Source of the DNA: Gammaproteobacteria bacterium
Lineage (GTDB): Bacteria; Pseudomonadota; Gammaproteobacteria; Steroidobacterales; Steroidobacteraceae
Direction of reading: 5' to 3'
NCBI GenBank assembly: GCA_028293725.1
Contig: JAQGOE010000145.1
Coordinates: forward strand, 1-39,579
DNA length: 39,579 nucleotides
Shown here: piece by piece, positions 1 through 39,579 of the stretch
Numbering within the stretch: the first letter of the stretch is position 1
Layout: each line of letters starts with the position of its first letter
Position numbers and translations under genes: made by a program
Notes under the pieces: model-generated
Databases searched by the model: none
What the model saw: the letters and a program-made list of their open reading frames with translations, nothing else
What the model was told of the DNA's origin: nothing

Positions 1-270
1 CGCGAGGTTCGGGAGGATGTCTGCGGGGGCACCAGTGAGAATGGTAAGTCGCCCTCCGTGCTTTGCTAGAGCTTCGTCCAGGGCCTGGAGTGACCCGTGC
101 AGCCACCACCGCGCGGCGCCTCCGAGGGAACGGGGTCCGTGTTTCTGGCTCGGCTCATCGTTGTAAATATAGACGCAGACCAACGGCCGCTTCGAGGCGG
201 CGGCGGCGTGCAGAGCGGGGTTATCCGCCAGGCGCAGGTCGTTGCGGAACCACACAATTGCCGGATTCAT
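1..270 (-). CDS. phrB: DNA photolyase (deoxyribodipyrimidine photo-lyase), N-terminal part, cut by window edge
   Basis: The reverse strand from the ATG at 270 stays open for 90 codons to the left edge. It reads as the N-terminal alpha/beta antenna-binding domain of the photolyase/cryptochrome family. The protein begins MNPAIVWFRNDLRLADNPAL, the family hallmark start, and continues with a VCVYIYNDEP strand and a GGAARWWLHGSL stretch typical of class I CPD photolyases. These enzymes repair UV-induced pyrimidine dimers using light, FADH and an antenna chromophore. The FAD-binding C-terminal domain lies outside the window, so class and activity cannot be confirmed. The gene is divergent from the IclR gene, and the start codons are so close that the IclR promoter lies partly inside the first photolyase codons. 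Confidence 0.9.
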   Translation of the reverse strand, partial: MNPAIVWFRNDLRLADNPALHAAAASKRPLVCVYIYNDEPSQKHGPRSLGGAARWWLHGSLQALDEALAKHGGRLTILTGAPADILPNLA

Positions 271-285
271 TTTTAGCCGTATACT
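258..285 (+). promoter_or_regulatory. sigma70-like promoter for the IclR gene
   Basis: TTGCCG (258-263), a 16-base spacer and TATACT (280-285) match the sigma70 -35 and -10 consensus at 4/6 and 5/6 positions. The expected transcription start is near 291-293, only 6-8 bases before the GTG at 299, so the leader would be very short. The -35 box lies inside the first codons of the divergent photolyase gene. Confidence 0.5.
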
Positions 286-298
286 GCTCGGAAGGCAG

Positions 299-1186
299 GT
301 GTGCCCCGTCCAACCCGGTATCGTAGACCTACTGCGCGTGCGCCCACCACATAAGAGCTCCAGCCGCGCCGCAAAGAGCGCGCCTCGCAAGCAACTCGAC
401 GGCGACGCCACCGATCCGCTTTTCAACCAGACCGTACAGAAGGCCTTGAGCATTCTGGAGGTTTTTGGCAGTGAGAAGACCGCACTCAACCTTACGGAAA
501 TCGGTCTCGCGGTCGGTATGACCAAGAGCTCGGCGCAGCGCTGCACTCACACGCTGGAGCGTTTGGGTTATCTGCGCCGCGATCCGAAGGTGAAACGCTG
601 GGTTCTGACACCGCGCGCGCTGGGTATCGCACATGCGTATCTGTCCGGTCATGTGCTGCTCGAGCAGGCGACCACTCATCTCATCGATCTCAACCAGACC
701 TGCGGCGAGTCCGTCAGTCTGTCGGAGCCGGATGACACCGACATGGTGTATATCGCCCGGTTTCCCAGCCATAAGCGCTTTCTGATTCATATGCCGGTGG
801 GGCGCCGCCTGCCGATGTATTGCGCGGGCGCCGGGCGTGCCTACCTGTCCGCTTTACCACGTGCGGAGGCGCAACGGATCGTGCGTCGCTCGACGCTGCG
901 TCCGTTCACGCCGATGACGCTGACGGATCCGAAACAGATCCTGCGTCAGATCGACGCCGCCCGGGAGGCCGGTTATGCGTGGACCGCACAGGAATACTAC
1001 CGCGGCGACTTGACGATCGCGGCACCCGTGCTGGGGCCGGACGGTCTGCCGGTCGCGGCCATCAATATTTCAGCGCCGACGAGTCGTTGGACGCTCGAAG
1101 AAATGCGTAGCCAGTTATCCTCGGTGCTTCTCGAGACCGCGCGGGCGGCTTCGGGCAGCGTTGTCACTCGTCCCAGAGGTTCATGA
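299..1186 (+). CDS. IclR family transcriptional regulator
   Basis: A 295-residue regulator. An N-terminal winged helix-turn-helix (about residues 45-95, with LTEIGLAVGMTKSSAQRC as the recognition region) is followed by the IclR effector-binding domain to the C-terminus. IclR proteins bind small aromatic or carboxylic effectors and usually control adjacent catabolic operons. I chose GTG 299 because GGAAGG lies at 290-295; GTG 338 is an alternative without a visible ribosome site, and the ATG at 242 lies upstream of the predicted promoter. The stop overlaps the permease start as ATGA, so the regulator is co-translated with the transporter and the spermidine-dehydrogenase-like gene. It is therefore likely the local regulator of the amine locus. 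The effector is unknown. Confidence 0.88.
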   Translation: MCPVQPGIVDLLRVRPPHKSSSRAAKSAPRKQLDGDATDPLFNQTVQKALSILEVFGSEKTALNLTEIGLAVGMTKSSAQRCTHTLERLGYLRRDPKVKRWVLTPRALGIAHAYLSGHVLLEQATTHLIDLNQTCGESVSLSEPDDTDMVYIARFPSHKRFLIHMPVGRRLPMYCAGAGRAYLSALPRAEAQRIVRRSTLRPFTPMTLTDPKQILRQIDAAREAGYAWTAQEYYRGDLTIAAPVLGPDGLPVAAINISAPTSRWTLEEMRSQLSSVLLETARAASGSVVTRPRGS

Positions 1187-2547
1187 TGTCAGAGCTGAGT
1201 CGCTCACTGAAGCCGCGCCACATCGCCATGATTTCCATCGGCGGTATCATCGGTGCCGGGTTGTTTGTCAGTAGCAGCGCGGCCATCGCTGCCGCCGGGC
1301 CCGCGATCGTACTGAGCTATCTGATTACCGGAACGCTGGTGCTGCTGGTCATGCGGATGCTGGGTGAGATGGCGGTGGCACTGCCGAGCGTGCGGTCGTT
1401 TACCGACTTCCCGCGCGCGGGGCTCGGGCCTTGGGCCGGGTTCGTGGCGGGTTGGCTGTACTGGTATTTCTGGGTCATCACCGGGCCGGTCGAGGCGATC
1501 GCCGGCGCCAACATTCTGCATAGTTGGTTTCCGCAATTCTCGCTGCTGGAGCTCGGCATCGGTCTGATGGCCGTGATGACCGGCGTCAACTTGATGTCGG
1601 CACGCTCGTACGGCGAGTTCGAATTCTGGTTCTCGTCGATCAAGGTCGCGGCCATCATTGTGTTCATCGCCCTGGCGGGGGCGTATGCCTTCGGCTTCAC
1701 TTCGCCGCAGGGGCAGACATTCGGCAACCTCACCAGTCATGGCGGGTTTCTGCCGCATGGGTTCGTCGCGGTGTTGGCTGGTGCCGTAACGGTGTTTTTC
1801 TCTCTCACCGGTGCCGAGATCACGGTCGTGGCGGCTGCGGAGTCGAGTGAGCCGACGCGCGCTGTGGCGCGGATGTCGACGTCGGTGATCGTAAGGGTTC
1901 TTACGTTTTACGTGGGGTCGATTCTTTTGATCGTGTCGGTGGTGCCGTGGGATACGGTGAAGGTCGGTGAGTCGCCGTTCGCGGAAGCGCTGCTGACCAT
2001 GCATTTCGGGTGGGCCACTACGGCGATGCAGGCGATCGTGCTGACAGCGGTGTTGTCCTGCCTTAATTCGGCTTTCTATGTCTGCTCCCGGGTACTGTTC
2101 GTATTGGCCGAGCATGGTGACGCGCCCAAGGCGCTCGTGCGCCTGAACTCGCGGCGCGTGCCGGTGAATTCCGTCTGGATGAGCTCGCTGGCGGGTGTGT
2201 TGGGTATTCTGGCCGAAACCCAGGCGCCCCAGGCAGTGTTCGCTTTTCTGGTGAACGCCTCTGGCGCGCTCATCGTGTTTGTCTACATGATGGTGACCGT
2301 GGCGCAGATCCGTCTGCGACGGGAGCGCGAGCGCGCGGGAGGCCCGGCGCCGGCGCTGCAGATGTGGCTGTTTCCCTGGGCGAGTTATGCGGCAATTGCG
2401 GCGATGGTGGTGGTGCTCGTTGCCATGGCATTCACCGGGATGGCGAAAGACCTCTATGCGAGTATGGTCACCTTGGTGGTGGCGATCATTGCGTACCTGC
2501 TGGTTCGGGCTTGGCGCGGTTCCGCTGTGAGGTCGCCTGTAGCATGA
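1183..2547 (+). CDS. APC-superfamily amino acid permease (GABA/amino acid type)
   Basis: A 454-residue inner-membrane permease with about 12 hydrophobic segments. The first helix carries the GGIIGAGLFVSS motif that forms the broken substrate-binding helix of the amino acid-polyamine-organocation family (AAT subfamily, GabP/AnsP-like). Length matches the family. It most likely imports an amino acid or amine-derived acid by proton symport; substrate cannot be read from the sequence. The context of a spermidine-dehydrogenase-like enzyme and a PuuB-like oxidase makes GABA or a polyamine product attractive, but this is inference. ATG codons occur at 1183 and 1186; the first overlaps the IclR stop as ATGA. 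The 3' end overlaps the next gene in the same way at 2544-2547, so three genes form one coupled operon. Confidence 0.88.
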   Translation: MMSELSRSLKPRHIAMISIGGIIGAGLFVSSSAAIAAAGPAIVLSYLITGTLVLLVMRMLGEMAVALPSVRSFTDFPRAGLGPWAGFVAGWLYWYFWVITGPVEAIAGANILHSWFPQFSLLELGIGLMAVMTGVNLMSARSYGEFEFWFSSIKVAAIIVFIALAGAYAFGFTSPQGQTFGNLTSHGGFLPHGFVAVLAGAVTVFFSLTGAEITVVAAAESSEPTRAVARMSTSVIVRVLTFYVGSILLIVSVVPWDTVKVGESPFAEALLTMHFGWATTAMQAIVLTAVLSCLNSAFYVCSRVLFVLAEHGDAPKALVRLNSRRVPVNSVWMSSLAGVLGILAETQAPQAVFAFLVNASGALIVFVYMMVTVAQIRLRRERERAGGPAPALQMWLFPWASYAAIAAMVVVLVAMAFTGMAKDLYASMVTLVVAIIAYLLVRAWRGSAVRSPVA

Positions 2548-4430
2548 GCGAGCTGGGAGAAGATCGCGCGATTCCGCGGCGCGACTTTTTGCAAGGCGCG
2601 TTGGTAGCCAGTGCGATGGCTCTGACGGGGCCGCTGTTGAAAGCATATGCTGCTGACGGCACCGCGGCGCAGGATATGCCTGGGTACTATCCGCCGCTTC
2701 TCAACGGGATGCGAGGGAGTCATCCTGGGTCGTTTGAGACTGCGCATGCGTTGCGCGACGGTGGTGGGGCGCCGCGCGGTGTTGATACCGGCGAGTCGTA
2801 CGATCTGGTGGTGGTGGGTGCTGGAATCAGCGGTCTGTCGGCTGCGCAGTTTTTCCGCGCTCGCACAGCGCCCGGCGCGCGCATCTTGTTGCTCGACAAT
2901 CACGACGATTTCGGGGGCCACGCCAAGCGCAATGAGTTTCAACTCGGCGGCCACACGCAGTTGCTCAACGGCGGCACACAGTTGATTGAGAGTCCCAAGC
3001 CGTATGGTCCGGTCGCCGCGGGTCTCATTCGTACTCTTGGAGTCGATGTCGAGGCGCTTGCACACAAGGCGCATCCGAAGTTCTACAGTGAGATGGGCCT
3101 GCGTGAGGCGGTGTTTTTCGACCGCGAGACTTTTGGGACGGACAAGCTCGTGGCAGGCGAGCGCACTGAGAAGAAGGTCGTAGAGGCCTATCCCTTACCG
3201 GCTCGGACGCGCGAAGACATTTTGCGCATCGAGTCCGCGAGCGTCGATTTCATGCCGGGGGTGTCTTCGGCGGACAAGAAACTGCGGCTCTCGAAAATGA
3301 GCTACCGCGATTTCCTGCGGGATGTGGTCAAGGTCGATCCCATGACGCTGGCGTTCTACCAGGTGCTGACGCACGGACTGTGGGGTGTTGGTATCGATGC
3401 CGTCTCGGCGCTCGATTGCTGGGGCGTGGAGTTCCCCGGCTTCAAAGGTCTGAAACTGGAGCCCGGATCCATACCCCGGATGGGATTTACGCCGGCCGGT
3501 ACTGCCGATACCGGCGGCTCGAAGACGTTTCACTTTCCTGACGGGAATGCATCGATTGCGCGGCTCCTGGTGAGGAATCTTTTGCCTGACGCCGTGCCTG
3601 GCAGCACCGCGGAGGATATCGTGACGGCCCGGGTTGCCTATGACAGGCTCGATCGCGCGGTGTCGCCTGTCAGGCTGCGTTTGAGCAGCACGGTTATACG
3701 TGCCGTCAATGTGGGCGCGTCCGGTTCGGGTGGCGTTGAAGTCACTTACATCAGGGCGGGGAAGGCTTACACGGTCCGGGCACGCAATTGCGTGCTCGCT
3801 TGCTACAACGTGATGATTCCTTATCTGTGTCCGGAGTTACCCGCGGCGCAGAAAGCCGCCTTGCATAGCCTGGTGAAGACACCGCTCGTTTATACGAGCG
3901 TCGCGCTGCGGAATTGGGAGTCGTTCCAGAAACTCGGAGTGAGTGAGGTGTATGCGCCGGGGGGTTATCACTCGAGCTTCAATCTCAATTGGAATGTCAA
4001 TATCGGGAAGTATCGCAGCTCGGCTGCGCCGTCGGAGCCCATTCTCGTACATATGACGCGCACGCCGTGTCAGCCGGGGTTGACCGAGCCCGAACAGCAC
4101 AAGGTGGGGCGCGCCGAACTGCTGGCGACGCCGTTCTCGACATTCGAGCGGAATATCCGGGACCAGCTCGGACGTACGTTGGCTGGTGGAGGTTTCGATC
4201 CCGCACGTGACATTGAAGCGATTACCGTGAATCGGTGGCCGCATGGGTATGCGCCAGAGTACAACCCGCTGTTTGACCCTGACATACCTGCTTCCGAGCG
4301 GCCCAATGTGAAGGGACGGGCGCAGTTCGGGCGGATCGCCATCGCCAACTCGGATGCGGGCGGCGGTGCTTACACGGATGTGGCCATCGAACAGGCGGAT
4401 CGGGCCGTCAATGAGCTGTTGAAGAGCTGA
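2544..4430 (+). CDS. Tat-exported FAD-dependent oxidoreductase, spermidine dehydrogenase-like
   Basis: A 628-residue protein starting at ATG 2544, which overlaps the permease stop as ATGA. The start gives a Tat signal with the twin arginine at residues 12-13 (RRDFLQG), a hydrophobic stretch and an AYA cleavage-like site near residue 36. The mature protein has the YYPPLLNGMRGSHPGSFE segment characteristic of spermidine dehydrogenase (SpdH), and a dinucleotide-binding motif GAGISG at 92-97. SpdH enzymes oxidise spermidine at the secondary amine in the periplasm, passing electrons to the respiratory chain; the Citrobacter enzyme has been described as containing FAD and heme. Length (628) is close to Pseudomonas SpdH (about 620). 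The substrate could be another amine. Its 3' end overlaps the convergent cytochrome gene by 23 bases. Confidence 0.82.
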   Translation: MSELGEDRAIPRRDFLQGALVASAMALTGPLLKAYAADGTAAQDMPGYYPPLLNGMRGSHPGSFETAHALRDGGGAPRGVDTGESYDLVVVGAGISGLSAAQFFRARTAPGARILLLDNHDDFGGHAKRNEFQLGGHTQLLNGGTQLIESPKPYGPVAAGLIRTLGVDVEALAHKAHPKFYSEMGLREAVFFDRETFGTDKLVAGERTEKKVVEAYPLPARTREDILRIESASVDFMPGVSSADKKLRLSKMSYRDFLRDVVKVDPMTLAFYQVLTHGLWGVGIDAVSALDCWGVEFPGFKGLKLEPGSIPRMGFTPAGTADTGGSKTFHFPDGNASIARLLVRNLLPDAVPGSTAEDIVTARVAYDRLDRAVSPVRLRLSSTVIRAVNVGASGSGGVEVTYIRAGKAYTVRARNCVLACYNVMIPYLCPELPAAQKAALHSLVKTPLVYTSVALRNWESFQKLGVSEVYAPGGYHSSFNLNWNVNIGKYRSSAAPSEPILVHMTRTPCQPGLTEPEQHKVGRAELLATPFSTFERNIRDQLGRTLAGGGFDPARDIEAITVNRWPHGYAPEYNPLFDPDIPASERPNVKGRAQFGRIAIANSDAGGGAYTDVAIEQADRAVNELLKS

Positions 4431-5514
4431 CGTGGCAGGTGGAGCAGGCGCGGGTGGGCCCGTGTTTGTCGGTCGTTTGAGCCAGATCGGTGTGGCAGCT
4501 TCGGCAGAAGGTGTGGAAGGTGGCTTCCGCTGACTGGCTGAGGTTGGGTTGGGAAGAGCGATGGCATTCGAGGCAACTGCCGACGCCGGTTTTGTCTATG
4601 AAGTTGTGATGGCAGGTTACGCAGTCGACGGTGGTGTGCTTTTCGTGGGGGAAGTACACCGGGAGGAGGGACGGGGTCACTGCTGGCTGCAGTAGGTGCG
4701 ACGTGGCCGTGGGGATGGGGAGTAGGAATAGGAGCGCTGCCGCGACGCAGTTGGGGAGTAGGGTTGGTAGGAGTGGGAGGGGGGCCCTCGTAGGAGTGCC
4801 CGTGGGGGTGTGTTGGGAATTACCTTCGCGAGACTTTCGGCGCCGTAAGATGCGGAGGGCGGCCCATAAAAGCGGGAGCAACAGCAGGGCGCAGACGGTG
4901 ATGATTTTGGCGGGCTTGTTGGCGAGTTGATGGCTTCCCAGGATGTGGGCGGCGATGAGCGTCAGTAGAAGGGCCGCGAGGATGGCGTGGGTTGAGACGC
5001 TGGGTGGGAGCGCGCGCGCCGCAGATGCGGTGGACGAGGGTGCGCCTGGAGTCTTGCGAGTGTGCGATTCGCCTGCTGTGGTGCGGCGGGTTGAGGCGCT
5101 TCGCAAGGCGGATCGGGCCGCGAGCCCGGTCGCTACCAGGATCGCGAGGGCGATGAGGGCGATGAGGCCGAGCAGCATGTAAAGCGGGGCCGAGGGGAGC
5201 AGGTAGTGGCCGATCAGCGGCTGCGATACGAGGAGGATCGCGGCGTGCAGAAGACCGAGGACGAGGGCGATCCAGCCGATGCGGCGGTGTTGCGTCAATG
5301 TGAAGAGTCGCTTGTGCGGCAGGCCTTCACCGCGCAGCGGATATAGATATAACGTGATGGCGACGACCAGGGCCGCGTAGCCCAAAGCGATGCCGATGTC
5401 CCAGAGGACTCCGCCGGAGGCCGGCAACGGGCACAGTAGGAGCGCGGCGACCAGGGCGCACGCGAGGCCAATGCGGCGCACCAGTGAGGGGCGATGATGT
5501 GTTGTCGGGCTCAT
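4408..5514 (-). CDS. membrane protein with ferric-reductase/cytochrome b-like helices and a C-terminal tetraheme cytochrome c domain
   Basis: A 368-residue protein. The first two thirds contain about six to eight hydrophobic helices with scattered histidines (for example HKRLFTLTQHRR and GLLHAAIL), resembling a ferric-reductase or cytochrome-b-like membrane domain. Near residue 287 comes a cytochrome c3/c7-like tail with four CxxCH heme motifs: CVTCH 298-302, CLECH 314-318, CRSCH 337-341 and CSTCH 357-361. A preceding FPHEKH segment could supply distal heme ligands. It may move electrons between a membrane quinol or heme site and the periplasm. Its convergent overlap with the spermidine-dehydrogenase-like gene makes it a plausible electron partner, but the two are on opposite strands. 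The fusion and partner role are inference; the heme motifs are directly visible. Confidence 0.78.
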   Translation of the reverse strand: MSPTTHHRPSLVRRIGLACALVAALLLCPLPASGGVLWDIGIALGYAALVVAITLYLYPLRGEGLPHKRLFTLTQHRRIGWIALVLGLLHAAILLVSQPLIGHYLLPSAPLYMLLGLIALIALAILVATGLAARSALRSASTRRTTAGESHTRKTPGAPSSTASAARALPPSVSTHAILAALLLTLIAAHILGSHQLANKPAKIITVCALLLLPLLWAALRILRRRKSREGNSQHTPTGTPTRAPLPLLPTLLPNCVAAALLFLLPIPTATSHLLQPAVTPSLLPVYFPHEKHTTVDCVTCHHNFIDKTGVGSCLECHRSSQPNLSQSAEATFHTFCRSCHTDLAQTTDKHGPTRACSTCHVSSSTAH

Positions 5515-5582
5515 GCGTGAGTTGCCGCGGGGGAGTATCGCGTTTGACCTACCGGTTGCGCTGCCTTAGAGTCCGGCGAATC

Positions 5583-5607
5583 GCGATAGTACTGTATCGA
5601 TTATCGC
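5583..5607. promoter_or_regulatory. inverted repeat upstream of the PuuB-PQQ-MauED operon
   Basis: GCGATA (5583-5588) and TATCGC (5602-5607) form a perfect 6-base inverted repeat with a 13-base spacer. It sits in the 121-base divergent gap between the cytochrome gene and the PuuB-like gene. The right half contains ATCGATTATCG (5596-5606), which also occurs within the 17-base palindrome at 18484-18500. It is a candidate operator; the regulator is unknown. Confidence 0.35.
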
Positions 5608-5635
5608 ACTCTGCATATCAAATTTATCTGCGCCT

Positions 5636-6973
5636 ATGCCGACCCACGGTCGTGACGTGAACGCGAATTCGAGCCAATCGCTATGGGCGGCGACGGCCGC
5701 GCCGGGGCCGGAGTTGGGGCGCCTCGCGGGCGAGCAGCGGGCTCAGGTTACCATCATCGGCGGCGGCTATACGGGGCTGTCGACTGCGCTCCATCTGGCG
5801 GAAGCCGGGCGCGCTGCCGTGGTGCTGGAAGCGGCCGATGTAGGTGAGCGGGCTTCCGGCCTCAATGGCGGGCAGGTTATTCCGGGCGTGAAGTACGATC
5901 CGGACACTCTGGAAGAGATGTTTGGTACGGAGCTCGGACGGCGGCTGGTCGAGACGGTCGCCCGCGGACCGGATCTGGTTTTCGAGCTCATTCGTAAGTA
6001 CGAAATCGCTTGCGACGCCGTCCGGAAGGGTTGGATCCAACCTGCCACCTCTGAGGCCGCGTTGGGTGGGCTACGCTCGCGCGTGGAGCAATGGCACCGT
6101 CGTGGTGCGCCTGTCGCCATGCTTACGCGGGAAGAGACCGCCAGACTGACCGGCTCGAGCCGTTATTGCGGCGGCTGGATCGACCGGCGGGGCGGCACGG
6201 TACAGCCTCTCTCTTATGTACGAGGGCTGGCCTTCGCGGCGTTACGCAACGGCAGTCGGATTTTTCAGCAGAGTCCGGCGACGAAGCTCTCCCGTTCCGC
6301 CGGGGAGTGGCGGGTAGAGACTCCTCTCGGCAGTGTTACGAGTCCGGTCGTCGTTCTGGCGACGGACGCCTACGCCGATCAGGTTGTGGACGTCGTACGA
6401 CGTACCATTGTGACGGTGCCGTCGTTTCAGGTTGCCACGGCGCCGTTGTCGAGCGAATTGCTCCGGTCCATTCTACCGGAGAGGCAATCGGCGTCCGACA
6501 CCTGGCATCTGTTGCGTTACTTCCGTCTCGACGCGACGGGCCGTCTGTGTATGGGCTCGCGTGGGATGTTTGGTAACGCTCCCCTTGCGGTACAAGCGCG
6601 CCATCATTATCGCGCGGTGCGCGAAATCTATCCGCAACTCGATGGCGTCCCTTACGACTATCACTGGGGTGGCCTCGTGGCTATCACCCGGGATCACCTG
6701 CCACGTCTGCAGGAGGTGGCGCCGGGTCTGTTGGCGGGCTTTGGTTATAACGGCCGCGGCGTGGCGATGGCGACCATGATGGGGTCGCTGTTGGCGCGTT
6801 GGTCCTCCGGGCAACCGGCGGAGGAGTTGGGGTTCCCGGTTACGGAGGTCGATCCGTTGCCGCTGCACGGGTTCAGCCAGTTCGGTGCGCGGGTCACCGT
6901 GCAGTATTTACGTACCCTCGATGGCCTCGCGCGCATGCGAGAGAAGCTGGCGGCTTCCCGGAGAACGGCATGA
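5636..6973 (+). CDS. FAD-dependent oxidoreductase, PuuB-like (DAO family)
   Basis: A 445-residue flavoprotein with no signal peptide, so probably cytoplasmic. It begins with the SLWAATA segment typical of gamma-glutamylputrescine oxidase-like proteins, followed by the FAD-binding GGGYTG (residues 42-47) and SGLNGGQVIPG (74-84), where most relatives have SGRNGG. The C-terminal FGYNGRGVAMATMMG is the FAD-contacting end of the DAO fold. PuuB oxidises gamma-glutamylputrescine in putrescine breakdown; other relatives oxidise small secondary or primary amines. No PuuA, PuuC or PuuD homologue is visible nearby, so the exact substrate is unknown. It is the first gene of an operon: its stop overlaps the PQQ dehydrogenase start as ATGA. 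No clear ribosome site precedes ATG 5636. Confidence 0.82.
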   Translation: MPTHGRDVNANSSQSLWAATAAPGPELGRLAGEQRAQVTIIGGGYTGLSTALHLAEAGRAAVVLEAADVGERASGLNGGQVIPGVKYDPDTLEEMFGTELGRRLVETVARGPDLVFELIRKYEIACDAVRKGWIQPATSEAALGGLRSRVEQWHRRGAPVAMLTREETARLTGSSRYCGGWIDRRGGTVQPLSYVRGLAFAALRNGSRIFQQSPATKLSRSAGEWRVETPLGSVTSPVVVLATDAYADQVVDVVRRTIVTVPSFQVATAPLSSELLRSILPERQSASDTWHLLRYFRLDATGRLCMGSRGMFGNAPLAVQARHHYRAVREIYPQLDGVPYDYHWGGLVAITRDHLPRLQEVAPGLLAGFGYNGRGVAMATMMGSLLARWSSGQPAEELGFPVTEVDPLPLHGFSQFGARVTVQYLRTLDGLARMREKLAASRRTA

Positions 6974-9096
6974 AGATGTTGAGAGTTGGGGTGGTGGGGA
7001 TGCTCCTGTGCGGATCGTGCTTCGCGCAGGGCTCCGGGGAGTCCTCGCAGTGGCCGGCGGCCGGGCGGGATGCGGAGGGAACTTACTATTCGCCGTTGGG
7101 GCGGATCAATGACAGGAACGTCGGCACTCTCGGCTTTGCGTGGGAGTACCGGACAGGTACTTTCCGCGGGTTGGAGGCGACGCCCATCGTCGTCGACGGG
7201 ACGATGTACACCTCGGGAAATTGGGGTGTGGTGTATGCGTTGGATGCCGCCACGGGCAAGGCGCGTTGGACTTTTGATCCGCAGAATAACGGGCAGGTGG
7301 GGCGGTTCACCTGTTGTGATGTCGTGAATCGTGGTGTCGCGGTGTGGAAGGGGCGTGTGTATGTCGCTTCCCTGGATGGCCGGCTGATTGCGTTGGATGC
7401 GCGCGACGGCAAGCCTGTCTGGTCCGTGGACACGCTGATCGATCATAAGCAACCCTATTCCGTAACCGGGCTGCCGCAGATCGCAGGTGGCGTGGTCGTG
7501 ATTGGTAACAGTGGCGCCGATATGGGCAAGGGCGGGGTGCGGGGCTACGTGACAGCTTACGACCTCATATCGGGCGAGCAGCGTTGGCGCTTTTTCACAG
7601 TCCCCTCGCGAAGCGATTCGCAGCCGGATGCCTCCATGAAGGCTGCTTTGTGGTCCTGGGATGCGAAAAGCGATCCGCGTGGTGGCACCGTGTGGGCGGG
7701 TATGTCGTACGACCCGGAGTTGAATTTCGTCTACATCGGCACCGGTAATGCTTCGCCGTATCAGGAGCGGGGGCGTAACCCTTCCGGCGCTCACGGCGAT
7801 GATCTTTACGCGTGCTCGATCATTGCTCTCGATGCGGCCACCGGCAAGCTCGCCTGGTATTACCAGACGACGCCGGGCGATAACCTGGACCAGGACGCCG
7901 ACGCGCCTTTCGTGCAGGCCACTTTGAAAGTCGGCGGACACGCACGCAATGTACTCATGCAGGCTTCGAAGAACGGCTTTTTTTATGTGCTGGATCGCAA
8001 GACCGGCGAGTTGATTTCCGGCAAGCCCTATACGTACGTCAACTGGGCGACGGGACTGGATGCGCGCGGCCGACCCGTCCTCACCAAAACAGCCAACTAC
8101 CGGGAGGAGCCGCAGCTCATCTATCCGAATTACAACGGCGGCCATAGTTGGATACCGATGTCCTACAGCGCGCAAACTCACCTGGTCTATATACCGGTGA
8201 TCGATGCGCCCATGGTGTGGGTCGATCTCTACAACAAGCCGATTCAGTACGTCGAAGGAACGTTCGCGGTCGGCGGGTTTCCCATGGACAAGACGTACGA
8301 TCCGCAGGGTCTCGAGTCTTCATTCGGGAAGCTACCCGCGTTCAAGGACGGGCGGGGCCCACGTCATGTCACTCATAACTTGCTGCGCGCCTGGGATCCG
8401 ATTAGACAAACCACCGTGTGGGAGCACGAGACCTCACGAGACTATCTCGTCTACGACGGAGGAGTGCTTTCGACCGGAGGTAACCTTGTGCTGCAGGGAG
8501 GGATCGACGGATCGTTCAATGCCTATGCGGCGGACACCGGTCGGGTTCTGAAGAAGTTGCAGACAGGTGTGGGGACTATGGCGGCGCCGATGACTTATGA
8601 AGTCGCGGGCGTTCAGTACGTCGCCGTCATGCAGGGGTATGGCGGGGGCGCCATTGGCAGTGAATTCCCGCCGTTCTCGGCGGGCGCCCATTATATGAAC
8701 GAGGGGCGGATCATCGCGTTTCGTCTTGGCGGTGGCGCGGTGCCGCTGCCTCCGCCGCAACCCAAGGTGGTTTTCCAACAGCCGGCGCCGCGGGCCGGAT
8801 CGGCTGCGGATATCGATCGGGGTGGTAGTCTCTACACGACTCATTGCGCACGGTGCCACGTGTTTGGTGTGGGACCCTTGCCGGACCTGCGAAGGATTCC
8901 GCCGGACATCAGCAATATTTTCGATGACATCGTGTTGCACGGGCGGTTGGCCTCGCTGGGGATGGGGCGGTTCGATGATCTGCTGAGCCCGGCCGACGTC
9001 GCGGATATCCATGACTACCTCATCGGGGAGGCTTGGAAGGCGTTCACAGCGCAACAGGCAGCGTCCGCGGCCGGCGCGGGTGCGCGGCCGCACTGA
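6970..9096 (+). CDS. PQQ-dependent quinohemoprotein dehydrogenase (alcohol/amine-type, exported)
   Basis: A 708-residue protein that starts at ATG 6970 inside the ATGA overlap. A signal peptide (about residues 1-19) precedes an eight-bladed PQQ propeller. Visible PQQ features are LEATPIVVDG (Glu69 region), the vicinal cysteine pair CC at 115-116 followed by DVVNRG, GTGNASP (Asn260) and the catalytic-Asp region PGDNLDQD (Asp307). A C-terminal cytochrome c domain carries CARCH at 626-630. Such enzymes oxidise alcohols or related substrates in the periplasm and pass electrons through heme c. Two metal-site features are unusual: Asp184 occupies the expected Glu ligand region (GNSGADMG), and Asp309 lies two residues after Asp307, a hallmark of lanthanide-using relatives. 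The WDYD aromatic residues are replaced (LDQD). The substrate is unknown. Confidence 0.88.
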   Translation: MKMLRVGVVGMLLCGSCFAQGSGESSQWPAAGRDAEGTYYSPLGRINDRNVGTLGFAWEYRTGTFRGLEATPIVVDGTMYTSGNWGVVYALDAATGKARWTFDPQNNGQVGRFTCCDVVNRGVAVWKGRVYVASLDGRLIALDARDGKPVWSVDTLIDHKQPYSVTGLPQIAGGVVVIGNSGADMGKGGVRGYVTAYDLISGEQRWRFFTVPSRSDSQPDASMKAALWSWDAKSDPRGGTVWAGMSYDPELNFVYIGTGNASPYQERGRNPSGAHGDDLYACSIIALDAATGKLAWYYQTTPGDNLDQDADAPFVQATLKVGGHARNVLMQASKNGFFYVLDRKTGELISGKPYTYVNWATGLDARGRPVLTKTANYREEPQLIYPNYNGGHSWIPMSYSAQTHLVYIPVIDAPMVWVDLYNKPIQYVEGTFAVGGFPMDKTYDPQGLESSFGKLPAFKDGRGPRHVTHNLLRAWDPIRQTTVWEHETSRDYLVYDGGVLSTGGNLVLQGGIDGSFNAYAADTGRVLKKLQTGVGTMAAPMTYEVAGVQYVAVMQGYGGGAIGSEFPPFSAGAHYMNEGRIIAFRLGGGAVPLPPPQPKVVFQQPAPRAGSAADIDRGGSLYTTHCARCHVFGVGPLPDLRRIPPDISNIFDDIVLHGRLASLGMGRFDDLLSPADVADIHDYLIGEAWKAFTAQQAASAAGAGARPH

Positions 9097-9111
9097 GGTC
9101 GATGCGGTATC

Positions 9112-9663
9112 ATGACGTTTATGATGCTGGACCCCGCCGTCGGACTTTTATTGGTGGCTACTTTCGCGCTGCTGTTCGGGAGCGCCGCTGTCCATAAGCT
9201 GCGCGATTGGCGACGATTCGACGAGATATTTTCTGCGTACGGGGTGGTGCCTGCGATTTCGCGCTGGCGGCTATCGTGGGTGGTGCCGGCTCTTGAATTG
9301 GCTGTTGCGGTGGGTTTGCTCCTCGATGCCAGCCGTCTCTATGCGGTTGTTGTCGGGAGCATGCTGCTATTGGCGTATGCCTCGGCTATCGGCATCAATC
9401 TGCGGCGGGGTCGTCGCGACCTCGCGTGTGGCTGCGGTGGCCCGGACGAGCGGCGGCCGATTGCACCCTGGATGGTCTGGCGGAACATTGTTCTGGCGCT
9501 GGGTCTGGCGAGTACGTTGGTGCAGTGGACGGGACGGCCTCTCGTTTTTACGGACGCGGTGACCATAACGTTCGGGCTGGGGACTCTCGCGCTCATCTAT
9601 CTGTGTATCGATCAACTCATGGGTTACGTGCAGCGTGCCGCCCATTTGCGAGGCTCGCGATGA
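9112..9663 (+). CDS. mauE: MauE-like membrane protein (DoxX/MauE family)
   Basis: A 183-residue protein with four to five hydrophobic helices. It carries the MauE signature region CGCGG followed by PWMVWRN (about residues 105-125) and an N-terminal SAAVHKLRDW motif shared with DoxX/MauE proteins. In methylamine and aralkylamine dehydrogenase operons, MauE and MauD are needed for stable production of the cysteine-rich, TTQ-bearing small subunit, probably through periplasmic disulfide chemistry. Here the gene follows the PQQ dehydrogenase by 15 bases and overlaps mauD as ATGA at 9660-9663. No TTQ subunit gene is visible, so its client may be the PQQ enzyme or a protein encoded elsewhere. Confidence 0.82.
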   Translation: MTFMMLDPAVGLLLVATFALLFGSAAVHKLRDWRRFDEIFSAYGVVPAISRWRLSWVVPALELAVAVGLLLDASRLYAVVVGSMLLLAYASAIGINLRRGRRDLACGCGGPDERRPIAPWMVWRNIVLALGLASTLVQWTGRPLVFTDAVTITFGLGTLALIYLCIDQLMGYVQRAAHLRGSR

Positions 9664-10253
9664 CGGCCCTGGCTATTTCCAACATTGTACTGTGGATTGT
9701 CGTGCTGGCTTTGCTGGCCGTGGTGTTGGCGTTGACGAGGCAACTCGGCGTGCTTCATGAGCGTATCGCGCCGGTGGGGGCGCTCATGCTGAATCGCGGG
9801 CTTGCGGTCGGTGAGCAGGCGCCGCTGATGGATGTCGTCGATCTCGCGGGCGCTCACGTCAAGTTGGGGTCGCCGCGGAGCGATGGAAAAAGTACGTTGC
9901 TGCTGTTCGTGTCGCCGACATGTCCGGTTTGCAAATCGCTGCTGCCTGTCGTCAAGTCCAGCGGGAAAGACGAGCGGGATTGGCTGGATGTCATCCTGGC
10001 CAGTGATGGGGATCCGGATGAGCATCGCGCGTTTGCGCAGGCCAATGGGTTGGAGGGGGTGCCGTATGTGGTTTCGGCGCCCTTGGGGATGACTTACCAG
10101 GTGAGCCGGTTGCCGTTCGCGGCGCTGCTCGACGAGGCGGGGGTGCTGCGGGCGCGGGGGTTGGTGAACTCGCGGGAGCACCTGGAGAGTTTGTTCGAGG
10201 CTAAGCGGTTGGGGGTGGCTTCGATTCAGGATTATTTTGCGAAGGGGAAGTGA
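9660..10253 (+). CDS. mauD: MauD-like membrane-anchored thioredoxin-fold protein
   Basis: A 197-residue protein starting at ATG 9660 in the ATGA overlap with mauE. An N-terminal anchor helix (about residues 5-26) is followed by the LHERIAPVGALMLNRGL segment typical of MauD. The redoxin domain carries the active-site motif CPVC at 88-91. The C-terminal NSREHLESLFEAK and GVASIQDY stretches are also strongly MauD-like. MauD is thought to act as a periplasmic disulfide oxidase or isomerase for the amine dehydrogenase small subunit. In the known mau and aau clusters a light-chain gene follows mauD. Here the next gene is on the opposite strand and encodes an unrelated small protein, so the usual client is missing. 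Confidence 0.88.
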   Translation: MTALAISNIVLWIVVLALLAVVLALTRQLGVLHERIAPVGALMLNRGLAVGEQAPLMDVVDLAGAHVKLGSPRSDGKSTLLLFVSPTCPVCKSLLPVVKSSGKDERDWLDVILASDGDPDEHRAFAQANGLEGVPYVVSAPLGMTYQVSRLPFAALLDEAGVLRARGLVNSREHLESLFEAKRLGVASIQDYFAKGK

Positions 10254-10274
10254 GGTGGAGCGTCGTGTCGATTC

Positions 10275-10703
10275 TTATCGACCGCGCCTGGAGAGTAACC
10301 CCATGCGTGTCCCGATGTGGTTGGCGATCAGAGGCGATGCGGCGGGGCTCGCTACGACCAAAAGCGGGCGCACGGGTACCCCTGCGGAGTCCCGAGTTCC
10401 GGACTCTGTGCGGGTAGTGCAGCTCTCGGGCTCGATGGTAGAGCGCTGTCTATTCCGGAACGTGGGCTCGAACGCATGCATTCTGGCCAACCAGACTTCT
10501 GCCAGCCGCACAGCATGGCGGGTCTGCTCGGTGTCGCCAACCTGGTAGAGATCGATTGCCTTATCGGCCCACTCGCACGCCTTGCTCTGTGCCTCTGCGA
10601 AGGTCGGGTTGTGGATCGGATCGGGTGAAACGCGCGCCCGCGCGTCATAGGCGCGAGCGGGCCGGAATTCCGCTCGTCCGAGTTTGATTGCGGTGTCTGC
10701 CAT
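10275..10703 (-). CDS. small hypothetical protein
   Basis: A 142-residue protein of unknown function. A strong ribosome site, AGGAGA, lies about nine bases before ATG 10703, supporting translation. The first 90 residues look like a helical, charged, genuine protein (ACEWADKAIDLYQVGDTEQ, then a leucine/alanine-rich helix). The last 50 residues are low in hydrophobic pattern and may not be conserved, so the true protein could be shorter in relatives. No signal peptide or membrane segment is visible. It lies convergent to mauD with a 21-base gap and does not look like a TTQ light chain, having only two cysteines. Confidence 0.5.
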   Translation of the reverse strand: MADTAIKLGRAEFRPARAYDARARVSPDPIHNPTFAEAQSKACEWADKAIDLYQVGDTEQTRHAVRLAEVWLARMHAFEPTFRNRQRSTIEPESCTTRTESGTRDSAGVPVRPLLVVASPAASPLIANHIGTRMGLLSRRGR

Positions 10704-10968
10704 GTGTCAGGTTCTCCTCTGGGCGAGGTGTTGTAAGCGCCGAATCGGTAACAGCGGAAGATCCGTTCGCGGGTGCCGTTAGTATTGCCCGTGAACGGGA
10801 CGCGGGAGCATCCGTATTCTCCGAGGCGAGGATGTGACGTCGATCGCAGAACGAACCGAAATGGTGAAGCCAGACGAAGGAGTGCGCCGTGGCCGGGGAC
10901 GCAACGCCCCTCGAGCAGGGGCTGCGGCCGATGCCGACGTCTGGTCGCGCCATCCGGGAGCTCATTCG

Positions 10969-12801
10969 CTACCAGCCGACGGCTTGGCCATCTTTGCGGT
11001 GATCTGAGGCGGCGCGGTATAGGCCTGCTACGGGTTGGTCCGGCGCGTGCGCTGCTGCTTGTGCCGCGGTGGGAGCCGCAGACGGAGTCGGCGTGAACCA
11101 GATCGACTGGAAGCCTCCCATGTCCTCGCCGTTGGCTGACTTTACCTTGTGGCCCATTGCGGCCAGCTGGGCTCCGACGAGGTCGTACAGGCTGGATTCG
11201 AGATCCAGGGTGTTGGATTCTTGCGCGTGGGTGAAGCGCGCTGCGTCGCTGGCGGCCTGTGCGTTGGCGCCGAGGTCGATCATGTCGACGAGTACCTGCG
11301 CGTGGCCTTGCGCCTGTTGGCTGCCGCCCATGAGTCCGAAGGCCATGACGGGTTGACCGTCCTTCATGAGAAACCCCGGCAACAGGGTATGGAACGGCCG
11401 CTTATGCGGGGCGATGATGTTGGGGCTCTTGGGGTCGAGTGAGAACAGCGCGCCACGGTTGTTCAACACGAAGCCGTAGCCCGGAACGGTGATGCCGGAA
11501 CCGAAGGTGTCGTAGACGCTGTAGATGAATGACACCATGTTGCCCCAGCGGTCGGCGACTGTCAGATAGACGGTGCCCCCGACCGGATCGCCCTTGGGCG
11601 CGGGTGTGGCGGCTTTCTTTGGATCGAGGCGTCCGCAGAGCTCGCCGGCGTACGCTTTCGAGATGAGCCGCTGGGTCGGGATCTGCGTAAAGCCCGGGTC
11701 GCCGTTGTAGGCGTAGAGATCGGTGTAGGCGAGCTTCTTCGCTTCGACGAGCAGATGCCAGTACTCGGGTGAGCGGGGGCCGAGTGTGGCGAGGTTCATT
11801 CCGAGCTTGGGTGCGCAGACTTCGAGGATGTTCATCATCTCGAGTACGGCAAATCCCTGCGTGCTCGGGGGCATCTCGTAGACGTCATATCCGTGGTAGT
11901 TGGTTGTGAGTGGCGTTTCCCACGTCGCGTGAGTGTCCGCGAGGTCCACCAGCGTCATGGTGCCGCCGGCAGTGTGTGTCTTGGCTACGATGGCCTTGGC
12001 GATCTCGCCTTTGTAGAACACGTCTCGACCCTGTACCTGCAACAGTCGGAAGGTGTGAGCGAGGTCGGGATTGCGGAATAGTGAGTAGGTGGCTGGCGGC
12101 TTGCCGTTCACGAGGTAGGTTTGGACGGAATCGGGATCGTTCGATAGAACCTCGGCGCCGTAGATCCAATCGTTGCGGATGCGCTCGGTGATGCCGAAGC
12201 CTTGCTCCGCCAGGGTCGCGGCGGGCTCGAGCGTTTCCTTGAATGTCATGGTGCCGGCGCGTTTGAGGAGGATGTCCCAACCGTCGACGGCACCCGGGAC
12301 TGTCACGGACTCGATGCCATGGAGGGGCATTTTCGATTTGACGCCGCGCTTCGCAAGACGCGCCGGTGTTGCCCCGGTGGGCGCGCGTCCGCTGGCGTTC
12401 AGGGCGATGAGCTTCTTTTCCTTGGCGACCCAGGCTATTACGAAGACGTCACCGCCGACGCCGGCGCTCTGGGGCTCGACTACATTCAGGACGGCTGCGG
12501 TTGCTACCGCAGCATCGAAGGCGTTGCCGCCTTGTTTCAGGATCTGAAGTCCGGCCTGTGCGGCGAGCGGTTGGCTGGTGGCAACTACGCCGTTGCGTGC
12601 AAGGACTTCTGAGCGAGTTTGGGAGAGCCAGCCGCTGGTACGGTCGCCGCGGACGGCTGTGAAAGTTTGGGGGGTGCCGCTGGGGGCCGAACCGTTGGGT
12701 GACGCATCGCTTTGGGCTGCGTCGGCGTTCGCCGCGAGGAGGGTGACCGTTACGGAAAGAGCCATGACTTTGAGGCGAGACGGGCGGCGGCGACGGATCA
12801 T
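10969..12801 (-). CDS. gamma-glutamyltransferase / gamma-glutamyl hydrolase family, exported
   Basis: A 610-residue precursor with a signal peptide (about residues 1-28, ending ANADA). The Ntn-hydrolase domain begins with ARNGVVATSQPLAAQAG and the glycine-rich AVEP-type region VEPQSAGVGGD. The likely autoprocessing nucleophile is Thr410 in GGTVYLTVAD, which would give a large chain of about 380 residues and a small chain of 201. The C-terminal GGSQQAQGHAQVL motif is the GGT oxyanion/substrate region. These enzymes cleave or transfer gamma-glutamyl groups from glutathione and related amides in the periplasm, or act as acylases. GAGGGA-like purines before ATG 12801 support the start. It is monocistronic in appearance, divergent from the oxygenase gene. 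The exact acyl preference cannot be read. Confidence 0.9.
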   Translation of the reverse strand: MIRRRRPSRLKVMALSVTVTLLAANADAAQSDASPNGSAPSGTPQTFTAVRGDRTSGWLSQTRSEVLARNGVVATSQPLAAQAGLQILKQGGNAFDAAVATAAVLNVVEPQSAGVGGDVFVIAWVAKEKKLIALNASGRAPTGATPARLAKRGVKSKMPLHGIESVTVPGAVDGWDILLKRAGTMTFKETLEPAATLAEQGFGITERIRNDWIYGAEVLSNDPDSVQTYLVNGKPPATYSLFRNPDLAHTFRLLQVQGRDVFYKGEIAKAIVAKTHTAGGTMTLVDLADTHATWETPLTTNYHGYDVYEMPPSTQGFAVLEMMNILEVCAPKLGMNLATLGPRSPEYWHLLVEAKKLAYTDLYAYNGDPGFTQIPTQRLISKAYAGELCGRLDPKKAATPAPKGDPVGGTVYLTVADRWGNMVSFIYSVYDTFGSGITVPGYGFVLNNRGALFSLDPKSPNIIAPHKRPFHTLLPGFLMKDGQPVMAFGLMGGSQQAQGHAQVLVDMIDLGANAQAASDAARFTHAQESNTLDLESSLYDLVGAQLAAMGHKVKSANGEDMGGFQSIWFTPTPSAAPTAAQAAAHAPDQPVAGLYRAASDHRKDGQAVGW

Positions 12802-12876
12802 TCAGGAATTCCCTCTTTGGCGGTGTTGAGCAAGTATCGGAATGCGAGCGCTGCTGTAGAGGCGCACTATTAACGC

Positions 12877-13629
12877 ATGAATGCAGAGGTGAAATCTTTG
12901 ACGAGGGTCGGACATCACGCGTCCGCGGTAAGTGATCGTGTACTGGGGCTGGACTGGGAGCGCCTGTCAGAGGGGCTGGACGCTAGCGGTAATGCGGTAG
13001 TTGAACGGCTTCTTACCGTGGCTGAATGCCGGTCGCTCGCGGCGCTTTACGAGGAGAGCGGACGTTTTCGCAGCCGGGTGGTGATGGGGCGCCATGGTTT
13101 CGGGCAGGGGGAGTACCAGTATTTTGGCTATCCGCTCCCTGAAATCGTGTCCGGGCTGCGGTCGGCGTTTTATCCGCAGCTGGCACCCATCGCGAATCGT
13201 TGGAACGTTCAGATGCGGATCGACTCGGTGTATCCCGCCACCCATGCCGAGTTTCTGAGCCGCTGCCGGGAGGCGGGGCAGGATCGGCCGACACCGCTGC
13301 TGCTGCAGTACCAGGCCGGGGACTACAACTGCCTCCACCAGGACATCTACGGGGAGCATGTTTTCCCACTGCAGGTCGCAATACTCCTTTCACAACCCGG
13401 AACAGATTTCGGCGGCGGCGAGTTCGTAATGACCGAGCAGCGGCCGCGGATGCAATCCCGGCCGGAAGTCGTACCGCTCCAGCAGGGTGATGCGGTTATC
13501 TTTGCGGTCAGCCATCGGCCCGTGCAGGGAACGCGGGGGATCTATCGTGTCAATCTCCGGCACGGGGTCAGCCGTGTGCGCAGTGGAAAGCGGCACACCC
13601 TGGGGGTGATCTTTCACGACGCGAAGTAG
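12877..13629 (+). CDS. 2OG-Fe(II) dioxygenase family protein
   Basis: A 250-residue soluble protein with the double-stranded beta-helix pattern of 2-oxoglutarate/Fe(II) oxygenases. The facial triad is visible as His154-x-Asp156 (LHQDIYG) and His229 (RHGVSRV), with Arg239 (GKRHTLGVIF) ten residues later as the expected 2-oxoglutarate ligand. FGGGEFVMTEQ and QQGDAVIFA are typical prolyl-hydroxylase-like strands. Members are often annotated as proline hydroxylase-like; the substrate is unknown. There is no signal peptide. The gene is divergent from the gamma-glutamyltransferase (75-base gap). An 11-base direct repeat CGAAGTAGGGC (13622-13632 and 13638-13648) spans its stop codon. Confidence 0.8.
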   Translation: MNAEVKSLTRVGHHASAVSDRVLGLDWERLSEGLDASGNAVVERLLTVAECRSLAALYEESGRFRSRVVMGRHGFGQGEYQYFGYPLPEIVSGLRSAFYPQLAPIANRWNVQMRIDSVYPATHAEFLSRCREAGQDRPTPLLLQYQAGDYNCLHQDIYGEHVFPLQVAILLSQPGTDFGGGEFVMTEQRPRMQSRPEVVPLQQGDAVIFAVSHRPVQGTRGIYRVNLRHGVSRVRSGKRHTLGVIFHDAK

Positions 13630-13667
13630 GGCGGCCCCGAAGTAGGGCAGTGCCGCAACTGCGTTCC

Positions 13668-13683
13668 CGCGCCGCGCGGCGCG
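13668..13683. terminator. GC-rich perfect palindrome after the oxygenase gene
   Basis: CGCGCCGCGCGGCGCG is a perfect 16-base palindrome about 39 bases after the oxygenase stop. It could form a 6-bp stem with a 4-base loop. There is no T tract, so it is only a weak terminator candidate; it may simply be GC-rich intergenic sequence. Confidence 0.3.
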
Positions 13684-13747
13684 GCGCCCTCGCACCGATA
13701 CGTGCCGCATGTCATGATGTCGGCCGCCTTTTCCATAGTGGTGACTC

Positions 13748-14350
13748 ATGAAACGTCTCTTGTTAGGTGTTTTGCTGTCCGCGGTGACTGTGCTGCCCGC
13801 TATGGCCGCGCTGAAAGAGGGTGACGCCGCGCCCGATTTCAAGACGCAAGCCTCGCTCGCCGGCAAGTCGTTTACCTTCTCCCTGAAGGATGCTTTGAAG
13901 AAGGGGCCCGTGGTGGTCTACTTCTACCCGTCGGCTTACACCGGCGGCTGCAACATCCAAGCGCATACATTCGCGGTCAACAGCGATAAATTCGCGGCCG
14001 CCGGCGCGACCATCATCGGTGTGTCACTCGACAACATCACACGGCTGAACGACTTCTCCGCCGATCCACAGTACTGCGCGGGAAAGTTTCCGACGGCCTC
14101 CGATGCGGATGGCGCGATCTCGAAGTCGTACGACCTCAAGGTGGCGGCTGCGCACGAGGGAGCCAAGGACTCGCGTGGGGTCGAGATCGGTCACGGGTTC
14201 GCGGAGCGTACGACGTTCATCGTCACGCCGGATGGCAAGATCGCCGCGACTATCGGCGGTCTCGCGCCGGCGGAGAATGTTGATAAGGCGCTCGCGGCGG
14301 TTCAGCAGCTCGGCGCTGCCAAGGGTGGGGCTAAGAAAGCTGGGGCTTGA
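13748..14350 (+). CDS. exported peroxiredoxin (AhpC/TSA, BCP/PrxQ-like)
   Basis: A 200-residue protein. A signal peptide (residues 1-20, ending PAMAA) directs it to the periplasm. The thioredoxin-fold domain begins KEGDAAPDF and has the peroxiredoxin active site YPSAYTGGCN, with Thr65 and peroxidatic Cys68. A second cysteine lies further on in DPQYCAGKF and may act in resolution. Peroxiredoxins reduce hydrogen peroxide and organic peroxides. Secreted forms near oxidases may detoxify peroxide made in the periplasm, but no direct functional link is shown here. The C-terminus ends in an Ala/Gly/Lys-rich tail. A hairpin terminator candidate follows the gene. Confidence 0.88.
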   Translation: MKRLLLGVLLSAVTVLPAMAALKEGDAAPDFKTQASLAGKSFTFSLKDALKKGPVVVYFYPSAYTGGCNIQAHTFAVNSDKFAAAGATIIGVSLDNITRLNDFSADPQYCAGKFPTASDADGAISKSYDLKVAAAHEGAKDSRGVEIGHGFAERTTFIVTPDGKIAATIGGLAPAENVDKALAAVQQLGAAKGGAKKAGA

Positions 14351-14362
14351 GATTGGACGGAG

Positions 14363-14387
14363 CCGCAGCGTCGGGGTGACGCTGCGG
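14363..14387. terminator. hairpin between convergent peroxiredoxin and amidohydrolase genes
   Basis: CCGCAGCGTC (14363-14372) and GACGCTGCGG (14378-14387) form a perfect 10-bp stem with a 5-base loop GGGGT. It lies exactly between two convergent stops (14350 and 14390), so it could serve both directions. Neither side has a strong T tract, so termination may be weak or rely on other factors. Confidence 0.6.
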
Positions 14388-14389
14388 TG

Positions 14390-16303
14390 TCAGTTTGACC
14401 CTACCCACATTTCGACCTGGTCGGAATCTCGCTGATAGACCGTCCGGCCACCTACGACCGTGAGCAGCACCTTCACGTCCGCGATCTGGCGTGGCGAGCT
14501 CTTGAGCAGGTTCCGGTCGATCACAATGAGGTCGGCGAGTTTGCCCACCTCGAGAGAGCCAATATCGCGCTCCGCGTGTAATTCGTAAGCGGAGTTGGCT
14601 GTTATGGCTCTTATAACAGCGGGCACGGTCAGTCCGACGTCGGTACTCAATCGACCGGCGTACTTCGGTCCGGCGTCTGGATCATTCTCGCGCGTCACGC
14701 CGACTTTCAGTGCGAACCATTCATCGAGACGGTCCACCGGCCAATCGCTTCCGTAGGCGATACGAGCGCCGGCGGCGGCCAGATAACCTGCCGGCTCGAG
14801 GTATTTGAAGCGCGTGGGACCCATGTAGTCCTGAGAGCCGTCGAGGGTGTCCGCGGCTGGCTTTTCCCACTGGAACGACAGGACTGGGATCGCCCCCAAC
14901 TTCACGTAGCGGGGAAAGTCCGTCGGAGTCACGATCTCATCGTGGGCGATCGCGGCCCGGATGGAGGTCTCCGGAAATTCTTTGCGCATCGCTTCGATGG
15001 CATCCAGAGCTTCGTGGACGGCGCGATCGCCGTCGGCGTGCATGTGGGGCTCAATGCCGTTGCGTGCGAGGCCGAGCAGGATGGCTTTGAGCGTTGGCGC
15101 GGGGAAGTAGACGGGAGGGCCGCGATCGTTACCCGGTTCCCAGCGCGGCGCGGTTGGCGTGCCCTGATTGGTGAAGTAGGGTTCCAACATGGCACCGGTG
15201 AAGGCGGGCGCTGCAATAACGCCGTCCAGAAACAACTTCGTGTTGTGGACGGATATGGTGGGGGCGGGCTGCGCCGCGCCCTGATCGAATTTGACTGCGA
15301 TGGCTTTGACGGCCGCTACAGCCTTGTCGGGATCAAGATCAGCGGCCGGGCGGATCGGTACTGCGAAATGACCGCGCGCGGTCAGTCCACCGCTTTGCTG
15401 GACCTTGGTGAAGGATTCGATGTCGACGTTTTCGGCGTCAGCATCCAGGAACGTGGTGATTCCCTGTTTGCGAAGCGCGTCCAGGGCGGCGCGAGCGGCG
15501 GCGACGCTCTCTTCCGGGGTCGGCGGAGGAATGAGTTTCATCACCATGTTGTAGGCGGCGTCTTCCAAGATGCCGGAAGGCTGTCCGGCGGCGTTGTGTT
15601 GAATCTTGCCGCCTACGGGGTCATGGGTACCGGCTTCTACGTGGCCGAGTTTCAGGGCGCGCTTGTTCGCGAGGACCGAGTGCCCGAAGGACGACATGAC
15701 CGCGATCGGTCGTTTTGTCTTGAGTGCGTCGAGCGTTTCATGGGTCAGTTCGGTCCCTGCCGGGATCATGTCCTGCTGAAACCAGTTCACGACTTCGAGC
15801 CATTGATCGGGCTCGCGGTCCCGGGTCTTGTCGAGGCAGTCCTGGATATGGGACTGGAACTGCGCCACGGTAAGGCGCTCGTAGTTCAGGTTGCACTTGA
15901 GAAGTTGGACGCCGCCTTCCTGGGGGTGCATGTGGCCGTCGACAAGACCGGGCATCATCATGCGGCCGTGGAGGTCGAGTACTTGGGTCGCGGGACCGGC
16001 CATTGCTTTGGCAGCGGCGTTGGAACCGACGTAGGCGATGCGGCCGTCGTGGACGACGAGGGCTTCTGCCACGGTGTCGTGGTCATCAACGGTGTAGACG
16101 TAGCCGTTGAAGTAGATCGTGTCGCGGCCGCTGGTTGTAGCGGCCGTGGCTGATTCGGGCGCCGCGGGTGCCTGGGCGGCTGCTGATGCGGGCGGAGCAG
16201 CTTTGGTCTTGGCAGCGTTGTGCACCTGTATCGCAGCGAAGATCGAGATCGCCACGACGCTAAACAACACAGCGTGCAGCCCTTTATATTTGGTCAGCGC
16301 CAT
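14390..16303 (-). CDS. exported or membrane-anchored amidohydrolase, YtcJ-like (second of tandem pair)
   Basis: A 637-residue metallohydrolase of the amidohydrolase superfamily (YtcJ/NfdA-like). I chose ATG 16303 because it gives a hydrophobic N-terminal segment (residues 9-27) followed by an Ala/Pro-rich linker. The catalytic domain has the DGHMHP motif (His124 and His126), later histidines in EPHMHADGD and AAIAHDE, and the terminal metal-ligand Asp in AYGSDWPVD. The C-terminal DIGSLEVGKLADLIVID is the usual closing beta segment. Family members cleave N-formyl or amide bonds, but substrates are very varied. The start overlaps the 3' end of the upstream amidohydrolase by 20 bases, indicating a two-gene coupled operon. 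Confidence 0.88.
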   Translation of the reverse strand: MALTKYKGLHAVLFSVVAISIFAAIQVHNAAKTKAAPPASAAAQAPAAPESATAATTSGRDTIYFNGYVYTVDDHDTVAEALVVHDGRIAYVGSNAAAKAMAGPATQVLDLHGRMMMPGLVDGHMHPQEGGVQLLKCNLNYERLTVAQFQSHIQDCLDKTRDREPDQWLEVVNWFQQDMIPAGTELTHETLDALKTKRPIAVMSSFGHSVLANKRALKLGHVEAGTHDPVGGKIQHNAAGQPSGILEDAAYNMVMKLIPPPTPEESVAAARAALDALRKQGITTFLDADAENVDIESFTKVQQSGGLTARGHFAVPIRPAADLDPDKAVAAVKAIAVKFDQGAAQPAPTISVHNTKLFLDGVIAAPAFTGAMLEPYFTNQGTPTAPRWEPGNDRGPPVYFPAPTLKAILLGLARNGIEPHMHADGDRAVHEALDAIEAMRKEFPETSIRAAIAHDEIVTPTDFPRYVKLGAIPVLSFQWEKPAADTLDGSQDYMGPTRFKYLEPAGYLAAAGARIAYGSDWPVDRLDEWFALKVGVTRENDPDAGPKYAGRLSTDVGLTVPAVIRAITANSAYELHAERDIGSLEVGKLADLIVIDRNLLKSSPRQIADVKVLLTVVGGRTVYQRDSDQVEMWVGSN

Positions 16304-18434
16304 AGACTCTCTTGCCTTGGAACCAGGTGCCCAGGACACGGGTGTCGGCAATGTCTTGGGGGTGGGCGCCATTGCCTAACGACAGGATGTCGCGATCCAC
16401 TACGATGAAGTCCGCGGACTTGCCGACTTCGAGGGAGCCGGTGTCGCGGTCCCGGCCCAGCATGCGCGCGCCATTGATCGTGTAGGCTTCGATTGCATCG
16501 CGGATCGTGATGCTTTGGTGTCGACTCAGCGCAGGCTGGTCGGAGATGGCACGGGTGATGGCACGTGTGATGTTGATGAACGGGCGCGGATCGCGGGTCT
16601 CGACCGGTGCGTCCGAGCCGGCGGCCAGGATGCCGCCCGCAGCCTTCACCGCCCTAACGGGATAGGTGTTCGATTCGAAGTAGCTGCCCGGACGGTGCAG
16701 GGCTGCGTAACTGTTGCCGCTGACTTTCTCGAAGAACGGAACGACCGTCACATCATAGTCAGGGTCCGTATCCATCCAAGCATAAGTAAAGGCGATGTAC
16801 AGGTGATCGCGTCCGATGCGTTCTACGTCGGATGGGTCGACTAATTGCAGATGCGCCAGGCTGTCGCGTGTTGTCGAAACTCCATCAGCTGCGCGTGCGG
16901 CCTCTATCGCGTCAATCGCGGTTCGCACGGAGCGGTTACTTATTGCGTGGATATGGACGTTGAAGCCCGCAAGATGCATTCGCTTGATGTACTCGAGAAT
17001 GATTTCACGGCTGTGTTGCAGTTGGCCGCTCGAGATCTGGCATTGGGCGGGATGATGTCCGTGGGCCTTGATGAACGCACTCACGGCCGCGTCGCCCGCG
17101 TATTTTTCCGGATGGGCGCGGACATCCGTACACGTTGGCGATGCTGTGTCGACGTAGCCGGTCACGGTGGCGTGACCCGCCGAATCCTGCGCGAAAATAG
17201 GTTGCAGAAAGGGTTTCAGTGCGGCGGCGTTGGGTAGTGTGGGGGGTACGGAGAAGGGGTTTCCCTCGAGTACTCCGTCCGCGAACAGTTTGATGTAGTT
17301 GGCTTGGATGAGCGGATTTTGCGCGTAGTGGGCGCGAATGGCTTTTGCTTGCGCGACCATCGAGTCGTAATCGACCTTGCCATCAGGCGTTCTCGTCCGG
17401 GAGGGGTCGTAGAACTGCGCCAGGGTGAGGCGAATGGAAAGCTTACCGTCGGCGTAGAGTTTGTCGTATAGCGGGACACCGTCCGGGGATGCCATCGCAT
17501 CCATGATGCCGGTGATGCCGGCGCGGTTGAGCTTCTGAGGGATCCGCTCCGGAACTTTCGCCACCTCGGCGAGCTCCGTATAAAGCATGCTGTGCGGATT
17601 GATCAGGTAGCGGGCGTCCTCATTCACCGCACCGTTCGGCTCGCCCGAGCCGTCGACTCCGACTAAGGCTTTGTATTCGGCGAATTCGCCTGCCAGGGTG
17701 GCTTTGGACAGTCCGATGGTCTGCTTCTTGGTATTTTTCGCCTGCGCCAGCCCGAGGCTGTTGAATGCACTGTGGTGGGCGTCGTTACCCAGGAGCTGTA
17801 TCTGAACCTTAGTCGAAACTGCGTCAAGTGCTGCACGTAGGGTCGGATGTTGCGCGTCGGGTTGGTTTCCGGCGGTGTAGTTCCACTGATGCACGACGAG
17901 CCGTTGCCCCGGCGGAGTTTTATATCGCGCGAGACACTGCGCGACGAAGCTCGTGAGTTCTCTGAGAGGCATCGGCTTGCTGTCGAGATCGCACATGTCC
18001 AGGTCGACGATATCGATGGGATGGATGTGGCTGTCGATCAGGCCAGGCAATACCAGGCGGCCGCCGAGACCCTCCGTTCGGGTCTTTGGGCCGATCCAGC
18101 GGCGCGCATCGGCCGTGCTGCCGACGAAGACGATCTTGCCGTCTTTTATCGCGAGGGCTGTCGCGGTAGAGCGTGCAGAATCGACGGTGTAGATCTTGCC
18201 GTCGGTTAGGACTAGGTCAGCGGAGGCGGTCGCCGTGACCGGTGCGGTCGGGGTGACTGGTGCGGTCGGCGTGACGGGCGTGGATGCGGTCGAGGCGGGC
18301 GCCGTTGATTTGGGCGGGGTTGCGGGGGTCGGCGGCGTAGTCACCAGCGCTGCTGCTAGCAGGGTGGCGAGCGCCAGCCCTCTCGCGGTCGCGAGCGGGC
18401 TCGCCAGCTTGTGGCTGGCCTGTGAAGCGGACAT
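16284..18434 (-). CDS. exported amidohydrolase, YtcJ-like (first of tandem pair)
   Basis: A 716-residue metallohydrolase related to the next gene. ATG 18434 is preferred over ATG 18464 because GGGAG lies eight bases upstream and the product then starts with a signal-like sequence (hydrophobic residues about 17-34). A Pro/Thr-rich linker with TAPVTP repeats links it to the catalytic domain. Metal-site motifs are DSHIHP (His136 and His138), NVHIHAISN, LAHLQLVD and AAGSDAPVE. The C-terminal DTGSLEVGKSADFIVVD closes the fold. It may hydrolyse amides or formamides in the periplasm; the substrate is unknown. A 17-base perfect palindrome lies about 50 bases upstream and could be its operator. It is not a simple duplicate of its neighbour: lengths and inserts differ. 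Confidence 0.87.
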   Translation of the reverse strand: MSASQASHKLASPLATARGLALATLLAAALVTTPPTPATPPKSTAPASTASTPVTPTAPVTPTAPVTATASADLVLTDGKIYTVDSARSTATALAIKDGKIVFVGSTADARRWIGPKTRTEGLGGRLVLPGLIDSHIHPIDIVDLDMCDLDSKPMPLRELTSFVAQCLARYKTPPGQRLVVHQWNYTAGNQPDAQHPTLRAALDAVSTKVQIQLLGNDAHHSAFNSLGLAQAKNTKKQTIGLSKATLAGEFAEYKALVGVDGSGEPNGAVNEDARYLINPHSMLYTELAEVAKVPERIPQKLNRAGITGIMDAMASPDGVPLYDKLYADGKLSIRLTLAQFYDPSRTRTPDGKVDYDSMVAQAKAIRAHYAQNPLIQANYIKLFADGVLEGNPFSVPPTLPNAAALKPFLQPIFAQDSAGHATVTGYVDTASPTCTDVRAHPEKYAGDAAVSAFIKAHGHHPAQCQISSGQLQHSREIILEYIKRMHLAGFNVHIHAISNRSVRTAIDAIEAARAADGVSTTRDSLAHLQLVDPSDVERIGRDHLYIAFTYAWMDTDPDYDVTVVPFFEKVSGNSYAALHRPGSYFESNTYPVRAVKAAGGILAAGSDAPVETRDPRPFINITRAITRAISDQPALSRHQSITIRDAIEAYTINGARMLGRDRDTGSLEVGKSADFIVVDRDILSLGNGAHPQDIADTRVLGTWFQGKRVYGADQI
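18226..18279. repeat. three 18-bp tandem units in the amidohydrolase linker
   Basis: Three consecutive 18-base units with consensus GCGGTCGGNGTGACNGGT (18226-18243, 18244-18261, 18262-18279) differ at a few bases. On the coding strand they encode the TAPVTP hexapeptide of the Pro/Thr-rich linker. The unit length keeps the frame, so copy number can change without a frameshift. Confidence 0.85.
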
Positions 18435-18483
18435 CGGCTGACTCCCGGGCTGCACGCGCGGCATCGCGGCGGGCCCTGTGGGT

Positions 18484-18500
18484 GAATCGATAATCGATTC
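18484..18500. promoter_or_regulatory. perfect 17-base palindrome upstream of the tandem amidohydrolase operon
   Basis: GAATCGAT and ATCGATTC flank a central A. The site sits between the amidohydrolase start (18434) and the end of the HdeD gene, about 50 bases upstream of the operon start. Its reverse strand contains ATCGATTATCG, also found at 5596-5606 before the PuuB-like operon. Length and symmetry fit a dimeric regulator site; the binding protein is unknown. Confidence 0.5.
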
Positions 18501-18617
18501 AGGATTATCGGCTTTTAATGGACTCTATGACACGTTCCGGCAACTCGTCAAACGACGGCCTTTACGCAACGCCGCTAGCCTGGAGGAATTCAGGCATGGA
18601 GGGATGCGGGCGGGAGA

Positions 18618-18671
18618 GGCGATTCAGGCTGGAGAGCCGATTCGGGCGGCAGGGCCGATTCAGGCGGGAGT
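18618..18671. repeat. three 18-bp tandem units at the end of the HdeD gene
   Basis: Units at 18618-18635, 18636-18653 and 18654-18671 share the core GATTCAGGCNGGAG, with a more diverged related copy just to the left (around 18590). The array spans the HdeD stop codon, so unit changes could alter the last residues or the 3' untranslated region. Confidence 0.65.
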
Positions 18672-19256
18672 GCTCGTAGCCTGCGGGGGAGGAGTGGAGA
18701 GAGCCATGAGGATCAACGCCCAGCCGCCGAAGAACATGTTGATGCCGATGAGCAGACCAAGGGCCCACGTGGCAGTACCCGGCAGACCCGCGAAGAGAAT
18801 GATGCCCAGGATGAGGTCGACAATGCCGCTGGCGAGCATGTAGCCCCATCGCACCGGTCCGGTGCGGTGCTCTAGCGCGTAGAAGATGGTTATCGCGCCT
18901 TCCACCAGGAGAAAGGCGATCAGCACCGACGTCAGGGAAAAGACGCCCTGCGCCGGCCATCCAATCAGCAGTACGCCAGCGACGATACCGACGATCGCGG
19001 ATAGCAGTGACCACCAGAACCCCGGAACTTGACGCCCACGCAGTGTCGTGAACAGGCCGACGACGCCACTGACCAGAAATATCCAACCGAAGAAGATCGT
19101 GGCCGCGAACGAGGCCAGCACCGGCACGAGAACCGCGATCACACCTAAGGTGCTCAGCAGAATCCCCTCGAACAGAAACAAACCACGGTGGCGGCTCACG
19201 GCATGGCCTACGGCCGCCTGAATCGTCGTCGCATCGAAGGATGGATTCGTGGCCAT
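18660..19256 (-). CDS. HdeD family acid-resistance-type membrane protein
   Basis: A 198-residue inner-membrane protein with six hydrophobic helices arranged as three repeated helix pairs, as in HdeD. Recognisable stretches are FEGILLSTLGVIAVLVP, FGWIFLVSGVVGLF and DLILGIILFAG. HdeD in Escherichia coli is linked to acid resistance at high cell density; in other bacteria the role is undefined. AAGGAT precedes ATG 19256 as a ribosome site. The C-terminus ends in a Pro/Ala/Thr-rich tail that runs into an 18-bp tandem repeat. It is divergent from the IclR gene at 19521 and shares a 264-base intergenic region with it. Confidence 0.85.
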   Translation of the reverse strand: MATNPSFDATTIQAAVGHAVSRHRGLFLFEGILLSTLGVIAVLVPVLASFAATIFFGWIFLVSGVVGLFTTLRGRQVPGFWWSLLSAIVGIVAGVLLIGWPAQGVFSLTSVLIAFLLVEGAITIFYALEHRTGPVRWGYMLASGIVDLILGIILFAGLPGTATWALGLLIGINMFFGGWALILMALSTPPPQATSTPA

Positions 19257-19481
19257 GACTTTAATCCTTACCGACTGCCGGAAATCGAGGCGGGACAGTA
19301 CGCGACAGCGCCGTGGCCCGTCTAGAACAAAAAAAGCCTGTCCGGAAGTGAACGGCGACTGGGAAATCGCTGGCGAGCGGGTGGTTATCCGCCGTCGGAC
19401 CTAGGGCATCCGATGGGTCACGGGGGACAGTCCGTGGGGTTGGGACACGGATGTAAATCGATGGTATTGTATTCCACGTAG

Positions 19482-19496
19482 CAGAACATTGTTCTG
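19482..19496. promoter_or_regulatory. perfect 15-base palindrome upstream of the second IclR gene
   Basis: CAGAACA and TGTTCTG flank a central T, ending 24 bases before the IclR start at 19521. IclR proteins commonly bind palindromes of about this length near their own promoters, so autoregulation is likely. It could also affect the divergent HdeD gene. The rest of the 264-base gap shows no further gene; an A7 run near 19330 is the only other notable feature. Confidence 0.6.
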
Positions 19497-19520
19497 TCGC
19501 TGACTCCGCGTGGGATACCG

Positions 19521-20360
19521 ATGATGAGCACACGTTTGAAGAGCAAGACGGCCCGCCGTACCGGAACGGTCGCCAGGACAGGAGCGGTCAAGGAGGATCG
19601 TCACTTCGTCGAGGCCTTGGCGCGCGGATTGGAATTGTTGGCCTGTTTCCGGCAGAAGGATGGGCTGCTGGGCAACCAGGAGTTGGCGCGGCGCTGCGGG
19701 TTGGCGAAATCCACGGTTTCGCGGCTGACCTACACACTGACCAAGCTGGGCTACCTGACTCACGTGGAGGAAGCGAGCAAGTATGCGCTGGGGACGGCAA
19801 CTTTGAGCCTGGCGAGCGCCATGTTGGGACGGCTCGATATCCGCAAGCTGGCGCAGCCGATGATGCAGGAGTTGGCCGACTTCAGCCGTTGCCTGGTGAG
19901 TCTGTGCAGTCGCGACCGGCTGTCGATGGTTTATGTCGATGTGGCGCGCAGTTCGGCGGCCGTCACGCTCAGCCTGGATACCGGCGCGCGCATCCAGATC
20001 GCCAACTCCGCCTCGGGACGGGCCTACCTGGCGGTGATTTCGGATGAGCAGCGTGAGGAGATCATGGAGGGCGTGCGGGAAGTGGCCGAGGTGAGCCGCT
20101 GGCCGGCCCTGCAGCGGGGCGTGGCGAAGGCGCTGCTCGATTACCGCAGTCTTGGAGTGTGCAGCTCGTTCGGCGAATGGCAGAAAGATATCAACGCGAT
20201 CGCCGTGCCGGTCCGCCCGGGTAGCAACCTGCCCCCGATGGTAATCAGCTGTGGCGGTCCAGCCTACAACGTGTCACCTGAGTTTCTGTTGGACGAGGTA
20301 CGCCCGCGGCTCATCGCGCTGGTTACCAGCCTGGAAGCGTCGGTCGGCACGGCGAGTTGA
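19521..20360 (+). CDS. IclR family transcriptional regulator
   Basis: A 279-residue regulator with a basic N-terminal tail (residues 1-24). The winged helix-turn-helix spans about 30-85 (NQELARRCGLAKSTVSRLTY is the recognition region), followed by an effector domain with TLSLDTGARIQIANSASGRAYLA. This resembles PcaR/PobR-type IclR proteins that respond to aromatic acids or acyl-CoA intermediates. Two in-frame ATGs lie at 19521 and 19524. A perfect 15-base palindrome lies just upstream. The thioesterase gene begins one base after its stop, so they are probably co-transcribed. Its other targets may include the MFS and DauA-like genes further right, but this is inference. Confidence 0.9.
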   Translation: MMSTRLKSKTARRTGTVARTGAVKEDRHFVEALARGLELLACFRQKDGLLGNQELARRCGLAKSTVSRLTYTLTKLGYLTHVEEASKYALGTATLSLASAMLGRLDIRKLAQPMMQELADFSRCLVSLCSRDRLSMVYVDVARSSAAVTLSLDTGARIQIANSASGRAYLAVISDEQREEIMEGVREVAEVSRWPALQRGVAKALLDYRSLGVCSSFGEWQKDINAIAVPVRPGSNLPPMVISCGGPAYNVSPEFLLDEVRPRLIALVTSLEASVGTAS

Positions 20361-20361
20361 C

Positions 20362-20781
20362 GTGCGCCCCCTGGTATTCGACGCGATCTCGGGAGCCGAA
20401 CTGCGGGACCGCATCCCGTTCGTCAAAGAAATGGGCATGGAGCTGCTGCTGGGGGAGGACGGGCAATCCCGCCTCGAACTCGAGGTCCTGCCGCAGCATT
20501 TGAACGGTTGGGGTGCGGTACACGGTGGCGTCACGATGACGGCACTCGATGTTGCAATGGCGGTTGCCGCGCGCTCGCTCGAGCCCGATGGGAAAGGTGT
20601 TGTCACCATCGAGATGAAGACGAGTTTCATGCAGGCAGGGCCGCCGCAGGGGCGGTTGGCTGCCACCGGTACGTGTGTGCATCGGACCAGCAGCATGGCC
20701 TTCTGCGAGGCCGAGGTTCGTGATGAGGGAGGGCGGATCGTGGCGAGGGCATCGGGGACGTTTAAGTTTCTTCGGGGCTAG
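20362..20781 (+). CDS. PaaI-type hotdog-fold thioesterase
   Basis: A 139-residue cytoplasmic protein starting at GTG 20362, one base after the IclR stop; the upstream in-frame ATG would run deep into the IclR gene. The hotdog fold is shown by HLNGWGAVHGGVTMTALDVA, the usual HGG-containing central helix of the PaaI/YigI/4HBT group, and the closing FCEAEVRDEGGRIVARASGT strand. Members hydrolyse acyl-CoA thioesters, often rescuing stalled aromatic-CoA intermediates such as in phenylacetate breakdown. The pairing with a PcaR-like IclR regulator fits an aromatic or acyl-CoA theme, but no ring-cleavage genes are in the window. Its substrate is unknown. Confidence 0.82.
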   Translation: MRPLVFDAISGAELRDRIPFVKEMGMELLLGEDGQSRLELEVLPQHLNGWGAVHGGVTMTALDVAMAVAARSLEPDGKGVVTIEMKTSFMQAGPPQGRLAATGTCVHRTSSMAFCEAEVRDEGGRIVARASGTFKFLRG

Positions 20782-20800
20782 CATCATGCGCCGAGGGCTC

Positions 20801-22180
20801 CTAGGCTGGAGCGGACTGTCTGCTGATATCCTTCTCCACCGTACCCGCGGCCGCGAACAACACGGCCGACGCCAACACGGCCAGTACGGGGATCGCGTAC
20901 ATTGCGCTGTGGAGGCCAACCGCTTTGAATGCCTCGGTCATGGTCGTCGCGCCGGCGGCGGACATGGCCTGGTGCGCGAAGTGATCGCTGAGCATTCCGG
21001 TGGCGACCGGTCCCAGGCTCGCGCCCAGGATGTACATGCCGCAGAAGTAGATTGCCACCGCCGTGCCGCGTAATGCCGGCGCGATCACGTCCTGGATGGC
21101 CGCGTATACCGTCGCGTAGTACACGTACATTGTCATGGTGCCAGTCATCATCAATGCCATGAACGGCGCAATGGCTCCCTTCGGCTGGTTGAGGGCGACG
21201 AAGATACAGGGGGCCGCAAGAGCCATGCAGCAGGCCGCCACCAGCAGGCGTCCGTTTTTACGTGTCGCGGCGATCCTGTCCGCGAGCCAGCCGCCCGCCA
21301 GTAGTCCGATGGCCCCCACGGCGCCTATCGAAATCGCCGACACGTTGCTCGCCTCCCGGAGACTCATTGCGTGGAAACGCTGCAGGAATGGCGTTTGGAA
21401 GGCGTTGATGGCGTACATGTTGAAGTTGTGAAAGATGCCGGAGAGGATGATCCACCACATGGTGGGTATCTTCAGCACGGACCAGTAGGGCGACTGCAGC
21501 GATGCGGCATGTGACATCGGCGGTGCGGCGTCCCGCGCGCCACGGATCGGTTCGGGAATGCGCAGCGCCAGTAATCCAAAAAGTATTCCCGGGATGCACG
21601 CGATCAGGAAAGCGGAACGCCAGCCCCAGGCCGCGCCAATGGCTCCGGCGGTGATGTAGGCCATGAAAAGCCCGGCGGGCAGGCCGAGCATGAATACGCC
21701 CATGGCCCGAGCCCGTTGCTCCGCAGGGAACAGGTCGCCGATCAGGGATTGGCCCGCCGGCGCGCAGACCGCCTCGCCCACCCCAACGCCGAGCCGCGAA
21801 ACAAACAATTGCGCATAGCTCTGTGCAACTCCCGACGCCGCCGTCAGCAGACTCCATAACATGGTGCCGAGCGCTAACAGCCGGGTACGTAACCAACGGT
21901 CGCTCAGGCGGCCAAGCGGCAGGCCGACTACCGCGTACATCAGTGTGAACACCGTGCCCAACAGACCGAGGCCGGTATCGCTCAGGTGGAGTTCCTTGCG
22001 GATGGGTTCGCCGAGAGCGCCCATGAGATTGCGATCGAAGAAATTCAGGGTATTGATGGCGAAGAGTATTACCAGGGCGAACGTTGCGCCGCTGGCGCGC
22101 TTCGCTGCGACGTCGACGGGTGGGAGCTCACGGGGTGTTGTATTCCCCGTGACGACGGCGGATTCCGGCTGTGTTCCCAA
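20801..22180 (-). CDS. MFS transporter (spinster-like, organic solute family)
   Basis: A 459-residue transporter with about 12 helices. TM1 carries NTLNFFDRNLMGAL and the TM2-3 loop has GRLSDRWLRTRLL, a standard MFS motif A variant. VGVGEAVCAPAGQSLIGD matches the spinster-like branch often found beside bacterial aromatic or sterol catabolic genes. I place the start at TTG 22180, which has AGAGGGGGG about eight bases upstream. The longer reading from TTG 22303 has that codon inside a -35 box (TTGACA), so it would not be transcribed. It is divergent from the DauA-like gene and probably imports an organic acid or amino acid-like solute. Confidence 0.8.
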   Translation of the reverse strand: MGTQPESAVVTGNTTPRELPPVDVAAKRASGATFALVILFAINTLNFFDRNLMGALGEPIRKELHLSDTGLGLLGTVFTLMYAVVGLPLGRLSDRWLRTRLLALGTMLWSLLTAASGVAQSYAQLFVSRLGVGVGEAVCAPAGQSLIGDLFPAEQRARAMGVFMLGLPAGLFMAYITAGAIGAAWGWRSAFLIACIPGILFGLLALRIPEPIRGARDAAPPMSHAASLQSPYWSVLKIPTMWWIILSGIFHNFNMYAINAFQTPFLQRFHAMSLREASNVSAISIGAVGAIGLLAGGWLADRIAATRKNGRLLVAACCMALAAPCIFVALNQPKGAIAPFMALMMTGTMTMYVYYATVYAAIQDVIAPALRGTAVAIYFCGMYILGASLGPVATGMLSDHFAHQAMSAAGATTMTEAFKAVGLHSAMYAIPVLAVLASAVLFAAAGTVEKDISRQSAPA

Positions 22181-22273
22181 GCCAAGCCCCCCTCTACGCA
22201 GCGTTCGTCGGGCGCCGGATGCAGTGATCCGGCGGTCGACACTCCCCCTCAAGCTACGGCGACCTTCGGGGTA

Positions 22274-22303
22274 CTTATCGCTGATCGTTGCGGGGACTGT
22301 CAA
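22274..22303 (-). promoter_or_regulatory. sigma70-like promoter for the MFS transporter
   Basis: On the reverse strand, TTGACA (22303-22298), an 18-base spacer and GATAAG (22279-22274) match the sigma70 consensus at 6/6 and 4/6. Transcription would begin near 22267, which supports a translation start downstream at TTG 22180. Confidence 0.5.
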
Positions 22304-22347
22304 AAATGCCTGATAAGAGAATTGTGTCTCCGTGTGTAAACAAAGGC

Positions 22348-22353
22348 TATACT
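22348..22353 (+). promoter_or_regulatory. -10 element just upstream of the DauA-like gene
   Basis: TATACT lies nine bases before ATG 22363, so the transcript would start within a few bases of the start codon and be essentially leaderless. No good -35 box is seen at 16-18 bases; TTGTGT is present at 20 bases. The call is tentative. Confidence 0.35.
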
Positions 22354-22362
22354 GGCGGCCTT

Positions 22363-23490
22363 ATGGAGACGTATGACTTTATTGTTGTGGGTGGGGGCAT
22401 CGCCGGCGGCTCGATTGCGTACGAACTCGCCCGGACCAGTCGTGTTTGTCTGCTCGAGGCGGAGGCCCGGCCGGGGTTTCACGCTACGGGGCGCTCCGCG
22501 GCCTTGTTTGCGCCAACGTATGGAGGCAAGGCGATCCGTTCAGTAACCCGGGCGAGCCGTGCTTTCTTCGACCAACCGCCCCCAGGGTTTTGCGAGCATC
22601 CTCTCCTGCAGCCACGGGGTTGTCTCTACATCGCACGCACTGACCAGCGAGACCGCCTGGAGAGCACGATGGACTCGGTTCGCGCCTCGGGTGGTCGTGT
22701 GACGTTGGTTACGGACCGTGAGGCGAGGGCGCTCGTCCCGCTGTTCAGGGAAGGCTACGTGGCGCAGGCTGCTTTGGACTCCGACGCCATGGATATCGAT
22801 GTCGAGGCGCTCCAACAAGGTTTCATGCGCGGCGCTCGAACAGCGGGTGCCACGATCAGGAGCGATAGCCGTGTCGAGAAGCTACAACGTGGGGACGGGC
22901 TGTGGACGGTTGAAGTCAGCGACGGGCACATCTGCGCTCCGGTGCTGATCAACGCCGCAGGCGCATGGGCCGACGCAGTCGCGGAACTCTGCGGTGCGCG
23001 TCCGATTGGATTGGAGCCCCTGCGCCGCACGGCACTGTTGGTCGACCCTCCTGCTGGAGTGGACGTACGAAGGTGGCCCGCGGTTGTCGATGCCGACGAA
23101 ATGTTCTACTTCAAACCGGACGCTGGTAAGCTGCTGGTGTCACCAGCTGATGAGACGCCGGACAAACCGGGCGATGTCCAACCTGATGACCTCGATGTTG
23201 CGGTCGGAGTGGATCGGGTGCAGGGCGCCCTGGACATCGATGTGCGCCGGGTGAGTCATAGTTGGGCCGGGCTGCGCACCTTTTCTCCAGATCGAACTCC
23301 CGTGGTAGGCTTTGATCCGCACACGCCCGGACTTTTCTGGTGCGCGGGCCAGGGCGGGTACGGCATTCAGAGCGCGCCCGCGCTGGCGCGAACCGCCGCG
23401 GCGCTGGCGAGGCGGGAAAGTGTGCCGGCGGACGTCGCCGCCGAAGGTTTGAAGGCCGAGGATCTCTCTCCTGGTCGGTTCGTGTATTGA
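22363..23490 (+). CDS. FAD-dependent D-amino acid dehydrogenase, DauA-like
   Basis: A 375-residue flavoprotein, the same length as Pseudomonas aeruginosa D-arginine dehydrogenase (DauA) as I recall it. The FAD motif GGGIAG is at residues 10-15 and PGFHATGRSAA at 38-47. Residues that hold the substrate carboxylate in DauA are at identical positions: Tyr53, Arg222, Tyr249 and Arg305 (WAGLRTF). Two pocket residues differ: His48 is Leu and Glu87, which grips the arginine guanidinium in DauA, is Cys. It should deaminate a D-amino acid to a 2-oxo acid and ammonia, but probably a neutral or hydrophobic one. ATG 22363 is chosen over earlier in-frame codons because the FAD motif then sits at the usual distance. 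An XRE-cupin regulator follows by 22 bases. Confidence 0.85.
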   Translation: METYDFIVVGGGIAGGSIAYELARTSRVCLLEAEARPGFHATGRSAALFAPTYGGKAIRSVTRASRAFFDQPPPGFCEHPLLQPRGCLYIARTDQRDRLESTMDSVRASGGRVTLVTDREARALVPLFREGYVAQAALDSDAMDIDVEALQQGFMRGARTAGATIRSDSRVEKLQRGDGLWTVEVSDGHICAPVLINAAGAWADAVAELCGARPIGLEPLRRTALLVDPPAGVDVRRWPAVVDADEMFYFKPDAGKLLVSPADETPDKPGDVQPDDLDVAVGVDRVQGALDIDVRRVSHSWAGLRTFSPDRTPVVGFDPHTPGLFWCAGQGGYGIQSAPALARTAAALARRESVPADVAAEGLKAEDLSPGRFVY

Positions 23491-23512
23491 TGAGGTTTGA
23501 TCGCCCGAGAAC

Positions 23513-24193
23513 ATGAAAAAGCACAGTACCAAACGCTCGAAGAACAGCTCGAGCGAGCGCAGCACGTTGGGAAGTTTGATCAGCCTGGTCCGGGAACGCA
23601 ACGGCTGGACGTTACGCGAGATGAGCGACAAGGTGGGGATTCCACTGTCGACACTGGCGAAGGTCGAGGCGGACAAGCTGTCATTGACCTATGACAAGTT
23701 GCAGCAGTTCACCTCCCGGCTGGGGATGACGCTGGCCGACTTTCTGGCCCAGGCTGACACGCCGGCCGCGGGCGCGGCGCCGCCTGTCTTCACCGCGCGC
23801 CGCAGCCTGACGGGTAACGGCAACTCCATTCAAGTTTCCACGCCGAACTACGATTACCAGTACCTGTGTGCGGACCTGCGCGAGAAGCGCATGGTTCCGA
23901 TGATCACACGCATCCGGGCTCACGACATCAAGGAGTTTGGTGAACTGATACGGCACCAGGGTGAGGAGTTCATCTACGTCCTGGAAGGCACGATCGAAGT
24001 GCACCTGCAGTTCTATACGCCAGTGACTCTTTCCGTGGGGCAGGGCATTTACCTCGACAGCTCCATGGGTCACGCCTACACCGCGAAGGATTGTGAGAGT
24101 GCCCTGGTGATGGGGGTGTGCTCGAGCGAAGACCCTGACCTTGCGCGCGCGCTGATCAGCCTGGCGGAGCACGAAGCGGCACAGGTTGAGTGA
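23513..24193 (+). CDS. XRE-cupin transcriptional regulator
   Basis: A 226-residue protein with a basic, serine-rich N-terminal tail. An XRE-type helix-turn-helix follows (about residues 20-75; LREMSDKVGIPLSTLAKVE is the recognition region). The C-terminal cupin domain (about 125-212) shows GELIRHQGEEFIYVLEGTIE and a second motif around DSSMGHAYTAKD. XRE-cupin proteins, such as PuuR and the SutR/PauR group, commonly regulate polyamine or amino acid catabolism using a small ligand in the cupin. It lies 22 bases after the DauA-like gene and is likely co-transcribed, so it probably senses that enzyme's substrate or product. Its last 38 bases overlap the convergent YkvI-like gene. Confidence 0.88.
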   Translation: MKKHSTKRSKNSSSERSTLGSLISLVRERNGWTLREMSDKVGIPLSTLAKVEADKLSLTYDKLQQFTSRLGMTLADFLAQADTPAAGAAPPVFTARRSLTGNGNSIQVSTPNYDYQYLCADLREKRMVPMITRIRAHDIKEFGELIRHQGEEFIYVLEGTIEVHLQFYTPVTLSVGQGIYLDSSMGHAYTAKDCESALVMGVCSSEDPDLARALISLAEHEAAQVE

Positions 24194-25289
24194 GATATCT
24201 CGGTCTGGCGATCGATACGAACAGAATCGGCAGAATGAAAATCGCGATCAGGACCCAGGAGATCAGGCGGTAGCCTTTGCCGATGAGGTCGACGAGACCG
24301 ATGCCTTGGGCCGCGAACACCGAGATTGTCAGAACCGCCAGGGTTAGCACGCCTCTCATCCCCATGCTCACTTCGCGGCCCGTGCCCGCTCGCAGCGCGC
24401 GTCGCACTCTCTCCATGATTGCGTGCACGAGCCCGCAACCGCTTTCAAGAAGCGCGAAGAAGATCATGGTCTGAAAGAGCAAGCGAACGACCGGGATATC
24501 GATCTTCATCAACAGGAAGTCGGACGGCAAGGTCACGGTGCGGATTTCCGGGTACCAGGCGATCATCGACAGGAAAAAGAACAGCCCGGGGAGCATCGCG
24601 AGCGGGCCGGCGATGACGCCCGCAATGATTGCGTCACGGCGGCTCGTCAGGTGTCTGAGTACTGGAAGGATGGCGACAGCGCCGACGAGGTTGTATCCGG
24701 AGTAGGTGATCCCACCCATGAGCCAGCCGCTGCCGATCGAGGCCGTATGGAGGCTCGTCAGAATCCGCGAGCCAAATTTCGACAAGCTCAGTGCCAGGAA
24801 GACGGCATAGGTGATGTAGAGCAGGACCGAGACGTACTTGAACAGCGGCTCGACCGCGGCGGGGCCGATCGCAACCAGAACTGCGATGGTCGTCAGTAAG
24901 AGTAAGGCGCCAACCAGGGAGGGCCAACCGAACAGCGCGTGGCCGATCGCCCCGGTCGTCGCGCCGAACACCGACAGGATCAGGAGCACGAGCAGGAAGT
25001 ACGTGATCTCGAACACGAACCAACCGCGGCCCAGCAGCTTGCCGAAGAAGGCGCGGTAGTCGAGCAGTTTGTAGGTGAATGAAAACGAGAACGTCAATGC
25101 GCAGATCACGCTCCACAGGACCGTGGCCACGAGGATTGCGAGCAACCCGCCGCCGGGGCCGCTGGGCAGGAAGAATTCCGCGAGCTCGCGGCCGGTCGCA
25201 TAACCGCCGCCAATCACTACGGCCTTGAAGGCCAGGCCCGGAAGGATCCAACGCTGTAGTCGGGTTGACGGGGCTGTCTCGGTGGTCAT
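24156..25289 (-). CDS. YkvI-like inner-membrane transporter
   Basis: A 377-residue membrane protein with about 10 helices. It starts at ATG 25289; the longer TTG at 25307 overlaps the preceding small ORF stop. The first helix has GLAFKAVVIGGGYATGRELAEFF, a glycine-rich broken-helix pattern like LeuT-fold transporters and characteristic of the YkvI family. Function is undefined in the family, though relatives resemble branched-chain amino acid carriers. It is the last gene of an operon with the CPBP protease and a 35-residue peptide gene. Its 3' end overlaps the convergent XRE-cupin gene by 38 bases, so antisense effects on the regulator are possible. Confidence 0.78.
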   Translation of the reverse strand: MTTETAPSTRLQRWILPGLAFKAVVIGGGYATGRELAEFFLPSGPGGGLLAILVATVLWSVICALTFSFSFTYKLLDYRAFFGKLLGRGWFVFEITYFLLVLLILSVFGATTGAIGHALFGWPSLVGALLLLTTIAVLVAIGPAAVEPLFKYVSVLLYITYAVFLALSLSKFGSRILTSLHTASIGSGWLMGGITYSGYNLVGAVAILPVLRHLTSRRDAIIAGVIAGPLAMLPGLFFFLSMIAWYPEIRTVTLPSDFLLMKIDIPVVRLLFQTMIFFALLESGCGLVHAIMERVRRALRAGTGREVSMGMRGVLTLAVLTISVFAAQGIGLVDLIGKGYRLISWVLIAIFILPILFVSIARPRYLTQPVPLRAPPG

Positions 25290-25303
25290 CGGTGGATTGT
25301 GCC

Positions 25304-25411
25304 TCAATGGTTCAGGCCGAGATGGGTGAGATTGAAGGCAACGGCCGCCCCCAACAGGCAGAAGGAGGCCAACACGACCTCGCTGTGCAGTCCGAGGCTC
25401 GTCATTGTCAT
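25304..25411 (-). CDS. 35-residue predicted membrane peptide between CPBP and YkvI genes
   Basis: A short open frame of 35 codons begins at ATG 25411, overlapping the CPBP protease stop as ATGA, and ends 14 bases before the YkvI-like start. The peptide starts MTMTSLGLHSEVV, then runs LASFCLLGAAVAFNL as a single hydrophobic segment and ends THLGLNH. ATGA coupling on one side and tight spacing on the other, in the same direction as both neighbours, are signs of a real gene; without it this stretch would be a 118-base gap in a compact operon. It could be a small subunit or chaperone of the YkvI-like transporter. It is too short for homology to be judged by eye. Confidence 0.6.
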   Translation of the reverse strand: MTMTSLGLHSEVVLASFCLLGAAVAFNLTHLGLNH

Positions 25412-26292
25412 GTCCGTCGCCACCACAAAACCAGCGCGAGTATGCTAGTGATAGCCGGGAGAGCTAACCCGAATTCATCGATGAGGTAGGGAGTCAGCTT
25501 GCCGCTGGAGCCGGTCAGGGGCGTGAAAAAGCTCTGTATGAACAGGTTGTGGGAGGCATGCAGGATCGCGCACGACCAGACGCTGTTCGATTTCAGCCGC
25601 AGCCAGGTGAGAATGACACTCAGGCTCACCACCATGACGGCAAAGCACGGGAGAGCGAACCACCACGGTGTGCCGCTGTTGTAATCGGCGAAGAGCAGGA
25701 GCGGCAGGTGCCACGCGGTCCAAATGAGGCCGGTCAACACCGCACCTGAGGTAAATCCCAGCCGCCCCACCAGATGCGGGGCCAGGAAGCCGCGCCAACC
25801 GATTTCCTCACCCAGAGCATTGGACATGCTTCTCGCGATTACCGTGGTTCCTAACAGAAGGAGATACAGGGGTACGAAGGCGCCGGGGGAGGTGATATGC
25901 CAGCCGAGTTTGGCGCTGAGCGCGGCAATCGCGTTGGAATCGGGGAAGAAACCACCGCCGCAGAGCCATATCAGGCCGTAGGCGAGCGCCGCATACGCCA
26001 GCGGAGTTACGTAGGCGATGACGGCATAGCGTCCGCCGCCCCAACGCAAGCCGAGTGAAGCGGGATCGAGCCGCCGGATGTACACGGTCAGGAAGGCGGC
26101 TATCGCGGGACACCACATCAGGCCACTGACGTAGTGTCCTGCACCCGCGCCCACATGGCCCGCGACGATGATCAGCGCCCAGAAAATCGTACTGAGAGCT
26201 GCGGTGAGCGCCAGAAAGCAAAGGAGGGAGGGGTTGCTCAGGGATTTCTCTATTAAGGAATCTAAGTTTCTCTCATTGACACATATTCTCAT
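25408..26292 (-). CDS. CPBP family intramembrane glutamic protease (Abi/CAAX-like)
   Basis: A 294-residue protein with about eight hydrophobic helices. The three CPBP motifs are clear: EEIGWRGFL (Glu162, Glu163 and Arg167), WTAWHLP (His195), and HASHN (His245, Asn249). These form the catalytic site of the Rce1-type protease family. Bacterial members handle immunity to bacteriocins, signal or pheromone processing, or unknown membrane substrates. The stop overlaps a 35-residue membrane peptide gene by ATGA, followed by a YkvI-like transporter, so the protease may process or assemble these partners. The start ATG 26292 is in an AT-rich stretch that also carries a TTGACA on the forward strand. 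The first 20 residues are less conserved-looking, and a shorter start cannot be excluded. Confidence 0.85.
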   Translation of the reverse strand: MRICVNERNLDSLIEKSLSNPSLLCFLALTAALSTIFWALIIVAGHVGAGAGHYVSGLMWCPAIAAFLTVYIRRLDPASLGLRWGGGRYAVIAYVTPLAYAALAYGLIWLCGGGFFPDSNAIAALSAKLGWHITSPGAFVPLYLLLLGTTVIARSMSNALGEEIGWRGFLAPHLVGRLGFTSGAVLTGLIWTAWHLPLLLFADYNSGTPWWFALPCFAVMVVSLSVILTWLRLKSNSVWSCAILHASHNLFIQSFFTPLTGSSGKLTPYLIDEFGLALPAITSILALVLWWRRT

Positions 26293-26386
26293 ATCAGGCT
26301 TACTCGCTGAAAGTGCCTCGCCAAAAAATGCTCATTCCCGGTAGGGGATCAGCGGCGCGAATCATCCTTCGAGGTGAGTTTCCTGC

Positions 26387-28378
26387 ATGAAGAAGCCGAT
26401 CTTTCCTTGGGGCATGGGCGCCGCCGCCCTGTTCGCTGTGTTGCTGTTGGCCGTGCCGGTGCGCTCTCCTGCCGCAACGCCTGACCAGAACAAACTGCCA
26501 GCGGGGGCGAAGATCGGAAACTACGTCGGCGAAGATGTGATGATCCCGATGCGGGATGGGGTCAAGTTGCATGCTGAGGTGTGGCGGCCCGAGGGCGTTG
26601 GCGCCGGGGCGCTGGCCAACAGCACGCCGGCCGGCGGAGAGCCCGTGACCGGAAAGCCCGTCGCCGGAAAGCCGACCATCGCTGGAAATCTTCCCATTCT
26701 CGTGCAGCGCTCGCCTTACGGGTTCGGCATGGAGAGAGTCACGCGCTCGTTCGGCGCGGAATACAAAGAGCTCGCGCAGGAAGGGTTTATTTTCGTCCTC
26801 GAGGATATTCGCGGACGATTCGGCTCCGAGGGCGAGTTCGTGATGCTGCGATCGAAGGCGCCGCGAGGCGGCGTCGATGAATCGACGGACACGTATGACA
26901 GCATCGACTGGCTCGTGAAGTCGATTCCGGACAACAACGGCAACGTCGGAGTATTCGGAGTTTCTTATTCCGGCTGGACGAGCGCCATGGCAACGGTCGA
27001 TGCGCATCCTGCCCTGAAAGCCGTCTCGGTACAGGCTTCCCCGGAGGACATGTTTATTGGAGACGACTTTCACCACAACGGCGCATTTCGGTTGCAGTAC
27101 GGTTGGGAGTACGCCGCGGCGCTGGAGACCGATGGCCGGACGCTCAACGCGTTCGATTACGACAAGCAGGATCCCTACACCTGGTTGCTCGGGCAGGATC
27201 ATCTAGCGTCCCTCGACCAGCGCAGCCTGGCGCGCACGCTCCCCAGTTGGCAGAACTTCGTCGAGCATCCCAACTACGATGAGTTCTGGCGCGCCGGGGT
27301 GACGTCCGCGCAGATGCCGGCGCGGGTGAGGATCCCCAATCTCATTGTTGCCGGCTGGTGGGATCAGGAAGATTTCTATGGTCCGTTGGCTATCTATAAG
27401 AACCAGGAGCGGGGAGATACGCAACATCGCAACTTCCTGGTCATCGGGCCTTGGAATCACGGCGGTTGGGCCCGCTCCAATGGCGACCGCTATGGGCCGG
27501 TCGAGTTGGGCTCGGATACGGCGACTTATTTTCGGGGACAGGTTGAGACGCCGTGGTTCAGGTACTGGTTGAAGGGAGTTGGGACGCTCGATGAGCCGGA
27601 GGCCCTGGTTTTCGAGACAGGAAGTAACCAGTGGGGGCGATATGACGCGTGGCCGCCCAAGCGGGGCGTATTAAAGAAACGACTTTACTTCCACGCAGGC
27701 AATGTTTTGTCGTTCGAGCCGCCGCGGTCGGGCATTGACGATGTCAAACCCGACACCTTTCTGTCGGATCCCGCGAATCCGGTTCCCTACCGGCAGCAGC
27801 CAGTTTCTGCGGTCATGTCGGAAGGGGGGACCTGGCCGCTATGGCTGGCTGATGATCAGGCGCCTTTTGCAAAACGCGCTGATGTGCTGTCGTGGCAGAC
27901 GCAGCCCTTGGAGAGTGCCGTCACAATTCGCGGTGACGTGATCGCCAGGCTCTTTGCAAGCACGACGGGCAGCGACGCCGACTGGGTCGTTAAGCTCATC
28001 GACATCTATCCCTCGGACGACACTGTGCCCGAGGCGCTGCGCGGGCGGCAGCTAGTCATCGCCGATGAGGTGTTTCGTGGGCGTTTCCGCTCGAGCTTTC
28101 AACATCCCCGCGCACTGACTCCCAACAAGGTGCTCGACTATTCGATCGATCTGCATTCGGCGTCTCACGTGTTCGAGCCGGGACACCGCATTTCTGTCCA
28201 AGTGCAGAGCACCTGGTTTCCGTTGATCGATCGGAATCCGCAGACGTTCCAACCGAGTATTTTCAAAGCGGACCGCGCGGACTTCAAAGCGCAGACTCAC
28301 TCGGTGTTTCATACGGGGCGTTATCCCTCGGCGATCGTCGTGGATGTGGCGACGGGCGGCGGCTCGGGTCAAAGATGA
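26387..28378 (+). CDS. exported CocE/NonD hydrolase, alpha-amino acid ester hydrolase-like
   Basis: A 663-residue serine hydrolase. A signal peptide (residues 1-31) precedes an alpha/beta-hydrolase domain that starts EDVMIPMRDGVKLHAEVW. The triad is visible as Ser193 in GVSYSG, Asp326 in GWWDQED and His358 in GPWNHGGW; the region DDFHHNGAFRLQYGW is typical of alpha-amino acid ester hydrolases. A jelly-roll beta domain forms the C-terminus (HRISVQVQSTWFP). Such enzymes cleave amino acid esters, beta-lactam amides or short acyl-peptides in the periplasm. Residues about 72-104 form a low-complexity insert with KPVAG-type repeats not expected in the core fold. It is followed by an S9 peptidase gene after 22 bases, making a peptide-degrading pair. 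A weak TTGACA lies at 26276-26281. Confidence 0.88.
   Translation: MKKPIFPWGMGAAALFAVLLLAVPVRSPAATPDQNKLPAGAKIGNYVGEDVMIPMRDGVKLHAEVWRPEGVGAGALANSTPAGGEPVTGKPVAGKPTIAGNLPILVQRSPYGFGMERVTRSFGAEYKELAQEGFIFVLEDIRGRFGSEGEFVMLRSKAPRGGVDESTDTYDSIDWLVKSIPDNNGNVGVFGVSYSGWTSAMATVDAHPALKAVSVQASPEDMFIGDDFHHNGAFRLQYGWEYAAALETDGRTLNAFDYDKQDPYTWLLGQDHLASLDQRSLARTLPSWQNFVEHPNYDEFWRAGVTSAQMPARVRIPNLIVAGWWDQEDFYGPLAIYKNQERGDTQHRNFLVIGPWNHGGWARSNGDRYGPVELGSDTATYFRGQVETPWFRYWLKGVGTLDEPEALVFETGSNQWGRYDAWPPKRGVLKKRLYFHAGNVLSFEPPRSGIDDVKPDTFLSDPANPVPYRQQPVSAVMSEGGTWPLWLADDQAPFAKRADVLSWQTQPLESAVTIRGDVIARLFASTTGSDADWVVKLIDIYPSDDTVPEALRGRQLVIADEVFRGRFRSSFQHPRALTPNKVLDYSIDLHSASHVFEPGHRISVQVQSTWFPLIDRNPQTFQPSIFKADRADFKAQTHSVFHTGRYPSAIVVDVATGGGSGQR
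26640..26669. repeat. two 15-bp tandem units in the CocE-like gene
   Basis: AGCCCGTGACCGGAA and AGCCCGTCGCCGGAA are adjacent 15-base units, followed by a degenerate third. They encode KPVAG-like pentapeptides inside a low-complexity insert near residue 85-100. The unit length preserves the frame. Confidence 0.65.
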
Positions 28379-28400
28379 ACGCAGTGAGTAAGGACCGGAC

Positions 28401-30512
28401 ATGAACAACTTCGATTCGAAAGTCGCGCGGCAATGGCGCACGGTGGCGGTTTGCTTCGGCCTGCTCGCGGCAGGTTTGGTTGGGGCGCACCCGGCCGCCT
28501 TTACGATAAACGACGTTATGCAGGCGCCGTATCCGTCCGACCTGGTTGCGGCGCCAGCCGGCCGAGCCGTAGCCTGGGTATTCGATACGAAGGGTTGTCG
28601 CAACATCTGGGTCGTCGACGCGTCGGGTTCTGCGAAAGCACACCCAATCACCGCGTTTACCGAGGACGACGGTTTCGATATTGGCGAACTCGCATGGTCG
28701 CCGGATACGAAGTCAATTGCGTTCACCAGGGCCGCAACGCTCGAGGACGAGGCTCCGACCAACGTCACCAGTTCCCCTGAAGGGCCGAAGCCCCGAGAGG
28801 TGTGGGTGGTTTCGACGGCCGGCGGGGCGCCTCACAAGGTGGGCGCGGGGCATTCGGCTAGCTTTTCGCCCGATGGCAGCCAAGTGGTGTTTGTCGACAA
28901 GAAAAGAGTTCTGGCGGCAGCCGTCAGTGGGGAGGGTGAGGCGCGGCCGCTGATCGTCGATGCAGGTGGTGTTGGCTCGTTGACCTGGTCGCCGGACGGC
29001 AAGAGATTGGCATTCATGAGTCATCGGGGTAGCCACTCGCTCATCGGGGTCTACGAGCTCGCGAGCCGGACGATCGTCTGGATGCAGCCCACTCTGGACT
29101 ATGACAGCTCTCCGGCGTTCTCGCCGGACAGTGCGCGGATTGCCTTTATTCATGTGCTGGCGGAGAAGACTCCACCGGGATTTCTTTCTCGCCGCAGTGG
29201 ACGGCCGTGGTCCGTATGGACCGCGGATGTGAAGACAGGGGAGGGACGGCGCGTCTGGATCGCCGACGCAGGCTCGGGCAGCGTGTTTCAACCGACCTTG
29301 TCCGAGGAGAATCTGTTTTGGACGAGCCACGACGAGCTCGTATTTCCGTGGGAGAAGACCGGCTGGCTGCATCTCTATGCTGTCCCTATGCAGGGCGGCG
29401 CGGCCCGTGCGCTTACTGCGGGCAAGTTCGAGGTCACTCACGTCGCTTTCAGCCATGACCGCAAGCGCCTGGTGTATTCCTCGAGTCAGGATGATACCGA
29501 CAGGATGCATATATGGACGGTCGAGGCCGAACACGGGCAGCCCGTGCCTGCTGTCGCCCAGAGTCACGCTATCGAAGATGATCCGCAGGTCGGCGCCGAC
29601 GGGGTGGTGTTTGCTTTGCAAAGCGACGGCAACCAGCAGCTGCATCCTGTCGTGTTGAGTGCAAAGGGGCAATGGCAGCGGCTTGCCCCTGAAGTCATCC
29701 CGTCTTCCTTTCCATCTGCGAGGCTCGTCATACCACAGGCCGTGACTTTTACGGCGAAGGACGGGCAGGAGACGCACGGGCAGCTCTTCTTGCCGCGTGA
29801 GAGCTCATCCAAACCCCATCCGGCGATCCTGTTCTTTCACGGCGGCCCGCGCAGGCAGATGTTACTGGGGTTCAACCCCATGGGTGCCTACAGCTGGATG
29901 TATGCGTTGAATGAGTACTTCGCTGCCGAGGGGTACATCGTGCTGTCGGTCAACTACCGTGGCGGCATCGGTTATGGTCGCGACTATCGTGAGGCCGAGA
30001 ATTTCGGGCCCGGCGGCGGTAGTGAATTGAACGATTTGCTGGGTGCCATCAGCTTTCTGCAGGCTCGTAAGGACGTCGATTCGCACAGGCTGGGCATCTG
30101 GGGTGGGAGTTATGGTGGACTGATGACCGCCCTCGGTCTGGCGCGTGCCTCGGATGCACTCGCGGCGGGAGTGGACTACGCGGGACTCTATAATTGGTCT
30201 ACGTTTCTGGCGTCTGTGGGCGAGCCGATCGAGGGCGCCGAGGCGAATCAGCGGGCGGTGGATTCGTCGCCGATCGCGACAATCGAAAAATGGCGGTCGC
30301 CCGTATTGGTCGTGCAGGCGGATGACGACCGGAACGTGCCCTCCCAGCAGGCGACGGAGCTCATCGAGGGGCTTAGGTCGCACAATATCGAGCACGACGA
30401 GATCGTGATTCCCAACGAGATTCATGATCTCGCGCGATATTCGTCGTGGATGAGGTTTTTTAATGCGGCGGACGCTTATTTTGAGAAGCATCTGGAGATG
30501 AGCAGCCACTGA
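28401..30512 (+). CDS. exported S9 family peptidase (prolyl oligopeptidase / DPP-IV-like)
   Basis: A 703-residue peptidase with a signal peptide (residues 1-33). A seven- or eight-bladed beta-propeller follows, with repeated WSPDGKR-type segments. The C-terminal alpha/beta-hydrolase domain begins near residue 460. The triad is Ser570 in GGSYGG, Asp in the DDDRN segment (641-643) and His675 in EIHDL. S9B/S9C members are aminopeptidases, acylaminoacyl peptidases or dipeptidyl peptidases acting on short peptides. AAGGA precedes ATG 28401 as a ribosome site. It lies 22 bases after the CocE-like gene, so the two are probably co-expressed to degrade peptides or acyl-amino acids in the periplasm. 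The exact exopeptidase type cannot be assigned. Confidence 0.9.
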   Translation: MNNFDSKVARQWRTVAVCFGLLAAGLVGAHPAAFTINDVMQAPYPSDLVAAPAGRAVAWVFDTKGCRNIWVVDASGSAKAHPITAFTEDDGFDIGELAWSPDTKSIAFTRAATLEDEAPTNVTSSPEGPKPREVWVVSTAGGAPHKVGAGHSASFSPDGSQVVFVDKKRVLAAAVSGEGEARPLIVDAGGVGSLTWSPDGKRLAFMSHRGSHSLIGVYELASRTIVWMQPTLDYDSSPAFSPDSARIAFIHVLAEKTPPGFLSRRSGRPWSVWTADVKTGEGRRVWIADAGSGSVFQPTLSEENLFWTSHDELVFPWEKTGWLHLYAVPMQGGAARALTAGKFEVTHVAFSHDRKRLVYSSSQDDTDRMHIWTVEAEHGQPVPAVAQSHAIEDDPQVGADGVVFALQSDGNQQLHPVVLSAKGQWQRLAPEVIPSSFPSARLVIPQAVTFTAKDGQETHGQLFLPRESSSKPHPAILFFHGGPRRQMLLGFNPMGAYSWMYALNEYFAAEGYIVLSVNYRGGIGYGRDYREAENFGPGGGSELNDLLGAISFLQARKDVDSHRLGIWGGSYGGLMTALGLARASDALAAGVDYAGLYNWSTFLASVGEPIEGAEANQRAVDSSPIATIEKWRSPVLVVQADDDRNVPSQQATELIEGLRSHNIEHDEIVIPNEIHDLARYSSWMRFFNAADAYFEKHLEMSSH

Positions 30513-30680
30513 CGTCGCCGGTTCGTCGCGGCGAGATCAGGCTCCAGGTCTCCAGCGGAGGGGCGGGGGCTTGACCATTGTGCGGACGAGGAGTCGTGTA
30601 ATGGGGCAGCCTGATTTGTCGGATCAGGGATCCTTCGAGCGTCCTGTGGGAGTCATCCCCCGCATCGAAGGAGAAGGATC

Positions 30681-31391
30681 ATGTGTGCCGACACAGTATT
30701 GACGCCCGCGACCGAACTCGCGGGCAGGAATGCCCTGCGATTTCCGAACGAGAGCCCGGAGTACCGGCGGGCCCGCCAGGTGTTGTTGGCTGAGGAAATT
30801 GAGCTGAGGCGTCACATCGAGCGCGTGGCGGAGCAGCGCCGTGCGCTACCCCCGGGTGGCGAGGTGGCGAAGAATTATCGGTTCCAAGGGGAGAGCGGCC
30901 CGGCCGGCTTAGCCGACCTTTTCGGCGACAAGCAAACGCTCGTGATCTACAGCTACATGTTCGGGCCCCAGCGCGAGCGACCTTGCCCGATGTGCACCTC
31001 GCTTCTTAGTGCATGGGATGGTGAGGCACGCGATGTCGAGCAGCGCGTTGCATTGGCGGTAGTCGCGCGCTCGCCGATCGAGCGGCTCGTCGCGTTCAAG
31101 AAGGAGCGAGGCTGGCGTTACCTCAAACTGTATTCCGACCTGACAGACGAGTTCAGCCGTGACTACCACGCTATCTCCTCTCAGGGTGGCGATGACGCGG
31201 CTTTCAGTGTGTTCACACGTCGCGATGGCAAGATTCGCCACTTCTGGAGCGGAGAGATGGGGTTCGAGCAAGCCGATCCGGGCCAGGATCCGCGCGGGGC
31301 GCCTGACCTGATGCCTATATGGACTATCCTGGATTCAACACCGGAGGGGCGCGCGCCGGACTGGTACCCGAAGCTCGACTATGTCCGGTGA
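30681..31391 (+). CDS. DUF899 family thioredoxin-like protein
   Basis: A 236-residue protein, the usual length of the DUF899 family. It has ARQVLLAEEIELRRHIERVAEQRR near the start, then a thioredoxin-like core with LVIYSYMFGPQ, a CPMC pair at Cys102 and Cys105 (PCPMCTSLLSAWDG) and the YHAISSQGGDDAAFSVF segment. DUF899 proteins are predicted redox proteins of unknown function. There is no signal peptide. A GAAGGAGAAGG ribosome site precedes ATG 30681. The 168 bases before it hold no gene; a TTGACC at about 30573 has no good -10 at normal spacing. It sits alone between the S9 peptidase and DUF3237 genes. Confidence 0.83.
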   Translation: MCADTVLTPATELAGRNALRFPNESPEYRRARQVLLAEEIELRRHIERVAEQRRALPPGGEVAKNYRFQGESGPAGLADLFGDKQTLVIYSYMFGPQRERPCPMCTSLLSAWDGEARDVEQRVALAVVARSPIERLVAFKKERGWRYLKLYSDLTDEFSRDYHAISSQGGDDAAFSVFTRRDGKIRHFWSGEMGFEQADPGQDPRGAPDLMPIWTILDSTPEGRAPDWYPKLDYVR

Positions 31392-31412
31392 GCGCGTAGG
31401 GTAGGCGGGATT

Positions 31413-31442
31413 TTGCCGCGGCGCGCGTTATTTGTTATAACG
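31413..31442 (+). promoter_or_regulatory. promoter with overlapping palindrome before the DUF3237 gene
   Basis: TTGCCG (31413-31418), a 17-base spacer and TATAAC (31436-31441) form a sigma70-like promoter. A perfect inverted repeat, CGTTAT-TTGTT-ATAACG (31426-31442), overlaps the -10 box, the position expected for a repressor site. The transcript would start near 31448, only about nine bases before GTG 31457. The same TTGCCG -35 is used before the IclR gene at 299. Confidence 0.55.
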
Positions 31443-31456
31443 TCGTTTCATCCGAC

Positions 31457-31942
31457 GTGAGGGCTTTGACCTTGGACGAATCGGCGTTGGATCTGCGGTT
31501 CACGCATGCGTTCGATATCCGCATAAACTTCGACAAGCGGTGGTTGATCGGGCCCGTGTCGGGGGGTGCCAACGTGGGCTACACTTCCATTGGCGCAGGC
31601 TGCACTGTCAGCGGGCCTAAGTTGAATGGAAAGCTCGTCGACTACAGTGGCGCGGACTGGCCCATCGTGCGACAGGATGGGGTCGTGGAGCTCAACGCCC
31701 ACTACGTGATCGAAGCGGATGATGGGGCGCGTATCTACATTCGTAACATGGGATATGTGCACGGTCCGCTGCCGCCCGACATCCCCCCGTATTTCCGTTG
31801 CACACCCTACTTCCGCGCGCCCGTTGGGCCACACGAGTGGCTCAATCGGACGGTGGTGATCGGCGTCGGACAGCGCAGGCCCAAACTCAAACCTGAGGAT
31901 CCGCCGGATCACTCGCTGTTCAGGTATTACGCTGTCCTGTAG
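31457..31942 (+). CDS. DUF3237 family protein
   Basis: A 161-residue protein with a single DUF3237 beta-barrel-like domain, seen in PVSGGANVGYTSIGAGCTVSG, DGVVELNAHYVIEADDGARI and the closing PYFRAPVGPHEWLNRTVVIG. Function is unknown, though family members often sit beside hydrolases and oxygenases of aromatic or ester catabolism. There is no signal peptide. GTG 31457 is the predicted start, very close to the mapped promoter; a TTG at 31469 (giving a slightly shorter protein) is equally possible. It ends six bases from the convergent MFS gene. Confidence 0.8.
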   Translation: MRALTLDESALDLRFTHAFDIRINFDKRWLIGPVSGGANVGYTSIGAGCTVSGPKLNGKLVDYSGADWPIVRQDGVVELNAHYVIEADDGARIYIRNMGYVHGPLPPDIPPYFRCTPYFRAPVGPHEWLNRTVVIGVGQRRPKLKPEDPPDHSLFRYYAVL

Positions 31943-31948
31943 CGGCGA

Positions 31949-33430
31949 TTATCCGGCGCGATATTGCGTGTCCAAATCCGCGCGGATCGTCCGTGCAGCG
32001 ATGAAGAAATGCAAACTGCCCAGTAGCAGGAGGACCGTGATTGACGCCATCGCGGTCGAGATACCTCGCGAAGATGCTTCGGTGCAAGCATGTTGTATCA
32101 AGGAGTTTGCGGCGGGTAGCGCAGCCCCACCTGGGCAGGCGCTCCGAAACTGTCCGAGGGTGAAGGTATGACGGGCGACGAGGTCGCTGATCGCGCCGAC
32201 GATAATGGGGCCGAGTCCGGTACCTACGAGGCTTATGACAATTGAGGCAGTGAATGCTGAGGAGGCTCGCATGGTCGCGCCGACCATGTTCTGAGCGATC
32301 GTCAGGGTCGGTGTAAAGAAGACAAAAAGGGCGATCTGCGCGGGTACCAACAGTGACAGGGTCCGCGGGAGGGTGGGCTGCAAGAAGCCCATTTCGTACA
32401 GCGGCATGGAGAGCGCCAGTGCAATCGCAGGCCCCCAGGCGTACCAGCGCCGGTCTCGTTTCGCGGCCCAGGCCACGCCAAAACCACCCAGCGCCAAACC
32501 TGAAGCCATGGACACAACGGCGAACAATCCGAGGAATCGCCCCGCCGCGGCGGTGCCAATATGGAACACAGCGATGAGATATCGAGGCCAGAACTGACTG
32601 AGGCCGTTCAAAGCAATTGCCGCGAATGAGGCGCCTAGCAACACATGCCGCATGGCTGGTTTCGACAGCAAAAACCGCATCGCGGTGGCAAAGGTAGGTA
32701 TCGCGGTCGCGTCTGGGCCGCTGGCGTCGGGGCTGCTCGGGTCGGGGCTGCTGGGGTCGGGGCCGCTGGCCTCGGCCGGGAGAGCGTCGTAGGAACCTCG
32801 TCTGGGTTCCACCAATGTCAGCCAGGCCATCAGCGCAACCAACGCCGCCGGAACTGCGAGGCCGATGAACCAATTGCGCCAATTCGAATGTTGGGCGGTC
32901 CAACCTCCGATGGTCGAGCCCAACAGTGCGCCGATGGGAGCCCCTAACCATATGATGGTCGTCGCAGACGCGCGCCGGTTCGCAGGGTAGTGGTCGCCGA
33001 GCAGGGACGATACAGGCGGCCCCAGGCCCGCATCTCCGATACTGACTCCTATACGACACACCAGCAGAGCGGTAAAACCGCGAATCTGCGCGGCGAGGGC
33101 GCTGAAGCAGGCAAACATCGCCATCGATGCGGCGACGATCCTGGTTCGACTGCGGCGCTCAGCGAGGCGCGCGAGCGGCAGGCCCAGCAACGAATGAAAG
33201 ATCGCGAAGGCCAATCCCTGGATCAGGCCCATTTCGGTATCGGTGAGTCGTAGATCGGTCTTCAGTGCCGGCGCCACAGCCGCCAGGCCCTGGCGGTCGG
33301 CCACGTTCAGGGCGTTCAGGAGCATCAGTATGAAGAGGGCCCACGCCCGGTAGCCTCTGGTGAGCTCCGCTGCGTGGGGTCTCGCCGCCGCGGTTGCTTT
33401 TACCAGTGTCGGCTGAAAAGGGTGTTGCAT
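31949..33430 (-). CDS. MFS transporter (spinster-like)
   Basis: A 493-residue transporter with 12 helices. TM1 carries LNALNVADRQGLAAV and the TM2-3 loop ARLAERRSRTRIV; IGVSIGDAGLGPPVSSLLGD is typical of spinster-like MFS proteins, as in the transporter at 20801. I chose ATG 33430, 13 bases after the SnoaL-like stop; the earlier start at 33499 overlaps that gene. The central cytoplasmic loop contains a PDPSS-type pentapeptide repeat encoded by 15-bp tandem units. It is the last gene of a likely operon with a CocE-like hydrolase and a double SnoaL protein, so it may export or import the hydrolase's substrate or product. Confidence 0.85.
   Translation of the reverse strand: MQHPFQPTLVKATAAARPHAAELTRGYRAWALFILMLLNALNVADRQGLAAVAPALKTDLRLTDTEMGLIQGLAFAIFHSLLGLPLARLAERRSRTRIVAASMAMFACFSALAAQIRGFTALLVCRIGVSIGDAGLGPPVSSLLGDHYPANRRASATTIIWLGAPIGALLGSTIGGWTAQHSNWRNWFIGLAVPAALVALMAWLTLVEPRRGSYDALPAEASGPDPSSPDPSSPDASGPDATAIPTFATAMRFLLSKPAMRHVLLGASFAAIALNGLSQFWPRYLIAVFHIGTAAAGRFLGLFAVVSMASGLALGGFGVAWAAKRDRRWYAWGPAIALALSMPLYEMGFLQPTLPRTLSLLVPAQIALFVFFTPTLTIAQNMVGATMRASSAFTASIVISLVGTGLGPIIVGAISDLVARHTFTLGQFRSACPGGAALPAANSLIQHACTEASSRGISTAMASITVLLLLGSLHFFIAARTIRADLDTQYRAG
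32711..32770. repeat. four 15-bp tandem units in the MFS central loop
   Basis: Units at 32711-32725, 32726-32740, 32741-32755 and 32756-32770 share the pattern GTCNGGGCNGCTNGG. On the reverse strand they encode ASGPD, PSSPD and similar pentapeptides in the cytoplasmic loop between the two six-helix halves. Length changes would be in frame and probably tolerated. Confidence 0.85.
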
Positions 33431-33443
33431 GGGTCGCCCCACT

Positions 33444-34295
33444 TCAAGGTCGCGCAATCTTGCGAAACGGCGCGGAGCGGATGCGAGCGAATTTTCCATC
33501 GCGCAGGTCGTAGAGGACGAACGTGTTGATGAAAATCCGTCCGCCCTTGCTCATCGGTCCGGCGGTGAATTCCGGTAGATCCTGCAATGCCAGGAACTCG
33601 GACTCGAGTTCGACTGCCAAGTGGTTCGGGGTCGCGACGAACTTATTGATCTGGAGCGTGCGGCGAGTCTGCGATCTCACGGCCTCGTAAAAGTCGAAAA
33701 TCGCTTTTCGGCCGTGCAGTTCAGTCTTACCTGCTAGGACGAGTACGACATTGTCGTCGTAATAGTCGCCATACGTTGCGACGTCGTCACGATTGAACGC
33801 ATCGATGTAGGCGGAGAATTGCTCCGCCGACATTGCGCTTTGCAGGGAGGGACCGTCCGGCTCGACCCACGCCGGCGTGTCGTTGTTCGCCGAAGCGTCC
33901 GGAAGGCTACGGTAGCGGGCGGAACGAATGCTCTCAATCGTTCCGTCGGCAACTTCGTACCACACAAAGTTGTGTGAGCAGCGCGTCTCACCCCTATAGA
34001 TCGGACCGGTGGGGAAGTCAGGCCAATCCACCAGCGCATGTAACTCCGTCTCCAGCTCAGCCACAATGTCATGCTTGCCGATAACGAGGCCGAGAATCTT
34101 GATGGTCTCGCGTAAGCGGGTTTTGACCTGGCGATAAAAACTGACTACCTCCGCGCGGCTGTGAAAATCCCCGGCTTGGCCCTGGAAGTGGATTTGGGGT
34201 GCGTAGTACTGGCTGAAAGCTGCAAAGTCATTGCGATTGAATGCGGCGATATAGCGGCGAAAGTCCGCGTCGGTTATGGCTGTTTCCGAGCTCAT
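33444..34295 (-). CDS. tandem SnoaL-like (nuclear transport factor 2 fold) protein
   Basis: A 283-residue protein with two SnoaL-like domains. The first (about residues 8-125) has RYIAAFNRNDFAAFSQYYA and the second (about 155-280) AYIDAFNRDDVATYGDYYD; both share the following FY...R..L pattern and the ELE.E..AL..LP.FT.GP segment, so the gene arose by internal duplication. SnoaL-like proteins are cyclases, isomerases or dehydratases, and many are of unknown function. ATG 34295 is chosen because it overlaps the CocE-like stop as TGATG. With the CocE hydrolase upstream and an MFS gene downstream, it may process the hydrolysis product; this is inference. No signal peptide is seen. Confidence 0.8.
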   Translation of the reverse strand: MSSETAITDADFRRYIAAFNRNDFAAFSQYYAPQIHFQGQAGDFHSRAEVVSFYRQVKTRLRETIKILGLVIGKHDIVAELETELHALVDWPDFPTGPIYRGETRCSHNFVWYEVADGTIESIRSARYRSLPDASANNDTPAWVEPDGPSLQSAMSAEQFSAYIDAFNRDDVATYGDYYDDNVVLVLAGKTELHGRKAIFDFYEAVRSQTRRTLQINKFVATPNHLAVELESEFLALQDLPEFTAGPMSKGGRIFINTFVLYDLRDGKFARIRSAPFRKIARP

Positions 34296-36013
34296 CACGG
34301 CGCCCGTGCATCGGGCGCCGGTGCCTGCGGGATGATCGGGACGAGGAGGTGAGAGTCGAACGGGCCGCCGGTGTGTATGACATGAGTCCCTTGATTGCGT
34401 GTGTCCTCGTGGCGCATGAGCGGCGAGTTTGGGCCGGCGCGGGTGATGACATCCTTCCCCTGCACGACGACTCGCAAGCCCTGTCCGAGTGCAAACCGCG
34501 TGGAGGACGGCCAGATTTCGATTTCAACAGCGACGCGCTCATCGGGACGCAGGAGTGACTCCCGGGTATGCGGATGCACCGGTTGCTCCGGGGACGAGCG
34601 CTTCTCGTCGATCTCGCGGTGACTGACTCTCAACCAACCCAGCGCCGCGGGGCCAGTCTCCAGCATTGCATAGAAAACAAATGGCACCTCACTGCCGTCG
34701 TTATCCAATTTCTGGATGGCAACGAAGAGATCCATGTCTTGCGCGCCGCGGGCTTCGACCCACAGACGCAGCTTCATGTAACCGGTGAGCTCGGTCTCAC
34801 GGCTGAAGATGTGATCGAACGTCGCTCGCCCATTTTCGGCCGTTGGGTCGTAGCGAATCTCGCTGGGCGTAGCGACCGGTGTAGCAACGAGAGTGCCGCT
34901 ACTCGCGTCGAGGTAGAGTCGTTGATATGCCGTGCGGGCGAGCGGCCACTCCTGCTCGGCGCGGAACGTGCCAACGTTCGCACGCTCGCGTATCTCGAGG
35001 AGAACCTTCGGCCACGCGGGTACGAGTGTGCCGTGTTGTTTTAGATGGTGATCAAAGAATTGCCGTTGCCGGTCGCGGCTCGAGGGTTGGTAGTAGTACG
35101 ACCATTTCTTGCGGCCGTGCACTTCCAGCCACTTCTCGGGAGACGAAATCCGTTTGTAGCCTTCGAGGGTTCCGCGGGTATGTAATCCTTGATCGGACCA
35201 ACTCGCAACGACATAAGCTGGGACGATGATTTCCTCGAGATTGCTTTCCTTGCTCTTCCAGTAGGCATCGTGCAGGGGATGCGCCTTGGCGTTGGCCGGC
35301 GTGTCTTCGGTACGCGTCGTGGACCACTGCAGGTTGCCGCTGCCGCGAACGAGGAAGGAGGTTTCCGGGATCCCGCCATGCAAGGCGAATTCGCGGTACC
35401 AATCGCTGAACCCTTCCCAGGGATTGATGGCTGCCAGGTGTTTGGGGCGCAGGGGGCCCACTTGCCACTGGATGGCCGCAAGATACGACACCCCGGTCAT
35501 GCCTACCTTGCCGTTAGTCCAGGGAAGCTCCCCGAGCCATTCGATCAGATCGAAACAGTCTTGCGCCTCTCCTAAGCCACCATGACGAAGTTCCCCTTGT
35601 GAATACCAACTACCGCGTGGATCCGGGTAGACCACCGCGTAGCCGCGCGGGCACCAGTACAGCGGATCCGGGGCCTCGAAGGCGGTGTAAGGTGAGATCC
35701 AGCCATCCTCCACCCCGGCGGCAGGCCACGGCAGACGAGCGGCGGTGTTGTGCTTACCGTACGGGCTCCAACCGAGCAGGATGGGCAACGACTCGTTGGG
35801 GAGGGAGTCGGGTCTGTAGATATCCACAAAAATCGGCGTGCCATCCCGCATGCGCACGGGCAGATTGCGCGCGATGTGCAGGCCGTGTTCGCGCACTTCC
35901 TCGTAGTTCGGAGGAGGCGGTGCCTTCTTCCCCGTTACGCGCGATGGATGAACGCCCTCGCGCATGATGAGCTCGAATTCGGCCTCGGCCGGCGCATTTG
36001 GATTATTAAGCAC
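34295..36013 (-). CDS. CocE/NonD family hydrolase
   Basis: A 572-residue protein starting at GTG 36013, with AGGGG six bases upstream. It lacks a signal peptide, unlike the other CocE-like enzyme. The alpha/beta-hydrolase core has VRMRDGTPIFVDIYRP, and the triad is Ser176 in TGVSYLA, Asp274 in SWSDQG and His299 in EVHGRKKW. A C-terminal jelly-roll domain follows (TGYMKLRLWVEA). The nucleophile motif is GxSYxA rather than the usual GxSYxG. Relatives hydrolyse esters or amides, including cocaine esterase and X-prolyl dipeptidyl peptidase. It heads an operon with the double SnoaL and MFS genes. Its activity on a natural ester or amide substrate is plausible but unproven. Confidence 0.87.
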   Translation of the reverse strand: MLNNPNAPAEAEFELIMREGVHPSRVTGKKAPPPPNYEEVREHGLHIARNLPVRMRDGTPIFVDIYRPDSLPNESLPILLGWSPYGKHNTAARLPWPAAGVEDGWISPYTAFEAPDPLYWCPRGYAVVYPDPRGSWYSQGELRHGGLGEAQDCFDLIEWLGELPWTNGKVGMTGVSYLAAIQWQVGPLRPKHLAAINPWEGFSDWYREFALHGGIPETSFLVRGSGNLQWSTTRTEDTPANAKAHPLHDAYWKSKESNLEEIIVPAYVVASWSDQGLHTRGTLEGYKRISSPEKWLEVHGRKKWSYYYQPSSRDRQRQFFDHHLKQHGTLVPAWPKVLLEIRERANVGTFRAEQEWPLARTAYQRLYLDASSGTLVATPVATPSEIRYDPTAENGRATFDHIFSRETELTGYMKLRLWVEARGAQDMDLFVAIQKLDNDGSEVPFVFYAMLETGPAALGWLRVSHREIDEKRSSPEQPVHPHTRESLLRPDERVAVEIEIWPSSTRFALGQGLRVVVQGKDVITRAGPNSPLMRHEDTRNQGTHVIHTGGPFDSHLLVPIIPQAPAPDARAP

Positions 36014-36115
36014 AGCAACCCCTACGAGCGACGAACCGATGCTGCCATCGTAACCCCCTACGTTGGCGTGCCGTAAGCGGTCAAAACGGAAATGGGGATT
36101 GTCGAAAGTGGAACG

Positions 36116-37072
36116 CTAGGAGGATAAGTGAGGGTCGGCGCGGATCGCCTCTGCCAGCAAGTCAATGAAGGCTCGAGTTCTGAGCGGCATGTGGCGCCGC
36201 TCGAGGAAGGTCGCCACGATAGGCACCGGAGGAATCGGATGGTCAGGCAATAAGCGGACCAGCTTGCCGGACCTGACTTCCGATTCACACAGGGCGTGCG
36301 TCAGAATCGCGAGTCCGAGGCCGGCGAGTACCATCTCACGTGCGACCACCACATCAGTGACGGTCATGCGGGGCGAGAGCCTGACCGGGCTGCCGTCGTC
36401 CGGATCCGCGAGCGTCCATAGGCCGTCGTTGAGCTGGTTTTCCAGGGCGATACAGTCGTGTTTCAAAAGGTCGGACGGGAAGTGTGGTGCGCCGGCGCGC
36501 TCGATGTATGAAGGACTCGCATAGATGCCGCGGGGAAGCTCGGCGAGCAGCCTGACAGGGAGATGCTCGTTGCGCACCCGTCCGATATAAATCGCGACGT
36601 CGTAGGGCTCTTCGCTAACATCCACCCAGCGGTTCGTGACATCGATCGTGAGCTTTACATCCGGGTGCTGCATGGCGAACTGCGCCAGGGCCCGGCTGAT
36701 CCATGTGTTGCCGAGGCCGAACGGTATGCTGATGTGCATGGCTCCGCTCAGATGCGATTGCATCTCGGCGGCAATGCGGCTGGCGACGGAAGCGTCGGCC
36801 GCGATCCGTTCACAATGATAGAGCAGGGCGCGCCCCACATCGGTCAGCTCGCGCGTGTGCGGCCCGCGCTTGAGCAGCACAGCGCCGACCTGCTCCTCGA
36901 GTTGTCGGAGTTTACGGCTGAGCGTCGCCTTCGGACTCTGCAACCGGACGGCGGCCTGGCTGATGCTGCCCGCATTGACGATCTCGAGGAATAACATCAG
37001 CAGGTTGAGATCGATCCCACCGCTGATCGGCGTCCACTCGGCCGGAGTTTCAGCACCGCTCCGAGATGACAT
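36116..37072 (-). CDS. LysR family transcriptional regulator
   Basis: A 318-residue regulator. The winged helix-turn-helix occupies about residues 20-80 (AGSISQAAVRLQSPKATLSRKLRQLEEQ), followed by the two-lobed periplasmic-binding-like effector domain. Residues such as PYDVAIYIGRVRNEHLPVR are typical of the CrgA/DsdC-like LysR group with a regulatory domain that opens at SGAMHISIPFGLGNTW. It lies between the CocE operon, in the same direction, and the divergent TonB receptor, separated from the latter by 159 bases containing two inverted repeats. LysR proteins usually regulate divergent genes, so the receptor or the CocE-SnoaL-MFS operon is the likely target. No effector can be named. Confidence 0.9.
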   Translation of the reverse strand: MSSRSGAETPAEWTPISGGIDLNLLMLFLEIVNAGSISQAAVRLQSPKATLSRKLRQLEEQVGAVLLKRGPHTRELTDVGRALLYHCERIAADASVASRIAAEMQSHLSGAMHISIPFGLGNTWISRALAQFAMQHPDVKLTIDVTNRWVDVSEEPYDVAIYIGRVRNEHLPVRLLAELPRGIYASPSYIERAGAPHFPSDLLKHDCIALENQLNDGLWTLADPDDGSPVRLSPRMTVTDVVVAREMVLAGLGLAILTHALCESEVRSGKLVRLLPDHPIPPVPIVATFLERRHMPLRTRAFIDLLAEAIRADPHLSS

Positions 37073-37120
37073 TGGCCCCCCTTACCCTGGCAGGTGGCTA
37101 CCACCGGAATCCGTGCACGG

Positions 37121-37133
37121 TCCAAAAATTGGA
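37121..37133. promoter_or_regulatory. 13-base palindrome between LysR and the TonB receptor
   Basis: TCCAA-AAA-TTGGA lies about 50 bases upstream of the LysR start on its strand and about 100 bases before the receptor. It is a candidate LysR binding site. A looser pair, GTTGAC (37164-37169) and GTCAAC (37189-37194), lies between it and the receptor. Confidence 0.4.
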
Positions 37134-37194
37134 ACGTGGGTTCTCATGGCAGACCCCTATCAGGTTGACTCACGTCGGTCTACGTTCGGTCAAC

Positions 37195-37217
37195 GATAGC
37201 ACACGACGCTTGCTATC
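37195..37217 (+). promoter_or_regulatory. hairpin directly before the TonB receptor ribosome site
   Basis: GATAGCA (37195-37201) and TGCTATC (37211-37217) form a perfect 7-bp inverted repeat with a 9-base loop. It ends at the edge of the AAGGGGGAAG ribosome site before GTG 37232. It could be an operator or, in the mRNA, a 5' hairpin influencing translation or stability. Confidence 0.5.
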
Positions 37218-37231
37218 CAAGGGGGAAGACC

Positions 37232-39579
37232 GTGACTTCATCATTGCTGGGCGGCCGTCTGCGGCCGGTCGCCTGTGCCGGCCGTGGGCGACACTCGGAC
37301 TGGCGATCATTCTGTGCTGCACTTATAGCGACGAGCTTTACCGTAGGCGGACAGGCCACACTGGCGCAAACACAGCCCAGTCCGACGGTTGCGAATTCGG
37401 AAGCAGCGACGCTCGAGGAGGTGACTGTGACCGGGTCGCGGATCGTGCGCGACGGCATGGAAAGCCCCACGCCCGTTACGGTCGTAGGCACAGCGCGTAT
37501 GGAAAGTCTCGCGTCGCCAAACATCGGTGACGTCTTAAACAGTCTGCCGTCCTTCAGAGCTACGGCGACCCCGCAAACGGCCAACATTCAGCCGCATGAT
37601 GCCGGAACTTCGCAGGCCGACCTGCGGGGTCTCGGACCTAACCGCACGCTCGTGCTGGTGGACGGTCGCCGCTTTGTCCCTTCAACCGTGGAAGGCACGG
37701 TCGATCTGAATCAAATACCCAACATCCTCATCGATCGTACCGAGGTGGTGACCGGTGGAGCCTCCGCGCAGTACGGCTCCGATGCGGTTGCGGGCGTCGT
37801 CAATCTGATCATGAAACACGACCTGGAGGGTGTTGAGGCCCAGTTGCAGTACGGAGAAACACAGGAACGGGACAATAAGGACACCCTGGCGGCGCTTGCC
37901 GGCGGCACCGCGTTCGCCGCGGGGCGAGGACACCTCACCGGCGCAATCGAATATGAAGATAATAAAGGAGCCGGCACGTGTTATTCGCGCGACTGGTGCG
38001 CGCGCGAATACCAGGACATCACGAACCCATCGACCGCTTCGGTGCCCAAACTTCCCGGGTACCCGGCTAACAATATCCTGCCGAGCGCGCACACCGTGGC
38101 CGCGGTCAACGGGGGGTTGATTGTGAGCGGTCCACTGAAAGGCACGGCTTTCAGCGCTAACGGAACTCCTTATCCCTTCCAATATGGCCAGGTGTTTCCA
38201 AACAACTCCACCTTCATGGCAGGCGGGCAGGGTTATGGTCAAAACGGCTTTATCGGTGCGCCACAGCTGGTGATCCCGGACAAACGCTACATCGGGCTGC
38301 TGAATGCCGAATATGCCATCACCCCGGACATCAAAGGCTCCTTGGAAGTCTCCTATGGTCACGTGGAATCAAATGCTCAAGGAGCCCAGACGCGCGACGG
38401 GAGCACGGGCTCGGTTATCACTATTCACGGCGACAATCCCTATCTGCCTGCCGGGGTGCAAGCGGCGCTGCTCAATACAGGCTTGCCGCTCACCCAAGCC
38501 ACCGGCTTCACGCTGGGACGACTGGGCAACGATTTCGGCTATACCGGCAATCAGGCCTCCACCAACCTGACGCGTGTGCTGGGCAGTTTGAAAGGTAACC
38601 TGAGTACTACCTGGACGTGGGATGCGTACTACGAATATGGTGAGGCACGCTCCGATCAGGTGATCGGCAACGATCGTATTCAGGAACAAGTCGCTGGCGT
38701 CGCTCTGCCGCGCGGAGCGCCTTCCCGTATCCAACTCGCTGCGGACGCGGTGATCGATCCGGCCACTGGAAACATCGTGTGCCGATCCACATTGACCAAT
38801 CCGGGTAACGGCTGCCAGCCGGCCAATCTGTTCGGTCTGAATCAATTCTCCGCCGCCGCTCGGAATTACCTCTACGGCACTGCCTATCAGAGTCAGGACT
38901 ACATCCAGAATGTCGTGGCTGCCAACCTGCAGGGTGATCTCTTTCACACCTGGGCTGGGCCGGTTCCACTGGCCGCGGGCGTGGAGTATCGGTCGAACGC
39001 AGTTTCTACAGCCGCCGATCCCATCTCGGCGACCAGCGGCTTCTATGTGTTCAACAGTTCAATAGTCGCGGGCCACATTCACGTCAAGGAAGGCTACGTG
39101 GAGAGCACGATCCCACTGATCAAAGATCAGGCGTGGGCCAAGACGCTGGAGTTGAACGGCGCGGCGCGCGAGACCAACTACAACACCAGCGGCAGCGTGA
39201 CGACCTACAAATATGGCGGAGTTTATGAGCCCGACGAGTGGCTGCGCCTGCGGGCGACTCGTTCCCGCGATATCCGAGCCCCCAATTCGAGCGAGCTCTA
39301 CAGCCCGCGCACCACGGCCTTTCAGACAGTCGACGGCGGTCTGGTACCCACAGTGAGCGGTGGCAATTCGAAGCTTACTCCCGAGGTTGCCAGCACCACC
39401 ACGGCTGGGTTCTCTGTGGTTGGGTCAGGTCTCCTGAGCGGTCTGCGGGCCTCCGTGGACTGGTACTCGATCGACCTCGAGAATGCGATCGGCACTCTCA
39501 CACCGCAAGTTCTGGTGAATCGCTGCCGCCAGGAAGGCGCCTACTGCGACCTCGTAATCTTTAATCCGAATGGCTCGGT
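37232..39579 (+). CDS. TonB-dependent outer-membrane receptor, N-terminal part, cut by window edge
   Basis: The forward frame from GTG 37232 stays open for about 782 codons to the right edge. AAGGGGGAAG just upstream is a strong ribosome site. A long signal region (to about residue 45, ending TLAQT) precedes a TonB-box-like EEVTVTGSRI (from residue 62). The plug domain follows (LRGLGPNRTLVLVDGRRF, GASAQYGSDAVAGVVNLI), then the beta-barrel with alternating strands. These receptors import siderophores, vitamins, oligosaccharides or peptides using the proton-motive force. The style (TVTGSRI, VPST, DLNQIP) is that of the large catabolic receptor families of Proteobacteria. Divergent LysR and nearby CocE/S9 hydrolases suggest uptake of a peptide, ester or related nutrient, but this is inference. 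The C-terminal part of the barrel is missing. Confidence 0.93.
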   Translation, partial: MTSSLLGGRLRPVACAGRGRHSDWRSFCAALIATSFTVGGQATLAQTQPSPTVANSEAATLEEVTVTGSRIVRDGMESPTPVTVVGTARMESLASPNIGDVLNSLPSFRATATPQTANIQPHDAGTSQADLRGLGPNRTLVLVDGRRFVPSTVEGTVDLNQIPNILIDRTEVVTGGASAQYGSDAVAGVVNLIMKHDLEGVEAQLQYGETQERDNKDTLAALAGGTAFAAGRGHLTGAIEYEDNKGAGTCYSRDWCAREYQDITNPSTASVPKLPGYPANNILPSAHTVAAVNGGLIVSGPLKGTAFSANGTPYPFQYGQVFPNNSTFMAGGQGYGQNGFIGAPQLVIPDKRYIGLLNAEYAITPDIKGSLEVSYGHVESNAQGAQTRDGSTGSVITIHGDNPYLPAGVQAALLNTGLPLTQATGFTLGRLGNDFGYTGNQASTNLTRVLGSLKGNLSTTWTWDAYYEYGEARSDQVIGNDRIQEQVAGVALPRGAPSRIQLAADAVIDPATGNIVCRSTLTNPGNGCQPANLFGLNQFSAAARNYLYGTAYQSQDYIQNVVAANLQGDLFHTWAGPVPLAAGVEYRSNAVSTAADPISATSGFYVFNSSIVAGHIHVKEGYVESTIPLIKDQAWAKTLELNGAARETNYNTSGSVTTYKYGGVYEPDEWLRLRATRSRDIRAPNSSELYSPRTTAFQTVDGGLVPTVSGGNSKLTPEVASTTTAGFSVVGSGLLSGLRASVDWYSIDLENAIGTLTPQVLVNRCRQEGAYCDLVIFNPNGS

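Follow-up and report, generated by a model that had tools for sequence, protein, structure and literature searches.

In the present study, a compact set of amine-oxidation genes was identified by ORF and profile searches at positions 299-10253 of a 39.6-kb stretch of Steroidobacteraceae DNA from an uncultured, soil-type bacterium; this stretch was analysed as a whole and is called the window here. We read this locus as one for the oxidation of polyamines or amines, in which the encoded MauE and MauD would serve, by disulfide exchange, a TTQ amine dehydrogenase encoded outside the window. This is the likeliest of the readings that we weighed, and it is held tentatively, at a little under an even chance. 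MauE and MauD are maturation factors of methylamine-type dehydrogenase.

Results

The first unit opens on the plus strand with an IclR-family regulator (299..1186; PF01614, E 6e-38, and PF09339), the start of which was taken as the GTG at 299, the mechanically called ORF opening at 242. It is followed on the same strand by an APC amino-acid/GABA-type permease (1183..2547; PF00324, E 6e-100; TIGR01773, 454 bits, not reaching the cut-off of 678) and by a SpdH-like, Tat-type FAD/haem-b flavocytochrome with the motif PRRDFLQG (2544..4430). On the minus strand lies a membrane protein with a C-terminal tetrahaem c3-type domain (4408..5514; PF02085, E 5e-12, a weak PF01794 match and four CxxCH motifs), and a divergent intergenic region (5515..5635) separates its gene from the oxidase operon. 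The promoter search of 5515-5635 returned a single promoter-like site at 5544-5572, and shuffled sequence yields as many. The second unit, again on the plus strand, begins with a PuuB/AmaA-like DAO flavin oxidase (5636..6973; PF01266, E 6e-66) and continues with a PQQ quinohaemoprotein dehydrogenase resembling type II ADHs (6970..9096), the membrane protein MauE (9112..9663; PF07291, 90 bits, cut-off 27) and the membrane-anchored, thioredoxin-like MauD (9660..10253; TIGR02661, 222 bits, cut-off 189). Since 4-bp overlaps join neighbouring genes at 1183, 2544, 6970 and 9660 and the gap between the PQQ gene and mauE is 15 bp, we recognise two tight units with the tetrahaem gene divergent. Every gene that the sequence-only reading had named in this region was recovered in its place by profile and ORF evidence.

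Among solved structures, the best relative of the SpdH-like protein is P. aeruginosa SpdH (PDB 7D9F-7D9J; 483 bits to 7d9i, residues 10-625), with which it has in common near full-length homology, the FAD fold and a Tat-type leader. Both haem-b ligands are also kept, as His54 and His562, named as such in the P. aeruginosa enzyme (PMC12564564), align with His68 and His567 of the window protein. Spermidine or spermine is the predicted substrate. In one of the four plasmid loci inspected (Deinococcus), SpdH adjoins an APC permease, gabT and succinate-semialdehyde dehydrogenase. For the flavin oxidase, the best NCBIfam model was L-pipecolate oxidase AmaA (NF050086), at 349 bits against a cut-off of 600, so that the earlier name of PuuB-like oxidase is loose and a substrate is not assignable from the model. 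The assignment to the DAO family, in which AmaA and PuuB are found, stands on the DAO domain; no PuuB-named model occurred among the 21 families listed. We take this oxidase as cytoplasmic because a check by eye shows no signal peptide.

The PQQ protein carries all type II features, namely a propeller above the family cut-off (TIGR03075, 506 bits, cut-off 480), the vicinal pair Cys115-Cys116, the catalytic Asp within Asp307-x-Asp309 and a fused CxxCH at 626-630. Like the type II quinohaemoprotein ADHs 1YIQ (529 bits), 1KV9 and 1KB0, it joins a PQQ propeller and the Cys-Cys pair to a fused haem-c domain. It differs in its lanthanide-type D-x-D, the residue at +2 from the catalytic Asp being Asp and not the Thr of 1YIQ and 1KV9, in a Leu that replaces Trp ahead of the catalytic Asp, and in the extra Cys282, which is Ser in 1YIQ and 1KV9. 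Unlike the genes of known type II quinohaemoprotein ADHs, this gene is followed by mauE and mauD. The D-x-D motif was considered as a hallmark of the PQQ clade of the window and was ruled out, being present in 115 of 140 aligned quinohaemoproteins, that of the window counted. Six PQQ clusters (P0001-P0006) are at least 79% identical to the window protein and form one supported clade with it, and a scan of genome contigs with the same protein gave three loci, the best at 46%.

The thiols of both Mau proteins are intact. The C-x-C of MauE (Cys106 and Cys108) is invariant across 10 aligned MauE, five of them from TTQ-bearing genomes, and the CPVC of MauD (Cys88 and Cys91) across nine aligned MauD. 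No MauD was found in viral contigs. Adjacent MauE and MauD with intact thiols are shared with TTQ operons (mauB-mauE-mauD-mauA-cytochromes c), whereas MauA, MauB and small cytochromes c were not detected at the window locus, and the gene immediately preceding mauE there codes for a PQQ quinohaemoprotein. The six-frame search of the 39.6-kb window with three MauA and three MauB queries found neither subunit (best E 0.03, chance level); the same search recovered MauA in 30 of 31 control regions and MauB in 29 of 31. Thus, the proposal that mauA/aauA is missing beside mauE-mauD holds within the window. The 715-bp gap 3' of MauD was also considered as the site of a MauA remnant, which was ruled out because the six small ORFs there had no Pfam match at E 1 and no MauA-like score.

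Discussion

The preferred client, a TTQ dehydrogenase encoded elsewhere, is suggested first by the company that MauD keeps. MauA (PF02975) was present in all 29 sampled MauD genomes (8/8, 11/11 and 10/10), although in one of them, G599, all that is seen of it is a 40-residue fragment where the contig ends. MauA that is unlinked to mauED does occur, since in G307 mauB precedes mauE-mauD and mauA is on a separate contig. The clade to which MauE and MauD belong is much broader than that of the PQQ enzyme: among the matches listed there were at least 120 relatives of MauD at 84% identity or more and at least 120 of MauE at 68% or more, against six PQQ clusters. The window MauD is 96% identical to that of one named Steroidobacteraceae (P0124). 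In the clade of the window (nine pairs), the divergence of MauD relative to MauE falls within the range of 10 TTQ-linked pairs. In addition, of the 28 sampled genomes in which a related quinohaemoprotein was found (E <=1e-120), 26 had no MauD at E 1e-10 (both searched in the same 299 genomes). Homologues of the tetrahaem protein adjoin TTQ amine dehydrogenase clusters in two lineages (a plasmid of Paracoccus sp. SMMA_5_TC, and G197/G200), and for this reason both the tetrahaem protein and MauED resemble accessory genes of the TTQ type.

Several observations count against a TTQ client elsewhere. The 39.6 kb yielded neither MauA nor MauB, and MauA lies within 5 kb on the same contig at 31 of 33 sampled mauD places; only two lack it on their own contig, one of these contigs stopping inside mauD. 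All 29 MauD genomes are outside the tight clade of the window (best identity 63%). The apparent recurrence of PQQ and MauE in two diverged relatives, beyond a chance neighbourhood, has the same bearing.

We lean only slightly to the TTQ client over the possibility, which we consider real at roughly one chance among three, that MauE and MauD were co-opted for maturation of the PQQ enzyme. MauE would recharge MauD through its C-x-C, and MauD in turn would form the Cys115-Cys116 disulfide or stop mispairing of Cys282 in the periplasm. The short spacing from PQQ gene to mauE, the overlap of mauE with mauD, the intact thiols, the failure to find MauA or MauB in the window, and the location of the PQQ gene where a TTQ operon has mauB, ahead of mauE, all favour this possibility. 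Cys282 also does so, as it is kept in 7/7 members of the supported clade and in only 11 of the 140 aligned rows; however, four of those rows are outside the clade. The Cys-Cys pair is present in 140/140 quinohaemoproteins, yet MauD is missing from most genomes with such enzymes, as given above, and the mature PQQ enzyme has five cysteines, whereas three MauA proteins have 14 apiece (leader counted).

For recurrence, two PQQ clusters (80-82% identical to the window protein) and two MauE clusters (72-73%) match in contig size and source, pairing P0005 with P0321 and P0006 with P0290, where the expectation for the six PQQ clusters nearest to the window protein was 0.03 such matches and none of 600 shifts attained two. 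This co-location is deduced solely from equal contig size and source, which speaks against giving it full weight. The two matched PQQ clusters are 89% alike and their MauE partners 88% alike. Against the PQQ client, the other four clusters (P0001-P0004) had no MauE match, P0005 and P0006 had no MauD match, and no PQQ match was obtained for long contigs that carry MauE together with MauD (for example, those of 182,039 and 36,692 bases). Conservation of PQQ with mauE-mauD in relatives appears to be borne out in part, for MauE in two relatives and not for MauD. One apparent case of PQQ with MauD, in G534, was rejected, because an opposite-strand frame (TPP-enzyme-like by eye) separates the quinohaemoprotein from a MauD fragment at the contig end. 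We found no paper in the open-access literature linking MauE to a PQQ enzyme, and the available sections on the mauBEDA operon of Methylacidiphilum give no such link (PMC2474590).

The PQQ linkage appears patchy over the MauE tree, as expected if gene shuffling had merely placed the PuuB-PQQ pair upstream of MauED with no functional coupling. We consider such a remnant of rearrangement quite improbable, since the overlapping and closely spaced genes argue for maintenance, as does the finding of the linkage on both sides of the first split of the PQQ clade. Under the preferred reading of a TTQ client, the position of MauE-MauD beside PQQ would be a secondary yet inherited arrangement of one lineage. 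A further version, which we regard as rather unlikely, is that a TTQ operon was rebuilt: a D-x-D quinohaemoprotein with an extra Cys would have replaced the TTQ subunits, and the retained MauE-MauD and tetrahaem acceptor would now see to the maturation of the PQQ enzyme and take up its electrons.

Cytochrome c maturation proteins normally serve haem attachment at CxxCH, which weakens the idea that the client is another exported protein, either the membrane-bound tetrahaem cytochrome or a Cys-rich partner that lies beyond the window and has escaped recognition. In line with this idea, the gene for the tetrahaem protein is oriented divergently from the MauED operon and its homologues adjoin TTQ clusters; but no tetrahaem homologue was seen at E 1e-5 in 32 of 34 regions examined, most with mauD. 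There is a precedent for use apart from TTQ in the available text on candidate RiPP clusters of Streptomyces, in which MauE homologues, once with MauD, lie outside a mau operon in genomes without other mau orthologues, although these are peptide clusters and not oxidoreductase operons (PMC7794033). Overall, we give a client of this kind a small probability.

Under the preferred reading of a TTQ client elsewhere, the Tat-exported SpdH would cleave spermidine-like amines in the periplasm, and the amino-aldehyde so formed, or an alcohol related to it, would be oxidised by the PQQ quinohaemoprotein. Electrons may leave via haem b and haem c, plausibly onto the tetrahaem membrane protein. The permease would take up the amino-acid product, and the imported substrate would be oxidised by the DAO oxidase in the cytoplasm. 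The earlier suggestion of a mixed periplasmic and cytoplasmic pathway for amines or polyamines is thus supported by the SpdH haem ligands and the Deinococcus SpdH locus, and for its second part, the adoption of MauED by a new client, there is evidence on both sides.

Conclusion

The locus brings the breakdown of polyamines together with quinohaemoproteins of the lanthanide type and with a membrane-bound tetrahaem protein of a kind found repeatedly next to amine dehydrogenases. MauD without MauA was never seen in the 29 sampled genomes. If MauED serves a PQQ enzyme in one lineage, its true role would be general disulfide handling in the periplasm, and the PQQ enzyme would be a simpler client than MauA, which has six disulfides.

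Gene organization and protein assignments

The locus was found to consist of two tightly packed forward units with one divergent minus-strand gene between them. The first unit carries an IclR gene (299-1186), an APC/GABA-type permease (1183-2547) and an SpdH-like flavoprotein (2544-4430). The divergent gene (5514-4408) encodes a membrane protein with four CxxCH motifs at its end, and the second unit carries a DAO-family oxidase (5636-6973), a PQQ quinohaemoprotein (6970-9096), MauE (9112-9663) and MauD (9660-10253). Four junctions between adjacent genes (at 1183, 2544, 6970 and 9660) are 4-bp overlaps, and 15 bp separate the PQQ gene from the MauE gene. Before 299 there is an oppositely oriented reading frame that looks photolyase-like by eye. 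In the 715-bp gap 3' of MauD, six small ORFs matched no Pfam family; an ORF of the minus strand there (10275-10703, internal start MADTAIK...) is without a Pfam match. Beyond the gap lies a gamma-glutamyltransferase (10969-12801, minus strand); gamma-glutamyl intermediates would suit a Puu-type pathway, but the gene is on the opposite strand. Farther on, at 14390-18464 of the minus strand, are two adjacent Amidohydro_3 hydrolases (660 and 726 aa) that fall short of the cut-off of every NCBIfam model shown. The window also contains a second amino-acid/amine oxidation pair at 22288-24193, made up of a DauA-like D-arginine dehydrogenase (343 bits to 3NYC) and, after it, a PuuR-like HTH-cupin regulator (45 bits, below cut-off).

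The gene set named by the sequence-only reading (SpdH-like protein, GABA-type permease, tetrahaem membrane protein, PQQ enzyme, MauE and MauD) was found in full. Its "PuuB-like" oxidase is indeed a DAO-family gene, but the PuuB label is a loose one; the best model is L-pipecolate oxidase AmaA, at 349 bits against 600 required. MauD passes TIGR02661 (222 bits, cut-off 189) and MauE passes PF07291. The closest solved relative of the SpdH-like protein is the P. aeruginosa spermidine dehydrogenase (483 bits, residues 10-625), whose haem-b ligands are His54 and His562 according to excerpts of PMC12564564; both positions are kept, as His68 and His567 in the alignment. The protein has a PRRDFLQG Tat-type motif, with a weak Pfam TAT_signal match (18.8 bits, cut-off 22.7).

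The PQQ enzyme passes TIGR03075 (506 bits, cut-off 480), and its closest solved relatives are the quinohaemoprotein alcohol dehydrogenases 1YIQ and 1KV9. In a quick tree it forms a single clade with six protein-database clusters, P0001-P0006 (SH-aLRT 100). Cys282 is present in all seven members and in 11 of 140 aligned enzymes overall, the other four being P0066, P0070, P0072 and P0103, none of them included in the clade tree. Asp307-x-Asp309 suggests lanthanide use, D-x-D being described as a lanthanide-type mark in the excerpted text of PMC11996626; however, the motif is common (115/140 aligned rows). Alongside it, Leu replaces the usual Trp.

Search for TTQ subunits

The usual client of MauE and MauD (MauED) is a methylamine-type dehydrogenase with the TTQ subunits MauA/AauA (small, PF02975) and MauB/AauB (large). 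Three MauA and three MauB queries, searched in six frames over the 39.6-kb window, gave chance scores (best E 0.03), and the reported lack of mauA/aauA beside MauE-MauD is thus upheld within the window. The same search of control regions found MauA in 30/31 and MauB in 29/31, with queries taken from sampled loci, some of them from the control regions themselves.

MauD was present in 8/299 Pseudomonadota genomes, in 12/369 of a class taken, on visual inspection of ribosomal-protein and SecY letters, for Gammaproteobacteria, and in 10/250 of one order inside that class. The first two samples have the MauD genome G207 in common, and the samples also overlap in some MauD-negative genomes, giving 29 distinct MauD genomes with 33 mauD places. 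MauA was detected in all 29 (in G599 only as a fragment of 40 residues where a contig ends), and MauD without MauA in none. At 27 of the 33 places MauA immediately follows mauD in the same orientation; at four of the remaining six (G680, G664, G807 and contig C194 of G534) it is on that contig too, less than 5 kb away. In the fifth, G307, mauB-mauE-mauD and MauA are on different contigs, and the sixth (G534, contig C106) is at a contig end. The G307 region reads aldehyde dehydrogenase-mauB-mauE-mauD without mauA nearby (L072, 5589-9404); in G680 (L106, 7314-11152) and G664 (L107), mauED is convergent to, and outside, an aauB-aauA-cytochrome operon. In a plasmid collection, MauD occurred in 34 records and MauA in 30, as two separate counts. 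MauD without nearby MauA is therefore real and rare. By a rough estimate of our own, whether the source genome has no MauA or carries it elsewhere is close to evenly balanced, and our tentative preference is that MauED serves a TTQ enzyme encoded elsewhere.

PQQ-MauE linkage and the client of MauED

The sequence-only reading had suggested that MauED was adopted for another client, and named conserved co-occurrence of mauE-mauD with the PQQ gene as a check. Linkage was assessed by comparing source-contig sizes between protein lists, gene context itself being absent from the protein database (118 distinct sizes among 120 listed PQQ entries, 115 among 120 listed for MauE). Among the matches listed, two PQQ-MauE sizes agreed: P0005/P0321 (4,132 bases, both ncbi) and P0006/P0290 (4,264 bases, both jgi). 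Two agreements were reached in 0/600 shifted comparisons, and for the six nearest PQQ relatives, which include P0005 and P0006, 0.03 matches were expected. The control comparison of MauE with MauD gave 19 common sizes among the matches listed versus 2.5 expected. Identity to the window is 82 and 80% for P0005 and P0006, and 72 and 73% for P0321 and P0290. P0005 and P0006 (89% alike) diverge as P0321 and P0290 do (88%), as expected of one contig pair. We infer that at least two diverged relatives carry PQQ and MauE together on one contig, a statement on the co-location of these two genes. Since this linkage is found on either side of the first split in the PQQ clade, it is probably ancestral to that clade. 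Between PQQ and MauD a single size was shared among the matches listed (8,629 bases, from two different sources), which is no more than chance would give (0.4 expected). P0001-P0004 had no MauE match among those listed.

Against the PQQ enzyme as client stands the far greater breadth of the MauED clade compared with the PQQ clade. Identity to the window is 84-100% for MauD and 68-95% for MauE in all of at least 120 relatives each (best 120 listed; two and one named Steroidobacteraceae, respectively), whereas just six PQQ clusters among the matches listed are at least 79% identical. Long contigs bearing both MauE and MauD (182,039; 36,692; 12,742 and 5,830 bases) matched no PQQ contig listed. 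In the MauE tree (quick tree, midpoint root, 46/118 inner branches open), both PQQ-linked rows fall in another clade than the window, separated from it by rows of long contigs that had no match. This patchy linkage would count against adoption, only suggestively, because 90% clustering in the database can conceal members. Of the 299 Pseudomonadota genomes, 28 encode a quinohaemoprotein related at E 1e-120 or better, and 26 of these are without MauD; a general need of such enzymes for MauD is therefore not seen. The long stem that splits 21 window-clade rows from 32 TTQ-linked rows in the MauD tree favours neither client. Overall, the PQQ enzyme is a possible client, slightly less likely than a TTQ enzyme encoded elsewhere.

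MauD:MauE identities of nine window-clade pairs (e.g. 86:71) resemble those of ten TTQ-linked pairs (e.g. 82:60, 85:67, also 90:86), which points to ordinary constraint on the pair. Some other client is unlikely, although MauE/MauD have been recorded apart from mau operons in peptide clusters of Streptomyces (excerpts of PMC7794033). That the pair serves nothing in particular is quite improbable. No paper joining MauE with PQQ enzymes was found among the open-access papers searched, two of which mention both.

Tetrahaem protein and proposed pathway

In G197, a homologue of the tetrahaem protein (c3 domain 39% identical, E 6e-21 in a single comparison, with a weaker membrane-domain match) stands beside an aauB-mauE-mauD-aauA cluster, with one regulator-like reading frame between. 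G200, whose MauD is 97% identical to that of G197, also has a match, and these were the only two of 34 fetched regions at E 1e-5. Of the 72,556 plasmid records, no more than three matched: Paracoccus sp. SMMA_5_TC, where the last two genes of a mauB-E-D-A-cyt-cyt operon make up the homologue; strain SMMA_5, with a plasmid of equal size; and P. aminophilus pAMI4, with no annotated mau gene within 9 kb. The tetrahaem protein thus accompanies TTQ amine dehydrogenases occasionally and independently. The pairing of a ferric-reductase-like membrane domain with a tetrahaem c3 domain, in one gene or split over two, recurs beside TTQ clusters (L018, 11477-12388; L197, 8280-9273), and such a protein may accept electrons from amine dehydrogenases at the membrane.

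In excerpts of PMC12564564, SpdH is described as an enzyme that uses cytochrome c or artificial acceptors to oxidise spermidine, yielding 1,3-diaminopropane and pyrroline. SpdH relatives occurred in 14 plasmid records, and four neighbourhoods were examined: Deinococcus (APC permease, gabT and succinate-semialdehyde dehydrogenase), Duffyella (c-type cytochrome), Sphingobium (FAD oxidoreductase, amino-acid transporter genes and aldehyde dehydrogenase nearby) and Novosphingobium (no evident amine genes). In the proposed pathway, the PQQ enzyme would oxidise the aldehyde, electrons would pass to the tetrahaem protein, and the permease would import an amino-acid product, e.g. GABA. The present locus is a mosaic amine-oxidation locus, which has the accessory set (tetrahaem protein, MauE and MauD) in common with a TTQ operon, whereas SpdH, the DAO oxidase and the PQQ enzyme stand in place of the catalytic subunits or are at any rate their neighbours.
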